Notes under the pieces: generated by a model | What the model was told of the DNA's origin: nothing | What the model saw: the letters and a program-made list of their open reading frames with translations, nothing else | Database searches by the model: none | Assembly (NCBI GenBank): GCA_003963315.1 | Contig: RXJP01000021.1 | Location: 41,575-105,574, forward strand | DNA from: Rhodocyclaceae bacterium | Lineage (GTDB): Bacteria; Pseudomonadota; Gammaproteobacteria; Burkholderiales; Rhodocyclaceae | Length of the DNA stretch: 64,000 nt | Reading direction: 5' to 3' | Translations under genes and position numbers: made by a program | Shown here: in pieces, positions 1 through 64,000 of the stretch | Layout of the letters: each line of letters opens with the position of its first letter | How positions within the stretch are numbered: position 1 is the stretch's first letter

Positions 1-17
1 ATCCCCCCACCCCCTGG

Positions 18-37
18 CCCCCGCCCCGGGGCGGGGG
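18..37. repeat. Perfect 20-bp GC palindrome upstream of first gene
   Basis: The sequence CCCCCGCCCCGGGGCGGGGG reads the same on both strands and ends 8 bases before the first start codon. It could fold in mRNA next to the ribosome binding site, or be the remains of an upstream terminator. The window begins too close to it to decide. Confidence 0.4.
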
Positions 38-45
38 GACAAGGC

Positions 46-933
46 ATGATGGCGCGAGTCTCGCTGGGCCTGATGTGGCTGCTGCACTGGCTCCCCTTCC
101 CGCTGCTGGGCGTGGTGGGCCGCGGCTTCGGCGCCCTACTCTGGGCCGCCAACCGGGAGCGGCGGCAAAGCACCCTGACCAACCTGCGCCTGTGCTATCC
201 CGCCCTGGCCGACACCGAGCGCCTGGCCCTGGCCAAGGCCCATTTCGCCGCCTTCGCCCAGACCGCCCTGGAGCGCAACCTGCTCTGGTGGTCATCCCCG
301 TCCCGCCTGAAACGGCTGATCCGCCTGGAAGGCCTGGAGCACCTGCGCGCCCTGCAAGGCCAGCCCGTGATCCTGATCGCCCCCCACTTCGTCGGCCTCG
401 ACATGGGCTGGACCCGCCTCGCCCTGGAGCAGGACATGGTGACCATGTACGCCAAGGTGAAGAGCCCCGCCTTCGACGCCGCCATCCGCCGCGGCCGCAC
501 CCGCTTCGGCGCACAGCAACTGCTCTCCCGCCAGGACGGCCTGCGCCCCACCCTGGCCGCGATACGCAGCGGCAAACCCTTCTACTACCTGCCCGACCTG
601 GATTACGGCCCGCGGGATGCCGTGTTCGTGCCCTTCTTCGGCACGCCCGCCGCCACCATCACCGCCCTTTCCCGCCTGGCCCGGCTCACCGGCGCCAAGG
701 TGCTGCCGGTGGTCACCCGTCGCGATGGCAAGGGCTACGTCACCACCATCGGCGCGCCCTGGGCCGATTTTCCCGGCAGCGACGGAAGCAAGGCCGATGA
801 AGGCGACGCCCGGCGCATGAACGCCGAAATCGAAACCGCCATCGAAGCCGACGGCGGGCGTTACCGGGCCCAATACCTGTGGTCCCACAAGCGCTTCAAG
901 ACCCGCCCACCCGGCGAAAAAGGGGTTTATTGA
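46..933 (+). CDS. LpxL/HtrB-family lipid A acyltransferase
   Basis: This 295-residue inner-membrane protein belongs to the LpxL/LpxM lysophospholipid acyltransferase family, which adds secondary acyl chains to Kdo2-lipid IVA. A hydrophobic N-terminal segment (about residues 5-35) anchors it. The catalytic HX4D motif is seen as APHFVGLD near residue 115, and the family-typical ending QYLWSHKRFKTRP is present. The length matches the family. There is a second ATG one codon downstream, so the start may be 46 or 49. LpxL and LpxM cannot be told apart by eye, so no symbol is given. It is followed at 49 bases by a CoA-binding protein. Confidence 0.88.
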   Translation: MMARVSLGLMWLLHWLPFPLLGVVGRGFGALLWAANRERRQSTLTNLRLCYPALADTERLALAKAHFAAFAQTALERNLLWWSSPSRLKRLIRLEGLEHLRALQGQPVILIAPHFVGLDMGWTRLALEQDMVTMYAKVKSPAFDAAIRRGRTRFGAQQLLSRQDGLRPTLAAIRSGKPFYYLPDLDYGPRDAVFVPFFGTPAATITALSRLARLTGAKVLPVVTRRDGKGYVTTIGAPWADFPGSDGSKADEGDARRMNAEIETAIEADGGRYRAQYLWSHKRFKTRPPGEKGVY

Positions 934-981
934 GGCCCCTCTTCCGGCATTGGGGCGAAAGCGGCGGGTTACCATAGTCCG

Positions 982-1392
982 ATGTTCGCCAACCCTTCCC
1001 TGGATGACATCCGCAGCCTCCTGCGCACGGTGAAAACCGTGGCGGTGGTGGGCTATTCGCCCAAGCCGGAACGGCCTGCTCATTATGTGGCGGCCTACCT
1101 GCAACAGCGCGGCTATCGCATCATTCCCGTGCGCCCCGGCATCAGTGAAGGCCTGGGCGAGAAGGCCTACGCCAAACTCGACGACCTGCCCGAAGTGCCC
1201 GACCTGGTGGATGTGTTCCGCGAACCCTCGGCAGTGGCCGCCATCGTGGACGACTGCATCCGCCTCGGCGTCAAACACTTGTGGTTGCAGGACGGCGTGA
1301 TCGATGAAGCCGCCGCCCTGCGCGCCCAGGCGGCGGGCATCACCGTGGTCATGAACCGGTGCACCCTGCGCGACCAAGGATTGTTGGCATGA
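982..1392 (+). CDS. CoA-binding domain protein (YccU-like)
   Basis: The 136-residue protein is a single Rossmann-like CoA-binding domain of the succinyl-CoA synthetase alpha type. The N-terminal nucleotide-binding strand and turn are seen as [16 protein letters not shown] (about residues 17-32). The conserved region around [18 protein letters not shown] and the cysteine in VMNRCTLRD also fit the family. Its cellular role is not established even for the E. coli relative YccU. It lies between the acyltransferase and dapF on the same strand, but a repeat separates it from dapF. Confidence 0.85.
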
Positions 1393-1408
1393 ACAACAAA
1401 AACCAAGC

Positions 1409-1510
1409 TCTCTCAACACAGAGAGCACAGAGAAAGGCAACAACAAAAGTCTCTTCAGCGCTTTGCTGTTTTTCCTCTGTGTTCTCTGTGCCTCTGTGTC
1501 CTCCGTGTTT
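1409..1510. repeat. Intergenic inverted repeat built from CACAGAG units
   Basis: The left arm (1415-1435) carries AACACAGAGAGCACAGAGAA. The right arm (1471-1510) carries four complementary CTCTGTG-type units. The arms can pair into a long imperfect hairpin. The right arm runs to within about 20 bases of the dapF start and creates a spurious upstream extension of the dapF reading frame. Confidence 0.75.
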
Positions 1511-1531
1511 AAAGCGGTTCGCCTTTCATCC

Positions 1532-2374
1532 ATGAAACTCAAATTCACCAAAATGCACGGCCTCGGCAATGACTTCGTCGTCATCGACGGCGTACGCCAG
1601 CGCTTCATTCCCACCGAGGCCATCGCCCGTTTTCTCGGTGACCGACATTTCGGCGTGGGCTTCGACCAGATGCTGATCGTCGAACGGCCCAGCCGACCCG
1701 ATGTGGATTTCCGCTACCGCATCTTCAACGCCGACGGCAGCGAGGTGGAACAGTGCGGCAACGGCGCACGCTGCTTCGCCCGCTTCGTCGTCGACCACGG
1801 CCTCAGCAGCAAGAAGGAAATCCGCGTCGAAACCAAGTCCGGCATCATCGCCCCCCGCCTCACCGAGGACGGCCAAGTCACGGTGGACATGGGCGTGCCC
1901 CGCTTCGCCCCGGCGGAAATTCCTTTCGTCAGTGAAACGGATGCCGCCGAGCAATCCCTCGATGTGAACGGCAAGACCGTCACCATCAGCGCCGTATCCA
2001 TGGGCAACCCCCACGCGGTGCAGGTGGTGGACGACGTGGACGCCTTCCCCGTGGCCGCCGACGGCCCCGCCATCGAAAACCACGTCCGTTTCCCGCAGCG
2101 GGTGAACGCCGGCTTCATGCAGATCGTGGGGCGCAACGCCATCCGCCTGCGCGTCCATGAGCGCGGCGCGGGCGAGACCCTGGCCTGCGGCACCGGCGCC
2201 TGCGCCGCCGTAGTGGCGGGCATCCGCCGCGGCCTGCTGGATTCGCCGGTGAACGTCACCACCCGCGGCGGCGAACTGTCCATCGCCTGGGCCGGCCCCG
2301 GTCAGCCAGTCATGATGACCGGCCCCGCCGTCACCGTGTTTGAAGCTGCCATCGACATCCCCGATAACCTTTAA
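1532..2374 (+). CDS. dapF: Diaminopimelate epimerase
   Basis: DapF converts LL- to meso-diaminopimelate for lysine and peptidoglycan synthesis in the cytoplasm. The 280-residue protein starts [20 protein letters not shown], the canonical family start. Both catalytic cysteines are visible, in EQCGNGARC (about residue 75) and ACGTGACAA (about residue 225). An in-frame start 69 bases upstream is rejected because that stretch is encoded by the CACAGAG repeat. The downstream neighbours DUF484 and xerC are the usual partners of dapF in proteobacteria, although here a REP-like repeat of about 120 bp separates dapF from them. Confidence 0.97.
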
Positions 2375-2396
2375 AGAAATGCCGACTAAGTTCCCA

Positions 2397-2514
2397 CCGT
2401 TCGGGCTGAGCTTGTCGAAGCCTGTCCTGAGCATCATCGAAGGGCCTGACCTGACCTCGACGAAACGGCCCTTGTGCCACAAGGCTTGCACTTCGACAAG
2501 CTCAGTGCGAACGG
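2397..2514. repeat. REP-like inverted repeat with TTCGACAAGCTCA arms
   Basis: The left arm CCGTTCGGGCTGAGCTTGTC (from 2397) is mirrored by CTTCGACAAGCTCAGTGCGA followed by ACGG (2491-2514). Terminal pairing is nearly perfect and the centre is more degenerate. Elements with this GAGCTTGTCGAAG core are dispersed in many proteobacterial genomes. It lies between dapF and DUF484. Confidence 0.8.
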
Positions 2515-2574
2515 ACTTGTTCGGCGCTTTTTTAATCGCCATCGCCCATACATCGCCCTTATCCGGAGCACTTT

Positions 2575-3243
2575 ATGAACGCTGAAGAAGTCGCTATCTA
2601 CCTCAAGACCCACCCCGAGTTTTTCGAGCAGTACGGCGAAATGCTGGCCAACCTCAAGCTGCCCAATCCCCACGGCGGCGCGGCAGCGTCCCTGGCCGAC
2701 CGCCAGGTAACGGTGTTGCGGGACAAGGTAGCCCTGCTGGAAAGCAAGATGGGCGAGTTGCTGCGCTTCGGCGAACAGAACGACGGCATCGCCGAAAAGG
2801 TGCACCGCCTGGCGGTGGCCCTGATGGGCGCCACCACCCTGGCCGACGCCGTGCGCAACCTGTATTCCCATTTGGGCGGCGCCTTCGCCGTGCCCCACGT
2901 GGCCGTACGCATCTGGGGCGTGGGCAATGGCCAGGACGCCGCCGCCACGGAATTCGCCGAGATGCCCGATACCCTCAAGGCCTTCGCCGGCAGCATGATG
3001 AATCCTTACTGCGGCTTCGCTGCCGGGCAGGAGTCCGTGGCCTGGTTCGGCGACCGGGGCGAACACATCCGCTCCATGGCCCAGGTGCCCCTGCGTGAGC
3101 ACGGCCACGACGGCGGCGCCTGCTTCGGCCTGCTGGTGCTGGCCAGCGAAGAAGTGCAGCGCTTCTATCCCGACATGGGCACCCTCTACCTGTCCCGCAT
3201 CGGCGACATGGCATCGGCCTCCCTGCTGCGGGTGGTAGGCTGA
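2575..3243 (+). CDS. DUF484 family (GAF-like) protein
   Basis: The 222-residue protein matches the DUF484 family: N-terminal MNAEEVAIYLKTHPEFFEQY, a short coiled-coil region (about residues 45-70, VLRDKVALLESKMGELL), and a GAF-like C-terminal domain. The function is unknown. The family is almost always encoded between dapF and xerC, as here. It ends two bases before the xerC start codon, so the two are probably translationally coupled. Confidence 0.9.
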   Translation: MNAEEVAIYLKTHPEFFEQYGEMLANLKLPNPHGGAAASLADRQVTVLRDKVALLESKMGELLRFGEQNDGIAEKVHRLAVALMGATTLADAVRNLYSHLGGAFAVPHVAVRIWGVGNGQDAAATEFAEMPDTLKAFAGSMMNPYCGFAAGQESVAWFGDRGEHIRSMAQVPLREHGHDGGACFGLLVLASEEVQRFYPDMGTLYLSRIGDMASASLLRVVG

Positions 3244-3245
3244 CC

Positions 3246-4163
3246 GTGAGCACGGAAACGGGCAAGGCACCCGCTGCCTCGCCCGACCCCGCCATCAGCC
3301 AGTTCCTCACTGAACTGGATCACCAACGGCGGCTGAGCCCCCACACCCTCACCGCCTACCGCCACGATCTGGAACAACTCCAGGCCCTGGCCCAAGGCCA
3401 AGCGCTACGGGGCCTGCAATATCCGCAGATCCGCCGCTTCGCCATGCAGTTGCACAGCAAGGGCCTGGCAGCGAAATCCATCGCCCGCACCCTTTCTGCC
3501 TGGCGCGCCTTCTACCGCTGGCTGGCCCGGCGCGGCGAGGTGGGGCGCAATCCGGTGGACGGCATCCGCCCGCCCAAAGCGCCGCGCCCCCTGCCCAAGG
3601 CGCTCTCGGTGGACCAGACCAACGCCCTCCTCGACGACGCACCGGACACCCTGCTGGAACACCGCGACAAGGCCATGCTGGAGCTGTTCTATTCCTCCGG
3701 CCTGCGCCTGGCGGAACTGGCCAGCCTGGATTGCCGCCACGGCCTGGACCTGCGGGAAGGAGAAGTCACCGTCACCGGCAAACGATCCAAGACCCGCACC
3801 GTGCCCCTGGGGCAAAAGGCCAAGGACGCCATCGAAGCCTGGTTGGCCTTGCGCCCGCAGATCGCCGCCACGGACGAACAAGCCCTGTTCGTGAACCGCT
3901 ACGGACGCCGGCTATCGGAACGCTCCATCGCCCGCCGCATCGACCAGTGGGCCCAGAGCCACGGCAGCGGGGTGCACATCCACCCCCACATGCTGCGCCA
4001 CTCCTTCGCCAGCCATGTACTGCAATCCTCCGGCGACCTGCGCGCCGTGCAGGAGATGCTCGGCCACGCCTCCATCAGCACGACCCAGATTTACACCCAC
4101 CTGGATTTCCAGCACTTGGCCAAGGCCTACGACGCGGCCCATCCCCGGGCGAAGAAGAAGTAA
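3246..4163 (+). CDS. xerC: Tyrosine recombinase XerC
   Basis: XerC acts with XerD at dif to resolve chromosome dimers. The 305-residue protein has the N-terminal SAM-like DNA-binding domain (residues 20-105) and the catalytic domain with arginine I in SSGLRLAEL, lysine in VTGKRSKTR, HMLRHSFASH, and the nucleophilic tyrosine in TTQIYTHLD. The start is a GTG at 3246. Its position after dapF and DUF484 supports XerC rather than a phage integrase. Confidence 0.94.
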   Translation: MSTETGKAPAASPDPAISQFLTELDHQRRLSPHTLTAYRHDLEQLQALAQGQALRGLQYPQIRRFAMQLHSKGLAAKSIARTLSAWRAFYRWLARRGEVGRNPVDGIRPPKAPRPLPKALSVDQTNALLDDAPDTLLEHRDKAMLELFYSSGLRLAELASLDCRHGLDLREGEVTVTGKRSKTRTVPLGQKAKDAIEAWLALRPQIAATDEQALFVNRYGRRLSERSIARRIDQWAQSHGSGVHIHPHMLRHSFASHVLQSSGDLRAVQEMLGHASISTTQIYTHLDFQHLAKAYDAAHPRAKKK

Positions 4164-4187
4164 GCAAACAGCTACTGTCACCAAACT

Positions 4188-4274
4188 CCGTCGTCCCCGC
4201 ATGTCTTAAGCGGGGACCCAGTGTCGTTTGGGAGAAGCCTCTGGATTCCCGCTTAAGGCACGCGGGAATGACGG
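4188..4274. repeat. REP-like inverted repeat (CCGTCGTCCCCGC type)
   Basis: CCGTCGTCCCCGC at 4188-4200 pairs with GCGGGAATGACGG at 4262-4274, and internal AAGCGGGGACCCAG/CTGGATTCCCGCTT arms strengthen the hairpin. It sits between the convergent xerC and TPR genes. It supplies the last codons of the TPR gene. Confidence 0.8.
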
Positions 4275-5662
4275 TGGTGAGCAGCGGCTTTCTCTTGCAA
4301 AGCCTCAACCGCCTCCGCCATCACACCGCGCCAATCCCCCATCGCCCCTTGCCGGAAAAGCCGCATCACCCCGGGATACCAAGGCGAATCGCTGCGCTCC
4401 GCCAACCAGCGCCAATCAGTCATGTAGTCGGGCAACAGCACCCAGCAGGGCTTCCCCAACGCACCCGCCAAGTGGGCCACGGCGGTGTCCACCGCAATCA
4501 CCAGATCGAGATTGGCGACGATGGCCGCGGTATCGGCAAAGTCGCCGATTTGCGGTGCCAAATTCATCAGGGGCAGAGGCGGTGATGGCGAAGACGCCTC
4601 ATCCTCTCCCGCCCCCTTCTGCAAGCTGAAGAAGCGCACGCCCTCCACTTCCGCCAAGGGCGCCAGCACATCCAGGCCGGACAATGAACGCTCGCCATCG
4701 TTCTCAAAGCGCGTATTCCCCTTCCACACCAGCCCGACCCGCAAGGCCGGCGCTGGGCTCAAGGCCGCCAGGCGGTCTGCCCAATGCGCCACCTCGTCCG
4801 CGGCAGGATGCAGATAGGGCAAATCCGCCGGGATCGAATCCAATCGCGTCTCAAAATGGAAAGGCAGGCTCAGGGGTGGCACCCAGAAATCCCAACCATC
4901 AGAAGGGAAAGGTTCGTCGAAAGCGATAGCCTCATCGAGCCCATCCAGGGTGGCGAACAGCCGCTTCAAACCGGGATGGCAGATCACGCTCACCCGCGCC
5001 GCGCCGTGGGCCTTGAGCAAGGCGGCGTAACGGCAGAACTGGATCATGTCGCCATGCCCCGCCTCGAAACCGATCAACACGGCCTTGCCCGCCAGCGGCT
5101 CGCCGTTCCAGCGCGGACAGGTCATGTAATTCTCCAGGGGCGCATACCACTGCCGCGCCTCCATGCAACACCAACCCTCCTCATAGCGCCCCTGGCGCAA
5201 CAGCAAATAAGCAAGGTTGAAACGGGCCTTGGCGTAACCCGCATCCAGGGCCATGGCGTCCCGGTAACAGCGCTCGGCCTCGGCCTCCCGCTTCATGCAG
5301 GCCAATAACACCCCCAGATTGGACAAGGGCGCCGCCGCCCCGGGGGCCAGCGCAATGGCGCTGCGATAAGCCGCCTCCGCCTCGGCAAAACGCTTCTGCC
5401 CGGTGAGCAAAGCGCCCAAATTGAGGTGGGTCTGCATCTGCCGCGGATTCAGCGCGATGGCATGGCGGTAACAGGCCTCGGCCTCCACTGCCTCGCCGCG
5501 GCCATCCAGCAACAAGCCCAGATTGGCATGGGCCTCGGCCAGATGCGGCACCAGGACAATCGCCTGCCGGAACGCCGCCTCCGCACCGGCTTCATCCCCG
5601 GCCGCCATGAGGCGGTTGCCGTCGAGGAACAGAGCTTCGGGAGTGGTGGGCAGTAGGGTCAT
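4253..5662 (-). CDS. TPR-repeat protein with GT9-like C-terminal domain
   Basis: The 469-residue protein has about five N-terminal tetratricopeptide repeats (residues 5-175, units such as AEAHANLGLLLDGRGEAVEA). A C-terminal domain (about 200-455) follows, resembling the glycosyltransferase family 9-like fold seen in TPR-O-linked-GlcNAc-like bacterial proteins. Cues are VGLVWKGNTRFEND and the end segment LDLVIAVDTAVAHLAGALGKPCWVLLP. There is no signal peptide, so it is probably cytosolic. The acceptor is unknown. The last residues (HHRHSRVP) are encoded inside the REP-like element, so the native C-terminus may have been replaced by repeat insertion. Confidence 0.8.
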   Translation of the reverse strand: MTLLPTTPEALFLDGNRLMAAGDEAGAEAAFRQAIVLVPHLAEAHANLGLLLDGRGEAVEAEACYRHAIALNPRQMQTHLNLGALLTGQKRFAEAEAAYRSAIALAPGAAAPLSNLGVLLACMKREAEAERCYRDAMALDAGYAKARFNLAYLLLRQGRYEEGWCCMEARQWYAPLENYMTCPRWNGEPLAGKAVLIGFEAGHGDMIQFCRYAALLKAHGAARVSVICHPGLKRLFATLDGLDEAIAFDEPFPSDGWDFWVPPLSLPFHFETRLDSIPADLPYLHPAADEVAHWADRLAALSPAPALRVGLVWKGNTRFENDGERSLSGLDVLAPLAEVEGVRFFSLQKGAGEDEASSPSPPLPLMNLAPQIGDFADTAAIVANLDLVIAVDTAVAHLAGALGKPCWVLLPDYMTDWRWLAERSDSPWYPGVMRLFRQGAMGDWRGVMAEAVEALQEKAAAHHRHSRVP

Positions 5663-5744
5663 CGACCCATTCTACGGTCCCGTGCCAAACCCCTCAGAAT
5701 TCCTATAGCATCTTCGCCATTCATCCACTCCTGTCCTGTCAGCC

Positions 5745-6551
5745 ATGCCCGATCCCAACTTCGATGCACCGCTGTTCATCAAGGAAATCCATCAGACCAA
5801 CGTCGACACCGTCGCGACGCCTTATTTCTACAACGACGCCGGCTCGCCCACCTATTTGGCCCAGCCGCCTGCCGGCGTGGTGCCGTTGATGCCCGCCACC
5901 ACCGATCCTGCCATGGCGATAGGCGCGGAGCATGTCGTTGCGGACGTGCTGGGCGTCAAGCCGACGCCGCCCTACGGCATCGAAACACAACTGGGTTTCG
6001 CCGCCGAGGAAGTGTATTTCGAGCCCCTGTGGGCGACGCGCACGGTGGCCGCGGCCTTCGGCATCACCCTGGTCGAACCCGGGCAGGCGGTCATGCTCAG
6101 CAGCCCGGTGGTGGAGCTGCAACAAATCGAATACGAATACGGTGTGTTTGCCGGGCATTGGTCACCCTACCAGGGCACCGGCAACACCCTGCTCAGTGTC
6201 GTGTGCTCTGACCTGGAGCACCACAACTTCCCCCACGTGTTCGCCTCGACAGACCCGACCCAGCCCCTGGTGATCTCCGTGGGACGCTACTGGCCCAAGC
6301 TCGGCAAAATCCGACTCGCCGACCTCTGGGTGCCCCAAGGCAGCGCCCTATACGTCCCGCCCAAACCGGCCTCGGACCGCCTGGAATACATCGACCTCCA
6401 CAACAACCGCAACTCGGCACGGGCCTGCTGGGGCAACATTCGACAAAACAGCATCGTCACCCACACCCTGCTGCAGAACGAACACGGCTTTTTCTACTGG
6501 TACTGGAACGCCATCGCCACGGCCCATGGCCGGCCTGTGGATATCGGATAA
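5745..6551 (+). CDS. Hypothetical protein, 268 residues
   Basis: I do not recognise this protein. It has no signal peptide, no transmembrane segment and no obvious catalytic motif. It is rich in aromatic residues and proline, with stretches such as HGFFYWYWNAIATAHG near the C-terminus. The frame is open for 807 bases with codon use like its neighbours, and the start ATG follows the divergent TPR gene by 82 bases. It stands alone: TPR gene upstream on the other strand, tRNA gene downstream on the other strand. It could be a beta-rich binding protein, but that is a guess. Confidence 0.7.
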   Translation: MPDPNFDAPLFIKEIHQTNVDTVATPYFYNDAGSPTYLAQPPAGVVPLMPATTDPAMAIGAEHVVADVLGVKPTPPYGIETQLGFAAEEVYFEPLWATRTVAAAFGITLVEPGQAVMLSSPVVELQQIEYEYGVFAGHWSPYQGTGNTLLSVVCSDLEHHNFPHVFASTDPTQPLVISVGRYWPKLGKIRLADLWVPQGSALYVPPKPASDRLEYIDLHNNRNSARACWGNIRQNSIVTHTLLQNEHGFFYWYWNAIATAHGRPVDIG

Positions 6552-6628
6552 CCAGACTCGGGGCACATTCGAGCGGCACGTGGCCCACCCGATGCCCTCG
6601 GAGAGATACTGCCAAGACCCAAAAGCAA

Positions 6629-6652
6629 AACGGCCCTCCGAAGAGGGCCGTT
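6629..6652 (-). terminator. Intrinsic terminator of tRNA-Met
   Basis: A 10-bp stem AACGGCCCTC/GAGGGCCGTT with a CGAA loop lies 8 bases beyond the tRNA 3' end. On the minus strand it is followed by TTTTGCTTTT. It may also slow transcription leaving the hypothetical gene on the plus strand. Confidence 0.8.
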
Positions 6653-6659
6653 GGCATGC

Positions 6660-6736
6660 TGGTGGTGATGGGGGGACTTGAACCCTCGACCTACGGATTA
6701 TGAATCCGTCGCTCTAACCAGCTGAGCTACATCACC
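6660..6736 (-). tRNA. tRNA-Met (CAT), elongator type
   Basis: Read on the minus strand, the gene folds as a 77-nt cloverleaf. The acceptor arms are GGTGATG/CATCACC, the anticodon stem ACGGA/TCCGT encloses TTCATAA (anticodon CAT), the T arm has GAGGG-TTCAAGT-CCCCC, and the 3' CCA is encoded. The GTAGCTCAG D-arm start and paired first acceptor base fit an elongator rather than an initiator tRNA. A CAT anticodon modified to read AUA (tRNA-Ile2) cannot be excluded by eye. Confidence 0.93.
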
Positions 6737-6806
6737 GAAAGGGGCGGGATTATCCTTGCTGGACGCACTTCTTGTCAAGGCGAAAGGGCTGGGAGACAAT
6801 CCGGCG

Positions 6807-7979
6807 ATGGATTTCGACATTGTGATCGTGGGCGGCGGCCTGGCCGGCCTTTCCCTGGCGGTGGCGCTGCGGCAGACGCGGCTTTCCGTGGGGCTGGTGG
6901 AAAACAAGGCGCCCTTCCGCCCCGAGGGCTGGGATGCGCGGATTTATGCGGTGAGCCTGGCCAACCAGGCTTTCTTGCAGGACATTGGCGTCTGGCAGCA
7001 CATGGACGCCCAGCGCCTGTGTCCGGTGGAGGCCATGGAAGTGGCGGGCGACCGGGATGGCCGCCTGGATTTTTCCGCCTACGATGCCGGCGCTGCGGCC
7101 CTGGCCTGGATTGTTGAATCCGCCCAGATGCAGTGCGAGCTGTGGGAATCGGCCAAGCGCCAAGCCAACCTGACCCTGCTCTGCCCGGCCCGGCCCGCCG
7201 GGCTGGAGATGCAGCCCGGTGCCGCCCATTTGCTGCTGGAAGACGGCCGCAGCCTCAAGGCCCGCCTGATCGTGGCCGCCGATGGCGCCGATTCCTGGAC
7301 GCGGCAGGCGGCGGGTATCGAGGTGGATTTCAAGCACTACGACCAGAAGGGCGTGGTGGCCAACTTCGCCTGCGAGCTGTCCCACCGCCATACGGCTTTC
7401 CAGTGGTTCATCAACGACGGCCAGGGCCGCGACGGCATCCTGGCCTGGCTGCCCCTGCCGGACAACCAGGTGTCCATGGTCTGGTCCACCCCCGATGCCC
7501 ACGCCGACGAACTCACGGCCCTGGCGCCCGCCGAGCTTTGCGCCCGGGTGGCCGCGGCAGGGGGGCATCGCCTCGGGGCCATGGCGTTGGTCACGCCGGC
7601 GGCCGCCTTCCCCTTGCGCCTGATGCGGGCGCCCCGTAGCGTGGCGCCTCGTCTTGCGTTGATCGGCGATGCGGCCCATGCCATCCATCCCCTTTCCGGC
7701 CACGGCATCAATCTCGGTTATCGGGATGCGGCCTCCCTGGCCGGGGTGCTGGCGGATAAGCCGGAACCCATGGATTGCGGCGATCTTGCCCTGCTGCGCC
7801 GCTACGAACGGGCGCGCAAGGAGGAAGTGGTGGCCTTGCAGGGGGTGACGGACAGCCTGCACCGGCTGTTTTCCCCATCCTGGCAGCCCCTGGCCCTGAT
7901 TCGCAATACCGGATTGAACCTGACCAACCGTTTGCCTGTCCTAAAAGACGTATTGATCCGTTACGCGCTGGCTTCCTGA
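6807..7979 (+). CDS. UbiH/UbiF/COQ6-family FAD monooxygenase
   Basis: The 390-residue flavoprotein has the N-terminal FAD-binding GxGxxG (DFDIVIVGGGLAGLSLA), the middle DG motif (IVAADGADSWTR, about residue 160), and the ribose-binding ALIGDAAHAIHPLSGHGINLG (about residue 290). These place it with the aromatic-ring hydroxylases of ubiquinone synthesis. Which ring position it would hydroxylate cannot be read, so no symbol is given. The start at 6807 (MDFDIV) is preferred over an in-frame TTG 51 bases upstream. dsbC follows after 50 bases. Confidence 0.9.
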   Translation: MDFDIVIVGGGLAGLSLAVALRQTRLSVGLVENKAPFRPEGWDARIYAVSLANQAFLQDIGVWQHMDAQRLCPVEAMEVAGDRDGRLDFSAYDAGAAALAWIVESAQMQCELWESAKRQANLTLLCPARPAGLEMQPGAAHLLLEDGRSLKARLIVAADGADSWTRQAAGIEVDFKHYDQKGVVANFACELSHRHTAFQWFINDGQGRDGILAWLPLPDNQVSMVWSTPDAHADELTALAPAELCARVAAAGGHRLGAMALVTPAAAFPLRLMRAPRSVAPRLALIGDAAHAIHPLSGHGINLGYRDAASLAGVLADKPEPMDCGDLALLRRYERARKEEVVALQGVTDSLHRLFSPSWQPLALIRNTGLNLTNRLPVLKDVLIRYALAS

Positions 7980-8029
7980 GCCGCGCCCCTTCAACGCAGC
8001 ACCCAAGCCTTTCCACTTCTGGAGCTTTC

Positions 8030-8722
8030 ATGAAACGATTCGCCCTCCTCCTGCTTGCGGCCCTTGCCCTGCCCGCCTTTGCCGACAGCAGCGAAGCCAA
8101 CATCAAAAAATCCTTCGAGGACAAACTCAAGGCCAAGGTGGAGAAGGTGACCAAGGCCCCCATCGGCAACCTTTACGAAGTGGTGGCCGACGGCCAGATC
8201 TTCTACACCGATGAAAAGGCGGCCTACTTCCTCCACGGCAACCTGTTCGAAATGAAGTCCATGAAGAACCTGACGGCGGAGAAAAAATTCTCCCTGCTGC
8301 CCTTGGACCTGGCCATCAAGACCGTGCGCGGCAGCGGCAAGAACGTGATGGTCACTTTTGAAGACCCCAACTGCGGTTACTGCAAGAAGCTGGCGAAGGA
8401 CATGGCCAAGCTGAAGGACGTGACCATCTACACCTTCCTCTACGCCGTGCTGGGAGACGATTCCGTGACCAAGTCCAAGGTGATCTGGTGCGCCGCCGAC
8501 CGCAGCAAGGCCTGGAACGAATGGATGCAGAGCGGCATCCAACCCGTGGCCGCCGCTGCCAAATGCGATGCCAGCCCGACCTTGGACAAGGTGATGCAAC
8601 TGGGCCAGCAACTGGGTGTGCGCGGCACCCCCTTCATGATGTTCGCCAACGGCCAGCAGAGCCCCGGCTACATTCCTTCCAGCGAAATCGAAAAGCTGAT
8701 GGGCAGCCCCATCGGCGGCTGA
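8030..8722 (+). CDS. dsbC: Thiol:disulfide interchange protein DsbC
   Basis: DsbC is a periplasmic disulfide isomerase that corrects wrongly paired cysteines. The 230-residue precursor has a signal peptide (MKRFALLLLAALALPAFA), an N-terminal dimerisation domain, and a thioredoxin fold with active site CGYC (NCGYCKKL, about residue 120). The cis-proline loop is RGTPFMMF. Two further cysteines (IWCAADR, AAKCDAS) match the structural disulfide of the family. ATG 8030 follows GGAG and fits the signal peptide. Confidence 0.95.
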   Translation: MKRFALLLLAALALPAFADSSEANIKKSFEDKLKAKVEKVTKAPIGNLYEVVADGQIFYTDEKAAYFLHGNLFEMKSMKNLTAEKKFSLLPLDLAIKTVRGSGKNVMVTFEDPNCGYCKKLAKDMAKLKDVTIYTFLYAVLGDDSVTKSKVIWCAADRSKAWNEWMQSGIQPVAAAAKCDASPTLDKVMQLGQQLGVRGTPFMMFANGQQSPGYIPSSEIEKLMGSPIGG

Positions 8723-8737
8723 TCGGGTCCTGATCGA

Positions 8738-8775
8738 AAACAAACAAGGGGCGCCGCGGCGCCCCTTGTTTGTTT
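8738..8775. terminator. Bidirectional terminator between dsbC and CobW gene
   Basis: A perfect 18-bp inverted repeat, AAACAAACAAGGGGCGCC and its complement around a GC centre, lies between two convergent genes. T-rich tails on both strands make it a strong two-way terminator. Confidence 0.9.
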
Positions 8776-8789
8776 GCCGTCGGCTTGGT

Positions 8790-10037
8790 TCAGGCCCGCT
8801 TGCCGAAACGTTTCTTCTGCACCACCCAACCCTCCAACTCGACTTCCGAGTTTGCCGCGACATTGTGTTCCAACCAGCATCGGGTAGGTGCCGGACAGAA
8901 GGTATCGCGCACCGTGGCCCCTTGCAGCCCGGCCGAGGACAGGGCGGCTTGGATGCCGGCCACTGCTTCCGGCGCGAGTTCCCGAACGATGAAGACCAAG
9001 CGTCCCTGGTGGTCGCCGAAGATGCTTTGCTCGGGCCATTGGGCAAGGTTCACCGGCGGATACGCCACATCCTGCACACAGTGGATAACCCGCGGCTTGG
9101 GGTCGCCGGCAACGTTCATCAGGCCCTTGATACGCAATAGCTGCGGCCCGTGGGCCTCCAGGATGCGGCCCATGGCGATGGCAAAGGCCAGCCAGGTCAC
9201 CGGCGCGTCGAACTTCACGACAAAGCTGTTCACCAGGCCGTCGTGGCGGGCCGGTGGCGGCACGGTACGGGGTGCAGCGCCCTTCCGGGTCCAGGCCATC
9301 TGCCCGGGCGTGACGAGGGTCGGCTGGGCGCGGGCCTGTTCCTCCCCCAACCAGGTGGCCACGTCGGCGGACTTGCCGCTGCTGGTGTAGATGCCGCAGC
9401 CGAACACGGCATCCGGCGCCACCCGGCCGTTGTGCACTTCAATGTGGGGCGCGCCGGGGTTGAGGACATCCAGCTGCCGCTCCAGGGCGGCGCGAACATC
9501 GGCCCCGGCCAGATCGCACTTGGTCATCAACAGGCGGTCCGCCATCACCACCTGGCGCACCGCCTCCCGATGCACGTCGAGCTGTTGCAGGGCATGGGTG
9601 GCATCCACCGCGGTGATGACGCCGTCGCAGCGATAGCGGGCCGCGACAAAGCGCTCCTGCATCAAGGTGTAAACCACCGGCACCGGATCGGCCAGGCCGG
9701 TGGTTTCGATCACCACCCGCAGCACCGGCGGGATCTCCCGGCGCGAGCTGCGCTGGGCAAGGTTCTTCAGCGCCTTGACCAGATCGCCCTGGACGCTGCA
9801 ACAGATACAGCCGGAATCGAGCACCAGCAGGGTTTCGTCCACCTGATCCACCAGGTGGTGGTCGATGCCCACCTCGCCGAATTCATTAATCAGCAAGGCG
9901 GTGCCCGCCATGTCGGGATGGGACACCAGATGGTTGAGCATGGTGGTCTTGCCTGCACCGAGAAAACCGGTGAGCAGGGTGACGGGGATACGGTGGTCAA
10001 TGGGTGCCGCTGATGGGGCTTGGGTCATGTTGGTCAT
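8790..10037 (-). CDS. CobW/P47K-family GTPase (metallochaperone type)
   Basis: The 415-residue protein belongs to the COG0523 G3E GTPases. It shows Walker A GFLGAGKTTML, switch region NEFGEVGID, the metal-binding CxCC motif DSGCICCSV, and guanine-specificity MTKCD. A C-terminal CobW_C domain (about 270-400) includes the closing WVVQKKRFGKR. Such proteins insert or supply zinc, cobalt or iron to target enzymes; the target here is unknown. ATG 10037 follows AAAGGAAACACC. It is last in the HEPN-like/MDR/CobW group, 13 bases after the MDR gene. Confidence 0.85.
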   Translation of the reverse strand: MTNMTQAPSAAPIDHRIPVTLLTGFLGAGKTTMLNHLVSHPDMAGTALLINEFGEVGIDHHLVDQVDETLLVLDSGCICCSVQGDLVKALKNLAQRSSRREIPPVLRVVIETTGLADPVPVVYTLMQERFVAARYRCDGVITAVDATHALQQLDVHREAVRQVVMADRLLMTKCDLAGADVRAALERQLDVLNPGAPHIEVHNGRVAPDAVFGCGIYTSSGKSADVATWLGEEQARAQPTLVTPGQMAWTRKGAAPRTVPPPARHDGLVNSFVVKFDAPVTWLAFAIAMGRILEAHGPQLLRIKGLMNVAGDPKPRVIHCVQDVAYPPVNLAQWPEQSIFGDHQGRLVFIVRELAPEAVAGIQAALSSAGLQGATVRDTFCPAPTRCWLEHNVAANSEVELEGWVVQKKRFGKRA

Positions 10038-10050
10038 GGTGTTTCCTTTT

Positions 10051-11034
10051 TTACAAACGGACAATCACATTGCCTAGAACCCTTCCGGATTCGACGGCCT
10101 CGTGGGCCTGGGCGATCTCATCCAAATCGAAGGCCGCGCCTATCGTATGGTCCAGCACATTGTTTTCCAGCAACTGGGTGATGCCCTCCAGCGCCGCGCG
10201 ACGGTCGGCGACCAGAAGCTCGTAGACCAAAAAGAATTTCAGGGAAATCGAGTTGAACAGCATGGGGCGGAAAGGGATGGCCACGGCACCCATGTCGTTG
10301 GAACCGTAGCTGACCAAGGTGCCGTGGGGCGCCAATGCGCCCTGCTCCAGCAAGCGAACGGTGGACGAGAAATCCATGTCGATGATGGCGTCCACGCCGC
10401 GCCCCGCAGTCATCTCGCGGATGCGCTCGGCCACCGGCTCACGCTTGTAGTCGATGGTTTCCATGGCGCCGGCCTGTACGGCATGACGGGCTTTCTCCTC
10501 GCTGCCGACGGTGCCGATCACCCGGGCGCCGTTGCATCTGGCGGCGATCTGCGTGGCATAGTGGCCCACCGCGGAGGCGGCGCCCACCACCAGCACGGTC
10601 CTGCCCTGCAAGGCGCCGAGCAGACTTATTCCATGGAAAGCCGTAAGGGCCGGAATGCCCAGGCAGGCGCCGGCTTCGAAGCTGGTCGCCGCGGGCAGCC
10701 GCACGGCCTGGCGGGAAGGCACCACAATGTATTCAGCGGCGGTGCCCATGGATCGCTGCCACTGCCCGTTCCACACCCAGACGCGCTCACCCAGCCGGCC
10801 TGGAGCAACACCGTTGCCGATCTGATCAATGATGCCGGCGCCGTCGCTATGGGGCACCACACGGTCGAAATCGCCGAGAGGGCGGCTGCGGCGGGCCTTC
10901 ACATCGGAGGGATTGACCCCGGAAACCGACAGTTTGACGCGCACCTCGCCCGGACCGGCTTGGGGCGTCGGCAATTCGCCGATCACCAGCACCTCCCGCG
11001 CCGCGCCGTTGTTGCTGTACCAGGCTGCCCGCAT
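10051..11034 (-). CDS. Quinone reductase-like MDR oxidoreductase
   Basis: The 327-residue protein is a medium-chain dehydrogenase/reductase of the zeta-crystallin/QOR type. It has an N-terminal GroES-like domain (SGVNPSDVKAR) and an NADPH-binding AxxGxxG segment (VLVVGAASAVGHYATQIA, about residue 150). The catalytic-zinc and structural-zinc cysteine clusters are absent, which fits the zinc-free QOR branch. The substrate is likely a quinone or an activated enone, but the sequence does not say which. It lies 20 bases after the HEPN-like gene. Confidence 0.85.
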   Translation of the reverse strand: MRAAWYSNNGAAREVLVIGELPTPQAGPGEVRVKLSVSGVNPSDVKARRSRPLGDFDRVVPHSDGAGIIDQIGNGVAPGRLGERVWVWNGQWQRSMGTAAEYIVVPSRQAVRLPAATSFEAGACLGIPALTAFHGISLLGALQGRTVLVVGAASAVGHYATQIAARCNGARVIGTVGSEEKARHAVQAGAMETIDYKREPVAERIREMTAGRGVDAIIDMDFSSTVRLLEQGALAPHGTLVSYGSNDMGAVAIPFRPMLFNSISLKFFLVYELLVADRRAALEGITQLLENNVLDHTIGAAFDLDEIAQAHEAVESGRVLGNVIVRL

Positions 11035-11054
11035 ATCTTCGCCTCCTCAATCCA

Positions 11055-11510
11055 TCACTGCGTCCAGATGTCGATGTCGGCCTCGGTCAGCACCGGGCCC
11101 AGTCCCTCCACCCGGGACAACAAATTCATCACCACCTGGATCAAGTCCACCGCCAAGCCGTAATCCAAGGGCTCCAGGCCTTCAGAGTGCGCCACTTCAT
11201 AACTCTTGGCCAAGGTTTTCTTGGCGGTCGCGTCCATGACCATCAAATAGGGCAGCAGCAGGAACAGGGGAATCGCGGTATTCGGCCGCAGCCCCTTCCA
11301 ACGAAAGGCGGCCAGGGTCAGTACGTTGCAGGCGTTGTAGGCAATATCGAAGCGGCTCTCCGTCGCCAGGGCCTCGTTGCGGGCGTCGATCAGGCGACGG
11401 CGGCCGGCACGCACCAGTTGCTCAAACTCGTTCTGGGCACTGGGAGCGAACTTCAATTTGCCCATGCGCACCAGATCTTGCAGGCTGGTTTCACTTATCG
11501 TCATATCCAT
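11055..11510 (-). CDS. Small all-helical protein, possible HEPN-like
   Basis: About 151 residues from ATG 11510 (an in-frame ATG at 11504 is an alternative). The segment LIDARNEALATESRFDIAYNACNVLTLAAFRWKG resembles the core helices of HEPN/SAV_6107-like proteins. No clear RX4-6H ribonuclease motif is seen and no nucleotidyltransferase partner gene is adjacent, so a toxin role is not supported. It begins just downstream of the terminator of the export operon and starts a three-gene group with the MDR and CobW genes. The function is unknown. Confidence 0.6.
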   Translation of the reverse strand: MDMTISETSLQDLVRMGKLKFAPSAQNEFEQLVRAGRRRLIDARNEALATESRFDIAYNACNVLTLAAFRWKGLRPNTAIPLFLLLPYLMVMDATAKKTLAKSYEVAHSEGLEPLDYGLAVDLIQVVMNLLSRVEGLGPVLTEADIDIWTQ

Positions 11511-11572
11511 ATCCACTTCACGAATCCATCGGCGCCGACGCCACAGCCCGGTCGTCACCCAAAATGAAACAA

Positions 11573-11606
11573 GGCCACCTTGAGGGCTGTTCTCCTCAAG
11601 ATGGCC
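11573..11606 (-). terminator. Terminator of the export operon
   Basis: GGCCACCTTGAGG (11573-11585) pairs with CCTCAAGATGGCC (11594-11606), 12 of 13 positions. On the minus strand the stem is followed by TTGTTTCATTTT. It lies 17 bases after the DUF1329 stop codon. Confidence 0.8.
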
Positions 11607-11622
11607 GCGTACTACATTGCCA

Positions 11623-12933
11623 TCACTTGCCGCCGGTGGCGACTTCCTCGAGCTTTTCCAGGGAAACGTCGTTTTCCTTGACGCCCTTGGGATCGGACTT
11701 CATGTTGGAAGACCAGGTGGTGGAGTGCTTGCGCTTCACGTCGATGACGTGGCCCACCACGGGCATCACCGCCTTGTAGCCGTCCTCGCCCACGTCGGGA
11801 CGGTTCTGGAAGATCATGTACTTCCAGAACTCACCCTTCTGGTCGTACATCTCGCCCAGGTAGGGACGGGGAAAGTCCACTTCCATGTACACCACCTTCT
11901 TGCTGTAGGGGTGCTCGGCCGGGGGCGTGCCTTCGATCACATAGACTTCCCGCGGCTCCCAGGCGATGTTCTTGGCCGGGAAGAAGTAAGGCGCTTCGGT
12001 CAGACCGACGGAGGGGAACTCTTCAGGCGTGTCCTTCTTCGCCTTGTCCACGCTGACTTCCGGGCTGTGGGCGATGGCGAACACCCAGCGCTTGCCGATC
12101 AACTTGTTGGCGCGGTACTTGGTGGGGAAGGCATCCCAGATATCCCAGTCGTCGTAGAGCTGGTCGGTGCCGCCGATGGGGTCCATCCAGGCGCCGCCGG
12201 AAAGGCGACGGGTGCGCCGCACCGACTTCAGATAGGCCCAGGTGTCATCGGGTTTCTTGGAATCGGCTTGGTTGTAGCGGATGGAAAAGGTGCCCAGGCC
12301 GCGAATATCCTGCGGGCTGGTGGCGAACAGATAGGTCTTCTGGGCGATGGTGCCGTCGCCGACAGTGGTCGGTCCGCCGTCCAAACGGCCTTCCATGTAG
12401 TAACGACGGGACTGCCAACGCTGGACGCGCTCAACACCCTTGTCGCCGGAGATGAAGACGAAGGAAATGTCCCGCAGGTCCATGGTGGAGCCGTAGGTAT
12501 CGGCCCGCAGGTTCCAGATGATCTTGTCGCCGGCGGTGGGATCGTCCATCTTGATCACTTCCGGCGGGAAGGGCTGGCCGGCCACCCAGTTGCTCATGGT
12601 GCGGTCGGACGGGTTGAACTTCACGGTGGAGATGTTCTTCTTGGATGCCTCGACATACTTGGGGTCCATGGCGATCTTCTTGGAATGGGCGATCTTGATG
12701 GTCAAGCCCATGTTCTTGATCATCCATTCCATCTTTTCCGGAATCATGCTGCCCACGGTCTTGCCTTCGAAGGTCTCGTTGCGCACCTTGTCCAGGTTGT
12801 CCTTGGTGATGACGAAGCCGGGCTCGAGTTCCGCTGCCTGGGCCGCGCCCAGGGCGAGACCCATGATCGCCAGGGCGGTCATGGCGCTTCGGGCGCGACC
12901 GCTGGGCTGTTTTTTCTGATTGCTTGCAAACAC
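11623..12933 (-). CDS. DUF1329 protein (LolB-like fold, exported)
   Basis: This 436-residue protein has a signal peptide ending near AAQAAELEPG (residues 1-34). It matches DUF1329, a periplasmic or outer-membrane-associated family predicted to have a LolA/LolB-like lipid-binding fold. It is last of four co-oriented genes (YCF48 protein, MMPL permease, DUF1302, DUF1329), separated from DUF1302 by 16 bases. The four recur together in many hydrocarbon and steroid degraders. An inferred role is carrying a lipophilic molecule across the periplasm or placing it in the outer membrane. Confidence 0.85.
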   Translation of the reverse strand: MFASNQKKQPSGRARSAMTALAIMGLALGAAQAAELEPGFVITKDNLDKVRNETFEGKTVGSMIPEKMEWMIKNMGLTIKIAHSKKIAMDPKYVEASKKNISTVKFNPSDRTMSNWVAGQPFPPEVIKMDDPTAGDKIIWNLRADTYGSTMDLRDISFVFISGDKGVERVQRWQSRRYYMEGRLDGGPTTVGDGTIAQKTYLFATSPQDIRGLGTFSIRYNQADSKKPDDTWAYLKSVRRTRRLSGGAWMDPIGGTDQLYDDWDIWDAFPTKYRANKLIGKRWVFAIAHSPEVSVDKAKKDTPEEFPSVGLTEAPYFFPAKNIAWEPREVYVIEGTPPAEHPYSKKVVYMEVDFPRPYLGEMYDQKGEFWKYMIFQNRPDVGEDGYKAVMPVVGHVIDVKRKHSTTWSSNMKSDPKGVKENDVSLEKLEEVATGGK

Positions 12934-12949
12934 TTTATGTCTCCTTTGC

Positions 12950-14533
12950 TTAGAACTGCCGTGTCAAACGAAATACGAGCTGGTCGTCATGCTGGAACCA
13001 ACCGAAGAGCTGCGTACCGGGCGTGTTGGTATCGAACAGCTTGGTGCTTTGCGCGGTAGCCCAGAACATGTCGGCTTCCACCTTCAAGCGCCAGCTATCC
13101 CCGAGCACAAAGTCCACAGCGGGGATGAAGAAGCCGCCGCCATTGTTCAAGTCCGCGCCGATGGCGAAGGACGGGTTGATGGTGTCGCTGCGATAATTGA
13201 GCACCGTGAAGGCGGTCAGGATGGCGCTATGCTTTTTCACCGGTGAGGCGTAGGCGAAGAAGCGGGCCAGATCGTCGGACTCCTTGTATTTCAAGATCAT
13301 GGTGTCGAACAACTGAACCGACGAGAAGGAAGGCCGGCTGGTGCCGAGCCAATCCTGGAAGTTGAGGTTCTTGTCGGCACGGAACATGAAGGTCAGGGTG
13401 TCCTTCTTCATGACCCCGCCCAAACCGTCGCCCACGTGGCCGGCCACATTCGGTGCGCCGAACGCGCCGGTGCCGATGTTGTAGGGCTGATCCTTGGTGA
13501 AGGCCACTTCCGCGCTCAACACGGAATCCAACGGTGCGCTATAGCCGCTCAGGGTCACGCCATACACATCGATCTCGGGATGGATGATGTCGAAGAAGGC
13601 CCCGGTAGGCGCTTTCTTATAGGGCACGAACGCCGAGTTGGCGATAGGATCGGCGGCGAAGGTCTTGATGTAGGCGAAGGAGTAGTTCAGTGAATCGTAT
13701 TCGCCGGACCAGCGGATACCACCCGTGGTGTCCTTGTAGTTGCCATCGGGATGCTTGCAGTCGGTATCCGTCACTGCCGTCAGGTCGTAGCCCTTGTAGG
13801 GCTGGGTGAACCAGCGACCGCCACGGATGTCGTAGGTGTTGCCGATGTCCTTGCAGGAATCCAGGCCGGGACGCACATAGACGTGGAGTTGCCCTTTTGC
13901 TTCCGGCACATCGATCTTGGCCGAGGCCAGCCACAGGGGCTTGCGCCATTCCTCATTCTCGCCTTCGAAGAACAGGCGCCAGCTCAAATCGTAGCCGTGC
14001 ACCACGTCCATGGCGTGGAAGAAGTCGCTCTCACCCCAGACGATCTGCTGCCGACCCAGGCGCACCGTGGTGCGGTCGCCGGCCTTGAACTCCGCCCACA
14101 GTTCCCGGACTGAAGCATTGTTGTAGTTGTCCATGATGTCATGGCTCTGGCCACCGACGGCGGTGCCGTTGGTGGTGCGCAACTTCTCCAGATCCTTCAG
14201 GTAGTCGGTCTTGACTTCCTGGTCGGCGCGGGCCACGGCCTTCCATTTGACGGCGCCGGTATTGGCATCCATGTCCACCAAGGCGGAAGCGCGGATCATG
14301 GAAGCCTTGCCCTTGTCGTTCTGGGGCGTTTCCGGTTGGTCCCGCAGATTGAAGGACGCCCAGCCGCGCAGATAGCCACCCACGTGGAAGGTATTGCCGA
14401 AATCATCCGTTGCGGTGGTGCCGGAGTCGCCTTCGGCGTGGCCCAGCGGGCTCCATTGGGCTACCGCCAGCGATACGGCCAGGCCGATCAGGCGGCGGCG
14501 GTTGACGCCATTTTTTATTGCGTTTGTTGTCAT
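12950..14533 (-). CDS. DUF1302 outer-membrane beta-barrel protein
   Basis: The 527-residue precursor has an unusually long N-terminal region with a hydrophobic signal segment (about residues 14-33, LIGLAVSLAVAQWSPLGHAEG). A mature part rich in alternating polar/aromatic strands follows, ending in phenylalanine (QLVFRLTRQF), the usual outer-membrane-insertion signature. Family DUF1302 is predicted to form a porin-like barrel. Its gene lies between the MMPL permease and DUF1329 genes, so it is the likely outer-membrane pore or acceptor of this export system. Confidence 0.85.
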   Translation of the reverse strand: MTTNAIKNGVNRRRLIGLAVSLAVAQWSPLGHAEGDSGTTATDDFGNTFHVGGYLRGWASFNLRDQPETPQNDKGKASMIRASALVDMDANTGAVKWKAVARADQEVKTDYLKDLEKLRTTNGTAVGGQSHDIMDNYNNASVRELWAEFKAGDRTTVRLGRQQIVWGESDFFHAMDVVHGYDLSWRLFFEGENEEWRKPLWLASAKIDVPEAKGQLHVYVRPGLDSCKDIGNTYDIRGGRWFTQPYKGYDLTAVTDTDCKHPDGNYKDTTGGIRWSGEYDSLNYSFAYIKTFAADPIANSAFVPYKKAPTGAFFDIIHPEIDVYGVTLSGYSAPLDSVLSAEVAFTKDQPYNIGTGAFGAPNVAGHVGDGLGGVMKKDTLTFMFRADKNLNFQDWLGTSRPSFSSVQLFDTMILKYKESDDLARFFAYASPVKKHSAILTAFTVLNYRSDTINPSFAIGADLNNGGGFFIPAVDFVLGDSWRLKVEADMFWATAQSTKLFDTNTPGTQLFGWFQHDDQLVFRLTRQF

Positions 14534-14572
14534 GCTTCTTCCCCCGTTTAATTGTTGTTTCAGTTACTTCGA

Positions 14573-16954
14573 TTAAGCCAATTGGACCTGCTCTTCAGCA
14601 ATCGCAATCGGATGCCGCTTGCTGCCGACCACAAATTCAGGACGGAACACGTACACCATCGCCGGCATCACGAAGAGCGCGGACGCTGCGGAAATACCCA
14701 GCCAGATGGCAATCAGGACGCCCATGTCGGCCTGGAGCCGCAGAGAAGAGAAGCTCCAGATGATGACGCTGGTGATCAGGGTCAGGGCGGTGATGAGGAC
14801 GCCACGACCGGCGCTCCTGAGGGCCTTGGTGATGGCCTGTTCGATGTTGGAAACGCCGTGGTGCAGCTCCTCGCGGATGCCGTCCACGATGTAGAAGGTG
14901 TAATCCACACCGAGGCCGATACCGAGGGCCACCACCGGCAGGGTGTTGATGTTCATGCCGATGCCCTTCCAGGCCATGTAGCTGAAAGTCAGGGTGTTGG
15001 AGAGCAGCACCGGCACCATGAAGAACACGCCGGCCACGGTGGAGCGGTAGGTGAAGGCGCAACAGGCCACCAGCACCAGCAGGGCGAAGGCGATGGCTTC
15101 GATCTGGCCGGACAGGATCACTTCATTCACCGCCGCCAGCACACCCACCAGGCCGCCGGCCAGCATGATCTCGGCGTCCTTGATGGGATGTTCGGCCACG
15201 TAGTTCTTGATCCGCTGCACCGCCGTGCTGATGGTCACGCCCTGGTGGTCGCGGAAGTAAAGGGTGACCGCGCCGTTCTTGGCCTGGGGATCGGCAAAGC
15301 GGTCCATGTCGCCGGGGTCGGTGCCGGAGACGAACATGTACACCAGCTCGCCGTTTTCGTTGGCGGTATTGCCCAGCTCCTGGTAGCGGGAGTTGCCTTC
15401 CCGCACCACGCGCTTGACCGCGGGCAGGATGTCGGCGAGGGAAATGCTGCCGCCGATTTCGGGCTGCGCTTCCATGTACTTCTGGAAACTTTCCATGCCC
15501 TTGAGCACTTCCGGTTCCTTGAGGGCACCTTCTTCCTTGCCCGCCACCACCACGAACATGCGGTCGGAACCCTGGAACTTGCCGTTGATGGCCGTGGCAT
15601 CCTGGTTGTACTTGGAGTTGGGCCAGAGGATGGGCGAACCCGGATTGGCGTCGCCCACCTTGAGGTTGAAAGCGTAGATGCCGGTCACCACGAAGATCAC
15701 CGCGGTAGCGCCAAGCACCACATAGCGCCAGCGGGTGGAAACGATGGCGATACAGACATTCAACACGCCGTCCAATACCGGGCCGATGTTGACCGGGTGC
15801 ACCTTCTTGCCGCTGGTGGAAAACCAGGACAGCAGCACCGGCGTCATCAACAGGGCGGAGACGACGATGGAGAAGATCCACACGGTGCCGATATAGGAAA
15901 TTTTTTCCAGCATCGGAATGGGGGTCAGCGCCACCACCAGCACGCAGCCGGCATCGGCCACCACAGCCAGGAGACCGGGCTTGAACAGGTTTTGCAGACT
16001 GGCCTTGGCTGCCGCTGCGGCGCTGGTGCTGCCATTGGCCACTTCGTCGTCGAAGCGGGACACCAACTGCACCGAATTGGAAATGGCCTGGGCGGTGATG
16101 AGGAAGGCCACCACGATCACCAGGGGGTCCAGGTGGAAGCCCATGATCTTGGCAGCACCCAATGCCCAGATGGCGCTCAGCAAACCCGCTGTCAGGGGCA
16201 GCACGGTGCCGTGCCAGCTGCGGGTGATGAGGAACAACAGCACCACCAGGGAGGCTACCGTGATGAGGAAGATGTACAGGGTTTCGGTCAGGTAGTGGCC
16301 GACGATGCCGTACAACATGGGTTCACCGACGATGCGCACTTTCACGCCATCGCCCTCGGCGTCCTTGGCGATCTCGCTGATCTGCTCGTACACCTTGGTG
16401 TAGTCGATACCGGTGTCCACGAAGTCCACCGTAATCAGGGTCGCCTTCTGATCCAGGGAAACATAGGGGCCGAACACCAAGGGGTTGTTCAGTACCGATT
16501 CCTTGAGGGTCTTGATCTCGGCATCGTTCTTCGGCAGATCGGGCCACATCAAAGGCCGGGACTCGATGCCGTCGGTGGAGGCGCGGACTTCCTTGATCTT
16601 CTTCGAGGCCAGGGAAACGATCTGGTAGCCGTCGACGTTGGAAACCTGCTGCAGGGACTTGGTGATCTTCTGCACCCGCTCCAGCACCTTCATCTGGAAG
16701 ATGTCGCCGCTGTCCACTTCCAACATGATGCTGACCATGTTGGAGCCGCCGAAGGTCTGCTTGAACTGATCGTTAACCTTGATGTACTGGTGATTGCGCG
16801 GCAACAGGTCGCTGAACACCGTCTTCACTTCGATATGGGCGGCCAGATAGCCCATCACCGCCGTGATGGCCAGGACCACGGACACGACCCAGACCCGTTT
16901 GCTGATTAGCCACTCGATGGCGTGGCCGACCGCTTTGTATGTTTTGTTTTTCAT
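14573..16954 (-). CDS. MMPL/RND-superfamily permease
   Basis: The 793-residue inner-membrane protein has the RND-like arrangement. TM1 is at residues 18-36, a large periplasmic loop follows (about 40-230), then a block of five or six membrane segments with sterol-sensing-domain-like features (about 230-420), a second loop (440-620), and a final membrane block (620-775). It has no periplasmic adaptor gene beside it, which suits the MMPL branch that moves lipids and other hydrophobic compounds. It lies 18 bases after the YCF48 gene. The direction of transport cannot be read from the sequence. Confidence 0.9.
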   Translation of the reverse strand: MKNKTYKAVGHAIEWLISKRVWVVSVVLAITAVMGYLAAHIEVKTVFSDLLPRNHQYIKVNDQFKQTFGGSNMVSIMLEVDSGDIFQMKVLERVQKITKSLQQVSNVDGYQIVSLASKKIKEVRASTDGIESRPLMWPDLPKNDAEIKTLKESVLNNPLVFGPYVSLDQKATLITVDFVDTGIDYTKVYEQISEIAKDAEGDGVKVRIVGEPMLYGIVGHYLTETLYIFLITVASLVVLLFLITRSWHGTVLPLTAGLLSAIWALGAAKIMGFHLDPLVIVVAFLITAQAISNSVQLVSRFDDEVANGSTSAAAAAKASLQNLFKPGLLAVVADAGCVLVVALTPIPMLEKISYIGTVWIFSIVVSALLMTPVLLSWFSTSGKKVHPVNIGPVLDGVLNVCIAIVSTRWRYVVLGATAVIFVVTGIYAFNLKVGDANPGSPILWPNSKYNQDATAINGKFQGSDRMFVVVAGKEEGALKEPEVLKGMESFQKYMEAQPEIGGSISLADILPAVKRVVREGNSRYQELGNTANENGELVYMFVSGTDPGDMDRFADPQAKNGAVTLYFRDHQGVTISTAVQRIKNYVAEHPIKDAEIMLAGGLVGVLAAVNEVILSGQIEAIAFALLVLVACCAFTYRSTVAGVFFMVPVLLSNTLTFSYMAWKGIGMNINTLPVVALGIGLGVDYTFYIVDGIREELHHGVSNIEQAITKALRSAGRGVLITALTLITSVIIWSFSSLRLQADMGVLIAIWLGISAASALFVMPAMVYVFRPEFVVGSKRHPIAIAEEQVQLA

Positions 16955-16972
16955 GTGTTCCTCTTGAATCGA

Positions 16973-18004
16973 TCAGTCGGCGGCGCGGCCGAATACGGAA
17001 AGGGTGCCGTTGTCCAGGTGAGCCAGGCTGGCGCCGGCCAGGACATAGCCCTTGCCCTTGTCGCCCAGGGAATGGCCGAGCACCTGGGTGTTCCAGCCGA
17101 GGTTGCCTTCGCTGACGCGGGTGGCCTTCCAGCCGGCATCGCCGCCGGTGACCATGACGCCCTTATCCCCAACGGCGACCCACTGGCTGCCGTCCCAGAT
17201 CACGTCGTTCAAATGTTCCCGGGTGAGTTGGGCCACTTCCTTCCATTGCGCGCCGCCATCCCGGGTCACCAGCACCACGCCGGACAATCCCACCGCCACG
17301 CCGTTTTCGCTGTCGCGCAGGTACACGGACATCAAGCTCGACTTGACGCCGCTGCTCACCGGCTTCCAGTTCTTGCCGCCGTCGGCGGTGGTTTGGATCT
17401 GGCCGAATTCGCCCACCATGATTCCGTGCTCGCCGTGGAAGGAAATGTCGTTCCAGGCTTGGTCTTTCTCGGGTAACACCCGGGTCCAGGTCTGGCCGAA
17501 ATCGGCGGTCTTCAGCACCGCGCCCATCTCGCCCACCGCCCATGCGGTGCCGTTATCCGTATTGCGGACATTGAGCAGTTTGTTGGCCACCTCGGATTTC
17601 GGCACCTGGACGGGCGCCCAGGTCTTGCCTCCGTCGGCCGTACGGATGACCACACCGTCGCCGCCGACGGCGACAGCCTGGTCTGCACTCCAGGCCGCCA
17701 GGCCCTGCAGATTTTCCTGGGTGGGCGCCGTTTGAGCAGCCCAGGTGGCGCCGCCATCGTCACTGCGGATGACCTTGCCATTGCTGCCGGCGGCCCAGAT
17801 CACTTTGTCACTGGGCATGGCCACGCCCATGAAACGGTCGCGGCGTTCAATGGCCGGCGGCTTGACCGCCGACACCATGGCCTCGGCCTTAACGAACAAG
17901 GCCGCGTACAGGAGGCCGCCGACAATCGAGAACGGAATCAGCGACGTCACGATGGTGACCACCAGCCGTGCGGATTTCTCAAACTTCCCCAAGCTCTTTA
18001 ACAT
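16973..18004 (-). CDS. YCF48/BNR-repeat protein, membrane-anchored
   Basis: About 343 residues from ATG 18004, which follows AAGGTGGG; an upstream in-frame ATG at 18145 is less likely. An N-terminal anchor (VVTIVTSLIPFSIVGGLLYAALFV) is followed by repeated beta-propeller units of the form DGGATW or DGGKTW (about residues 100-320), typical of YCF48/Hcf136-like and photosystem stability factor-like proteins. In this gene set the propeller may act as a periplasmic scaffold for the permease. It is the first gene of the four-gene operon and lies 183 bases from a strong sigma-54 promoter match. Confidence 0.85.
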   Translation of the reverse strand: MLKSLGKFEKSARLVVTIVTSLIPFSIVGGLLYAALFVKAEAMVSAVKPPAIERRDRFMGVAMPSDKVIWAAGSNGKVIRSDDGGATWAAQTAPTQENLQGLAAWSADQAVAVGGDGVVIRTADGGKTWAPVQVPKSEVANKLLNVRNTDNGTAWAVGEMGAVLKTADFGQTWTRVLPEKDQAWNDISFHGEHGIMVGEFGQIQTTADGGKNWKPVSSGVKSSLMSVYLRDSENGVAVGLSGVVLVTRDGGAQWKEVAQLTREHLNDVIWDGSQWVAVGDKGVMVTGGDAGWKATRVSEGNLGWNTQVLGHSLGDKGKGYVLAGASLAHLDNGTLSVFGRAAD

Positions 18005-18186
18005 TTCCCACCTTTCCTGATGCTTCACATGTCTCACTACGCACTGCGTGGACTTGCGCACCGTCAGGCTTGCTGCGCCATGACGAATTGCGATTGCCGA
18101 CAAACGTTGCGAACCGAAGGGGCTCGAATCCAAGCCCTTCGCCAATGTCGGCGCAGGGCACGTCGAGCACGTTCCACACCCCTATT

Positions 18187-18202
18187 AGCAACACAGATGC
18201 CA
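18187..18202 (-). promoter_or_regulatory. Sigma-54 (-24/-12) promoter of the export operon
   Basis: The minus strand reads TGGCATCTGTGTTGCT. TGGCA and TTGCT match the -24 and -12 boxes, and the GG and GC dinucleotides have the required 10-base spacing. It is upstream of the YCF48 gene, with no other gene between. Confidence 0.8.
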
Positions 18203-18276
18203 CGTTTCGAATGGCATCCATCTTTCATTGCAAGATGTTGTTTATCTGTGAACTATTTCCATCTAAACAACGATGG

Positions 18277-18368
18277 CGTCCGGGAGAAATTCCTTTTGCG
18301 TCGCACCAAGCAATTGGAGTTCGGACGCTATCGGCGGCCGGGCGTTTGATTGCCGGACGCCTGTCCGA
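18277..18368. promoter_or_regulatory. Putative activator sites (CGGAC/GTCCG) upstream of export operon
   Basis: This stretch holds CGTCCGG (18277), TCGGACG (18321) and the inverted repeat CGGAC-GCCT-GTCCG (18354-18367). They lie 75-165 bases upstream of the -24 box, the usual range for sigma-54 enhancers. The same half-site recurs upstream of the other three operons. Binding by the local AcoR-type protein is inference. Together with the promoter, this accounts for most of the gene-free stretch 18005-18500. Confidence 0.5.
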
Positions 18369-18500
18369 AAATGAGGAATGCGTTAGCGAGAAAGGCTGGC
18401 CTGGTGCCGACCCGGCAGCCGACGCACGAAAGCAACAAGACCTGCATTGCATGGCAATGCATCGTCCTGAGGGGTTGCGGAGTCACGGGGAAAAGAGGCG

Positions 18501-18531
18501 AAAAAAAAGGGGGAGGCGATACGCCTCCCCC
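18501..18531 (-). terminator. Terminator of the carboxylase operon
   Basis: A perfect 10-bp stem GGGGGAGGCG/CGCCTCCCCC with an ATA loop is followed on the minus strand by eight T residues (A8 at 18501-18508). It is 45 bases after the last carboxylase gene. Confidence 0.93.
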
Positions 18532-18576
18532 GAAAAACACGCTGCCAAGGCAACATGAGGAGAACACTATTTCATT

Positions 18577-19437
18577 TCACGACCTCAACCGCGCCAGACG
18601 CTCCAGCACTTGTTCCGGCTGGGCATCGCGGGGAATTTCAACAAAGTAAAACTGGTTCTGCGCCAAGGGGGCGGCATCCTGCGTCCATAGGCTGGCGCTG
18701 ATGTCCACACCATGGGCGCTGCCGGCGACGGGAAGGCCATCGGCGCCGATGAAGACGTCGATGTCGGCCAGTGCCGGCGCTTCGGACAAGGCCCCGCCGC
18801 CCAGGCGCAGGGCCAGGGGCCAGCGGTAGTGCTTGGCGACGTTGACCATGGGCCGGTACAGCTCGGCATTCACCGGGCCAGGCAATACATCGCCCGGCGC
18901 TTCCTCGAACAGGATGCCCCCCACCGGCAGGCTGGATACCGAACGCACCAGATCGGCCACATACATGGCGGCATCCTCGATGTTGTCGTCATCCAGTTCC
19001 ACCTCGCGGTCCACGGCCCGGTTGGCCAAATGCAGCCAGAACCGGGGGGAAGGCATGGCCAGCACCACCGGCGCCTGGCCGCGCAGATGGGCGACCACCG
19101 CTTCGACGATCTCGGCCAGCAGTTCCCGCGGCGCGGTTTGTTCCAGCAGCTTGCGCAGTGGGAAGGACAGCTTGCGCTTCGCCGTCAGCTCCGCCTTGGC
19201 GGCGGGATTGCGTTGCAGCCAGGCGTCGAACAGCTCGCCGACTTCGATCACTGCCACATCCGGCTTCAACAAGCCCTGGGCCTGGGAAAAATACGCGAGG
19301 TATTTGCTCGCGCTTTCCCAGGGATCCCCGGATTCGCCCAGCAGCAGGCGTCGGGTGTAGGCCGACGCCTTGAGCCATAGCCGCAGGCCAACTTTGCCGC
19401 CCTCGACGGGCAGAAGATCGGCGAGACTCTGGCTCAT
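18577..19437 (-). CDS. apcE: Acetophenone carboxylase-like epsilon subunit
   Basis: The 286-residue (about 31 kDa) soluble protein corresponds in size and position to the 34-kDa epsilon subunit of acetophenone carboxylase of Aromatoleum aromaticum. That subunit is needed for activity but separates easily from the core complex. I see no classical catalytic motif. The C-terminal half (VVLAMPSPRFWL, GGILFEEAPGD, IDVFIGADGLP) looks like a beta/alpha-barrel-type fold. Acetone carboxylases lack this subunit, so its presence is the main argument for the acetophenone-carboxylase branch. Its ATG overlaps the stop of the previous gene (ATGA). Confidence 0.75.
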   Translation of the reverse strand: MSQSLADLLPVEGGKVGLRLWLKASAYTRRLLLGESGDPWESASKYLAYFSQAQGLLKPDVAVIEVGELFDAWLQRNPAAKAELTAKRKLSFPLRKLLEQTAPRELLAEIVEAVVAHLRGQAPVVLAMPSPRFWLHLANRAVDREVELDDDNIEDAAMYVADLVRSVSSLPVGGILFEEAPGDVLPGPVNAELYRPMVNVAKHYRWPLALRLGGGALSEAPALADIDVFIGADGLPVAGSAHGVDISASLWTQDAAPLAQNQFYFVEIPRDAQPEQVLERLARLRS

Positions 19438-21710
19438 TGCTTCTCGTCTCCCAGCGCGCCCAGTTTTTCCAGACGGGCTTCCAGCTCATCGATGCGCACA
19501 TCCTTGGGATTGCGCATGTAATTGGGCTTGGGATCGTTGGCGCTGCGGGCCGTATCGGGGCCGCCGACATACAGGGTGCCGACGTCGTCGCCCCAGCAGC
19601 CGAAGTAGGGCAGATGGGCGGGCGGCTTGGGCTGGTTCCACTCCTTGACGAACTGGGCGAAGGGCTTGCCCCGGGCAATCCGCGCCTTGCGCTCGGCATC
19701 GCGGGCGGCGCGGGTGGCATCGTGGTTGATGGCCAATGTCGTGGAATCGAACTTCACCTGGTACAGACGTTCCGCCACGGCATGGGAAATCAGGCCTTCC
19801 TCGATGTCGCGGATCACGCCCGCGGGATCCCGTTCCAGCAGATCGCCGTAACCGGCACCGGCGCCCTGGGAGATCATGAACAATTCACCGCGCTTGGAAA
19901 TCTCGAAGCCCATGCCCATGTGGTGGGTGGTGTAGCTGGCCCCTTCGAAGGGCTGTTCGTTCATGATTTCCTCGATGGAGTGTTTGAACTTGTGGGGTTC
20001 GTTCTCCAGCACCTCGTACACATCCACGCCCTTCACCTTGCAGAGGGGATAGGCGCCGCAGGAGTAGCCGCCGAACAAGCCTTGCAGGGGGGGGATCTTG
20101 GCGCCCTGGCAGACGGTCATGAAGCCCCATTGCTCGGAGTCCTTGGTCGCCACCATCATGGTGTAACCCTGGCCGCCGCGGTACTTGCCCGGGGCCACGG
20201 CATCGCGGGTCATCTTCTTCGACACCAGTTGCAGGAAGGGCACTTCCTCTTCGTTCAATTCCTGCTCGCCGATGTCCGCCATGGTGGCGAAGATCGGCGC
20301 CAGGGCATGCTCGCCGTCCTTGTCGGCCCGGGCGCCGTGGCCCATGCCGTTCAAATCGGCGCAGAGGTTGCCCAGGGTTTCGCCGTGCTGGCTGACACCG
20401 CCCCAGATGAAGGTGTTGATCATGTTGAAGGTAGGGGCGTGCACCTTGGTGTACTTCTCCGGGCAGCTGTAAAGGAACTTGGCCACGGCATGCTGGGCGC
20501 AAGTGAAGCCGGTGAAGATGGACATCAGGCTCTGGGAGTTGGGCGCCGCGTAGGAGCAATCGACGATGGAATGGGGATCGGTGATCACTTCGATGGGGGC
20601 GAAGGCCGCCTGGCCCCGGGGCAGGTCGGGCCAGACGTAGCAGAGGAACATCTGCGCGATCATGCCCTTGAGGCCGGCCAACACCGTGTTGGTGGCGCGG
20701 TTGGTGAACTCGGGGCTGGAACCCCGGAAGTCGAAGACCAGTTTGTCGCCGGTCTTGGTCAGCTTGCAGTTCATCTTCACCACGCAGTTTTCGCGCAGGG
20801 TCGAATCCTGGATGATGTAGGTGCGCACCGACATGTCGGGCCACTCGCTGATACGGCGGGTGACTTCGGCCTTCACGTTCTCCATGGACAGACGCAGGGT
20901 GGACACCAGGGCGTCAGGGCCTTCGTTGCGCAGCACTTCCTCGACCCGCTGTTTGATGCGCAGGCAGGCATACAGCTTGACCTTCATGTCTTCGTACTGG
21001 AGCTTGGGCTCCCGCACGGAGTTTTGCAGGAAAGTCAGGATGTCGCGCTTGATTTCGTAGTTTTCCACCACGCGGAAGGGGCTCATCTTGAGGCCTTCGT
21101 CGAAGGAGGTTTCCGCCATGGAGGGCATGCCGCCCGGCTCGATGGCGCCGTTCTCGCCTTCGTGCACCGTGGAGGCCACCCAGCACACCAGCTTGCCTTC
21201 CCAGAACACGGGAATGATCATGGACTGGTCGGTGTTGTGCACGTTGCCGTAGCGGGAGTCGTTGTGGATGAAGCCGTCGCCTTCACGCACGCCCACGGTG
21301 GGATCGTTCATCCAGTTCTTGATGATGAACTTGATGGGGTGGTGCACCAGGGTGGAGAAAATCAGCACACCGCCGGCACTGGCGATGGAGAGGTCGCCGG
21401 AAGCCGTGTACACGCCGGTGATCACGTCCCCCCACTTGGCGCCGGGAGCGGCGCCCATCTGCTCCACCATCTCGTAGCCTTCATCACAGCCGGCCTGGAT
21501 CCGGTCGCGCAATTTGGCGACGGTGTGCACGTCGCTGATCTTCTTGATGGAGGCTTCCTCGTCCTCGGTACGGGGCATCAGATCATGGCGGCGCATGATC
21601 TCGGGATCGGGGCCGAGGAACAGCGTGGTGTCGGTGAGGAACTTCTTCAGCAGCGCCACTTCCTCTGGGCTGGGAGCCTTGGCTCCCACAGGTACTTTTA
21701 CGTCGTTCAT
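19434..21710 (-). CDS. apcD: Ketone carboxylase, HyuB-type large subunit
   Basis: About 758 residues (84 kDa) from ATG 21710, which follows AAGGA; a TTG six bases upstream is also in frame. It belongs to the hydantoinase B/oxoprolinase family. Recognisable segments are GDGFIHNDSRYGNVHNTDQ, GKLVCWVASTVHEGENGAIEPGG and VFDFRGSSPEFTNRATN. In acetone and acetophenone carboxylases this subunit carries the carboxylation site that joins the phosphorylated ketone with bicarbonate-derived CO2. It is the fourth of five genes; the letter D is given by gene order only. It overlaps the epsilon gene by 4 bases. Confidence 0.85.
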   Translation of the reverse strand: MNDVKVPVGAKAPSPEEVALLKKFLTDTTLFLGPDPEIMRRHDLMPRTEDEEASIKKISDVHTVAKLRDRIQAGCDEGYEMVEQMGAAPGAKWGDVITGVYTASGDLSIASAGGVLIFSTLVHHPIKFIIKNWMNDPTVGVREGDGFIHNDSRYGNVHNTDQSMIIPVFWEGKLVCWVASTVHEGENGAIEPGGMPSMAETSFDEGLKMSPFRVVENYEIKRDILTFLQNSVREPKLQYEDMKVKLYACLRIKQRVEEVLRNEGPDALVSTLRLSMENVKAEVTRRISEWPDMSVRTYIIQDSTLRENCVVKMNCKLTKTGDKLVFDFRGSSPEFTNRATNTVLAGLKGMIAQMFLCYVWPDLPRGQAAFAPIEVITDPHSIVDCSYAAPNSQSLMSIFTGFTCAQHAVAKFLYSCPEKYTKVHAPTFNMINTFIWGGVSQHGETLGNLCADLNGMGHGARADKDGEHALAPIFATMADIGEQELNEEEVPFLQLVSKKMTRDAVAPGKYRGGQGYTMMVATKDSEQWGFMTVCQGAKIPPLQGLFGGYSCGAYPLCKVKGVDVYEVLENEPHKFKHSIEEIMNEQPFEGASYTTHHMGMGFEISKRGELFMISQGAGAGYGDLLERDPAGVIRDIEEGLISHAVAERLYQVKFDSTTLAINHDATRAARDAERKARIARGKPFAQFVKEWNQPKPPAHLPYFGCWGDDVGTLYVGGPDTARSANDPKPNYMRNPKDVRIDELEARLEKLGALGDEKQ

Positions 21711-21749
21711 ATTCAATCCTTCAGTGTATGGTTCCAGTGGATTCCGGGC

Positions 21750-23885
21750 TCAAGCGCGCAGGAACCAGGAGGCACCTTGTTTGGCGGCAACGAAGTTCCA
21801 ACCCGGATCGACCAGATAGGTGGTGACTTCCGAGGCGACAATCGCCGGGCCGGCAATCTGCACGCCGGGCTCGATGTCCTTGCGATCCCAGACGGGGGTA
21901 TCGAAGGAACCTTCGTGGCCGACGAAGTAGCACTTGCGGCTGCTGGCGGGAGGAGGAGGCGACTTGCGCTGCTCTTCGGGCACCGGCTTGATGTCCTCGA
22001 ATTGGACGGTTTCCAGGCGGACAAAGGCGGCGACGCGGATGGTGTTGATGCGGATGCCGGCCTCCGGCGCCTGGCTGCCTTCGCCGAAGCGCTTGCCGTA
22101 GTCCTTGGAGAACTGGTCGATGATGGCCATCACGTCACCCGGGCCTTGCAGTTCATGCATGGGGATCACCGCGGTGGTCTGCACCAGTTGGTTGCCGTAG
22201 CGCATGTCCAGTTCCAACTGATGCTGGATCTGTTCCTTGGGCACGCCCTGGCGGATCAAATCCTGGGTACCGCCTTCCTTGAGCTCGGCGACGATGCTGT
22301 TGAAGCGATCGTAGTCGTCGTACACCTTGCGCGAGTTGGAGTCGTACAGCACCATGTACAGGGACTGCTCATGGATGTGCAACTGGTGCATATTGCCGGC
22401 GCCGACCGCGGAGAACACGGAGCTGAAGGGGGGCGCCAGGATCTTCTGGATGCCCAGGTTCTGGGCGATGCCGCAGCAGTGCAGGGGACCGTTGCCGCCG
22501 TAAGCCAGGTAGGTGAAGTCCTTGGGGTCGTAACCCCGGGCACGCAGCTCGGTGAACAGGCCGTTGGCCATGTTGTCGTCCACCTTCTGCCGGATCAGCA
22601 GGGCGGCCTCGATGGTGGAACAGTCCAGCTCCTCGCACAGGGCGTCCTCGATGGCGGCGGCGGCACGGCGGGGATTGAGGGGAATGGAGCCCCCGGCGTA
22701 GTTCTTCGGATCCAGATAGCCCAGCAGCAGGTCGGCATCGGTCACGGTGGGGTTCATGCCGCCGCGGTCGTAGCAAGCCGGGCCGGGGTCGGAACCGGCG
22801 CTTTCCGGACCGCACTTGACGGTTTCGTACATGCGGTCGTAGCTGGCGACGGAGCCGCCGCCGGCGCCCAGGGTCACCAGGTGCACCATGGGCACGGAGA
22901 CCAGCCAGCGGTCGATGACCGGGTTGAAATCGTAGTGCTTGATGCCGCCTTCGACGACGATACCGATGTCGTAGCTGGTGCCGCCCATGTCGGTGGCCAC
23001 CACATTGCCCAGGGCTGCCTGCATGGCCAGATGCTCGGAGGCGGCGATGCCGGAAACCGGACCGGAGTGGATGGTTTGCAGGGCGTCGGTGGAGTTCAGT
23101 TGGGCCATGCCGCCGGAGTTATGAATCACCAGCATGGGCTTTTCATATTGGTGGGCGCGCAGGTTCTGCTCCAGGGCGGAGAGGGCGTGGTACATGGTGG
23201 AATGGAGATAGCCGTCCACGATGGCCGAGGTGGCCCGTACATACTCGCCCTTACGGCCCGCCACCTGATGGGACAGGATGATGGGAATCGCGCCGAGCAG
23301 GTGGGAGGGATATTCCTCCAGCAGGATTTCCTCGATGCGCTGCTCGTGCATAGGATTGACCACGGAATTCACCAGGGCCACAACGATGATCTGGGCGCCG
23401 CCGTCCACCAGGTCGCGAATCTGCTGACGCACGTCGTCCTCGTCCAGGGGCATGACCAACTTGCCCTGGAAGTCGAGGCGTTCGCGCACGCCGCGGATCA
23501 TCTGCGGCAGCACCAGGGGGTCGGGACGGGAAGCGGCGGGCAAATCCTGCTGGCCCAGGTAATCCAGGCCTTCGCCGTAGCCCCGGGCGCGGCTCAAGGG
23601 CACCGTGGCTTCGAAGCCGGCCGTCACCAGCATGCCGATGCGGGGCCCCTTGTGTTCGATCAGGGCATTGGTACCGAGGGTGGTGGCGTAACGCACCGAA
23701 TCCACTTCGGCCAGGATTTCTTCCAGTTCCAGGCCGAGCACGTGATAGGCCTTGCTCAGGGCTTCATTGAAACCCAGGGCCAGGTTGTGGTGGGTGGTCA
23801 GGGCCTTGGCCTCGATGTATTGGCCGTCCCACACCACGAAACAATCGGTGAAAGTGCCACCGATATCGACTGATACGCGTCTCAT
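21750..23885 (-). CDS. apcC: Ketone carboxylase, HyuA-type subunit (75-kDa class)
   Basis: The 711-residue protein is of the hydantoinase A/AcxA family with an acetate-kinase-like ATP fold. The phosphate-binding motif DIGGTFTD is at residues 7-14. A second ATPase element (VVATDMGGTSYDIG, about residue 300) and GPGPACYDRGG-like SDPGPACYDRGG (about 375) are present. In this enzyme class such a subunit uses ATP to activate the ketone or bicarbonate. It is one of two HyuA paralogues in the operon, as in acetophenone carboxylase (alpha and alpha-prime); acetone carboxylase has only one. The letter C is given by gene order. Confidence 0.85.
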   Translation of the reverse strand: MRRVSVDIGGTFTDCFVVWDGQYIEAKALTTHHNLALGFNEALSKAYHVLGLELEEILAEVDSVRYATTLGTNALIEHKGPRIGMLVTAGFEATVPLSRARGYGEGLDYLGQQDLPAASRPDPLVLPQMIRGVRERLDFQGKLVMPLDEDDVRQQIRDLVDGGAQIIVVALVNSVVNPMHEQRIEEILLEEYPSHLLGAIPIILSHQVAGRKGEYVRATSAIVDGYLHSTMYHALSALEQNLRAHQYEKPMLVIHNSGGMAQLNSTDALQTIHSGPVSGIAASEHLAMQAALGNVVATDMGGTSYDIGIVVEGGIKHYDFNPVIDRWLVSVPMVHLVTLGAGGGSVASYDRMYETVKCGPESAGSDPGPACYDRGGMNPTVTDADLLLGYLDPKNYAGGSIPLNPRRAAAAIEDALCEELDCSTIEAALLIRQKVDDNMANGLFTELRARGYDPKDFTYLAYGGNGPLHCCGIAQNLGIQKILAPPFSSVFSAVGAGNMHQLHIHEQSLYMVLYDSNSRKVYDDYDRFNSIVAELKEGGTQDLIRQGVPKEQIQHQLELDMRYGNQLVQTTAVIPMHELQGPGDVMAIIDQFSKDYGKRFGEGSQAPEAGIRINTIRVAAFVRLETVQFEDIKPVPEEQRKSPPPPASSRKCYFVGHEGSFDTPVWDRKDIEPGVQIAGPAIVASEVTTYLVDPGWNFVAAKQGASWFLRA

Positions 23886-23939
23886 ACGATCTCCTTAATT
23901 CTCCATGCCGCGCCGCCGGAGGCGGCGCGGCCATTGCTG

Positions 23940-24341
23940 TTAGTGGCCGCTATGACCGGCGCCGAGCACCACTTCCGGACCGGCGACGGGTTCCTTCACT
24001 TCCTCGCGGGTGGACCATTGGGCGCGCAGGGCGGGCAGGTCCACTTCCATGTCGTAAAGGGGCGGGTGGCCGGGAATGGCATATTCGGTTTCCACCTGGG
24101 TGCCGCAATGGGGGCAGTAGTACTCGAGGATGCGCACCCACTCAGGATCGGGGCTGAAGGTGAAACGGTACTTTTCCGGGTCGATGATGGGCGGATGGAT
24201 TTCCCGCGGATCGCGGTTGTACACCAGCATGCCTTCCTTGTAGCTCTTGGTGGCGGGGCCCACGACGTGGTTGCACACCCGGCATTCCCACTGCTCCGCA
24301 TCGAGGTCGATGCGCAGGTATTCGGTCATTAGTACTTTCAT
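23940..24341 (-). CDS. apcB: Ketone carboxylase small zinc-ribbon subunit
   Basis: The 133-residue (15 kDa) protein matches the small subunit of acetone/acetophenone carboxylases. It has two CxxC pairs, ECRVCNHVVG (about residue 20) and YYCPHCGTQVE (about residue 75), a likely structural zinc site. The alternative start MTEYLRI lies four codons downstream. It begins 5 bases after the first operon gene, and the next gene follows after 54 bases. In the known complex this subunit is structural and ties the large subunits together. Confidence 0.85.
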   Translation of the reverse strand: MKVLMTEYLRIDLDAEQWECRVCNHVVGPATKSYKEGMLVYNRDPREIHPPIIDPEKYRFTFSPDPEWVRILEYYCPHCGTQVETEYAIPGHPPLYDMEVDLPALRAQWSTREEVKEPVAGPEVVLGAGHSGH

Positions 24342-24346
24342 GGTTT

Positions 24347-26281
24347 TCAGCCTTTCTTGCTCAGCAGGATGTCGCCCGCGTCGCTGATGACGAAACTCCA
24401 GCCATCCAGCACGCGGCAGGTAAAGAAGTCTTCTTCGATGATTGCCGGACCGACACCGCTGTCGCCGGTGTTGAGTTGGTTCAGGTTGTAGACCGGCACG
24501 TCGACCCGGCCCTTGCCCTTGGTCAGCAGGGTGCGCTTGCCATGGGAAGCCGCCTTGCCACCCTTGGCGAACTTGGCATGTTGGCCGTTGGCGCTGCGCA
24601 GCACTTTCACCGCACTCAGCTCGATGTCCACGCTGTCGGCTTTCTTGAATGCTGCGGGCAAGGCAATCTCGCCATTCAGCGCTTGGCTCTGTTCCTTGCC
24701 ATCCACCAGGGCCGCCAAAGTCGTTTGCAGCGCGTATTGACCTTCAGCGAAGCCTTCCGCGTACATGTCGCGGGAGGCCTTGACCTTCAAGGCGGCGATG
24801 CTTTCCTTCAGCTTGGCATCGCTCACGTCATGCAAAGTCGCGGTGTAGTGCTGGGAGATGTTGCATTCACCGATGCCGTAAGCGCTGAAGACAGCGGCCA
24901 TCTTCGGCACGGCCACGGTGTCGATGCCGGCTTTTTCAGCGATGCCGCAAGCGTTGAGGGGGCCGGCGCCGCCGAAGGCGAGCAAGGTGGTTTCCTTGGA
25001 GATTTTGGTGGAGCGATGCAGTTCCACCGCCACCTTTTCTTCATAGGCATGTTCCATCTGCAACAGGGCATCTTCCAGCTTCAGGCCCAAGGGCTTGGCG
25101 ATGCTCAGTTCCACGGCCGTCGCTGCGCGGTCCGCATCCAGGGCCAGGTCGCCGCCGAAATAAGACGTGGGATCGAGGATGCCGCACAACAGGCTGGCGT
25201 CGGTGATGGTGGCTTCCTTGCCGCCGCGGCCGAAGCAGGCGGGGCCGGGAACAGCACCCACGCTTTCCGGGCCGATGACAATGCGGCCTTCATGGACGCG
25301 GAAGATGGAGCTGCCGCCAACGCCGGCGCTGACGATTTCGCACAAAGGGAAGGAGACGCTGATGCCTTCCACATGGCCCCGGCGCTTTTCCGCCACGGTG
25401 TCGTTGACGAATTGGCCGATGTCGGTGGTGGTGCCGCCGATATCGATGGCCACCACATCCTTGAAGCCGTACAGACGGGAGAAGGTTTTCATGCCTTCCA
25501 TACCGCCGCGGGGGCCCGAGCTATAGGTCTTGATCGCCACGGACTTCGCCACCCGGGAGGAATCGCCGTCGTTACGGAAAATCTGCAAGGGGTTCTTGGT
25601 GCGATAGGTGCGCAGGCGATTCTCGGCGTTGTAGAGGAAGTTCTCCATGGCCGGATGCAGGAAGGAATTGATCAGCGCAGTCCAGGTGCGGCGCAGGGCG
25701 TCGCTATCGGTACTCAGGTCGCTGCCGAACAGGATGGGTACGGCGCCGAGCAGGTGACGGGGGTACTTGCGCAGGGCAATGGCCTTGAAGGCGGATTCGG
25801 CGTCCACGAAGTTCTTGTCGATGAAGCTGACCACCAGACGATTGGCGCCTGCGGCGGTGAGGTCGTTGATGGCGCGCACGACGGCGGTTTCGCTGTCTTC
25901 CCGGGACATCACGCCTTCCTCCAGGATGGCGACGCGGTCGCCCACCAGGGCTGCATACAGATCGGGGTCCTGCTCCGCCAGACGCACCACCAGATCCTTG
26001 GCGGCGCCGTGCAGGATCAGGCCAAGGCGCGGGCCCTTGCGCTCGCAAATGGCGTTGGTGCCCTGGGTAGTGGAGTAGCGGATCAGGTCCACTTCTTCCA
26101 GCAGGCGAGTGACGTTCTGCTCGCCGTAGATGACGCCCGACGCCTTTTGCAGGCCTTCGAAGAAACACTTGCTCAGGTCATAAGGCGTCGTCAACACCTT
26201 GGTCTTGTTGACCGACCCGTTGTTTAAGATGCAAATATCGGTGAGGGTGCCACCGTTATCGATATTGATTTGTAGTCCCAT
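24347..26281 (-). CDS. apcA: Ketone carboxylase, HyuA-type subunit (70-kDa class)
   Basis: The 644-residue (about 69 kDa) first gene of the operon is a second HyuA-family ATPase. The phosphate loop reads DNGGTLTD (residues 8-15), with asparagine where its paralogue has isoleucine, but the D, GG, T and TD positions are kept. A second motif VVAIDIGGTTTDIG (about residue 290) and VPGPACFGRGG (about 360) are present. Size and order fit ApcA of acetophenone carboxylase. The leader from the sigma-54 promoter is about 150 bases. Confidence 0.85.
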   Translation of the reverse strand: MGLQINIDNGGTLTDICILNNGSVNKTKVLTTPYDLSKCFFEGLQKASGVIYGEQNVTRLLEEVDLIRYSTTQGTNAICERKGPRLGLILHGAAKDLVVRLAEQDPDLYAALVGDRVAILEEGVMSREDSETAVVRAINDLTAAGANRLVVSFIDKNFVDAESAFKAIALRKYPRHLLGAVPILFGSDLSTDSDALRRTWTALINSFLHPAMENFLYNAENRLRTYRTKNPLQIFRNDGDSSRVAKSVAIKTYSSGPRGGMEGMKTFSRLYGFKDVVAIDIGGTTTDIGQFVNDTVAEKRRGHVEGISVSFPLCEIVSAGVGGSSIFRVHEGRIVIGPESVGAVPGPACFGRGGKEATITDASLLCGILDPTSYFGGDLALDADRAATAVELSIAKPLGLKLEDALLQMEHAYEEKVAVELHRSTKISKETTLLAFGGAGPLNACGIAEKAGIDTVAVPKMAAVFSAYGIGECNISQHYTATLHDVSDAKLKESIAALKVKASRDMYAEGFAEGQYALQTTLAALVDGKEQSQALNGEIALPAAFKKADSVDIELSAVKVLRSANGQHAKFAKGGKAASHGKRTLLTKGKGRVDVPVYNLNQLNTGDSGVGPAIIEEDFFTCRVLDGWSFVISDAGDILLSKKG

Positions 26282-26442
26282 GCTGCCTTACCTCCTGCCT
26301 ACGGTTTGCGAACTATGTGTGTACTGGTTTCGCGGCGACTGAGCGGCGGGCGCCTGCCCTCCGGACTGCCAACCGCTGCGAAATTCCTGGTGTTGGCGGT
26401 TGAGTGTTGCTCCCATGAAAGAGCACATCCCATTGCCCATTC

Positions 26443-26458
26443 AGCAAAGCCCATGCCA
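26443..26458 (-). promoter_or_regulatory. Sigma-54 promoter of the carboxylase operon
   Basis: The minus strand reads TGGCATGGGCTTTGCT, with both boxes intact and the correct 10-base GG-GC spacing. It lies about 160 bases upstream of apcA. No other gene or promoter is visible in 26282-26731 apart from the terminator of the chemoreceptor gene. Confidence 0.8.
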
Positions 26459-26533
26459 CGATGTGCTTTAGATTTAAGTGATTGAAATTTCGTCCTTATC
26501 CCGCGAGGTCCGTTGGGGACGGAAAATATCGAG

Positions 26534-26559
26534 CGTCCGATTTCCGGATGCACGTCCGA
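26534..26559. promoter_or_regulatory. Putative activator half-sites upstream of apc operon
   Basis: Two direct copies of CGTCCGA (26534-26540 and 26553-26559), with TTTCCGGATG between them, lie 76-100 bases upstream of the -24 box. The half-site equals that found before the export operon. That these are enhancer sites is inference. Confidence 0.5.
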
Positions 26560-26674
26560 ATGTTGGATGTACAAGGACGACCGATGCCGAACACTCGCTT
26601 CAAGGAAAACGCACGCCATCAGGAGGTGCATCCGCATGAATGCCCATGGCATTCATCGGAATGGCGCGGGGAAA

Positions 26675-26707
26675 TAAAAAGACCCGCCTCCCCCCATGGA
26701 AGACGGG
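26675..26707 (-). terminator. Terminator of ligase-chemoreceptor operon
   Basis: On the minus strand CCCGTCTTCC pairs with the GGGGAGGCGGG arm around ATGG, followed by TCTTTTTATTT. It lies about 25 bases past the chemoreceptor stop codon and insulates the apc promoter region. Confidence 0.75.
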
Positions 26708-26731
26708 CCGGGGTTTTCGGGCGGCTAGGGA

Positions 26732-28045
26732 TTAATCGGACAGACCCATGTTCGCCACGTATTCGGTGGCGTCCCGGGTACGCTCGGCGAGCTTGCGCAC
26801 TTCGTCCGCCACCACGGCGAACCCCCGCCCCGACTCCCCCGCCCGGGCGGCTTCGATGGCGGCATTCAGCGCCAGGAGATTGGTCTGGTTGGCGATGTCC
26901 TTGATGGTCATCATGATCTCCGAAACCTTCTTCAAATGATCTTCCAGCTGCTTGCGCTGATGGGCCTCGCTCTCCCTGAGGACGGCTTCCTGGCGTATCG
27001 CCTGGACATCGGTCAACGCCCCCACCGCGCGCAAGGGCGTACCATCCGCCGCGCGGCGGGTCTGCCCTTTGGCCCGATACCATCGGTAGTCGCCGTCCTT
27101 GCAACGCAGCCGGTATTCAATATCGTAGGGCGTCTGGCCGCTGCGGTCCGACAGGTGGCGGACAAAGGCATCCAATACCCGGTTCTTGTCTTCCGGATGG
27201 ATGCGCGACGCCCAACTGTCCAGCACATCGGGGAATTCCTCCACGGTATCGAAGCCGAGCAGGCGGCGTAGTTGATGGGACCACCAGAAGGCGTTGGCCG
27301 GATTGACCGGATCCCCCGCCATCACCTCCACATCCCACAGGCCGTCGCTGAGCATTTCCAGGGACAGTTCGAAGCGGGTCACGGCGGTATCCAGTTGTCG
27401 CTGGCGGATTCTCTCCTCGGTGATGTCCACCAGGGAGCCCGCCACCCGCAGTGGTTTGCCCGCTTTGTCGCGCAGGGTTTCGCCGCAGGCGCGGAACCAG
27501 CGGTACTCGCCGTTCTTGCAGGCAATCCGATAGGTGACGTCGTAAGGGGTGCGTCCGGAGTAGTCGTTGAGATGGCTGCTGAAAGCGGCCAGCGTTCTTT
27601 CGCTATCGTCGGGATGCAAACGGGTCGCCCAGCTACTCAACACATTGGGGAATTCGCTTTCCTCCTTGAAGCCGAGCAATGCGCGGAACTGTTCCGACCA
27701 CCAGATTTCCTGGTCCGGCTTGATCTGGCCGGGCGGAACCTCCATGTCCCACAGGCCTTCGCGGGTGGCCTTGCGCGCCAGTTCGAAACGGGTGCGTAGT
27801 TTTTCGGCGTCGTTTTCCGCTTGCAGCAATTGCGCCTTGAGGGCCTTGTTTTCCGCCTGGGCCGCATCCGCTGTTTGCCGGGCCGATTGCAGGCGATCTC
27901 TGACCTGCTGCCAGCCTTGTCTCAACTTTTCTTCCGCCGCGACGAAGGCATCGCCCTTCAAGGGCCAGTGCACGCCTTCTCCACGCAATAGTCCATCGGC
28001 CAACGCCTCGAGCGCATTGGCTATCCTTGTACGTCCGATCCACAT
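26732..28045 (-). CDS. Cytosolic PAS-PAS chemoreceptor with minimal MCP tip
   Basis: About 437 residues from ATG 28045, eight bases after GGAGG; ATG 28051 is possible. A coiled N-terminal region (about 30-90) is followed by two tandem PAS/PAC domains (about 95-220 and 225-350) that resemble each other ([12 protein letters not shown] and [12 protein letters not shown]). The C-terminus holds only the hairpin tip of a methyl-accepting chemotaxis protein ([20 protein letters not shown], then [18 protein letters not shown]) and stops about 14 residues later. There are no transmembrane segments, no HAMP domain and only a fragment of the signalling bundle. It follows the ligase gene on the same strand, suggesting it senses the pathway's substrate or the cell's energy state. 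Confidence 0.8.
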
Positions 28046-28128
28046 TGCCATCCCCTCCTTGAGTCTCTTCTTGTTTTCCAGCGCTCCGGCCAGATGGCCG
28101 GAGCGCCGCATCCGCCGGGTGTTCCCGG

Positions 28129-29658
28129 TCAGATCACTTCATCGGCCAACCATTGCCGCAATTGGGTCTTGAGCACCTTTCCATAATTGTTCTTGGGCAG
28201 ACTGGTGACCATGCGGTATTCCTTGGGTCGCTTGAAACGGGCGATCTGCGCCAGGCACAGGGCATCCAGTGTGGCCGGCGACAACCGGGCATCCCGTTCG
28301 CAGACCACGAAGGCCACCACCTCCTCTCCCCACTCCGGACAGGGGCGACCGACCACGGACACTTCGGCCACCTGCGGATGGGACAGCAGCACTTCCTCCA
28401 CTTCCCGCGGATAGATGTTGGAACCGCCGCTGATGATGACGTCCTTGGATCTGTCCTTCATGGTGAGGAATCCATCCTGGTCGAAAACCCCGATGTCGCC
28501 GGTATGCAGCCAACCGTTGCGCAAGGTGTTCTGGCTGGCTGCCGGGTTGTTCCAATAGCCCGCCATCACCGTGGGTCCGCGCACGGCGATCTCGCCGCTT
28601 TCCCCTGGCGGCAACGGTTGGTCGTCGGCGTCCAGCACCCGCACCTCTACCACCGATTGGGGCAGTCCGACGGAACTCAGGCGTTCCAGGTAGCGCGGGT
28701 GGGCGCTGTTGCCCAGATGAAATTTCGACAGCGCGGTGATGGTCATGGGGCTTTCCCCCTGGCCGTAGATTTGCACGAAGCGATTGCCCATGACATCCAA
28801 GGCGCGGCGGATATCCTCCACGTACATGGGGCCGCCACCATAGATCACGCTCTTGATGCCGGAGGAATCGGCATCCTTGGCCGCCGCATGCTCCACCAGG
28901 CGGCGGACCATGGTGGGGGCGGCGAAGAAGGAAACATCACCGTACCGGCCCGCCAGATTGAAGATTTCCTCCGGCGCGAAGGCGCCGGATTGCGGGATCA
29001 GATGGCGGGCGCCCACCAGCACGTGGGGAAAGTTGTAGAGGCCGGCGCCATGGGACATGGGCGCCGCATAGAGAATGCTGTCGCCGCTGGCGGGTATGTC
29101 CACATCGGCGAAGTAGCAAAGGGTCATGGTCAGCAGGTTGCCGTGGCTGAGCATGACGCCCTTGGGTTTGCCGGTGGTGCCGGAGGTGTAGAACAGCCAG
29201 GCCAGCGCGGCCTCGCCCTGGGGTTCCGCCGCCTCCGCGTTCTTGAAAAGGGCGCGATATTCCGCGCCGTCCACATCGACGATGGGCGCCCTGTCCTGGC
29301 TTGTGCCGGCCAAGGCCGCGCCGGTGGCTGTATCCACGAACAGCAGGGCGCAGCCGGAATCCTCCAGGATGTAATCCACTTCCCGGGGATGCAGCTTGTG
29401 GTTCATGGGTACCGCCACCAGGCCGGCATGCCAGATGGCGTAAAGGATTTCCAGGTACTGGGGGCAGTTGTGCATGAGCAGCCCGACCCGATGCCCGTGA
29501 CCGAGACCGATCTGTTGACGCAGGCCGGCCGACAGGGCGCAGACGCGCCGCGCCAAGGTCTGGTAGTCATAGAGTTCCCGCTCGCCATGGACGATCGCCG
29601 GACGGTCGGGAAAGACCCGTGCGGTGCGCATGAGCAGGTTCGCCAGATTCATCCCCAT
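28129..29658 (-). CDS. AMP-dependent acyl-CoA ligase
   Basis: The 509-residue enzyme is an ANL-superfamily acyl-CoA synthetase. It has the P-loop-like A3 motif [13 protein letters not shown] (about residue 155), the TGDIG adenylate motif, the A8 hinge [18 protein letters not shown] (about 405), and the catalytic lysine region [10 protein letters not shown] near the end. It would form a CoA thioester via an acyl-AMP. By context it may act on the 3-oxo acid made by the carboxylase (as benzoylacetate-CoA ligase does in A. aromaticum) or on an acid upstream or downstream of it. The chemoreceptor gene follows after about 80 bases. Confidence 0.88.
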
Positions 29659-29700
29659 CGCTGTTCTTATGTCCCATCTGGTGAGTGGTGGGGCTCCGAC

Positions 29701-29716
29701 TGCAAGGATCGTGCAC
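29701..29716 (-). promoter_or_regulatory. Possible sigma-54 promoter of the ligase gene
   Basis: The minus strand reads GTGCACGATCCTTGCA. The -12 box TTGCA and the GCACG part of the -24 box fit with correct spacing, but the first G of the essential GG is T. It is weaker than the other three, and lies about 45 bases upstream of the ligase start. Confidence 0.4.
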
Positions 29717-29826
29717 GGCCCTGCCCGGATGCGAATACCAGGAATGTCCTGTGTGAATTCAGGAATTTATCGGTGCTGCGATGCAATCCGGGCATGCCGG
29801 GACTACCCGGGGACGCGCCCAATATT

Positions 29827-29841
29827 CGGACGGACCGTCCG
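29827..29841. promoter_or_regulatory. Palindrome CGGACGG-A-CCGTCCG between divergent operons
   Basis: A perfect 7-1-7 palindrome carries the CGGAC and GTCCG half-sites seen elsewhere in the cluster. It is 111 bases upstream of the ligase -24 box and 201 bases upstream of the thiolase -24 box, so one activator site could serve both. A related CGTCCGGACG at 30092-30101 lies inside the thiolase leader. The rest of 29659-30127 shows no gene. Confidence 0.55.
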
Positions 29842-30041
29842 TCTTTCGTACGGCGTCGTGCGCTCCTTTCCCGCCGAGGCGGATCCACTGCGCGTCTTGC
29901 CCTTGGGGCGCCGGGATCGATCGCCCGGAAGTTCAGCAGACGCTAACTTGCCGCCACCATTGAATTTTCCTTAACCCTAAAGCAAATGGCCGGTTGCCGA
30001 ATGCCGGCGCATTGCCAAAGGAATGCCTTCCCCCCGCCCGC

Positions 30042-30057
30042 TGGCATTGCGGTTGCT
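30042..30057 (+). promoter_or_regulatory. Sigma-54 promoter of thiolase/CoA-transferase operon
   Basis: TGGCATTGCGGTTGCT matches both boxes with the exact 10-base GG-GC spacing. It lies 71 bases upstream of the thiolase start codon. Confidence 0.8.
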
Positions 30058-30127
30058 CTAGTACGTCCACCGGGCCATTGGCAGCACCCATCGTCCGGAC
30101 GACGTTTATTGGAAACGGAAGATAGAA

Positions 30128-31297
30128 ATGACGGTATGTATTGTTGGTTGGGCGCACGGCGTCTTTTCCCGGGCGCCGGAGGAGGATCTGGAATCCCTGC
30201 TCTGCGGTGTGGCCGCGGATGCCCTGGCCGATGCCGGCCTGGAGGCTGCCGAAATGGATGCGGCCTATGTGGGCGTATTCAACGCCGGATTCTCGCGCCA
30301 GGACTTCCCTGCGCCCCTGCTGTTGCATGCAGCCCCCGGTCTACGCTTCAAACCCGTGACCCGGGTGGAAAATGCCTGTGCTACAGGCTCGGCTGCGATC
30401 CACGCCGGCATGGACTTCATCGAATCCGGACGCGGCAAGCTGGTACTGGTGGCCGGTGCGGAGAAGATGACCGGGGTGTCCACCGCCGAGGCCGGCGACA
30501 ACCTGCTCTGCGCCAGCTACCGCAAAGAAGAAAGTGACATCGCCGGCGGCTTTGCTGGCGTATTCGCCCGCATCGCCCAGCAATACTTCTCCGCCTACGG
30601 CGACAAGAGCGAGGCCTTGGCCCGTATCGCGGCGAAGAACCACGCCAATGCCCTGGACAATCCCTACGCCCAGATGCGCAAGGATTTCGGCTTCGAGTTC
30701 TGCAACACGATTTCCGACAAGAACCCCTACGTGGCCCCGCCCTTGCGGCGCACGGACTGTTCCCTGGTGTCCGACGGCGCGGCGGCCCTGGTCCTGGCCG
30801 ATGAGGAAACCGCCCGCGCCATGAAGAAGGCCGTTGCCCTCCGCGCCGCCGTGCAGGCCACGGATTTCATGCCCCTCAGCCGGCGCGACCTGACCCGCTT
30901 CGAAGGCCCCCGTGTGGCCTGGCAGCAGGCGCTGGCAGCAGCGGGGGTGTCGTTGCAGGACCTATCGCTGGTGGAGGTCCACGATTGCTTCACCATCGCC
31001 GAGCTGCTGGCCTATGAGGCCATGGGCCTGACACCCCAAGGGGAAGGTGCTCGCGCCATTGACGAAGGTTGGGTGCTGAAGGACGGCATCCTGCCGGTAA
31101 ATCGTTCCGGCGGCCTCAAGGCCAAGGGACATCCCATCGGCGCCACGGGGGTTTCCATGCATGTGCTGGCAGCCATGCAACTGACCGGTAGCGCCGGCGG
31201 CATGCAGATCGCTGATGCATCCCTGGCCGGCGTGTTCAACATGGGCGGCTTGGCCGTGGCGAACTACGTCAGCATCCTGGAACCGTTACGCGCCTGA
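30128..31297 (+). CDS. Thiolase, SCP-x-like subfamily
   Basis: The 389-residue enzyme shows the nucleophilic cysteine in ENACATGSAA (about residue 80), the HDCF motif in VEVHDCFTIAELLAYEAMGL (about 285), and KAKGHPIGATG near the C-terminus, where the histidine activates the cysteine. The HDCF form marks the SCP-x/non-classical thiolases that often handle bulky or branched acyl-CoAs. By context it should cleave the 3-oxoacyl-CoA to acetyl-CoA and a shortened acyl-CoA. It is the first gene of a three-gene operon. Confidence 0.88.
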   Translation: MTVCIVGWAHGVFSRAPEEDLESLLCGVAADALADAGLEAAEMDAAYVGVFNAGFSRQDFPAPLLLHAAPGLRFKPVTRVENACATGSAAIHAGMDFIESGRGKLVLVAGAEKMTGVSTAEAGDNLLCASYRKEESDIAGGFAGVFARIAQQYFSAYGDKSEALARIAAKNHANALDNPYAQMRKDFGFEFCNTISDKNPYVAPPLRRTDCSLVSDGAAALVLADEETARAMKKAVALRAAVQATDFMPLSRRDLTRFEGPRVAWQQALAAAGVSLQDLSLVEVHDCFTIAELLAYEAMGLTPQGEGARAIDEGWVLKDGILPVNRSGGLKAKGHPIGATGVSMHVLAAMQLTGSAGGMQIADASLAGVFNMGGLAVANYVSILEPLRA

Positions 31298-31349
31298 TCC
31301 GCGATAGAGACGATGCTTCAAACCGAATTATTAGCAAAGGAATCACCCA

Positions 31350-32069
31350 GTGACAGTGAATAAAGTCTATTCGGATGCCGGTGCTGCGCTTGCCGGCTTG
31401 TTGCGAGACGACATGACCATCATGTCGGGAGGATTCGGCCTATGCGGCATTCCCGCCGCCTTGATCGAAGCCATTCGGCAATCCGGCGTCACAGGCTTGA
31501 CGGTAATTTCCAACAATCCCGGCGCCGAGGGTCGCGGTCTGGGCACCTTGCTGCCCAAGGGGCAAATCCGCAAGATGGTGAGCTCCTATGTGGGGGAAAA
31601 CGCCACCTTCGCCAAGCAGTATCTGGCCGGGGAAATCGAGATGGAATTCAACCCCCAGGGCACCCTGGCGGAACGCATCCGCGCCGGCGGCGCCGGCATT
31701 CCCGCCTTCTATACCCGCACCGGCGTGGGCACGGTGATCGCGGAAGGCAAGGAAGTGCGGGAGTTCGACGGCGAGCGCTATGTGATGGAGCGGGCGCTCC
31801 ATGCCGACCTGGCCATCGTCCATGCCTGGCGTGGCGATACGGAAGGCAATTTGCAATACCGCATGACCGCGCGCAACTTCAATCCGATGATGGCGACCGC
31901 CGCCACCGTGACGGTGGCCGAGGTGGAACACCTGGTGGACGCCGGGGAGATCGACCCCGACCACATCATCACCCCGGGAATTTTCGTCCAACGGATCGTC
32001 AAGTTGGATTGCGTGGAAAAACACATCGAACAACGCACCGTGCGTGCGCGCACCGAAGCAAGGAACTGA
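31350..32069 (+). CDS. 3-oxoacid CoA-transferase subunit A
   Basis: The 239-residue subunit belongs to CoA-transferase family I (SCOT alpha, like ScoA/PcaI). Family segments are [43 protein letters not shown], and [24 protein letters not shown] (shown here in part). It begins with GTG 31350 after AAAGGAATCACCCA. With subunit B it would move CoA from succinyl-CoA to a 3-oxo acid. It lies 52 bases after the thiolase, and subunit B follows 2 bases after its stop. Confidence 0.92.
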
Positions 32070-32071
32070 AC

Positions 32072-32725
32072 ATGGCATGGACCAGAGACCAGATGGCCGC
32101 CCGGGCCGCCCAGGAAATCCACGACGGTTACTACGTCAACCTGGGCATCGGCATTCCCACCCTCGTGGCGAACTACATCCCAGAAGGCATTTCAGCCCAA
32201 TTGCATAGCGAGAACGGCATGATGGGCATGGGTCCTTTTCCTTACGAGGGAGAAGAAGATGCCGACCTGATCAACGCCGGGAAGCAAACCGTCACCACGC
32301 TGCCCACCAGCAGTTTCTTCGACAGTGCGGCATCTTTCGGCATGGTCCGGGGCGGCCACATCCAACTTTCCATTCTAGGTGCATTACAGGTGGCGGGTAA
32401 CGGCGACCTGGCGAACTGGGCTGTTCCCGGGAAAATGGTCAAGGGCATGGGCGGTGCGATGGACTTGGTTGCCGGCGTCCCCCGGGTGGTGGTACTGATG
32501 GAACATACCGCCAAGGGCGAGCCGAAGATATTGAACAAGTGCACCCTTCCCCTCACCGGGGTCGGTGTTGTGGACCTGATCATTACCGATCTCTGCGTAT
32601 TCGAAGTCAGGCCGGAAGGGCTCGTCTTGATCGATATCGCACCGGGTGTGACGCTGGAAGAAATCAAGGTCAACACGGAAGCGGATTTTTCTATCGATCC
32701 GACGCTCAAGTCAAAGATGCTTTAG
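32072..32725 (+). CDS. 3-oxoacid CoA-transferase subunit B
   Basis: The 217-residue subunit carries the catalytic glutamate in [14 protein letters not shown] (about residue 50), with the family start [22 protein letters not shown] 32072 follows AAGGAACTGAAC. Together with subunit A it forms a SCOT-type enzyme acting on acetoacetate, 3-oxoadipate or a related 3-oxo acid. A strong terminator follows about 60 bases downstream, ending the thiolase operon. Confidence 0.92.
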
Positions 32726-32783
32726 GGCGCTGGCGCCGGCCGTTCCAAAAATCCGATCCGGATTCCAATCTTTTGCAGCGTTA

Positions 32784-32810
32784 AGCGCCCGGTCGGGCGC
32801 TCTTTTTTTT
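32784..32810 (+). terminator. Terminator after CoA-transferase genes
   Basis: AGCGCCC (32784-32790) pairs with GGGCGCT (32795-32801) around GGTC, followed by a run of eight or more T residues to 32810. Confidence 0.93.
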
Positions 32811-32841
32811 CGCTGAGGTGCGCAGTTTGAAGAACTGATGT

Positions 32842-32875
32842 CCTGGACCGGCGGAAAAAACTCCACCGGCCCAGG
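32842..32875. terminator. Stem-loop after the sigma-54 activator gene
   Basis: CCTGGACCGGCGGA and TCCACCGGCCCAGG pair over 14 positions with two mismatches around an AAAAAAC loop. It is six bases past the activator stop codon on the minus strand. No T-run follows the stem, so it may be a 3'-end stabiliser or a weak terminator. Confidence 0.5.
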
Positions 32876-32881
32876 TTTCCG

Positions 32882-34891
32882 CTACTGGGGAGCGGAACGC
32901 CAGGAATCGAGGGACTCGTCCAGGGAGTATTTTTTCAACTTCAGATATAGCGTGCTCTTGGCGATTCCCAGTTGCTTGGCGGCAAGGGTTGCATTGCCGG
33001 AGGTTTCCCGCAGTACTTTGCAGATCTGTTCGAACTCGCTTCGCGCGAGACCGCTGAGATTGCCGGCACTGACTTCTTCGATCGCATCGGCCGACTTGAT
33101 TGAGGTGCCTTGCAATTCCGGCGGGAGATCGTGAACCCCGATGACATCGGATTCGGTTGTCAAGATCAAACTCTCGATCAAGTTGCGCAGTTCCCGCACG
33201 TTACCCGGCCAAGCGTAAGTCTCCAGGGAAGAGAACACTTCCGGAGCAAGCGTCTTTTCCGGCAACTCATGAAATTCGCAAAGCTGCCGGATGAACACAT
33301 TGGACAATTCCCTGACATCGCCGCTGCGTTCCCGTAACGCGGGAATGCGGATGCTGGTGACCGAAATCCGATAAAACAAATCCATGCGGAACCGGCCTTC
33401 GGCCACTTCCTGGCGCAAGTCGCGATTGGTGGCGGCGATCAAGCGAAAGCGCACCTGCCTGGGAGCGGTGTCACCGAGCCGATAAATCTGCCCGTCTTCC
33501 AGGACCCGCAAAAAATGGGGTTGCAGGTCGAGGGGCATTTCCCCCAATTCGTCCAAAAAGAGAGTGCCGCCTTCCGCTGCCTCGATCTTGCCGGCAACAC
33601 CACCGCGGCGGGCACCGGTAAATGCGCCGTCCACGTGGCCGAACAATTCGCTGGCCAACAATTCCCGGCTCAGTCCGCCGCAGTTCAGGGCAACGAATGG
33701 ACCGTCCTTCATCCGGCTTGAGGCATGAATGCCCCGGGCAAACACTTCCTTGCCGACGCCGGTTTCTCCCAATAGCAATATCGGCACGCGGGACTTGGCC
33801 AATTGAATTGCCTTGTCGGTGGCCTGCTGCAGTTCCGGGCTTTCACCTTTGGCGCCAGGAAACTCGGGGCGCTCTTCCCTTTTGGCAATGGGTGCCAATG
33901 GTTTGATGCGAAGCTTGCCCCCCCGGGGCGGAATTCTGACGGCGCTGCCGACCCGTTCGCCCTTGTCGAAAATCGGCTCGATCCATTCTGGACGCAACCA
34001 ATCCGGCAACTCTTCGCCGCGGGCCACGGCTTCCCTGCCTGCGTCCGTCAAACCGGAGATGCGATTCGGGCGATTCATGTCCAGCGTCTGCCCCAGGGAA
34101 ACAAGGAGGGACGGTGCATGTTCATTGAGTTTGATGGGCAATCCATGGCGGTCCACCAGGATCACCCCGGTGCCGTCGCTGGCAGTGAATCGGGAAATGG
34201 AATTCTCAATCAGACGGTAACGGAACTGCATTTCCTTTTTGGCCAGGAACGACTCGATCCGGTTTGCGGCGGTGACCACCAGGGACAAGGCATGACGTGA
34301 ATAGCTGCGGTTCAGTCCCGACACATCGATCACACCCAATACTTCTCCACGCAGGGGATCACGGATAACCGCGGCCGAACATGTCCATCGTTTGATGCCC
34401 TCGCAGAAATGCTCTTCGGCGTGAATCTGTACCGGCTCGCCGAGGGCAATGGCGCTGGCGACAGCATTGGTGCCGGTCATGAATTCGTTCCAATCGGCGC
34501 CCGGCATGAAGTGGATCTGCTCGGCAGCGGTCATCGCCTTGACGTCACCTTCCACACCGAGCACAACACCGCGCTGGTCGGTGAGCGCCATCACGGTGCC
34601 CGTTTCAGCCAGAAAATCGCTGGCTGTCATCATGATCGGCCGACAGGCCTCGATCAAATCGCTATGTTGGTACTGGAGGATTTCGAAATCCCGTCCATCC
34701 AAAGGGCTGGGAGCTTTTGAAATGGAAGGATCCACCTTGGCGTCGGCGCAACGTTTCCACGATGCTTCCACATGGCCACGCAACACGTCGCTTGAACAGG
34801 GGCCGCCCCTCAGAAAGCGCTCCCAGGATTCCCGAACTTTCAGTTCATGTTCCGGATTCGAAAACAGATTTCGAATGTCTCCGCCGTTCAT
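32882..34891 (-). CDS. AcoR-type sigma-54-dependent transcriptional activator
   Basis: About 669 residues from ATG 34891, which follows AAAGAGGAG; a TTG 18 bases upstream is also in frame. An N-terminal GAF-like sensor region (about 60-230) is followed by the AAA+ domain (about 335-570) and a Fis-type helix-turn-helix ([20 protein letters not shown]). The AAA+ domain has Walker A GETGVGKE, the sigma-54-contacting GAFTGA, Walker [12 protein letters not shown], and an arginine-finger region RERSGDVRE. The architecture is that of AcoR and of the activator of acetone carboxylase operons. No receiver domain is present, so it should respond to a small molecule, probably the ketone or a product. It is the best candidate to drive the nearby -24/-12 promoters. 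Confidence 0.92.
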
Positions 34892-34907
34892 TGTGTACTC
34901 CTCTTTC

Positions 34908-34929
34908 AACTATGGCTTTTGCCATAGTT
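34908..34929. promoter_or_regulatory. Inverted repeat just upstream of activator RBS
   Basis: AACTATGGC-TTTT-GCCATAGTT is a perfect 9-bp inverted repeat ending a few bases before the ribosome binding site of the activator gene. In the mRNA it would form a hairpin next to the Shine-Dalgarno sequence; as DNA it could be an operator for self-control. Confidence 0.5.
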
Positions 34930-35502
34930 CGAATGGGAATTCTGGTCGGCCAAGAGCCCTAGCCAATCCAGGAAAATTCGCACCCCTAAAAATCGATTTT
35001 TCTTTTCAAATCAAATCCTTCTTTATTTTAAATCTAATTCAACCGAAGGCAATATTTTTTGCGGATTTTCAAGGGTTCCTGTCGTTATTTCCGACTCGAA
35101 TCTGACAGTTTTTGAAGTGTTTTCTCATCGGGATGGCCATCATGTTCCCGATGAGGACTCCATCGATGGAAACGATCGCGCCCGATAGGAGACCCGCCCT
35201 TTCAAAAAATGAATATTGCATTTTTCAGGAGCGTTTAATGGGGTTTTTTAGGGAGCCTGGCTTGATGCCAGGAGAGAGATATTTAGGCGGGAAATTAATA
35301 CGCCGGAAAATGTCGATAACATTTTCCGGCGTATAGCGGCTCGGGAATTTAATTCTCGATAAAAAATCCATGATTTTGCGGTTGATTATATTGTCATATA
35401 TTTACAACCATCCCATGGAAACCCGCATCAGCAGCGGATTTACAAGACATCAAAATAAATGGTACCCATCCGGCATACTTTGAAATCACCGGCGACGTAC
35501 GC
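34930..35502. other. AT-rich gene-free region with several hairpins
   Basis: This stretch of about 570 bases is clearly richer in A and T than the rest of the window and holds no credible gene. It contains three clean stem-loops: CTCATCGGG/CCCGATGAG (35124-35155), CCTGGC-TTGAT-GCCAGG (35256-35272), and a perfect 16-bp inverted repeat with a CGATA loop (35298-35334; arms ATACGCCGGAAAATGT). No T-runs make them clear terminators. A short open frame at 35112-35336 runs through the hairpins and looks accidental. Confidence 0.7.
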
Positions 35503-36708
35503 TCACCACAAACTCTCCCTTTCCGGCGTGGCGGAAATCTTGTGCACGGTGAGGTCTGCGCCGTCATGCTCCTCTTCCGCGTCGAGACGAATGCCGACCG
35601 TTTTCTTGAGCAGGCCATAAACGATGAATCCGCCGACAAAGGCGGTGGTCACGCCCAACAACGTACCGAACAGTTGCGACATGAACGTCACGCCGCCCAT
35701 GCCGCCCAGGGCCTTGGCGCCGAAGATACCGGCGGCGACGCCACCCCAGGCGCCGCACAGGCCGTGCAGGGGCCAGACGCCGAGCACGTCGTCGATCTTC
35801 CAGCGGTTCTGGGTCAGGGTGAACATCCACACGAACAGGCCGCCAGCGATGGCGCCCGTCACCAGAGCGCCCAGGGGATGCATCAGGTCGGAGCCGGCGC
35901 ATACCGCCACCAGGCCGGCCAGGGGCCCGTTATGCACGAAGCCCGGGTCGTTCTTGCCGGCCACCAGTGCTGCCAGGGTGCCGCCCACCATGGCCATGAG
36001 GGAGTTCATGGCCACCAGGCCGGAAATCTTGTCCAGGGTTTGCGCGCTCATGACATTGAAGCCGAACCAGCCCACCACCAGTATCCATGCGCCGAGGGCG
36101 AGGAAGGGAATGCTGGAGGGGGGATGGGCGCCGGCAATGCCGCCATCCTTGTGATAGCGGCCGCGGCGGGCGCCCAAGTGCAGCACAGCGGCCAGGCCGA
36201 TCCAGCCACCCACCGCATGCACCACCACGGAGCCGGCGAAATCATGGAAATTGGCGCCGAAAGTGGCCAGCAGCCAATCCTGGATGCCGTAGGCGTTGTT
36301 CCAGGCAATGCCTTCAAAGAAGGGATAGACGAAGCCCACCAGAATGAAGGTGGCGGCCATTTGCGGATTGAACTTGGCCCGCTCCGCGATGCCGCCGGAG
36401 ACGATGGCGGGAATGGCAGCGGCGAAGGTCAGCAGGAAAAAGAACTTGGTTAGTTCGAACCCGCCTTTTTGCGCCAGCTCTTCAGCGCCGGCAAAAAAAC
36501 TCACGCCGTAGGCGATGCCGTAACCAATGAAAAAGTAGGCCAGGGTGGACACGGAAAAATCCACGAGGATTTTGACCAAGGCGTTCACCTGGTTCTTTTT
36601 CCGCACCGTGCCCAGCTCCAAAAAAGCGAAGCCGGCATGCATGGCCAGGATCATGATGGCGCCGAGCAATATGAACAGCACGTCGGCGGAAGTTTTGAAA
36701 TTCTCCAT
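35503..36708 (-). CDS. amt: Ammonium transporter Amt
   Basis: The 401-residue inner-membrane channel has about eleven membrane segments and Amt signatures: FAFLELGTVRKKNQVNALVK near the start, the AGSVVVHAVGGWIGLAAVLHLG region with the pore histidine, and the second histidine in WPLHGLCGAWGG. It conducts ammonium into the cell. No glnK gene is adjacent, unlike the usual glnK-amtB pair. A sigma-54 element and two NtrC-type sites stand upstream, so expression is probably induced by nitrogen limitation. Confidence 0.95.
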   Translation of the reverse strand: MENFKTSADVLFILLGAIMILAMHAGFAFLELGTVRKKNQVNALVKILVDFSVSTLAYFFIGYGIAYGVSFFAGAEELAQKGGFELTKFFFLLTFAAAIPAIVSGGIAERAKFNPQMAATFILVGFVYPFFEGIAWNNAYGIQDWLLATFGANFHDFAGSVVVHAVGGWIGLAAVLHLGARRGRYHKDGGIAGAHPPSSIPFLALGAWILVVGWFGFNVMSAQTLDKISGLVAMNSLMAMVGGTLAALVAGKNDPGFVHNGPLAGLVAVCAGSDLMHPLGALVTGAIAGGLFVWMFTLTQNRWKIDDVLGVWPLHGLCGAWGGVAAGIFGAKALGGMGGVTFMSQLFGTLLGVTTAFVGGFIVYGLLKKTVGIRLDAEEEHDGADLTVHKISATPERESLW

Positions 36709-36741
36709 TTTGGGGCTCCAAGCACAAAGATCGTGCGCTAG

Positions 36742-36757
36742 AGCAACAAATATTCCA
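36742..36757 (-). promoter_or_regulatory. Sigma-54 promoter of amt
   Basis: The minus strand reads TGGAATATTTGTTGCT. GG and GC have correct spacing and the -12 box TTGCT is perfect; the -24 box has A in place of C. It lies 34 bases upstream of the amt start codon. Confidence 0.65.
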
Positions 36758-36810
36758 CCGATTGTTCCTATTTAAATCAACCAATTAAAAAAGATGTCGC
36801 AGTGGATAAA

Positions 36811-36856
36811 GCACCTATTCGGTGCTCACTTGAAAATATTGGCACCAAATAGGTGT
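36811..36856. promoter_or_regulatory. Two NtrC-type binding sites upstream of amt
   Basis: GCACC-TATTC-GGTGC (36811-36825) is a perfect NtrC half-site pair (GCACC-N5-GGTGC). GCACC-AAATA-GGTGT (36842-36856) differs at one base. Their centres are 31 bases apart, about three helical turns, and they lie 54-100 bases upstream of the -24 box. The two also form one larger inverted repeat that might end mltA transcription. Confidence 0.75.
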
Positions 36857-36873
36857 TAATTGCCCATGCCTGT

Positions 36874-38055
36874 TTATTTTGGTGCATTGCCTTTCGGCAG
36901 TAATAGCCACAAGGCACCTTTTTGCTTCATTCGACCGGCGTTATCCCCTGCCTCGTTGCCGCTACCCCAGTAAAAATCGGCGCGCACCGGGCCGCGGATG
37001 GCACCGCCGGTGTCCATCGCCAGCACCATCCGATTGAGGGGGGTGTCGGATAAGGGGCGGGTGGTGGCCAGCCAGACGGGAGCGCCCAACGGTGTGGTCT
37101 TGGGGTCCACGGCAATGCTGTATTCGGGAATCATGGGCAGCCCCATGGCGCCGGGGGGGCCGCTGCCTTCCACGGGCAATTCCCGGAAGAACACCATGCT
37201 GGGATTGGCGTTGAGCAGCTCCTGCATGCGCAGGGGATGGGTTTTCACCCATTGCCGTATCCCCTGCATGGAAGCCTGTTCCACCTTGAGTTCGCCCTGA
37301 TCGATCAGCCAGCGGCCTATGGAGCGATAGGGATAGCCGTTCTGGTCGGCGTAGCCGATGCGGGTGCGGCTGCCATCGCTCAACTGCACCTGGCCGGAGC
37401 CTTGTATTTGCAGAAAGAAGAAATCGATGGGGTCTTCCACCCAAAGAATGGCGTCACCGCTGCGTCGGCTCTCCTGCTTGGCCCACTCGGCACGGGAGTA
37501 GTAAGGCACCAGTTTGCGCCCTTCGATACGCCCCCTCAGCCGCATGGTTTTCAGTTCCGGGTAGAGCTCGCCCAGGTCCACCATGATCAGGTCGGAAGGC
37601 ACGCCGAACACGGGCACGCTGGCCGCTTTGGTTCGCTGCCGGCTGCCCTTGACCACCGGCTCGTAATAGCCGGTCACCGTTCCGCTGCGGCTGCCGTCGG
37701 GATTGACCAATTGCCAGGGTTGGAAGGTCGTCTCGAACCAGCCGTGCAGATCGCTGCGGTCCGCCGTGCGGGCCGAGGCGCAGGAGGCGGCCCAGGTATC
37801 CTGCCGGCCCAGGCTGCGGCAGGCAGCGAGGAAACCGTCGAACACCGGCTGGAGTTCTTCCTGGCTGGCGTTATCCCATCCCGGCAGATCAGACCAGCGG
37901 GCTTCCTGGTGGGGCTTTTCCGGCGCGGGCTTGGTCGGTTCGACGGCACAGGGGCAGGCGGCTGTGGGCGCGGGTGCAGGGGCCGGCAGCGGAGGGGGCA
38001 AACCCGAGCAGGCGGACAGCAGGAGAACGGCGAGGAAGGAAAGGGAACGGGGCAT
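36874..38055 (-). CDS. mltA: Membrane-bound lytic murein transglycosylase A
   Basis: MltA cleaves peptidoglycan glycan strands from the outer membrane. The 393-residue lipoprotein has a lipobox (LLLSACSG), a proline/alanine-rich linker, the MltA domain (GTVTGYYEPVVKGS, about residue 125; the barrel core to about 290), and the C-terminal 3D domain with YSIAVDPKTTPLGAPVWLAT, VLAMDTGGAIRGPVRADFYWG and conserved aspartates. The length is normal. It is divergent from the small membrane protein and ATPase genes. Confidence 0.95.
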   Translation of the reverse strand: MPRSLSFLAVLLLSACSGLPPPLPAPAPAPTAACPCAVEPTKPAPEKPHQEARWSDLPGWDNASQEELQPVFDGFLAACRSLGRQDTWAASCASARTADRSDLHGWFETTFQPWQLVNPDGSRSGTVTGYYEPVVKGSRQRTKAASVPVFGVPSDLIMVDLGELYPELKTMRLRGRIEGRKLVPYYSRAEWAKQESRRSGDAILWVEDPIDFFFLQIQGSGQVQLSDGSRTRIGYADQNGYPYRSIGRWLIDQGELKVEQASMQGIRQWVKTHPLRMQELLNANPSMVFFRELPVEGSGPPGAMGLPMIPEYSIAVDPKTTPLGAPVWLATTRPLSDTPLNRMVLAMDTGGAIRGPVRADFYWGSGNEAGDNAGRMKQKGALWLLLPKGNAPK

Positions 38056-38097
38056 GATCTGCTAGAGTCGGAGGCTTGCTGAACCGAGGATTATCCC

Positions 38098-38238
38098 ATG
38101 TGGGCCACCGCCATCGAATTGGGGATTCCCGCCCTGCTGGTGTTTGCCCTGTGGCGCATCTGGCCCCGGGAATCCGCTGACCAGCCCAACGACAACCCTG
38201 ACGCCGACACTCCGCACCATGACCACGAACCTCGATAA
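38098..38238 (+). CDS. Small membrane protein, 46 residues
   Basis: An ATG preceded by GAGGA opens a 46-codon frame: one hydrophobic helix (about residues 5-20, AIELGIPALLVFALWRIW) followed by an acidic, histidine-rich tail (ending PHHDHEPR). It overlaps the start of the ATPase gene by 20 bases in another frame, which suggests translational coupling. The function is unknown. It is shorter than most gene-calling cut-offs. Confidence 0.55.
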   Translation: MWATAIELGIPALLVFALWRIWPRESADQPNDNPDADTPHHDHEPR

Positions 38239-39085
38239 CTTCCTGCGCCGCGCCGAATCCCTGCTGGACCGGTTGGAAGTCCTGCTGCCCCCCGCCACCG
38301 CCGCTGTGGATTGGTCGGCGCCGGCTTTCCTCTGGCGCAAGCGCCAGGGCCACGGCTGGCTGGAAGCTGTTCACCAGCCTCATCGCATCCGCCTCGACGA
38401 TCTGCAAAACGTGGATCTGCAAAAGTCCCGCATCGAAAAGAATACGCGGCAGTTCGTCTCCGGCCGCAGCGCCAACAACGTGCTCCTCACCGGGGCGCGG
38501 GGCACCGGCAAGTCTTCCCTGGTCAAGGGTGTGCTGCTCGAATTCATGGGCCAGGGCCTGCGCCTGATCGAGGTGGACAAGAACGACCTGGTGGACCTGC
38601 CGCTCATCGTCGAGCAGATCACCGGCCGGCCGGAAAAGTTCATCCTGTTCTGCGACGATCTCTCCTTCGAAAACGGCGAACCGGGTTACAAGGCCCTGAA
38701 GAGCGTGCTGGACGGCTCCATTTCCGGCATGCCGGCCAACCTGCTGGTGTACGCCACTTCCAACCGCCGTCACCTGATGCCGGAAACCATGAGGGAAAAC
38801 CTGGAGGCCAAACACGATGCCGACGGCGAACTGCGCCCCGGGGACACCACGGAAGAAAAAGTGTCCCTGTCGGAACGCTTCGGCCTCTGGCTATCCTTCT
38901 ACCCCTTCAGCCAGGACGACTATCTGGCCGCCTGCCACCACTGGCTGAAGGAATTCGGCGTCAGCGCGGAGCGGATCGCCGCCGCCCGTACCGAAGCGCT
39001 GCAATGGGCCCAGGGACGCGGCTCCCGCAGCGGGCGCGTGGCCTGGCAGTTCGCCCGGGACTACGCCGGGCAATTGGATGCATGA
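38219..39085 (+). CDS. DUF815 family AAA ATPase
   Basis: The 288-residue soluble protein matches DUF815. It has Walker A LLTGARGTGKSSLVKG (about residue 90), a Walker B-like stretch EKFILFCDDLSFE (about 140), a sensor-like LLVYATSNRRHLMPE, and the family segment LSERFGLWLSFYPFSQDDYL. The function is not established. It overlaps the following Nudix gene by 8 bases, and the two are usual neighbours in betaproteobacteria. Confidence 0.88.
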   Translation: MTTNLDNFLRRAESLLDRLEVLLPPATAAVDWSAPAFLWRKRQGHGWLEAVHQPHRIRLDDLQNVDLQKSRIEKNTRQFVSGRSANNVLLTGARGTGKSSLVKGVLLEFMGQGLRLIEVDKNDLVDLPLIVEQITGRPEKFILFCDDLSFENGEPGYKALKSVLDGSISGMPANLLVYATSNRRHLMPETMRENLEAKHDADGELRPGDTTEEKVSLSERFGLWLSFYPFSQDDYLAACHHWLKEFGVSAERIAAARTEALQWAQGRGSRSGRVAWQFARDYAGQLDA

Positions 39086-40034
39086 GGAACGCACCGTGAC
39101 CTGCAAGATCGTTCACGTCGCTGCCGCCGTTATCTACCGTCCCGACGGCGCCGTGCTGCTCGGCCAGCGCGCCCCCGGCACTTTTTACCCAGGTTATTGG
39201 GAATTCCCCGGCGGCAAAGTTGAGGCCTGCGAAACCCCGCGGGAAGCCCTGGTACGGGAGCTGGATGAGGAACTCGGCATCCAGGTGTTGACTGCCCATC
39301 CCTGGCTGCGCATCGAACACGAATATGAACACGCCCACGTCTGCCTGCATTTCTTCAAGGTCACGGCCTGGCGCGGTGAACTGCGCGATCACGTGCACAC
39401 CGCCCTGGAATGGCAGACGCCGGACGCGTTCACGGTGGGCCCCATGCTGCCCGCCAACGGCCCTATCCTGAAAAGCCTCGGTTTGCCGGATTTCTATGCC
39501 ATCACGCAGGCCGCCGGGCGGGGGGTCGAGCAGCAACTTGCAAGGTTGGCCGTCGCATTGGAACGGGGGCTGAGGCTGCTGCAAATCCGTGAACCCGATC
39601 TGGATGCAAAAACCCGCAGTGACTTCGCCCAGGCCGCCGTGGCGCTTTGCCATCGCTTTGGCGCCCGGGTGCTGGTGAATGATGACGAGGCCCTTGCCCG
39701 CAGTTGCGGCGCCGATGGCCTGCATCTTCCCGCACGCCGCCTGATGTCCCTGGCACAGCGTCCCGACTTTCCCTGGGTGGCGGCCTCCTGCCACAACCGG
39801 GACGAGCTGGTGAAAGCGGAAACCCTTGGGCTGGATTTCGCCGTGCTGGGCCCCGTGCAGACCACCGCCAGCCATCCCGGCCAGGCGGCATTGGGATGGG
39901 AGGCCTGCGCCGACCTGTTGCCCCGCGGCCTGCCGGTTTATGCCTTGGGCGGTTTAGGCCGGGCTGATCTCGCAACCGCCTGGAGCAAAGGCGCGCACGG
40001 GGTGGCCGCGATCCGCTCCGCTTGGGCGGACTAA
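39078..40034 (+). CDS. Nudix hydrolase fused to ThiE-like domain
   Basis: The N-terminal MutT-like Nudix domain (residues 8-140) carries the full Nudix box GGKVEACETPREALVRELDEELGI. It probably removes 8-oxo-dGTP. A C-terminal thiamine-phosphate-synthase/TenI-like barrel (about 150-318) includes LLQIREPDLDAKT, VLVNDDEALA and VLGPVQTTASHPGQ. This fusion is common in proteobacteria and the second domain's role is unknown. The start may instead be GTG 39096, which has a better-placed GAGG. Confidence 0.88.
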   Translation: MHEERTVTCKIVHVAAAVIYRPDGAVLLGQRAPGTFYPGYWEFPGGKVEACETPREALVRELDEELGIQVLTAHPWLRIEHEYEHAHVCLHFFKVTAWRGELRDHVHTALEWQTPDAFTVGPMLPANGPILKSLGLPDFYAITQAAGRGVEQQLARLAVALERGLRLLQIREPDLDAKTRSDFAQAAVALCHRFGARVLVNDDEALARSCGADGLHLPARRLMSLAQRPDFPWVAASCHNRDELVKAETLGLDFAVLGPVQTTASHPGQAALGWEACADLLPRGLPVYALGGLGRADLATAWSKGAHGVAAIRSAWAD

Positions 40035-40124
40035 ACATCCAGGAGCCTGTTTCACGAGGGCTCACGGGCCGCGTAGTAAGGCGGCGGGCTAGCGTGAACC
40101 CTTGTGCGTAAGGGCCAAGAGGCA

Positions 40125-40227
40125 ATCACCAAGAACACCAAGTTCACCAAGGTGCACCAAGAAGCGCCAAGGAAACCTGGTTGTATGGTTCTTGCCGTTC
40201 TTGGTGCACCTTGGTGAACTTGGTGAT
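40125..40227. repeat. Long inverted repeat of CACCAAG units
   Basis: The left arm from 40125 (ATCACCAAGAACACCAAGTT and onward) pairs with the right arm ending at 40227 (AACTTGGTGAT). About 34 bases pair nearly perfectly, with one extra AAGAACACC unit on the left. A related element is at 57531-57651. The gene-free stretch 40035-40308 otherwise shows nothing recognisable. Confidence 0.8.
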
Positions 40228-40308
40228 CCATTCGTCGTATTTCACTCCCCAAACCCGGGAACCAAAGCGACGCACGAGCCTGTTGAAATAGGCGCTTATC
40301 GAAGCCGC

Positions 40309-40497
40309 CTACTGCATGCTGGGCGGCGCTGACTCCGGGTCTTCCGGCTCATCCACCACCGGCACCGGGTATTCCTCGTTGGCCCAGGCGCCCAAATCTA
40401 TCTTCTTGCAACGCTCGGAACAAAAAGGTCGCCAGACACTTTCGGGCAACCATTGAACGGCCTTGCCGCAGGTGGGACAGCGCACGGTAGTAGGCAT
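40309..40497 (-). CDS. yacG: DNA gyrase inhibitor YacG
   Basis: The 62-residue protein has the zinc-binding four-cysteine pattern of YacG ([11 protein letters not shown], then [19 protein letters not shown]). YacG binds GyrB and blocks DNA binding by gyrase. ATG 40497 is chosen because the longer frame upstream encodes no family residues. It normally adjoins zapD and coaE; here an arsenic cassette of about 1.9 kb lies between yacG and zapD. Confidence 0.93.
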
Positions 40498-40617
40498 GAC
40501 GGCGAACGGGCAAAGAAGAAACTGGGCGAGGATTGTACGGCCGAGGCCCCTCGCTGCAACAACCCACGATGTCCGAGTCCGCGCGTCGGCCCTTGTCACT
40601 TTCCTGTAACCTAACAA

Positions 40618-40633
40618 TTCGATATTTATGGAA
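40618..40633. promoter_or_regulatory. Probable ArsR operator
   Basis: TTCGATATTTATGGAA is a 16-base palindrome (TTC-n-ATA-TT-TAT-n-GAA) 10 bases upstream of the arsR start codon. Its position and AT-rich form fit a site for self-repression by an ArsR/SmtB protein. Confidence 0.6.
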
Positions 40634-40643
40634 CAATGAAAAT

Positions 40644-40991
40644 ATGAATGCCGACCTTGCCGTCTCCGCCCTGGCCGCCCTGGCCCAATCGTCCCGTCTC
40701 GCCATCTTCCGTTTGCTGGTGGAGGCCGGGCCGGAAGGGCTGGCGGTGGGTGCCATTGGCGAAGCGCTGGAGATCACGCCGGCCACCCTGTCCTTCCACC
40801 TGAAGAACCTCACCCAGGCCGGCCTGCTGTTGGCTAGGCAGGAAGGGCGCTTCATCTATTACTCGGCCAACTACGGGGCGATGGATGAACTGATCGCCTT
40901 CCTCACCGACAACTGTTGCGGCGGCGATGCTTCCCAATGTTTGCCCAAGTCCCTTGCCAAACCCCTACGCCGCAAGACCAGCACCCAGTAA
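40644..40991 (+). CDS. arsR: ArsR-family arsenic-responsive repressor
   Basis: The 115-residue winged-helix repressor has the recognition region [34 protein letters not shown]. It lacks the ELCVCD metal motif of the E. coli type. It carries instead C-terminal cysteines in [11 protein letters not shown], the arsenite-site arrangement known from the Acidithiobacillus ferrooxidans ArsR. It starts at ATG 40644, just after the operator, and heads an arsR-arsC-acr3 operon. Confidence 0.9.
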
Positions 40992-41000
40992 GGAGTTCCC

Positions 41001-41510
41001 ATGACCGACCGCAGCTACAACGTCCTTTTCCTCTGTACCGGCAACTCGGCCCGCAGCATCCTGGCCGAAGCCCTGCTCAACCATTTCGGCAAAGGCCGCT
41101 TCCGCGCCTTCAGCGCCGGCAGCCATCCGGCGGGCAAGGTCAATCCCTACGCCATCGCGCTGCTTAAGGAAAAAGGCTTGCCGGTAGACGACCTGCGCAG
41201 CAAAAACTGGGATGAGTTCGCCACGCCCGATGCAGCGCCCATCGATTTCATTTTCACCGTCTGCGACAACGCTGCCGGCGAGGTCTGCCCGGTTTGGCCG
41301 GGGCATCCCATGACCGCCCATTGGGGCATCGAGGATCCGGCGGCGGTGGAAGGCGGCGACGAAGAAAAACGGGCCGCCTTCGCCAAGGCCTTCCTGCTGC
41401 TCCATCGCCGCATCGACCTGTTCCTCAACCTGCCCCTACAAAAACTGGATGCCTTGTCCGCCCAGGGCGAACTGAACCAGATCGGCAAGTTGCGGGAAAA
41501 GGGGGAGTGA
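41001..41510 (+). CDS. arsC: Arsenate reductase, low-MW phosphatase type
   Basis: The 169-residue protein has the P-loop CTGNSARS at residues 12-19 with the nucleophilic cysteine. Other family segments are FSAGSHPAGKVNP and DFIFTVCDNAAGEVCPVWPG, the latter holding further redox cysteines. It reduces arsenate to arsenite, coupled to thioredoxin or glutaredoxin. It starts 9 bases after arsR, and acr3 follows 2 bases after its stop. Confidence 0.9.
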   Translation: MTDRSYNVLFLCTGNSARSILAEALLNHFGKGRFRAFSAGSHPAGKVNPYAIALLKEKGLPVDDLRSKNWDEFATPDAAPIDFIFTVCDNAAGEVCPVWPGHPMTAHWGIEDPAAVEGGDEEKRAAFAKAFLLLHRRIDLFLNLPLQKLDALSAQGELNQIGKLREKGE

Positions 41511-41512
41511 GC

Positions 41513-42580
41513 GTGCAACCAGAAATCGCCGCCGCACCCGCCCCTTGCCCGGTGCAGCCCATGAGCCTGTTCGAGCGTTACCTGACGCTGTGGGTGTTTC
41601 TCTGCATCATCGCCGGTATCGCCTTCGGCCAGGGCTTGCCCGCGCTGTTCCAGGCCATCGGCCATATGGAAGTGGCCCGGGTCAATCTGCCCGTGGGGCT
41701 GCTGATCTGGGTGATGATCGTACCCATGCTGGTGAAGGTGGACTTCGGCGCCCTCCATGAAGTCCGCCAGCATGTGCGCGGCATCGGCGTCACCCTGTTG
41801 GTGAACTGGCTGGTCAAGCCCTTTTCCATGGCCCTGCTGGGCTGGCTGTTCATCCGCCATTGGTTCGCTCCCCTGCTCCCCGCCGATCAGATCGACAGCT
41901 ATATCGCCGGGCTGATCCTGCTCGCCGCCGCACCCTGCACCGCCATGGTCTTCGTCTGGAGCCGGCTGTCCAACGGCGACCCGCTGTTCACCCTGTCGCA
42001 AGTAGCCCTCAACGACAGCATCATGGTGTTCGCCTTCGCCCCCATCGTTGCCTTGCTGCTGGGCATCTCCTCCATCACCGTGCCCTGGGACACGCTGGTC
42101 ACTTCGGTGGCGCTCTACATCGTCATCCCGGTAATCCTCGCCCAGCTTTGGCGGCGCAAGCTACTGGCCCGGGGGCAAGCCGCCTTCGACGCCGCCATGG
42201 CGAAGATCGGCCCCTGGTCCATCGCCGCGCTGCTGGCCACCCTGGTGTTGCTATTCGCCTTCCAGGGCGAGGCCATCCTGCGCCAGCCCCTGGTGATCGC
42301 CTTGCTGGCGGTGCCCATCCTGATCCAGGTGTTCTTCAATTCGGCCCTGGCCTACGGCCTCAACCGGGCCCTGGGCGAGAAGCACAACATCGCCTGCCCC
42401 TCGGCCTTGATCGGCGCTTCCAACTTCTTCGAACTCGCGGTGGCGGCAGCCATCAGCCTGTTCGGCTTCGAATCGGGCGCAGCCCTGGCCACGGTGGTGG
42501 GCGTGTTGATCGAAGTGCCGGTGATGCTGCTGGTGGTGCGGGTGGTGAATACCAGCAAGGGCTGGTACGAGGGCGCCTGA
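41513..42580 (+). CDS. acr3: Acr3-type arsenite efflux permease
   Basis: The 355-residue inner-membrane protein has about ten membrane segments and the Acr3 signature LAAAPCTAMVFVWSRLSNGDP with the essential cysteine (about residue 145). A second signature segment is IGASNFFELAVAAAISLFG. It expels arsenite made by ArsC. A GTG start at 41513 follows GGGGGAG; ATG 41561 is an alternative that would remove a non-conserved N-terminus. Its stop codon abuts the convergent zapD stop with no spacer. Confidence 0.93.
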   Translation: MQPEIAAAPAPCPVQPMSLFERYLTLWVFLCIIAGIAFGQGLPALFQAIGHMEVARVNLPVGLLIWVMIVPMLVKVDFGALHEVRQHVRGIGVTLLVNWLVKPFSMALLGWLFIRHWFAPLLPADQIDSYIAGLILLAAAPCTAMVFVWSRLSNGDPLFTLSQVALNDSIMVFAFAPIVALLLGISSITVPWDTLVTSVALYIVIPVILAQLWRRKLLARGQAAFDAAMAKIGPWSIAALLATLVLLFAFQGEAILRQPLVIALLAVPILIQVFFNSALAYGLNRALGEKHNIACPSALIGASNFFELAVAAAISLFGFESGAALATVVGVLIEVPVMLLVVRVVNTSKGWYEGA

Positions 42581-43336
42581 CTACAGGTTGCAGAAGGTCA
42601 GGTCGAAGGGCACATCGGCGTCCACCTGCTTGGGACGCTGGTCCACTTCGGGAGCCAGGAAGCGGATGTTGAGGGCGTACTTGCTGGCGCTGATTTCCGG
42701 CACGAAGGGCGCGCCCGATTCCAGGCGCAGACGCACCAACTGGGCAGTGCGGCCGGCCAGCATCATCTGGTAACTGCCCCGGGTCGCCAATTGGCTATCG
42801 GGACGGCCGGAGGAACGCAGCAGGCGCAACACGATCACGATGGCCTGACGAATACCCAGCATGGGCGCCAGCCAACCCGTCAAGTCGGCACGGCGCGGCG
42901 CCGAATCGCGGTTAAGCCAGAAGTGATAGGACGGCAGGTCGAACTCGCATACACCGCCGGGAATCGCGGCGCGGTTCTTGATGGCCATCAGCCATTCGTT
43001 CTCCCGCAGGTAGTGGCCGATCTTGCCCTGCATGGCCAGCAAGGCCGCGGCGGCCTGCTCGATCTCGTAGAGGGCGCCGGAGAGGGCATCTTCGGAAATA
43101 TCGGGGTTGTTGCGGAAGGACAGGAGTATCTGGCGCTGACGCTCCAACTCCTGCATCAGGTCGAATTTGAGATCGGCGCGGCCGGCCACTTCAAGGATCT
43201 CGAACAGGGTGACCAGGGCCACGTGGTGGGCCTCGGCGGCATCGGCGGCAACGAAGAAGGACACCTTGTCGAACAAATCCTCCAGGCGCAACAAGGTGCG
43301 GATGCGCTCATTAAGAGGATATTCGTAGGTAATCAC
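42581..43336 (-). CDS. zapD: Cell division protein ZapD
   Basis: ZapD bundles FtsZ filaments at midcell. The 251-residue protein begins with the family motif (V/M)ITYEYPLNERIRTLLRLEDLF from GTG 43336. An upstream in-frame TTG is rejected because the extra residues are not family-like. The segment CEFDLPSYHFWLNRD and the C-terminal FVPEISASKYALNIRF are also family-typical. It follows coaE by 51 bases on the same strand. Confidence 0.93.
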   Translation of the reverse strand: MITYEYPLNERIRTLLRLEDLFDKVSFFVAADAAEAHHVALVTLFEILEVAGRADLKFDLMQELERQRQILLSFRNNPDISEDALSGALYEIEQAAAALLAMQGKIGHYLRENEWLMAIKNRAAIPGGVCEFDLPSYHFWLNRDSAPRRADLTGWLAPMLGIRQAIVIVLRLLRSSGRPDSQLATRGSYQMMLAGRTAQLVRLRLESGAPFVPEISASKYALNIRFLAPEVDQRPKQVDADVPFDLTFCNL

Positions 43337-43387
43337 AGAGGGACCCGGGAGGAAGTTGGCCGATTCTGAACGATTCGACCGCAAATC

Positions 43388-44032
43388 TCAACCGGAACAG
43401 GAGGGGTTAGCGCGGGCAATTGCTGCAATCTGCCGATATCGCCCATCCAGTGCGCGGACTTTTTCCGCCAACCCGTCGAGGTCGCCGCTGTTGTCGATCA
43501 CCTCATCGGCGGCGGCGAGGCGTTGGGCGCGATCCGCCTGGGCGGCCATGATGGCCCGCACCTGGGATTCGCTCATGGCGCTGCGCGCCATGACCCGTCG
43601 CACCTGGGTGTCCTCCGAGCAGTCCACCACGGCAACACGGTGCACCCGCTGGCGATAACCGGCGGACTCCACCAGCAAGGGCACTGCCAGGATGACATAG
43701 GGGGCGCCGGCATCCAGGGCGGCATGCACTCTTTCGTCGCTCAGGCGCCGGATCAGGGGATGCAGGATGGCTTCCAGTCGCGCCCGCTCGGCGGGATCGG
43801 CAAAGACCCGCTGCCGCATGGCAGCCCGGTCCAGGCTGCCATCGGGCCGGACGACGGTCGGACCGAAGGCGGCAGCGATGTCCGCCATGGCACCGCCTTC
43901 CGGGCCGGTGAGTTCATGGGCGATGGCATCGGTGTCCACAATGGCGGCGCCCAGGGAGGCGAAGGCACTGGCGGCGGCACTCTTGCCGCTGCCTATGCCG
44001 CCGGTGAGCCCAACCACCAAGCCTGGTTTCAT
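43388..44032 (-). CDS. coaE: Dephospho-CoA kinase
   Basis: CoaE performs the last step of coenzyme A synthesis. The 214-residue protein has the P-loop VGLTGGIGSGKSA at residues 7-19, the DTDAIAHELT segment, and the lid-like region HPLIRRLSDERV. Its start codon overlaps the stop of the upstream SPOR-like gene by 4 bases. The prepilin peptidase gene that often precedes coaE is absent. Confidence 0.95.
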   Translation of the reverse strand: MKPGLVVGLTGGIGSGKSAAASAFASLGAAIVDTDAIAHELTGPEGGAMADIAAAFGPTVVRPDGSLDRAAMRQRVFADPAERARLEAILHPLIRRLSDERVHAALDAGAPYVILAVPLLVESAGYRQRVHRVAVVDCSEDTQVRRVMARSAMSESQVRAIMAAQADRAQRLAAADEVIDNSGDLDGLAEKVRALDGRYRQIAAIARANPSCSG

Positions 44033-44781
44033 CGCGGCAGGCAGTCGCCGCTGTGGATGTCGCTGCGACCCGCCAACAGCTCCTTGAGGTCCTTGACCTT
44101 GCCGCCGTCGGCGGCACGCACTTCCACTTGCGCCGGCGCAGTGGGCGGAATGCGGGCCACCACCCGGGCGGTCTTGACGCCCTTGCCCATGAGCTCCTGC
44201 AACAGGCTGCGGGCCTCGGTTTCACTGGGCAGGGTGGCGAAGACCAGGGCGAATTTCTCCGGGCCGTCGGGCACCGTGCGCACCGGCGTGGTCACACCCA
44301 GGGCTTTGACTTCCTTCAGCTTGGCTTCCGCACCTTCCTTGCCGGGCAAGGCGGAGATCAGCACATCGTAGCTGGCGGGGGCTTCGCCAGGCACCACGGA
44401 AAATTTGAGATCGGCCATCTTCGCGCCATTGGCCGCCACCCATTGCCGCGCATCGGCCAGTTTGAAGCCGCTCAGCAGGCGGCAACTCGCCACAGTCGGG
44501 GGGGGCGCAACAAGCGCCGCAGGCTTGCCGGCATCCGCGACCGTGGCGGGCGCAGCCGCGGTGACGGACAGGGCGGCAGCCGGCGCAACGGCGGAAAGGG
44601 TGGACGCGGTTTCCGCCCCGTCGCCGCTGGGAACAATGCGAAGCAGTTCCGCCGCTTTCTGCTCGTCCAAGCGCTGCGGCTCCCGTCCATCCTCACCGCC
44701 GCCCCAATAGCCCTGCCCCCAGGCATACATCAGGAGGTTGGCGAGGACCAGCAGCAGAAAGGAAAGGCGGAGGAAGCTCAT
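44029..44781 (-). CDS. Membrane-anchored SPOR-like protein
   Basis: The 250-residue protein has one N-terminal membrane helix (LSFLLLVLANLLMYAW), an alanine/proline-rich linker, and a C-terminal alpha/beta domain (about 160-225). The latter has the strand pattern of a SPOR peptidoglycan-binding domain (YDVLISALPGKEGAEAKLKE, FALVFATLPSETEARSLLQEL). It usually follows birA and coaX in betaproteobacteria, as here. It probably binds denuded glycan at the septum; SPOR assignment is by pattern only. Confidence 0.75.
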   Translation of the reverse strand: MSFLRLSFLLLVLANLLMYAWGQGYWGGGEDGREPQRLDEQKAAELLRIVPSGDGAETASTLSAVAPAAALSVTAAAPATVADAGKPAALVAPPPTVASCRLLSGFKLADARQWVAANGAKMADLKFSVVPGEAPASYDVLISALPGKEGAEAKLKEVKALGVTTPVRTVPDGPEKFALVFATLPSETEARSLLQELMGKGVKTARVVARIPPTAPAQVEVRAADGGKVKDLKELLAGRSDIHSGDCLPR

Positions 44782-44790
44782 GGCGGTGAA

Positions 44791-45540
44791 TTATGGGGTA
44801 TCGGATGCGGCATGGGCGGCGACGCGGGCCAAGCCCTCGAGGATGAGCAGCGGCTCGGCTCGTGCCGGGAGGGTCAGATGGGCTTGCAGGCGATGGGCAG
44901 CGCCGCCGGACAACAGGCACAGCGGCTGCGCAGTGGATTGCGCCGCCAGGGTGGCATACATGCGTTCCACCGCACCCAGGGTGGCATGGAGCGCTCCGCT
45001 GGCGATAGCGTCGGCGGTGTTGCGCGGCACATCCCGGTATTCCCCCTGGGCCAGGGGAAGTTGTGCCGTGTTGCCGCTGAGGGCGGCGTGCATCAGATCA
45101 AGGCCGGGCAGGATCAGACCGCCACGAAAATGGCCGGCGGCGTCCAGCAGATCAATGGTGGTAGCAGTGCCGGCGGTCACCACCAGGCAGGGGCCACCAT
45201 GGAGCGCGCGGGCCCCGAGCAGGGCCGCCCAACGGTCCGCTCCCAACCGATCGGGGACTTCGTAATCGTTGCGCACGCCGCCCTGGCCGGGGCAGGCGAC
45301 ATTCCAGGTCACCGTTTGCGTAAAGAGGCCGGCGACGATGGCTTCAACTTCGCGTCCGGCCACATTGCAGGCGACGATGCGGTCGGGATGGGCGCTGCGT
45401 AGTTCCGGTACATCACCCAAGGATCGCGGCGATGCGGTGGCCACGGCGCCCTGGGCCAGCCACTGCCCCGCCTGGTGCAATCCCCACTTGATGCGGGTAT
45501 TGCCGCAATCGAGGCAGAGGATGAGGGGAGCGTCGCTCAT
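44791..45540 (-). CDS. coaX: Type III pantothenate kinase
   Basis: CoaX phosphorylates pantothenate, the first step of CoA synthesis. The 249-residue protein has the N-terminal phosphate motif CLDCGNTRIKWG, the middle PDRLGADRWAALLGAR, the second ATPase-fold motif VVTAGTATTIDLLD and GGLILPGLDLMHAAL, all diagnostic. It lies 3 bases after birA. Three CoA-related genes (coaE, coaX and the CoA-binding protein) fall in this window. Confidence 0.95.
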   Translation of the reverse strand: MSDAPLILCLDCGNTRIKWGLHQAGQWLAQGAVATASPRSLGDVPELRSAHPDRIVACNVAGREVEAIVAGLFTQTVTWNVACPGQGGVRNDYEVPDRLGADRWAALLGARALHGGPCLVVTAGTATTIDLLDAAGHFRGGLILPGLDLMHAALSGNTAQLPLAQGEYRDVPRNTADAIASGALHATLGAVERMYATLAAQSTAQPLCLLSGGAAHRLQAHLTLPARAEPLLILEGLARVAAHAASDTP

Positions 45541-45543
45541 CGC

Positions 45544-46359
45544 TCAGGCTCCACTGTTTCCGACGGGGCGCAGACTGACATCGCCGCTGACCACGGCGCG
45601 CACACCTTGGCTGGTTTGCAGCAACAACCCGCCATCCGCATCGACGCCGGCGCATTGGCCCTCCATGTCCATGCCGCCACTGATGCGCACCATCTGGCCC
45701 TGGTAGGCATGGCGCGCCAACCAGGCGTCGCGCAGACCGGCGAAACCGACCACGGCATACTCATCCAGGGTGGTGAGCAATCCCGACAACAACGCCGCCA
45801 AGACAGGCTCCCGTCCGCACTCGCCGGGGGTTTCATCCAGGGCAGCGGCCAGCCCCTTGATCTCGGACGGCAAGTCAGTGGCAAGGTGCAGGTTAAGGCC
45901 GACACCGATCACGGCACTGCGCAACTGCCCGGCTTGCAGCTCCACCAGGACGCCGCCCAGCTTGCGCCCCCGCAGCAGCAGATCGTTGGGCCACTTGAGG
46001 CCGAGTCCTTCGACACCCATGGACTCCAGCCCCCGCGCCAGCCCGAGGCCCACGGCCAAGGACAAAGCTGCGGGTGCGGGAGAGTTTTCGGGGAAACGCC
46101 AGAGCAGGGAAAAGGTCAGGCTGTCGCCGGGGGCGCCATACCAGGCGCGGCCGCGCCGACCACGGCCGGCGCTCTGGCGGTCGGCCACCAGCACGCTACC
46201 GGAGGGCGCACCGGCCTCGGCCCGGGCCAGGAGTTGGGTGTTGGTGGAGTCGCACTCGGCGACATCATCCACATCAAAACGGCAGGCCGCGCCCCCCAGG
46301 TACTGGAGCAGGCGGCCGGTTTGAAAGGAGGATGGGGAAGCAGCGGAGGATTCGGGCAT
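45544..46359 (-). CDS. birA: Biotin-protein ligase, catalytic domain only
   Basis: The 271-residue enzyme joins biotin to carboxylase carrier domains. It shows VAECDSTNTQLLAR, the biotinyl-AMP loop ADRQSAGRGRRGRAWYG, and LKWPNDLLLRGRKLGGVLVE. The N-terminal helix-turn-helix of E. coli BirA is absent, so it should not act as a repressor. The last about 50 residues form the SH3-like C-domain. It lies 8 bases after ntrC. Confidence 0.93.
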   Translation of the reverse strand: MPESSAASPSSFQTGRLLQYLGGAACRFDVDDVAECDSTNTQLLARAEAGAPSGSVLVADRQSAGRGRRGRAWYGAPGDSLTFSLLWRFPENSPAPAALSLAVGLGLARGLESMGVEGLGLKWPNDLLLRGRKLGGVLVELQAGQLRSAVIGVGLNLHLATDLPSEIKGLAAALDETPGECGREPVLAALLSGLLTTLDEYAVVGFAGLRDAWLARHAYQGQMVRISGGMDMEGQCAGVDADGGLLLQTSQGVRAVVSGDVSLRPVGNSGA

Positions 46360-46367
46360 GCCCGGAA

Positions 46368-47780
46368 TTATCCCTGCTCTTCCTCCCCTTTGGCATCATC
46401 CAGATTGAGTTCCTGGATTTTTCGCGTGATGGTGTTGCGACCGATGCCCAGCAGATTGGCCGCCTCAATGCGGCGACCGCCGGTGGCCACCAGAGCGCGA
46501 CGGATCAAGGCGCCCTCGAAGGCCCGGGTGAGAATGTCGAACACTTGCCCCGGCTGGGCCACGATCATGCGATCGGCTTCCATGGAGAGCGCCTCGACCC
46601 AATCGTAGGGGCCGGCGCTGGACGTCTGCTCACGCAACTCCGCCGGCAGGTCGGCGGCTTCCACCGATTGGCCGGGAGCCATGACCGTAAGCCAATGGCA
46701 GAGGTTTTCCAGTTGGCGCACGTTGCCCGGGAAATCCAGGCCCATCAGGTATTTCACCGCGCCGTCGGCCAGGCGCTTGGGCTCGACGCCCAAGTCCTTG
46801 GCGCTCTTGGCAAGGAAGTGCTTGGCCAGCAGGGGGATATCCTCCCGCCGCTCCCGCAGGGAAGGCAGGCGCAGGCGGATGACGTTGAGGCGATGGAACA
46901 GATCCTCGCGGAACAGGCCGTCCTTGACCCGGGTTTCCAGGTTCTGGTGGGTGGCGGTGATAACGCGCACATTGGCCTTGACCGGGGAGTGACCGCCGAC
47001 CCGGTAGAAGTGCCCGTCGGACAACACCCGCAACAGGCGGGTTTGCAGTTCGGCGGGCATGTCGCCGATTTCATCGAGGAACAGGGTGCCCCCTTCGGCC
47101 TGCTCGAAGCGGCCCCGGCGCTGGGCAGCAGCGCCGGTGAAGGCGCCCTTTTCATGGCCGAAAAGCTCGGACTCCAGCAAATCACGGGGAATCGCCGCGG
47201 TATTGATGGCGATGAAAGGAGATTCCTTGCGCGGGCTATGGCGGTGCAGGGCCCGCGCCACCAGTTCCTTGCCGGTACCCGATTCGCCATTGATGAGCAC
47301 CGTGGCGTGGGATTGGGAGAGGCGGCCGATGGCGCGGAAGACTTCCTGCATGGAGGGCGCCTGGCCAAGAATCTCGGGCACCAGACTGATGGATTCCTCC
47401 GCACCTTCTTGGTGCGGCGTCTCTTCGATGGCCCGGCGCACCAGGTCCATGGCCTGGTCTACGTCGAAGGGTTTGGGCAGATATTCGTAGGCTCCGCCCT
47501 GGAAGGCGGCAACGGCGGAATCCAGGTCTGAATAGGCGGTCATGATGATGACCGGCAGGTCGGGCCACTGGGTCTTCACATGGCGCAGCAGTTCCAGGCC
47601 GGACTGGCCGGGCATACGGATGTCGGAAACGAGGACGCGGGGCAGTTGCCCGCCTTCCAAGGCCGCCATGGCTTCCGTTGCCGAGGTGAAGCTCTTGAAG
47701 GGGATATCCTCCCGCGCCAGCGCCTTTTCGAACACCCAGCGGATGGAACGGTCATCATCCACTATCCAGACGGGTTTCAT
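46368..47780 (-). CDS. ntrC: Nitrogen regulator NtrC (GlnG)
   Basis: The 470-residue response regulator has a receiver domain with the phospho-aspartate in LVSDIRMPG (about residue 52). The sigma-54 AAA+ domain has Walker A GESGTGKE, GAFTGA and [12 protein letters not shown] Fis-type HTH follows (RRIEAANLLGIGRNTITRKI). Under nitrogen limitation it activates sigma-54 promoters such as those predicted upstream of amt and glnA. It overlaps ntrB by 4 bases. Confidence 0.97.
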   Translation of the reverse strand: MKPVWIVDDDRSIRWVFEKALAREDIPFKSFTSATEAMAALEGGQLPRVLVSDIRMPGQSGLELLRHVKTQWPDLPVIIMTAYSDLDSAVAAFQGGAYEYLPKPFDVDQAMDLVRRAIEETPHQEGAEESISLVPEILGQAPSMQEVFRAIGRLSQSHATVLINGESGTGKELVARALHRHSPRKESPFIAINTAAIPRDLLESELFGHEKGAFTGAAAQRRGRFEQAEGGTLFLDEIGDMPAELQTRLLRVLSDGHFYRVGGHSPVKANVRVITATHQNLETRVKDGLFREDLFHRLNVIRLRLPSLRERREDIPLLAKHFLAKSAKDLGVEPKRLADGAVKYLMGLDFPGNVRQLENLCHWLTVMAPGQSVEAADLPAELREQTSSAGPYDWVEALSMEADRMIVAQPGQVFDILTRAFEGALIRRALVATGGRRIEAANLLGIGRNTITRKIQELNLDDAKGEEEQG

Positions 47781-48877
47781 TGTGTTTTGCCTTGTTCGTT
47801 CGAAAGCGGCAGACGGATGTGGAAGCTGGTGCGGCCAGGCCGCGATTCCACATCGATACTGCCGTGGTGTTGATGAATGAAACTTTGGGTCAGGGTCAAG
47901 CCCAAGCCGCTGCCGCCTTCCCGCCCAGAAACCAGGGGATAGAAGATCTTGTCGCGGATGTCCTCGGGAATGCCCGGACCGTTGTCGATCACTTGCAATT
48001 CAAGTGCCAGGGGATAGCGTTTCTTCACCAGCGTCACCTGGCGCAGGGCACGGGTGCGGAACACGATCTCGCCCTTGCCGCCCATGGCCTGGGCCGCGTT
48101 GCGGGTGATGTTGAGGATGGCCTGGATCAATTGCTCCCGGTCGCCGGTGAGTTCCGGCAGGGAGGTGTCGTAATCCCGGTGCACCCGCACCCCGGCAAAC
48201 TCGGCGTGGATCAGGCGCAGCACCCGTTCCAGGATTTCATGGATGTTCACCTGGCCCGGTTGCATGGTGCGGTGGGAGGAAAGCAGGCGCTGCATCAGGT
48301 CCTGCAGGCGATCGGCTTCGCTGATGATGACCTGGGTGTACTCCCGCAAGGCCGGGTTGTTGAGCTCCCGTTCCAACAATTGGGCCGAGCCGCGGATACC
48401 GCCCAGGGGGTTCTTGATCTCGTGGGCCAGGTTGCGGATCAGTTCGCGATTGGCTTGTTGCTGCACAGCTTCGCGCTCTTCCCGCGCCACCTTGAGCTGC
48501 TGGTCGATGGGACGGAACTCCAGCAAGAGCTTGGCTTCGGGAGAATCCAGAGGCGTCACCGTGCAATCCAGGTGCAGCACGGATTTCTTTTCACCCCGGG
48601 ACACCTGGATGTTGTGTCCGGTATAGCTCCAGTTGTTTTGCACCGCGCTGTCCACCGCCGCGGCGAGAACCGGGGAGTCGCCCAACAACTGGAACAGGGA
48701 GCGCCCCAGCCAGGTGCGCTGGCTGACCGCCAACAAATTTTCCGCTGCTGGATTGAGGTGGCGGATCAGGTTCTTGTCATCCAGCAATACGACCGCGGAG
48801 GAAAGCAGGTCCAATCCTTCAAACGCTGGCGTTGAGGCCGGGAGCTTGACGGAAGGCAATGAAACGGTGGAAGTCAT
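47777..48877 (-). CDS. ntrB: Nitrogen sensor kinase NtrB (GlnL)
   Basis: The 366-residue soluble kinase has an N-terminal PAS domain (about 15-120), the phospho-acceptor segment RNLAHEIKNPLGGIRG (H-box, about residue 160), and the ATP-binding N, G1 and G2 boxes (NITRNAAQAM, VIDNGPGIPEDI, GGSGLGLTLT). It phosphorylates NtrC under control of PII proteins. ATG 48877 is chosen over a TTG two codons upstream. Its gene is between the DUF4124 gene and ntrC. Confidence 0.96.
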   Translation of the reverse strand: MTSTVSLPSVKLPASTPAFEGLDLLSSAVVLLDDKNLIRHLNPAAENLLAVSQRTWLGRSLFQLLGDSPVLAAAVDSAVQNNWSYTGHNIQVSRGEKKSVLHLDCTVTPLDSPEAKLLLEFRPIDQQLKVAREEREAVQQQANRELIRNLAHEIKNPLGGIRGSAQLLERELNNPALREYTQVIISEADRLQDLMQRLLSSHRTMQPGQVNIHEILERVLRLIHAEFAGVRVHRDYDTSLPELTGDREQLIQAILNITRNAAQAMGGKGEIVFRTRALRQVTLVKKRYPLALELQVIDNGPGIPEDIRDKIFYPLVSGREGGSGLGLTLTQSFIHQHHGSIDVESRPGRTSFHIRLPLSNEQGKTQ

Positions 48878-48948
48878 AGCCAAGCAATCAGCAAGAAGCA
48901 GGCCACGGAGTTTTCACATGTCATTGTCCTGCCCCTTTGCGCCGGTGA

Positions 48949-49398
48949 CTATTTGACCTTGCCCAACTCCCGCTGCAAGGCGTCCAGGTTGCGGGTGTGC
49001 AAGGCGATGCGATCACGCCAGGACTGCAAGCTGTCGGCCGGCGCCCGTGCCGCTTCCTGCGCCGAAAGCGCCTTGCGGGCATCGTCCAGGTTCTTCTGCT
49101 CGGATGCCATTTCCTGACGGAGGATGGTCATCCGATCGTTGTCCCGGCTGCGCTGGGTGTCGCCGCTTACCCGGGGGAAATCCGCTGGGGACGGCGTAGC
49201 GGTCCTAGCCTTGCTGCTTGAGGACGGCACCGTTGCCGCGGCGGACGAGTTTTCCCGGGAAACCACGACGCAGTTGCGATAACCCTCGCGGTTGTTGGTA
49301 TAGGTCGGAGTACCGGACTCGCCGCGGCATTTGTAGAGCGTTCCGCCATGGGCAAGCGCTGCCGGGAGGAGGAACATTAAAGCGATGCTTGGGCGCAT
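48949..49398 (-). CDS. DUF4124 periplasmic protein
   Basis: About 149 residues from ATG 49398. A signal peptide (SIALMFLLPAALAHGG) is followed by a DUF4124-like segment (TLYKCRGESGTPTYTNNREGYRNC), a serine/alanine-rich linker, and a C-terminal coiled coil (about 95-148). Proteins of this kind lie beside ntrBC and glnA in many betaproteobacteria; their role is unknown. The glnA terminator separates it from glnA. Confidence 0.85.
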   Translation of the reverse strand: MRPSIALMFLLPAALAHGGTLYKCRGESGTPTYTNNREGYRNCVVVSRENSSAAATVPSSSSKARTATPSPADFPRVSGDTQRSRDNDRMTILRQEMASEQKNLDDARKALSAQEAARAPADSLQSWRDRIALHTRNLDALQRELGKVK

Positions 49399-49482
49399 GG
49401 TGGGTACAGGCAATGGATTGGCGGAGGAGTTTAGGGCAAAGGGACGGCAAGGCAAAGAACCGCCCCAATCCATTTCGGAAAC

Positions 49483-49506
49483 AAAAAAGGACGGGTTGCC
49501 CCGTCC
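49483..49506 (-). terminator. Terminator of glnA
   Basis: GGACGGG (49489-49495) pairs with CCCGTCC (49500-49506) around TTGC; on the minus strand a run of six T residues follows. It lies 35 bases after the glnA stop codon. Confidence 0.92.
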
Positions 49507-49540
49507 TTCTTTACACCAGCAGGAAGTCGAAACTTCCGGC

Positions 49541-50953
49541 TTAGATGGAGTAGTACATATCGAATTCCACCGGGTGGGTGGTCATGCGGAAACGGGTCAC
49601 GTCTTCCATCTTGAGGTCGATGTAGGAGCTGATCCAGTCTTCGCTGAACACGCCGCCGCGGGTGAGGAACTCGCGATCCTTATCCAGGTATTCCAGGGCC
49701 TGTTCGAGGCTGGAACACACGGTGGGGATCTTGGCATCTTCTTCGGGGGGCAGATCGTACAGATTCTTGTCAGCAGCATCGCCGGGGTGAATCTTGTTCT
49801 GCACGCCGTCCAGGCCAGCCATCATCAGTGCGGTGAAGCACAGGTAGGGGTTGGCACCGGGATCGGGGAAGCGGGTTTCGATACGGCGGGCCTTGTCGCT
49901 GTGCACGAAGGGGATACGGATGGAAGCGGAACGGTTCTTGGCGGAGTAGGCCAGTTTCACCGGGGCTTCGAAGCCGGGCACCAGACGCTTGTAGGAGTTG
50001 GTCAGCGGGTTGGTGATGGCGTTCAGGGCACGGGCATGCTTGATGACGCCGCCGATGTAGTACAGGGCGAAATCGGACAGGCCGGCGTAGCCGCTGCCGG
50101 CGAACAGGTTTTTGCCGTCCTTCCAGATGGACTGGTGCACGTGCATGCCGGAACCGTTGTCGCCAACAATGGGCTTGGGCATGAAGGTGGCGGTCTTGCC
50201 GTACTGGTGGGCCACGTTGTGCACGATGTACTTCAGGGCCTGGGTCCAGTCAGCGCGACGCACCAGGGTGTTGAACTTGGTGCCGATTTCGTTCTGGCCG
50301 GCGGTGGCCACTTCGTGGTGGTGCACTTCGACGGGGATGCCGATGGCTTCCAGGGCCAGCACCATTTCGGCGCGGATGTCGTTGAAGGAATCAACGGGGG
50401 GCACGGGGAAGTAACCGCCCTTGACGCCGGGACGGTGGCCGGTGTTGCCGCCTTCGAACTTCTCGGAGGAGGACCAGGCGGCCTCTTCGGAGTTGATCTT
50501 GACGTGGGCGCCGGACATGTCCACACCCCATTCGACGGAGTCGAAGATGAAGAATTCGGGTTCGGGGCCGAAGTAGGCGGTGTCGCCGATGCCGGAGGAC
50601 TTCAGGTAAGCCTCGCCGCGCTTGGCGATGGAGCGGGGATCGCGGTCGTAGCCCTTGCCGTCGGACGGCTCAACCACATCACAGGTCAGCACCAGGGTGG
50701 TCTGGTCGAAGAAGGGGTCGATGTAGGCGGTTTCGGCGTCGGGCATCAGTTGCATGTCGGAGGCTTGAATGCCTTTCCAACCGGCGATGGAGGAACCGTC
50801 GAAGGCATGACCGTCTTCGAACTTGGACAGGTCGAAAGCGGAAATCGGCACGCCGACGTGCTGTTCCTTGCCGCGGGTATCGGTGAAACGGAAGTCGACG
50901 AACTTGACTTCCTGTTCCTTGACAATCTTCATCACATCTTGAGGCGTGGTCAT
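49541..50953 (-). CDS. glnA: Glutamine synthetase type I
   Basis: The 470-residue enzyme makes glutamine from glutamate, ammonia and ATP. It has [17 protein letters not shown], the ATP/metal region [27 protein letters not shown], and [16 protein letters not shown]. The adenylylation tyrosine is in NLYDLPPEE (about residue 398), so activity should be set by GlnE. It stands alone between two terminator/promoter regions, with ntrBC downstream. Confidence 0.98.
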
Positions 50954-51028
50954 GAGGTTGCGCTCCTAAGCGTTAGTACAGATCAGATTCAATGGAAAAC
51001 TGTGCGAAAAATCGCTGCCCGACCGTTT

Positions 51029-51073
51029 AGCAGTTTCTATGCCCAAGGCCAGGAAAGGGCTGACATTGTGCCA
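51029..51073 (-). promoter_or_regulatory. Candidate sigma-54 promoter elements of glnA
   Basis: Two imperfect -24/-12 candidates lie here on the minus strand. GGGCATAGAAACTGCT (51044 to 51029) has a good -12 end. TGGCACAATGTCAGCC (51073 to 51058) has a perfect -24 box but CAGC at -12. Both keep the GG-N10-GC spacing. I cannot choose between them. Confidence 0.45.
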
Positions 51074-51116
51074 TAACGAATTTTTCAGGTCCTTTTCCGC
51101 AAAATGGAAAGTTATT

Positions 51117-51131
51117 GCACCAAAACAGTGC
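51117..51131. promoter_or_regulatory. NtrC-type site upstream of glnA
   Basis: GCACC-AAAAC-AGTGC differs from the NtrC consensus GCACC-N5-GGTGC at one base and lies 45-75 bases upstream of the candidate -24 boxes, close to the 3' end of the CDF gene. Confidence 0.6.
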
Positions 51132-51149
51132 GTCGCTCAATAAAGCGCA

Positions 51150-52331
51150 TTAATTTTGTGCAAACCGGCAATTCAAGGTCACCGCCCCAAACCAAGGATC
51201 ATTTTCCAGGGAGGTCGCCAACCGTTGCTCCAAGCGCCCCATTCGGCCTTCGTCCATGAACACGCCAGGGGATAAAAACACTTCCGCTTCCACCCGCCGC
51301 CCCAGATAGTGAAAAACTGTCTGTTCTGGAATGAGACCATCCTCCCCCAACAGGGATTGGAGGTGGCCCAACAGAACATCCCGCCCCGGCAGGCCGGGAC
51401 GCCGGAAAGCATCCTCGTCATCCTCCGGATCAATGTGAACCAGCACATCCAGCACTTCGGCATGGGTTTTGAGCACGCGGCTGCGGGCGGTTTCAGCGAT
51501 CAAATGCCCCTCGGAAACGCTGATGCGCGGACTGACCTGGACATGGACATCCACCAAGGCTTTATGTCCCATGCGGCGGGTGCGCACGTCATGCACGTCC
51601 ATTACGCCCGGCGTCGACTTCAGCGTCTTGCGTATGTTCTGCACCTCCTCCGCAGAAAGGCCGGTATCCACCAACTCCTCCATGGCACTCCAGCCGAAAC
51701 CGAAACCCGCCTTGACGATCATGGCACCGACGATGATGGCCGCCACCGCATCGGCGAAGCCGAAGCCCGCCAGCGCACCGCCGATACCAGCGGCCACCAC
51801 CAGGGAGGAGAGGGCGTCGGCGCGGGCGTGCCAAGCATTGGCCACCAGCATCGGGGAGCGCAAGCGCTCAGCCACCTTGAGCATGTAACGGAACAAACCT
51901 TCCTTGCCGGCCAGGGTGACCAAGGCGGCCACCATGGCGGCCACGCCCACCAGCGGCGCCGTACCCAATTGCTGCAAGCGACCGACCGCCGACCAGAGGA
52001 TGCCGATGCCCGTCATCGAGAGCAAACCGCCCAGCACCAGGGAAGCCGCCGTCTCGTAACGGCCGTGACCGTAGGGATGGGCCTCGTCGGCGGCCTCGGC
52101 ACCCTTGCGATTGGCATAGAGTACGAAGCCGTCGGAGACGATGTCGGACAGGGTGTGCATGGCGTCGGCGATCAGACTCTGGGAATGGGCCAGCCAGCCC
52201 ACAATCACCTGCATGACCGTCAAAACGATATTGACCCAGATACTGACCCAGGTAATGCGGCTACCCTCCCGCAGGCGCCCGCTGTCGGTGGGCATGGACT
52301 GGAAGGAGGATCGGGCGTGCTCGCGGGTCAT
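51150..52331 (-). CDS. Cation diffusion facilitator transporter
   Basis: The 393-residue inner-membrane protein has six membrane helices (residues 28-220) with metal-site residues in LIADAMHTLSDIVSD and NAWHARADALSS, both HxxxD patterns. A C-terminal CDF domain follows (VMDVHDVRTRRMGHKALVDVHV, about 245-320). A further extension (about 320-393) exceeds a minimal CDF and resembles a second cytoplasmic domain. It exports Zn, Fe or Mn; the HD pattern is common in zinc and iron exporters. It is divergent from nadA. Confidence 0.9.
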   Translation of the reverse strand: MTREHARSSFQSMPTDSGRLREGSRITWVSIWVNIVLTVMQVIVGWLAHSQSLIADAMHTLSDIVSDGFVLYANRKGAEAADEAHPYGHGRYETAASLVLGGLLSMTGIGILWSAVGRLQQLGTAPLVGVAAMVAALVTLAGKEGLFRYMLKVAERLRSPMLVANAWHARADALSSLVVAAGIGGALAGFGFADAVAAIIVGAMIVKAGFGFGWSAMEELVDTGLSAEEVQNIRKTLKSTPGVMDVHDVRTRRMGHKALVDVHVQVSPRISVSEGHLIAETARSRVLKTHAEVLDVLVHIDPEDDEDAFRRPGLPGRDVLLGHLQSLLGEDGLIPEQTVFHYLGRRVEAEVFLSPGVFMDEGRMGRLEQRLATSLENDPWFGAVTLNCRFAQN

Positions 52332-52458
52332 GGCCTTGCCTTATACTTTACGGTCTGCGGATTTTAGCCCGCTGCCCCGCCCCTTGGCCCATCGGAGATA
52401 AACCGCGCCAGGCGCCCATCATCGCTGCGGATGCCATGCCGGATTAAGGTTAACTGCC

Positions 52459-53556
52459 ATGCAAGTCGCCACCATCAGTTTCGATAAATTCAACGCCCTT
52501 GCCGACAAGGATGCCCAGGAACGCATCGTCGCCGCCAAGGCCAAACTCGGCAAACGGGCGGTGATCCTCGGCCACCACTACCAGCGTGCCGATGTGTTCA
52601 AGCACGCCGACCTGTCCGGCGATTCCCTCAAGCTTTCCCGTCTGGCCTCCCAGACCGATGCCGAATACATCGTCTTTTGCGGCGTGCATTTCATGGCGGA
52701 AGTGGCCGACATCATGTCCAAGCCCGAGCAGATTTCCATCCTGCCTGACTTGGCCGCCGGCTGCTCCATGGCCGACATGGCCAATCTGGCCAAGGTGGAA
52801 CGCTGCTGGCGCGAGCTGTCCGAAGTGCTGGACCCGGATGAAAAGATCACCCCCGTCACCTACATCAACTCCGCCGCCGACCTGAAGGCTTTCTGCGGTG
52901 AGCATGGGGGCATTGTCTGTACGTCATCCAATGCCCCCAAGATCATGGAATGGGCCTTCGCCCAGCGGGAGAAGATCCTGTTCTTCCCCGACCAGCACCT
53001 GGGCCGCTGGAGCGGCTACAAGATGGACATTCCCCTGGATGACATGCTGGTGTGGGACCCGGACCTGGAAATGGGCGGCCTCACCGCCGAGCAGATCAAG
53101 AAGGCCCGCGTACTGCTGTGGAAGGGCCATTGCTCGGTGCACCAGATGTTCCAGCCCGCCCACATCCTGAAGTTCCGCAACCAGTATCCGGATGGCATCG
53201 TCATCAGCCACCCCGAATCCGCCTTCGAGGTGTGCAAGCAGTCCGATTACGTGGGCAGCACCGAATACATCCTCAATACCGTCAAGGCCGCCGCCCCCAA
53301 TACCCGCTGGCTGGTGGGCACCGAGTTGAATCTGGTGGAGCGCCTGGCGGAAGAGGTGAAGCACGAAGGCAAGATCGTGCAGTTCATGTCCCCCACCATC
53401 TGCATGTGTTCCACCATGCAGCGCATCGACCCCCAGCACCTGGCCTGGACCCTGGAAAACCTGGCTGAAGGCAATGTGGTGAACCGCATTGAAGTGCCCG
53501 AACACGAAGCCAAGCTGGCCAAGGTGTCCTTGGATCGGATGCTGGCGGTTTCCTGA
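52459..53556 (+). CDS. nadA: Quinolinate synthase
   Basis: NadA condenses iminoaspartate with dihydroxyacetone phosphate to quinolinate for NAD synthesis and holds a [4Fe-4S] cluster. The 365-residue protein has ILGHHYQRADVFKHADLSGD, CGVHFMAEVADI, VTYINSAADLKAFC, FFPDQHLGRWSG, VISHPESAFEVC, and a C-terminal region with MCSTMQRIDPQHLAWTLE. Cysteines at about residues 75, 160 and 250 and in the C-terminal CMC supply the cluster. Confidence 0.96.
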   Translation: MQVATISFDKFNALADKDAQERIVAAKAKLGKRAVILGHHYQRADVFKHADLSGDSLKLSRLASQTDAEYIVFCGVHFMAEVADIMSKPEQISILPDLAAGCSMADMANLAKVERCWRELSEVLDPDEKITPVTYINSAADLKAFCGEHGGIVCTSSNAPKIMEWAFAQREKILFFPDQHLGRWSGYKMDIPLDDMLVWDPDLEMGGLTAEQIKKARVLLWKGHCSVHQMFQPAHILKFRNQYPDGIVISHPESAFEVCKQSDYVGSTEYILNTVKAAAPNTRWLVGTELNLVERLAEEVKHEGKIVQFMSPTICMCSTMQRIDPQHLAWTLENLAEGNVVNRIEVPEHEAKLAKVSLDRMLAVS

Positions 53557-53646
53557 ATCCATCTCCGGCGCGACACCGCTTTCCGGCGCGCCGCATTCAC
53601 ACTTTCACTCCGCCGCGGGTCACGCCCTTTGCGCCACCCCCGCCGT

Positions 53647-53652
53647 TATAAT
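53647..53652 (+). promoter_or_regulatory. -10 box of argS promoter
   Basis: A consensus TATAAT lies 39 bases before the argS start codon. No good -35 box is found at 16-18 bases upstream, so the promoter call rests on the -10 element and position. Confidence 0.4.
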
Positions 53653-53690
53653 CGCGGCCTTTGTCGTCAATACCTTAAGCAAGCCCCGCA

Positions 53691-55358
53691 ATGTCCTTTG
53701 ATCCCCAAGACCACCTTTCCCAACTCTTGCGCCAGGCGCTGACCAGCGTAGCGCCGGATCAGGCCGCTGCCGACATCCTGCTGGAACGCCCCCGCGATCC
53801 CAGCCATGGCGACTGGGCCAGCAACCTGGCCATGCAACTGGCCCGGGCGCTGAAGAGCAATCCTCGCAAGATTGCCGAAAGCCTGGTGGCGGCCCTGCCG
53901 CCTTCGGAATGGCTGGTGAAGGTGGATATCGCCGGCGCCGGCTTCATCAACTTCACCCTGTCCACCTCGGCCAAGACCCGGGTGGTGGGCGACATCCTCG
54001 CCGCCGGCGCAGCCTACGGGCGCGGCACGGCCAGGGATGGCAAGGTCCAGGTGGAGTTCGTCTCCGCCAATCCCACCGGCCCCCTCCACGTCGGCCATGG
54101 CCGTGGCGCTGCGGTGGGCGACTGTCTCTGCCGCCTGCTGGAAACCGCGGGCTGGGAGGTGACCCGGGAGTTCTACTACAACGACGCCGGCGCCCAGATC
54201 GACAACCTGACCCGCTCCGTGCAACTGCGCGCCAAGGGTGTGACACCGGAAAACCCCGACTGGCCGGAAGACGGCTATCGCGGCGACTACATCATGGATG
54301 TGGCCAAGGCCTTCCTGGCCAAGGAATCCGTGATTTCCGACGACCAGCAATTCACCGCCAACGGCGACGTGGACGATGCCGAAGCCATCCGTCATTTCGC
54401 CGTGGCCTACCTGCGCCGGGAACAGGATCAGGATCTGAAGGCTTTCGGCGTGGCCTTCGACGTGTTCTCCCTGGAATCCGCCCTGTACACCGAAGGCAAG
54501 GTCAAGGCTGCGGTGGAGACCCTGGTCGCCAACGGCTACACCTACGAGCAGGACGGCGCACTCTGGCTGCGCACCACCGACTTCGGCGATGACAAGGATC
54601 GCGTCATGCAGAAGAAGGATGGCGGCTACACCTACTTCGTGCCCGACGTGGCCTACCACCTGGACAAGTGGCAACGGGGTTTCACCAAGGTCATCAACGA
54701 ACAGGGCGCCGACCACCACAGCACCGTGACCCGCGTCCGCGCCGGTTTGCAGGCCCTCAAGGCCGGCATTCCGCAGGGCTGGCCCGAGTACGTGCTGCAC
54801 CAGATGGTGATGGTGATGCGCAACGGCGAGGAAGTGAAAATCTCCAAACGTGCCGGCAGCTACGTCACCCTGCGCGATCTGATCGAAGAAGTGGGCTGCG
54901 ACGCCACCCGCTACTTCCTGGTGGCACGCCATCCCGATTCGCAACTGGTGTTCGATATTGATCTGGCCAAATCCAAGAGCACTGAAAACCCGGTGTATTA
55001 CATCCAATACGCCCATGCCCGCATCTGCTCGGTGCTGGGTCAATGGAACGGCGATGAAGCCACCCTGGCGAAGGCTGATTTGTCATCCCTCGGCAGCGAA
55101 CGGGAACTGGCCCTGTGCGCCCGCCTTGGCGCCTTCCCCGGGTTGATCGAAGCCGCTGCCCGGGAATATGCCCCCCATCTGGTGGCCGCCTATCTCAAAG
55201 ACCTCGCCGCCGACTTCCATGGCTGGTACAACAGCGACCGGATGCTGGTGGAAGACGAGGCCGTCAAACAGGCTCGCCTGGCCCTGACCCTGGCCACACG
55301 GCAGGCCCTACGCAACGGTTTGAACATTTTGGGCGTTTCCGCGCCGGAAAGCATGTGA
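53691..55358 (+). CDS. argS: Arginyl-tRNA synthetase
   Basis: The 555-residue class I synthetase has an N-terminal additional domain (residues 1-110), the HIGH motif as [17 protein letters not shown] (about residue 125), a KMSKS-equivalent [12 protein letters not shown] (about 385), and the DALR anticodon-binding domain (about 430-555). It charges tRNA-Arg. It is followed directly (1 base) by the SPOR gene and then dsbA, a usual order in this group. Confidence 0.97.
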
Positions 55359-55359
55359 T

Positions 55360-55995
55360 ATGAGCCGCGATGCAAAATCCCGCCCCTCCCTTCAGCACAA
55401 GCCCGCCAAGGCCCCGCGCCAGGGCAACAGCGGCAGCACGGTATTGGGTATTTTCATCGGCCTGGTGTTCGGCGTGGTCATCGCCTTCGGCCTGGTCTGG
55501 TACATGAACCGGGCCACCATGCCCTTCCAGGACAAGGGCAACCATAGCGCCCCGGACAAACCCGCTGCCAAGGCCGGCGAACCAGGTTCCACCGCCACAC
55601 CTGAACCGTTGCCTGGCAAACCCGGCGACAAGCCCGTGGAAAAACCCCGCTTCGAGTTCTACAACATCCTCCCCGGCAAGCAGGATGCCGCACCAGAGAG
55701 TGCCCCGACGGCCAACCCGGCAGCGGCGGCGGCGCCTGAAAAGGCGCCCAGTGACCAAACCACCTACCTCCAAGTGGGCGCCTTCCAGAAACCGGCGGAC
55801 GCCGACAACCTCAAGGCCAAGCTGGCCCTGATGGGACTGGAAGCCAGCGTGCAGCAGATCACCATTCCCGACAAGGGCACCCTGCATCGTGTCCGCACCG
55901 GCCCCTATGCCACCCTGGAAGATATGAACCGGGTACGCAACCAGCTCGCCCAGAACGGCATCCAAGCCACTGTGGTCAAGGCCGGCGGAAACTAA
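55360..55995 (+). CDS. SPOR-domain cell division protein (FtsN-like)
   Basis: The 211-residue protein has a short basic cytoplasmic tail, one membrane helix (about 27-47, GSTVLGIFIGLVFGVVIAFG), a proline/alanine-rich periplasmic linker, and a C-terminal SPOR domain (about 130-210, TTYLQVGAFQKPADADNLKAKL and VRTGPYATLEDMNRVRNQL). SPOR domains bind denuded septal peptidoglycan. The layout matches FtsN-like proteins. Confidence 0.9.
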   Translation: MSRDAKSRPSLQHKPAKAPRQGNSGSTVLGIFIGLVFGVVIAFGLVWYMNRATMPFQDKGNHSAPDKPAAKAGEPGSTATPEPLPGKPGDKPVEKPRFEFYNILPGKQDAAPESAPTANPAAAAAPEKAPSDQTTYLQVGAFQKPADADNLKAKLALMGLEASVQQITIPDKGTLHRVRTGPYATLEDMNRVRNQLAQNGIQATVVKAGGN

Positions 55996-56047
55996 GTGCC
56001 CCGGCCTCGGTCATAAGCCCATCTTTCACCCCCAACGGAGCATCGCC

Positions 56048-56692
56048 ATGCGTCTCGTCAAGTTCCTGTCCCTGTTTGCCCTCTGCATCACCGGATTGTG
56101 GATGGGCGCCGCCAGCGCCGCCGAGCCCCAGGAGGGCAAGGATTACGTGGTCATCACCCCGGCCATTCCCACCGACAGCCCGGGCAAGATCGAAGTCACC
56201 GAATTTTTCTGGTACGGCTGCCCCCACTGCTACCACTTCGAGCCCACCTTCACCCAGTGGGAGAAAAAACTGGGCAAAGACGTGGCCGTACGCTTCATCC
56301 CCGCCCCGCTCAATCCCGCCTGGACGCCCGGCGCCAAGCTCTACTACGCCCTGGATGCCCTCGGCATGCAGGACAAACTGCGCAACGACATCTTCGCCGC
56401 CATTCACTCGGAACGCAGCCTTTCCCCCAATGACGAACGCGGCTTCGCCGCCTGGGTGGCCAAGAAGGGCGTCGATGCCACCAAGTTCACCGAGGTGTAC
56501 AACTCCTTCACCGTGCAAAGCAAGGTTCAGCGTGCGGGCCAGTTGACCAATGCCCATAAGATCGACGGCACGCCCTCCGTCACCATCAACGGCAAGTACC
56601 GCATTCTCGAACCCGCCGGCATGCCCCCGGAATACTTCATGCAGGTGGCCGATGCCCTGGTCGCCAAGGCGCGCAAGGAAAGTGGCAAGTAA
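56048..56692 (+). CDS. dsbA: Thiol:disulfide interchange protein DsbA
   Basis: DsbA introduces disulfides into periplasmic proteins. The 214-residue precursor has a signal peptide (to about residue 25, GAASAAEP), the thioredoxin-fold active site CPHC in FFWYGCPHCYHFEP (about residue 57), and the cis-proline loop IDGTPSVTING. It ends inside the start of the overlapping SDR gene, whose GTG lies 11 bases before the dsbA stop. Confidence 0.95.
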   Translation: MRLVKFLSLFALCITGLWMGAASAAEPQEGKDYVVITPAIPTDSPGKIEVTEFFWYGCPHCYHFEPTFTQWEKKLGKDVAVRFIPAPLNPAWTPGAKLYYALDALGMQDKLRNDIFAAIHSERSLSPNDERGFAAWVAKKGVDATKFTEVYNSFTVQSKVQRAGQLTNAHKIDGTPSVTINGKYRILEPAGMPPEYFMQVADALVAKARKESGK

Positions 56693-57536
56693 TCCCAACG
56701 CCACAGCCAAAGAAACCCGCAGCCCGGATTCTGGCCTGCGGGTTTTTTTAACCGGTACATCTTCGGGCATAGGCGCCGCCCTGGCCCGACACTATGCCGC
56801 CAAGGGCGCAACGCTCGGTCTGGCGGCGCGGCGCGAAACAGAACTGAATCGCCTGGCTGAGGAACTGAGAAGCCGGTACGGCTGCCGCGTCCACTGCTAC
56901 CCGCTTGATGTCGCCTCGGCAGTGGCGCTGGCAGCAGCAGCACACCACTTCCTTGCTCAGGAAGGAGTCCCCGATATCGTTATCGCCAATGCCGGCATTT
57001 CCGTCGGCACCCTCACCGAGGAAGCCGAGGACACGGCGGCCTTCGCCCGCGTCTTCGAGGTCAATGTACTGGGTGTAGTGCATACCCTGTCCCCCTTCGT
57101 CGCGCCCATGCGCGAAGCTGGCCGCGGGCGGCTGGTGGGTATCGCTTCGGTGGCGGGGGTACGCGGCCTGCCCGGCGCGGCGGCCTATTCCGCCTCCAAG
57201 GCTGCTGTGGTGAAACTGATGGAAAGCCTGCGGGTGGAGCTGCGCGGCAGCGGCGTCAAGGCAATTACGGTGGCGCCTGGGTATATCGAAACCCCCATGA
57301 CGGCGGTAAACGATTACCCCATGCCCTTCATCCTGCCGGTGGACGTGGCGGCGCGACGCATCGCCCGGGTGATCGACTGCGGCCGCAGCTATGCCGTGGT
57401 GCCCTGGCAAATGGCCATCGCGGCGCGCCTTATGGCGCTGCTACCCAATTGGCTTTACGACCGTCTCGCCGCCAAGGCCGGGCGCAAGCCGCGGGGATTA
57501 AAGGATGACAAAGGTGTTGTCATAACGGAGAAGTAA
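56682..57536 (+). CDS. Short-chain dehydrogenase/reductase
   Basis: About 284 residues if it starts at GTG 56682, overlapping dsbA. The NAD(P)-binding motif is VFLTGTSSGIGAALA, followed by NAG (IVIANAGIS), the catalytic serine region VGIASVAGVRGLPG, and YSASK. A C-terminal hydrophobic segment (WQMAIAARLMALLPNWLYDRL) suggests membrane contact. The start is uncertain, but the first beta-strand (LRVFLTG) is encoded by the right arm of a strong terminator hairpin, so the coding region must span that hairpin. Confidence 0.85.
   Translation: MASNPNATAKETRSPDSGLRVFLTGTSSGIGAALARHYAAKGATLGLAARRETELNRLAEELRSRYGCRVHCYPLDVASAVALAAAAHHFLAQEGVPDIVIANAGISVGTLTEEAEDTAAFARVFEVNVLGVVHTLSPFVAPMREAGRGRLVGIASVAGVRGLPGAAAYSASKAAVVKLMESLRVELRGSGVKAITVAPGYIETPMTAVNDYPMPFILPVDVAARRIARVIDCGRSYAVVPWQMAIAARLMALLPNWLYDRLAAKAGRKPRGLKDDKGVVITEK
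56713..56749 (+). terminator. Intrinsic terminator inside 5' end of SDR gene
   Basis: AAACCCGCAG (56713-56722) pairs perfectly with CTGCGGGTTT (56736-56745), followed by a T-run to 56749. It is 20 bases after the dsbA stop, the right place to end the argS-SPOR-dsbA transcript, yet it lies in the SDR coding sequence. Confidence 0.85.
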
Positions 57537-57651
57537 TCACCAAGGGCACAAAGGGCGCCAAGAAATACAATGCAAAATCACGGAGCCCAATCGGGTTTCC
57601 AACGTCTTTTTTGGCGCTCCTTGGTGTGCTTGGTGTCCTTGGTGATTTACT
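57531..57651. repeat. Long inverted repeat of CACCAAG units
   Basis: The left arm (AAGTAATCACCAAGGGCACA and onward) is mirrored by the right arm ending GGTGATTTACT at 57651. It includes the stop codon of the SDR gene. It is the same family as 40125-40227, with the shared ATCACCAAG outer unit. Confidence 0.8.
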
Positions 57652-57669
57652 CGCCGCAACGGCAGCCCA

Positions 57670-58149
57670 TCACGCTGCTTGTAACGCCGCCAATAGCACT
57701 TCCGGACGAACGATTTGAAACATATCCTGCAAGCGCTCCCGCCGGGCACAGCGCAGGAGCAGCTTGTCCGCCGTGACCAGCCAGTGGGCGCCGCCATCCC
57801 GCGCCAATTCGAGGAATTTCTGATCATCCCGGTCCTTGCAACGGGGCAGTGCTGCGGCCAAGGGCTCGCCCTGCCAGCACAGAGCTGCGCGCTCGTAGGC
57901 GGCATAGGCGGCGTCCTGCCGAGCCCCATCGAACTTGAATTGGGGATAGCCCAGCACGCGCCGCAGTTCGTCCAGGCAATCGGGCCGGGTCAAGGCCAGC
58001 CAGCGTCCGGCATCCACTTCCGCCCGCAGCGGGGCGAAGCGGCTGTCGGTGAAGGCCCACAGGGACAGGATGACGTTGGTGTCAAAGACAACACGCCGCA
58101 GGGGAAAGCCCTGCGGCGTGTTGGTGACCACAGAAAGCGCTGCCGTCAC
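57670..58149 (-). CDS. PIN-domain protein (toxin-like, orphan)
   Basis: The 159-residue protein carries the PIN fold acidic residues: first Asp in VVFDTNVILS (about residue 23), a middle acidic CLDELRRVL, and DRDDQKFLELA followed by WLVTADKLLL. It would be a magnesium-dependent ribonuclease of the type annotated as putative toxin-antitoxin toxin. No antitoxin gene is adjacent: the upstream gene is phaC, 3 bases away. A perfect hairpin covers codons near its N-terminus. Confidence 0.8.
   Translation of the reverse strand: MTAALSVVTNTPQGFPLRRVVFDTNVILSLWAFTDSRFAPLRAEVDAGRWLALTRPDCLDELRRVLGYPQFKFDGARQDAAYAAYERAALCWQGEPLAAALPRCKDRDDQKFLELARDGGAHWLVTADKLLLRCARRERLQDMFQIVRPEVLLAALQAA
58090..58122 (-). 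terminator. Strong hairpin in 5' coding region of PIN gene
   Basis: AACACGCCGCAGGG (58090-58103) and CCCTGCGGCGTGTT (58109-58122) form a perfect 14-bp stem with a GAAAG loop. On the minus strand it follows the phaC stop by about 30 bases. The T-tract after it is poor, so it may attenuate rather than end transcription. Confidence 0.6.
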
Positions 58150-58152
58150 TGA

Positions 58153-59967
58153 TTACGGCTTGGGCGCGTCCAGGCGGAATTTGGCGAAGGAGCCGGGAGC
58201 ATCCTCCAGTACCTTGAGCTTGCCCTTGGCGGGATCCCGGGCCGGTACCTTGTCGTCGCCGTTGAGTTTGCCCACCCACTGCTGCCAGTCGGTCCACCAG
58301 GAGCCTTCGTTCTGCTTGGCGTCGGCCAACCAGGCCTCGGCATCTGCGGGATAGGTCTTGAGCTGGTTGACCCAATAACCGTATTTGTTGGCAGAAGGCG
58401 GATTGACGATACCCGCGATGTGACCCGAACCACCCAGCACGAAGCGGATGGGCCCGGAGAACAGGCCGGTGCCGGCATAGGTGGATTTCCAGGGGGCGAT
58501 ATGGTCTTCGATGGTGGAGATGAAGTACACCGGCACCTTGACCAGGGATAGATCGATGGGCACACCGCCCAGGGTGATGCCGCCGGGTTCGCGCAGCTTG
58601 TTGTACAGATACATATTGCGTAGGTAGAAGCTGTGCATGGCGTAGGGCATGCGGGTGGAATCGGAGTTCCAGAACAGCAGGTCGAAGGGGAAGGGTTCCT
58701 TGCCCATCAGGTAGTTGTTCACCACGAAGGACCAGATCAGATCGTTGGCCCGCATGGCGTTGAAGGTGCCGGCCATTTCGGTGCCCTCCAGGAAGCCGCG
58801 CTGCTCCATTTTCTTTTCCAGGCCGGCCACGGTGTCCTCATCGATGAAGACACCCAGTTCGCCAGGATTGGCGAAGTCCAGCATGGTGGTAAAGAAGGTG
58901 GCCGAGGCGATGCGGTTATCCTTCTTCGCCGCCATATAGGCCAAGGTGGTGGCCAGCAAGGTGCCGCCCAGGCAGTAGCCCACGGCGTTTACCTGCTTTT
59001 CACCGGTCTGCTTTTCGATGGCGTCAAGAGCGGCCAGGGTGCCTTCGAACATGTAATTCTCGAAGCTCTTTTCCGCCAGCTTGGCATCGGGATTCACCCA
59101 GGAGATACAGAACACGGTGTGGCCTTGGTCGGTGGCCCACTTGATATAGGAATTCTTTTCCCTTAGGTCGAGGATGTAGTACTTGTTGATCCAGGGCGGC
59201 ACGATCAGCAAGGGTTTCTTGAACTGGTCGGGCGTGGTGGGGTTGAATTGCATCAACTGGATCAGATCATTCTGGAACACCACCTTGCCCGGCGTGGTGG
59301 CCACGTTCTTGCCCATCTCGAAGGCATTGAGATCGGTCATCGTGACCTTGAGCTTGCCGTCGCCCTGCTCGATGTCCCGCAGCAGGTTGTTGAATCCGTT
59401 GAGTAGGTTCTGGCCATGGCTCTGCACGGTTTCCTTCAGCACCAGGGGATTGGTGACGGCGAAGTTGGAGGGGGACAGGGCATCAATGAACTGGCGGGTG
59501 AAGAAGTTCACCTTCTTGCGGGCGTTCTCATCCAGGCCTTCCACATTGCTCACGGACTCATGGATGTGCCGTGAGGCGATGAGGTAGGACTGCTTGATGA
59601 AGTCGAACAGGAAATGCTCTTCCCAGGTTTCGTCCTTGAAGCGGTTGTCACCCTTGGCCGGTTGCGCCACAGGGGTCATCTGCACCCCGGCGAAACGCAG
59701 CATGGAGGTCTGCCACAGGGACATGTAGTCCCACACCAAATTCATCTGGCTTTGGGCCACCTTGTAGGGGTTGGCCATCATCCGCGTCATCATGTCCATG
59801 AAGGCTTCCGCCACGCCCAGTTCATCCGAGGGCGCGGAAATTCCCTGCTTGAGCTGACGCTGGATATGGTCGGTGAACAGCTTGGAAGCCCGTTGCGCCA
59901 CTTCGGCATAGGTGGCGGCGACTTGAGTCGGATCGGGCAGTTGCGGCTTGGTTTCTTGTTTTGACAT
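58153..59967 (-). CDS. phaC: Class I polyhydroxyalkanoate synthase
   Basis: PhaC polymerises 3-hydroxyacyl-CoA into storage granules. The 604-residue protein (ATG 59967) has the N-terminal PhaC domain (about 90-260) and an alpha/beta hydrolase core with the lipase-like box VGYCLGGTLL holding the nucleophilic cysteine (about residue 320). LVVPPWINKYYILDL (seen as LIVPPWINKYYILD) and the C-terminal GGSGHIAGIVNPPSANKYGYW with the catalytic histidine are present. Length and motifs fit class I. It lies 10 bases after the MBL-fold gene. Confidence 0.95.
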   Translation of the reverse strand: MSKQETKPQLPDPTQVAATYAEVAQRASKLFTDHIQRQLKQGISAPSDELGVAEAFMDMMTRMMANPYKVAQSQMNLVWDYMSLWQTSMLRFAGVQMTPVAQPAKGDNRFKDETWEEHFLFDFIKQSYLIASRHIHESVSNVEGLDENARKKVNFFTRQFIDALSPSNFAVTNPLVLKETVQSHGQNLLNGFNNLLRDIEQGDGKLKVTMTDLNAFEMGKNVATTPGKVVFQNDLIQLMQFNPTTPDQFKKPLLIVPPWINKYYILDLREKNSYIKWATDQGHTVFCISWVNPDAKLAEKSFENYMFEGTLAALDAIEKQTGEKQVNAVGYCLGGTLLATTLAYMAAKKDNRIASATFFTTMLDFANPGELGVFIDEDTVAGLEKKMEQRGFLEGTEMAGTFNAMRANDLIWSFVVNNYLMGKEPFPFDLLFWNSDSTRMPYAMHSFYLRNMYLYNKLREPGGITLGGVPIDLSLVKVPVYFISTIEDHIAPWKSTYAGTGLFSGPIRFVLGGSGHIAGIVNPPSANKYGYWVNQLKTYPADAEAWLADAKQNEGSWWTDWQQWVGKLNGDDKVPARDPAKGKLKVLEDAPGSFAKFRLDAPKP

Positions 59968-59977
59968 GGCGGCCTCT

Positions 59978-61012
59978 TCAGCTGACGGTGACGAAATGGA
60001 AATGGGAACCTTCCTCGATGCGGCGCACGCGCCCCGCCCGGAGAAGGTGGTTGAGGTGGGCGATGGTTTCACCCAGCGCAAAGAAAATCTGGTGGGCGTC
60101 GTTGATGGGCCGGTCGAACAGTACCGGCACCAGTTCGGCGGCAGTCTTGGGAACGACGCAGGCCTCGGTCAACACTTCGCACCGCTCCGCATGGTGCGCC
60201 TCAAGCTGGGCGATGCGCAAGTGCAGGCCGCGGAAAGGGCGGCCGTGGGAAGGCAGGACCAAGGTGTCTTCCGGCAACTCGCGGAAGCGGGCGATGGAAT
60301 CGAGGAAACGACCAAGACCATCATCGTCGGGACTCGTCGGCGATACCGAAACGTTGGTAGAGATGCGCGGCAACATCATGTCGCCCGAAATCAGCACATG
60401 CAACTCATCGCAATACAGGCTGGCATGCTCGGGAGAATGGCCGTAGCCGGTAATGACGCGCCAAGTCTGGTCGCCGATGGTGAATTGGTCGCCATCGATC
60501 ATGCGCCGGTAGGTGGCGGGAATGGCAGGTACGCCCTTGCGATAGCCGCCACTGCGGCCGGCCAGGGCGGTTTGCAACTCCTGGCTGAGGCCGTGGCGGG
60601 CATAGAGCGCCTCCACTTCGGCAAAAGACCAATGGCCCATCTGGTTGAGAAACAAATGGGCGGTGGCGAACTCGCCCTGGGTCATCCACAGGGGGGCGCC
60701 CGTGCGTTCCTGCAACCAGGCAGCCAAACCCAAATGGTCGGGATGCAGGTGGGTCACCACCAGGTGCGACAAGGGGTGCGTGGCAAGGATCTGTTGCCAG
60801 AAACTTTTTTGTTCGTCGGTGGCAATGCCCGTATCCACCGCAGCCCAGTGATCACCGTCCGCCAGCAGCCAGAGATTGACATGGTCCAACGCCATGGGCA
60901 GCGGCATGCGCAGCCAGCGTATCCCCGGGAGGATTTCCCGGGCTTCCCCTCCCTCCGGCAACCGGATTTCCGGATAGTCGAGGATGGTGTCTTTTTTTTG
61001 TACGAGGTCCAC
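59978..61012 (-). CDS. MBL-fold metallo-hydrolase
   Basis: About 344 residues if it starts at GTG 61012; the ribosome binding site is weak and other upstream starts are possible. The metal motif is HLHPDHLG (HxHxDH, about residue 88), with further ligands in GYGHSPEHASLYC and LISGDMMLP. A C-terminal winged-helix-like part (about 280-340) is typical of this LACTB2-like group. The substrate is unknown, likely a thioester or ester. It precedes phaC by 10 bases and may share its transcript. Confidence 0.85.
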   Translation of the reverse strand: MDLVQKKDTILDYPEIRLPEGGEAREILPGIRWLRMPLPMALDHVNLWLLADGDHWAAVDTGIATDEQKSFWQQILATHPLSHLVVTHLHPDHLGLAAWLQERTGAPLWMTQGEFATAHLFLNQMGHWSFAEVEALYARHGLSQELQTALAGRSGGYRKGVPAIPATYRRMIDGDQFTIGDQTWRVITGYGHSPEHASLYCDELHVLISGDMMLPRISTNVSVSPTSPDDDGLGRFLDSIARFRELPEDTLVLPSHGRPFRGLHLRIAQLEAHHAERCEVLTEACVVPKTAAELVPVLFDRPINDAHQIFFALGETIAHLNHLLRAGRVRRIEEGSHFHFVTVS

Positions 61013-61064
61013 GGCGGCTCGGTGTTGTCTATGTTTATCGAATTCTAATCTACCTGAAATTAAA

Positions 61065-61091
61065 TTTGTTGCAATGCAGCAAATTTGTTGC
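61065..61091. promoter_or_regulatory. Operator-like palindrome upstream of MBL-phaC genes
   Basis: TTTGTTGCA-A-TGCAGCAAA (61065-61083) is an inverted repeat with 8 of 9 matching pairs, overlapped by a direct repeat of AAATTTGTTGC that runs to 61091. It lies in an AT-rich spot 53 bases upstream of the MBL start. TGC/GCA-type repeats are known targets of PHA regulators such as PhaR; that link is inference. Confidence 0.45.
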
Positions 61092-61139
61092 GCCCGGCAA
61101 CGACGCCACAATCCGGGGGTGGCGCAGTAACATGGCGCC

Positions 61140-61286
61140 ATGGACTATGAATGCATCGGCGTCTGCACGCCCGATCCCTTTTCCGGCTTATGCGAAGGCT
61201 GCGGCCGTCCTTTGGTTGAGCCCCAAGTCACGGATACCGGCACCAACACCGCACCGTCACCCGAGACGACGACGCCATGCAACTGA
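61140..61286 (+). CDS. DUF1289-like cysteine-rich mini-protein
   Basis: A 48-residue frame from ATG 61140 encodes CIGVCTPDPFSGLCEGCGRP, matching the four-cysteine DUF1289 core (Cx3C...Cx2C). The usual tail of that family (a conserved tryptophan region) is missing; the protein ends TTTPCN, overlapping the rapZ start by 10 bases. It is probably a small metal-binding protein, function unknown. Confidence 0.65.
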   Translation: MDYECIGVCTPDPFSGLCEGCGRPLVEPQVTDTGTNTAPSPETTTPCN

Positions 61287-62155
61287 TCCTGATTTCCGGC
61301 CTGTCCGGCTCGGGCAAGAGCGTGGCCTTGCGGGTATTGGAAGATGCGGGCTACTACTGCGTGGACAACCTGCCGGCCCTGCTCTTGCCCCAATTGGTGG
61401 AGCAGTTGCGCACCGAAGGCTACGAGAAGGCTGCGGTGGCCATGGACATGCGTGGCGGCAGCGGCATCGCCGCGTTGCCCAGCCAATTGCGGGCACTGGA
61501 ATCGGCGGGGGGTATTGATACCCGCTTCATCTTCCTCGATGGCCGCGACGACGTGTTGATCCAACGCTTCTCCGAAACCCGCCGCCGCCATCCCTTGGCG
61601 GCCAGCGACAGCGGTGACATTACCCTGGCCGAGGCCATCGCCAAGGAACGGGGGCTGCTGGAGACCCTGTCGGGCATAGGCCATCGCATCGATACCAGCG
61701 AGCTGCGACCCAATGCCCTGCGCAGCTTCATCAAAGACTTGGCGGGCATCGGCGCGGTGGATGTCCAGACGGGCAAGCCGAGCGCGTCCCTGACCCTGCT
61801 TTTCGAATCCTTCGGTTTCAAGCACGGCCTACCCCTGGATGCCGACCTGGTGTTCGATGTGCGCTGTCTCCCTAACCCCTTCTACGATACGGTACTGCGT
61901 CCCCTCACCGGCCAGGACAAAGCGGTGGTGGACTTTCTCGAAGCCCAGCCCGAAGTGCTGAAGATGCGGGAGGACATCCGTCGCTTCGTTGCCGACTGGC
62001 TGCCGGCGTACATCCGCGACAGCCGTTCCTACCTCACCGTGGCGGTGGGCTGCACCGGCGGCCAACACCGCTCCGTGGCCATCGCCGACTGGCTGTCGCG
62101 GCAGTTCCTCAACGATGCCCAGGTGCTGGTGAGACATCGCGCCCTGGGCCAATGA
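61277..62155 (+). CDS. rapZ: RNase adapter protein RapZ
   Basis: The 292-residue nucleotide-binding protein (formerly YvcJ/YhbJ) has the P-loop LISGLSGSGKSVALRVLEDAG at the N-terminus, YYCVDNLPALLLP, RRHPLA, and the C-terminal TVAVGCTGGQHRSVAIADWL. In E. coli RapZ guides RNase E to the small RNA GlmZ to set glucosamine-6-phosphate synthase levels. Its start overlaps the DUF1289-like frame. Confidence 0.95.
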   Translation: MQLILISGLSGSGKSVALRVLEDAGYYCVDNLPALLLPQLVEQLRTEGYEKAAVAMDMRGGSGIAALPSQLRALESAGGIDTRFIFLDGRDDVLIQRFSETRRRHPLAASDSGDITLAEAIAKERGLLETLSGIGHRIDTSELRPNALRSFIKDLAGIGAVDVQTGKPSASLTLLFESFGFKHGLPLDADLVFDVRCLPNPFYDTVLRPLTGQDKAVVDFLEAQPEVLKMREDIRRFVADWLPAYIRDSRSYLTVAVGCTGGQHRSVAIADWLSRQFLNDAQVLVRHRALGQ

Positions 62156-62164
62156 TCCGCCGCC

Positions 62165-62584
62165 ATGGCCGCACCCCTTATCACCGCGATCATGCCGGGT
62201 CGCGATTGGCTATCCTTGCTGCGGCCGGGCGATTGGCTGTGCGCGGGCATCGCCCTGATCGTCGTGGGCATTTCCTATCCCCTGCTGTGGCAGGGCGGTA
62301 ATGCCGAAAAAGCGGTGGTCCGCCGCGACGGCGCCCTCATTGCGGAATTGCCCCTGACCCTGCACAAGCGCATTGAAGTGGACGGCCCCATCGGCAAGAC
62401 CACCATAGAGATCGAACCCGGACGCGCCCGCGTGCTGTCCGACCCAGGCCCACGCCAGTATTGTGTGCGCCAGGGCTGGCTGACCCGGCCCAACGCCATC
62501 GCTATCTGCGCCCCCAACCACGTTAGCCTGTCCCTGTCCGGCCCCGCCGGCGGGGCCGGACACAATGATTCCGTCAGCTACTGA
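62165..62584 (+). CDS. NusG domain II-like membrane-anchored protein
   Basis: The 139-residue protein has one N-terminal membrane helix (about 20-38, WLCAGIALIVVGISYPLLW) followed by a small beta-rich domain. The pattern AVVRRDGALIAELPLTLHKRIEVDGPIGKTTIEIE and AICAPNHVSLSLSG (shown in part) is typical of NusG domain II proteins. These are regularly next to Gx transporter (HepS-like) genes, and may belong to cofactor or isoprenoid handling. It overlaps the next gene by 20 bases. Confidence 0.82.
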   Translation: MAAPLITAIMPGRDWLSLLRPGDWLCAGIALIVVGISYPLLWQGGNAEKAVVRRDGALIAELPLTLHKRIEVDGPIGKTTIEIEPGRARVLSDPGPRQYCVRQGWLTRPNAIAICAPNHVSLSLSGPAGGAGHNDSVSY

Positions 62585-63113
62585 GCGCCATACCAAGCGC
62601 CACATCGAGCTCACCGTCACGGCGGACGACCACCGGGTGGCCCGCTATGCGGCGGCGGCCATCGCCCTTACGGTGGCCGAAGCGGCCATTCCCTCGCCGC
62701 TGCCGGGGGTCAAACCGGGATTGGCCAATATCGTCGTGCTGCTGGTGCTGATGCGCCACGGCTGGGCCGACGCAGCCTGGGTATCCCTGTTGCGGGTGGT
62801 GGCCGGCAGTCTGGTGGTGGGGCAATTCCTCGCGCCCGGCTTCTTCCTCAGCCTCACCGGCGCCCTGCTCAGCCTAGCAGTGCTGGCGCCGGCCATGCAT
62901 TTGCCCCGCCGATGGTTCGGCCCGGTCACCTTGTCCATCCTCGCCGCCTTTGCCCACATCGGCGGCCAGGTATTGCTGGCCCGACTCTGGCTCGTGCCCC
63001 ACGACGGTGTGTTCTATCTAGTGCCGGTATTCGCCACCACCGCCCTGATCTTCGGTATCGTGAACGGGTTGATCGTTGCCCGCCTCATCATCCCCAAGCC
63101 CAGTCAGTCATGA
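62565..63113 (+). CDS. Gx transporter/heptaprenyl diphosphate synthase I-like membrane protein
   Basis: The 182-residue inner-membrane protein has five or six hydrophobic segments. The family start is ALTVAEAAIPSPLPGVKPGLANIVVLLVL, followed by SLLRVVAGSLVVGQFLAPGF. The family is called heptaprenyl diphosphate synthase component I but resembles an ECF-type substrate-binding transporter subunit. It overlaps ubiX by 4 bases, a hint of a role in prenyl or flavin-prenyl supply. Confidence 0.88.
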   Translation: MIPSATERHTKRHIELTVTADDHRVARYAAAAIALTVAEAAIPSPLPGVKPGLANIVVLLVLMRHGWADAAWVSLLRVVAGSLVVGQFLAPGFFLSLTGALLSLAVLAPAMHLPRRWFGPVTLSILAAFAHIGGQVLLARLWLVPHDGVFYLVPVFATTALIFGIVNGLIVARLIIPKPSQS

Positions 63114-63718
63114 AAACCGTCGCCCTCGCCTTCACCGGCGCCTCTGGTCTGCCTTACGGCATGCGCCTGCTGCAATGCCTGCTGCAATCGGGCAAGCGGG
63201 TCTGGCTCACCTATTCCCAGGCGGCGCAGATCGTGGCGAAACAGGAAATGGACCTGGTGCTGCCGGCCCAACCGCGGGAAGCGGAGCGGATATTGCTGGA
63301 ACGCTGTGGTCTTGCCGTCGACCAGGTGCACCTCACTGTCTACGGCCGCGACGACTGGAACGCCCCCATGGCCTCCGGCTCCAATCCGCCGGATGCCTAC
63401 GTCATCTGCCCCTGCACCAACGGCACCCTGGCCAAGGTGGCCGCCGGCATGGCCGACGACCTGCTGACCCGGGCCGCTGACGTGGTGCTGAAGGAAGGCC
63501 GCAAGCTGATTCTCGTCCCGCGGGAAACGCCGCTCTCCACCATCGCCCTGGAAAACGTGCTGCGCCTGTCCCGGGCCGGCGCGGTGATCCTGCCGCCCAA
63601 TCCCGCCTTCTATCACCGCCCCACCAGCCTCGACGACATGGTCGATTTCGTGGTGGCGCGCATCCTCGACCAATTGGGCGTGGAGCACCAGCTCATGGCC
63701 CGCTGGGGGGAATCATGA
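63110..63718 (+). CDS. ubiX: Flavin prenyltransferase UbiX
   Basis: UbiX joins dimethylallyl phosphate to FMN to make the prenylated flavin cofactor of UbiD decarboxylases in ubiquinone synthesis. The 202-residue protein has the flavin-binding FTGASGLPYGMRLL, the MASGSNPPDAYVICPCTNGTLAKVAAG region, and LILVPRETPLSTIALENVLRLSRAGAVILPPNPAFYHRP (given here for its conserved Arg, Glu and Tyr). It overlaps its upstream neighbour by 4 bases and its downstream neighbour by 4 bases. Confidence 0.95.
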   Translation: MKTVALAFTGASGLPYGMRLLQCLLQSGKRVWLTYSQAAQIVAKQEMDLVLPAQPREAERILLERCGLAVDQVHLTVYGRDDWNAPMASGSNPPDAYVICPCTNGTLAKVAAGMADDLLTRAADVVLKEGRKLILVPRETPLSTIALENVLRLSRAGAVILPPNPAFYHRPTSLDDMVDFVVARILDQLGVEHQLMARWGES

Positions 63719-64000
63719 AAACCATGGAAATCGCCATCTTCCCGCTGCAAACGGTGTTGTTCCCGGAAGCCACCCTGCCCCTGCGCATCTTCGAGCAGCG
63801 CTATCTGGACATGGCCAAGGAATGCCTACGGGATGAACTGCCTTTCGGCGTCTGCCTGATCGCGTCGGGCGAGGAAGTGGGGGCGCCCGCCGAGCCCCAT
63901 GAAGTGGGCACCCTGGCGCGCATCGTCGATTGGGACATGCCGCAACTGGGCCTGTTGCAAGTAACCACCCGCGGCGCCGAGCGTTTCCGTATCCGCGAAC
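63715..64000 (+). CDS. LON substrate-binding domain protein (partial)
   Basis: The first 95 codons are in the window. They match the N-terminal domain of Lon protease as found in stand-alone LON-domain proteins: IAIFPLQTVLFPEATLPLRI, FEQRYLDMAKECL, FGVCLIASGEEVG, GTLARIVDWD, LLQVTTRGAERFRI. The ATPase domain cannot be assessed because the gene runs off the edge. It begins by overlapping ubiX by 4 bases. Confidence 0.85.
   Translation, partial: MKTMEIAIFPLQTVLFPEATLPLRIFEQRYLDMAKECLRDELPFGVCLIASGEEVGAPAEPHEVGTLARIVDWDMPQLGLLQVTTRGAERFRIRE

Follow-up and report, generated by a model that had tools for sequence, protein, structure and literature searches.

A four-gene transporter operon of the AmeABCD kind with a probable role in ketone catabolism in a Rhodocyclaceae bacterium

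A minus-strand operon of a Rhodocyclaceae bacterium encodes a four-gene machine that probably transports the ketone, or a compound related to it, through the inner and outer membranes. With moderate confidence, we interpret it as an AmeABCD-like tetrapartite transporter spanning the envelope, which is devoted to ketone catabolism, is induced along with it, and most likely exports a compound of the ketone pathway. The operon lies at positions 11573–18202 of the 64,000-nucleotide stretch of DNA that was analyzed (hereafter, the window). The open reading frames and their Pfam and NCBIfam profile matches show that all four families (DUF1302, DUF1329, YCF48-like, and HAE3-type RND) are encoded together, and the subunits are lettered after Ame (A, DUF1302; B, DUF1329; C, YCF48-like; D, RND/MMPL permease):

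16973–18004, minus strand: YCF48-related beta-propeller, 343 aa, C subunit, AmeC-like, one N-terminal membrane anchor (Pfam PSII_BNR, E = 3.8e-30)
14573–16954, minus strand: HAE3-type RND/MMPL permease, 793 aa, D subunit, AmeD-like (Pfam MMPL, E = 4.1e-37; TIGR00921, E = 5.2e-52, below its cut-off)
12950–14533, minus strand: DUF1302 outer-membrane beta-barrel, 527 aa, A subunit (Pfam DUF1302, E = 7.5e-17)
11623–12933, minus strand: DUF1329 periplasmic LolA-like carrier, 436 aa, GTG start, B subunit (Pfam DUF1329, E = 2.9e-62)
11573–11606, minus strand: intrinsic-terminator-like hairpin closing the transporter operon (13-pair stem, then the T-rich tail TTGTTTCATT)

The original prediction of a four-gene transport operon with its own terminator is borne out, as each minus-strand gene has a Pfam match and the hairpin at 11606–11573 has a 13-pair stem. 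Upstream lie genes for ketone catabolism:

18509–18531, minus strand: terminator-like hairpin of the apc operon (10-pair stem, then TTTTTTTT)
18577–19437, minus strand: apcE-like gene (position and size; conserved in relatives)
19434–21716, minus strand: apcD-like hydantoinase-B-type subunit (ApcD model, 340 bits; cut-off 1500)
21750–23885, minus strand: apcC-like hydantoinase-A-type subunit (ApcC model, 585 bits; cut-off 1500)
23940–24341, minus strand: apcB-like small subunit (open reading frame and conservation)
24347–26281, minus strand: apcA-like subunit (ApcA model, 340 bits; cut-off 1250)
28129–29658, minus strand: AMP-forming CoA ligase (Pfam AMP-binding, E = 2e-81)
30128–31297, plus strand: SCP2-type thiolase
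31413–32725, plus strand: 3-oxoacid CoA-transferase, two subunits at 31413–32069 and 32093–32725

Judged by sequence, the carboxylase genes are a full five-subunit apcABCDE-like set encoding a related ketone carboxylase. The nearest solved chain to the apcC-like subunit is acetophenone carboxylase gamma (549 bits), and the apcE-like gene has no match in Pfam or NCBIfam. Assignment to the canonical acetophenone carboxylase ApcABCDE was rejected, because the scores for A, C, and D (340/1250, 585/1500, and 340/1500 bits, respectively) are far below the NCBIfam equivalog cut-offs. The apc operon ends in its own hairpin (18531–18509), and the transporter genes form a separate operon.

Predicted regulatory elements connect the two operons:

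18187–18202, minus strand: sigma-54 promoter of the transporter operon, TGGCATCTGTGTTGCT (one mismatch to consensus; both its location and its sequence are conserved among apc-type relatives)
18354–18368, no strand assigned: upstream palindrome CGGACGCCTGTCCGA, candidate activator (UAS) site, 150 bp upstream of the transporter sigma-54 site
26443–26458, minus strand: sigma-54 site TGGCATGGGCTTTGCT upstream of apcA (pattern search)
26545–26559, no strand assigned: upstream palindrome CGGATGCACGTCCGA
29826–29841, no strand assigned: upstream palindrome TCGGACGGACCGTCCG, located where the ligase and thiolase genes diverge
30042–30057, plus strand: sigma-54 site TGGCATTGCGGTTGCT upstream of the thiolase gene (pattern search)
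32882–34909, minus strand: GAF-containing sigma-54 activator, presumed regulator (Sigma54_activat, E = 1.9e-62; GAF; HTH_8)

Within the window, the sigma-54 pattern alone is not above chance (35 sites with at most two mismatches versus 41 expected), and we therefore used conservation of the sites instead. Sites scoring at least 9 of 11 precede the YCF48 gene in a further 12 apc-type loci (L076–L078, L080–L087, and L110) and in L100; random 480-bp stretches reach a score of at least 10 in about 1 per cent of cases and at least 9 in about 5 per cent. The palindrome precedes all three sigma-54 promoters of the cluster (transporter, carboxylase, and thiolase), and across 1.6 Mb of relatives 10 of its 25 matches are located 40–260 bp upstream of a sigma-54 site, compared to 0.29 expected. 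The conserved equivalents in relatives and the association of the palindrome with sigma-54 sites thus raise the transporter site above chance. Having a predicted −24/−12 element, and with an activator encoded in the same cluster, the operon has the features of a sigma-54-dependent operon, in line with the promoter that the original prediction had assigned to it; the GAF-containing activator recurs in apc-type and acx-type relatives. From the shared sites, we infer that the transporter and the carboxylase are co-induced.

The link to ketone catabolism is supported by comparison with relatives, through carboxylase adjacency, a split of permease sub-branches, the shared sigma-54 sites and palindrome, and type-fixed residues in DUF1329. 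The gene order is C-D-A-B in 66 of 80 relatives and A-B-C-D in only three loci. In the nearest branch, whose gene neighborhood is stable, 27 of 37 loci adjoin ketone-carboxylase genes (26 of the 31 with more than 5 kb of upstream sequence), and two permease sub-branches are divided by carboxylase type, apc-like versus the acetone carboxylase acxABC. Among 150 relatives, all seven genomes with a member of this branch belong to the 13 with the matching carboxylase (one-sided P-value = 6e-9, phylogeny ignored), and in these seven the transporter adjoins that carboxylase; the other six carboxylase genomes have no transporter, which weighs against the ketone-exporter reading. The earlier proposal of co-control with a ketone carboxylase is supported by this linkage and by the shared predicted sites, which point to the same regulon and neighborhood.

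The linkage could also exist without a ketone function, if the transporter were a mobile tolerance module that rides catabolic islands and accepts a wide range of cargo, for example apolar solvents of any kind. A second branch of the transporter, which also weighs against the ketone-exporter reading, has mostly other neighborhoods (in locus L139, amidases, a short-chain dehydrogenase, and a bphD-like hydrolase), one copy is carried on plasmid 2 of EbN1, and EbN1 has several paralogs. We nevertheless regard such a module as quite improbable, given that the nearest branch has sub-branches that coincide with carboxylase type, a stable neighborhood, and common regulatory sites.

About half of the nearest branch belongs with acetone carboxylase, and many orthologs are situated behind acxABC, with that of EbN1 (72 per cent identical) directly behind it. 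This association with acetone carboxylase weakens the original premise of a hydrophobic cargo. Acetone is water-soluble and membrane-permeant, so that an acetone pump seems of little use, and the many orthologs behind acxABC count against export. Acetone requires no uptake system either.

The best NCBIfam model for the permease is the HAE3 RND model TIGR00921, at 177 bits (E = 5.2e-52) and under the curated cut-off of 352. The Asp-Tyr of TM10 (Asp684 here) is invariant in 90 of 90 sequences, whereas TM4 carries S-[NH]-x-x-Q instead; MmpL3 has the paired Asp-Tyr arrangement. This signature is common to the permease and its Ame-ordered paralogs from this genome and EbN1, from which it differs in being only 25–27 per cent identical and on a separate side of the tree. 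The YCF48-like protein matches Ycf48 structures (E = 1e-19) and has a hydrophobic segment at approximately residues 13–38, as read off the sequence. A tripartite RND efflux pump of the HAE1 type was rejected, as the operon has no gene for a membrane fusion protein or a TolC-like tunnel and the DUF1302 protein is modeled as a single-chain 18-strand barrel. HAE3-type RND proteins of known function (HpnN and MmpL3) move their substrates outward.

The AlphaFold2 model of the DUF1302 protein (pLDDT 82) has 18 long strands and a Phe at the C terminus. Its nearest matches are substrate-specific porins built from one chain of 18 strands (OccK3, Z = 19.0; vanillate-binding OpdK, Z = 18.4; BenF-like, Z = 18.1), with the exporter AlgE nearly as close (Z = 17.6). 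As modeled, the barrel is at least as similar to uptake porins as to exporters. An uptake system, in which the Occ-like barrel admits the ketone or its parent hydrocarbon or alcohol, DUF1329 passes it to the inner membrane, and the RND and YCF48 proteins drive release or retrieval with net inward flow, would accord with this similarity, with the requirement for DUF1302/DUF1329 genes in Pseudomonas putida for growth on Tween 20 (PMC10866462), and with the fact that the system tracks catabolic enzymes, not general stress genes. Yet the AlgE score, the outward transport by characterized HAE3-type proteins, the greater dye accumulation after AmeABCD loss (PMC6394551), and the case of acetone noted above make uptake doubtful. 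On direction, the analogy with AmeABCD favors export, whereas the modeled barrel resembles uptake porins.

The DUF1329 model (pLDDT 89) has a predicted LolA-type fold, closest to LolA3 (9tp6, Z = 23.1) and to a DUF1329 crystal structure (4z48, Z = 21.1), so the periplasmic protein is better described as LolA-like than as LolB-like, the earlier label. Both this likeness to lipoprotein carriers and the lipid-moving HAE3 relatives HpnN and MmpL3 would suit envelope lipid trafficking, in which the permease and carrier shift a hopanoid or phospholipid between membranes for solvent hardening and are induced with the ketone genes, the ketone itself not being cargo; the linkage to acetone, for which no pump is required, would then be accounted for. 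We consider this unlikely, because the outer-membrane component is porin-like and because the differences in DUF1329 follow carboxylase type within the carrier domain, which is unexpected for a general lipid cargo. Type-fixed differences between the apc-type and acx-type sub-branches amount to 8.9 per cent in DUF1329, all within the LolA-like part, versus 3.0 per cent in the other three proteins; in DUF1329 they include residues in the segments 157–173, 202–206, 231–232, 302–322, and 363–373. We tentatively suggest that a lipid-carrier fold may have been converted into a substrate-specific shuttle carrying small molecules of the pathway, forming with the RND permease and the Occ-like porin a ketone-specific trans-envelope route whose specificity would reside mainly in the carrier, its barrel residues differing between the acetone-carboxylase and apc-like versions.

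For the preferred reading of a ketone-pathway exporter, we infer complex formation, cargo, direction, and energy source, building on the directly observed parts, gene order, carboxylase linkage, shared promoter and upstream sites, predicted folds, and type-specific DUF1329 residues. The sigma-54 activator would sense a ketone or precursor and, via the shared sites, jointly turn on the promoters of the transporter, carboxylase, and thiolase genes. With the anchored YCF48 propeller keeping it in place, the HAE3 permease would use the proton gradient, via the single TM10 Asp-Tyr pair, to pick up cargo located in the inner membrane or the periplasm; DUF1329, the LolA-like carrier, would ferry it through the periplasm, and the Occ/AlgE-like DUF1302 barrel would let it pass the outer membrane. 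The most likely cargo would be the ketone or a compound close to it in the pathway, and net flow would most likely be outward, curbing solvent toxicity during carboxylase action.

DUF1302/DUF1329/YCF48/HAE3 transporters are a repeated feature of bacteria that degrade oils, aromatics, or terpenes. The branch analyzed in this work is linked to a single chemistry, ketone carboxylation, and has two versions (for acetone and for the ketone of the apc-like enzyme); the acx and apc versions make a natural pair for asking where specificity sits. The acx loci put a transporter inside acetone-carboxylase operons, an arrangement that the literature searched did not mention; titles and abstracts on acetone carboxylase with efflux or outer membrane included none tied to this transporter. 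We found no publication joining Aromatoleum, acetophenone, efflux, and RND, and no transport measurement for any C-D-A-B system.

Several known systems share components with this operon. HpnN and MmpL3, RND lipid transporters of the same permease superfamily, differ in having no co-encoded carrier and barrel set, and the permease here has no Asp-Tyr pair in TM4. The ORM2a 'Nanopod' cluster of a benzene-degrading Desulfobacterota bacterium, for which benzene transport of unknown direction was proposed, shares DUF1329, YCF48, MMPL, and a porin-like protein but has a Usp-type protein, comes from another phylum, and has no carboxylase described (PMC13101534). A Delftia DUF1329 deletion said there to impair growth on phenanthrene was set aside, as the main text of the cited paper names neither DUF1329 nor the locus tag. 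The P. putida genes required on Tween 20 (PP_0765/PP_0766 and PP_2018/PP_2019) involve DUF1302, DUF1329, and a periplasmic protein alongside a permease of the RND type; their mutant phenotypes correlate and contacts are predicted (PMC10866462), but they form two separate gene pairs without a ketone link.

In Aromatoleum aromaticum EbN1, an EtpR-dependent 'efflux' cluster (ebA335–ebA326) shows expression exclusively with p-ethylphenol or p-hydroxyacetophenone (PMC4630880). It shares the four families, sigma-54 control, and an adjacent ketone-degradation cluster with our operon, but its order, placed by the paper's primers, is DUF1302-DUF1329-YCF48-MMPL-Usp, its permease is 25 per cent identical, and its link is to p-hydroxyacetophenone. 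An internal TGA flagged in the EbN1 permease was discarded, as the stop-to-stop frame 205725–208301 is open. The Aromatoleum precedent named in the original prediction is real, but as a distant homolog and not an ortholog.

AmeABCD of Castellaniella defragrans has the same four families and is likewise located in a catabolic island for apolar, toxic substrates. Mutants without it tolerate apolar monoterpenes less well and accumulate more Nile Red, although the accumulation difference is modest, was obtained in de-energized cells, and accompanies efflux curves almost identical in both strains (PMC6394551). This phenotype was overlooked when the cargo of the four-gene set was called unknown; of the earlier interpretation, the ketone-carboxylase link and the Aromatoleum precedent endure, and the hydrophobic premise is weakened. 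AmeABCD differs in its A-B-C-D order, stated as conserved for the AmeD lineage, and in adjoining monoterpene genes instead of ketone carboxylases. Because its order is C-D-A-B, we class the operon as a variant working like AmeABCD, not as AmeABCD itself. The four-family parts list is known from AmeABCD, a pump protective against plant oils, but the operon has its own C-D-A-B gene order, lies on a branch apart from the Ame-ordered paralogs, and is associated with ketone carboxylases, that of acetone included.

The four transporter genes lie on the minus strand at the positions originally predicted, and the sigma-54 site and terminator-like hairpin claimed for them are both present in the sequence:

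16973-18004, minus strand: YCF48 gene, family match far above chance
14573-16954, minus strand: MMPL permease gene, family match far above chance
12950-14533, minus strand: DUF1302 gene, family match far above chance
11623-12933, minus strand: DUF1329 gene, family match far above chance
Ending at 11573: operon-ending hairpin, 13-pair stem with a T-rich tail
18187-18202: sigma-54 site TGGCATCTGTGTTGCT at the operon start, sequence match
18509-18531: strong hairpin closing the preceding apc operon
18577-26281: complete apcABCDE-like set, upstream of the transporter operon

Because the transporter operon has its own sigma-54 site and end hairpin, and the apc operon its own hairpin, YCF48-MMPL-DUF1302-DUF1329 (order C-D-A-B) is most likely a separate transcription unit. 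Directly downstream of its terminator is an ORF without a Pfam match (11055-11558; 167 aa); two further ORFs elsewhere in the window also lack one (38961-39875, 304 aa; 53667-55043, 458 aa). A CobW-type GTPase gene (8790-10064), whose 55 per cent identical homolog adjoins apcE in the related locus L074, also lies nearby; a role in metal insertion for the carboxylase is conceivable.

The apcABCDE-like set scores far under the acetophenone-carboxylase equivalog cut-offs, and among solved structures its C subunit comes closest to acetophenone carboxylase gamma (549 bits). Beyond it lie genes for an AMP-forming ligase, an SCP2-type thiolase, a two-subunit 3-oxoacid CoA-transferase, and a GAF-containing sigma-54 activator. 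By analogy with the known acetone and acetophenone pathways, we infer that the cluster is the expected kit for methyl ketone carboxylation, 3-oxo acid activation, and cleavage. A PAS-containing chemoreceptor gene within it (26732-28111; homologs in relatives' loci L056 and L090) suggests chemotaxis toward the cluster's substrate.

In a scan of relatives with one genome per species, the complete gene order was found in 66 of 80 loci, the remainder being mostly interrupted by contig ends. Carboxylase genes accompany 27 of the 37 loci of the nearest branch (permeases 69-88 per cent identical to the window's), and 26 of the 31 in which more than 5 kb upstream was covered. Two main types occur: the window's own, with C and D subunits 84-96 per cent identical in Zoogloea and Rhodocyclaceae, and acetone carboxylase (1128 bits for the L091 subunit against the solved enzyme), where the YCF48 gene comes immediately after that of the small subunit, in the same orientation. 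The permease tree reflects this division, with supported groups of 15 apc-type and 23 acx-type rows. Some carboxylase-less rows in these groups are contigs cut short; L090, L102, L104, and L105 are exceptions, without a carboxylase within the DNA covered. In the last three (Burkholderiales), the transporter lies behind urtABC urea-transporter genes and a formamidase gene (scanned in L104). The Aromatoleum diolicum locus (L110) retains the regulator and the genes for ligase, thiolase, and CoA-transferase, with no carboxylase within reach. A second branch, more distantly related, has mostly other neighbourhoods (in L139, amidases, a short-chain dehydrogenase, and a bphD-like hydrolase). Across 150 related genomes, the nearest-branch transporter occurs in seven, all among the 13 with either carboxylase (P-value = 6e-9, assuming independent genomes, which they are not). 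Since six of these 13 do without it, the transporter is accessory. Its linkage to ketone metabolism is well supported by this comparison, and its cargo is probably the ketone or a neighbouring compound of the pathway.

The cluster has three strong sigma-54 sites, at the transporter (18187), apcA (26443), and thiolase (30042), and all of them read TGGCAT-N5-TTGCT. The palindrome TCGGAC-N3-6-TCCG, or its mirror, has precisely three copies in the window, one ahead of each of these promoters; the motif was derived by comparing their upstream regions, so that these copies are no proof alone. The test was 1.6 Mb of relatives' DNA, where 10 of 25 matches (L106-L108 being near copies) precede a sigma-54 site by 40-260 bp, when 0.29 would be expected. 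Such pairs, like homologs of the activator, occur in both apc-type and acx-type loci. These sequence comparisons support one regulon. The window's sole perfect sigma-54 consensus (47994-48009) is elsewhere, inside a PAS histidine kinase gene (47777-48883) and about 215 bp ahead of a response-regulator gene, in an NtrBC-like pair.

Among curated models, the permease is best matched by that for HAE3, within the RND superfamily, yet falls under its cut-off. Asp-Tyr in TM10 is invariant (90 of 90), and TM4 carries S-[NH]-x-x-Q both in this branch and in paralogs with the A-B-C-D order of the Ame system. In MmpL3-type proteins, the partner pair of the TM10 Asp-Tyr lies in TM4. The pattern is a mark common to the lineage, suggesting one proton path per permease chain.

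The DUF1329 model (pLDDT 89) resembles LolA, with Z 23.1 against LolA3 and 21.1 against a crystallised DUF1329 protein. When the apc and acx groups are compared, 24 of the 269 DUF1329 columns that are conserved within each group show fixed differences (8.9 per cent), versus 23 of 768 (3.0 per cent) for the other three proteins (Fisher P-value = 2e-4, descriptive, as columns were treated as independent). None of the DUF1329 differences precedes residue 157, which places them all in the LolA-like part, and many swap aromatic or bulky residues; this concentration points to the carrier as the place where the two versions differ in cargo. The DUF1302 model (pLDDT 82; 18 long strands, C-terminal Phe) resembles Occ porins, which are single-chain (Z up to 19.0), as well as AlgE, an exporter (Z 17.6), and its fold is therefore compatible with either direction. 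We favour net export, at about even odds; import ranks second and is rather unlikely, and envelope lipid traffic, ranked third, is somewhat less likely still. In L152, a Kordiimonadaceae MAG with the order A-B-C-D, DUF1329 is 70 per cent identical to the window's and the permease only 55 per cent, a sign that the carrier/barrel and pump halves may be exchangeable. The window's own genome (loci L001-L023) has 8 DUF1302 and 11 DUF1329 matches but just 4 permeases that clearly belong to this type; several carrier/barrel pairs thus seem to lack a dedicated pump. One pump common to several pairs would fit, as in P. putida, where these families are used on Tween 20 (PMC10866462).

This kind of transporter is already known; we found no earlier description of the C-D-A-B branch, of its association with two ketone carboxylases, of the common palindrome, or of the carrier signature. 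The closest described system is AmeABCD of Castellaniella defragrans, where deletion makes cells less tolerant of apolar monoterpenes and raises dye accumulation in de-energised cells, with almost equal efflux curves (PMC6394551). In Aromatoleum aromaticum EbN1, expression of an EtpR-dependent 'efflux' cluster is confined to growth with p-ethylphenol or p-hydroxyacetophenone (PMC4630880). Located through that study's primers, it reads DUF1302-DUF1329-YCF48-MMPL-Usp and is a distant homolog of the window's operon (permease 25 per cent identical). A further permease on EbN1 plasmid 2 is 59 per cent identical to the window's, and the EbN1 ortholog, at 72 per cent, lies behind acxABC.
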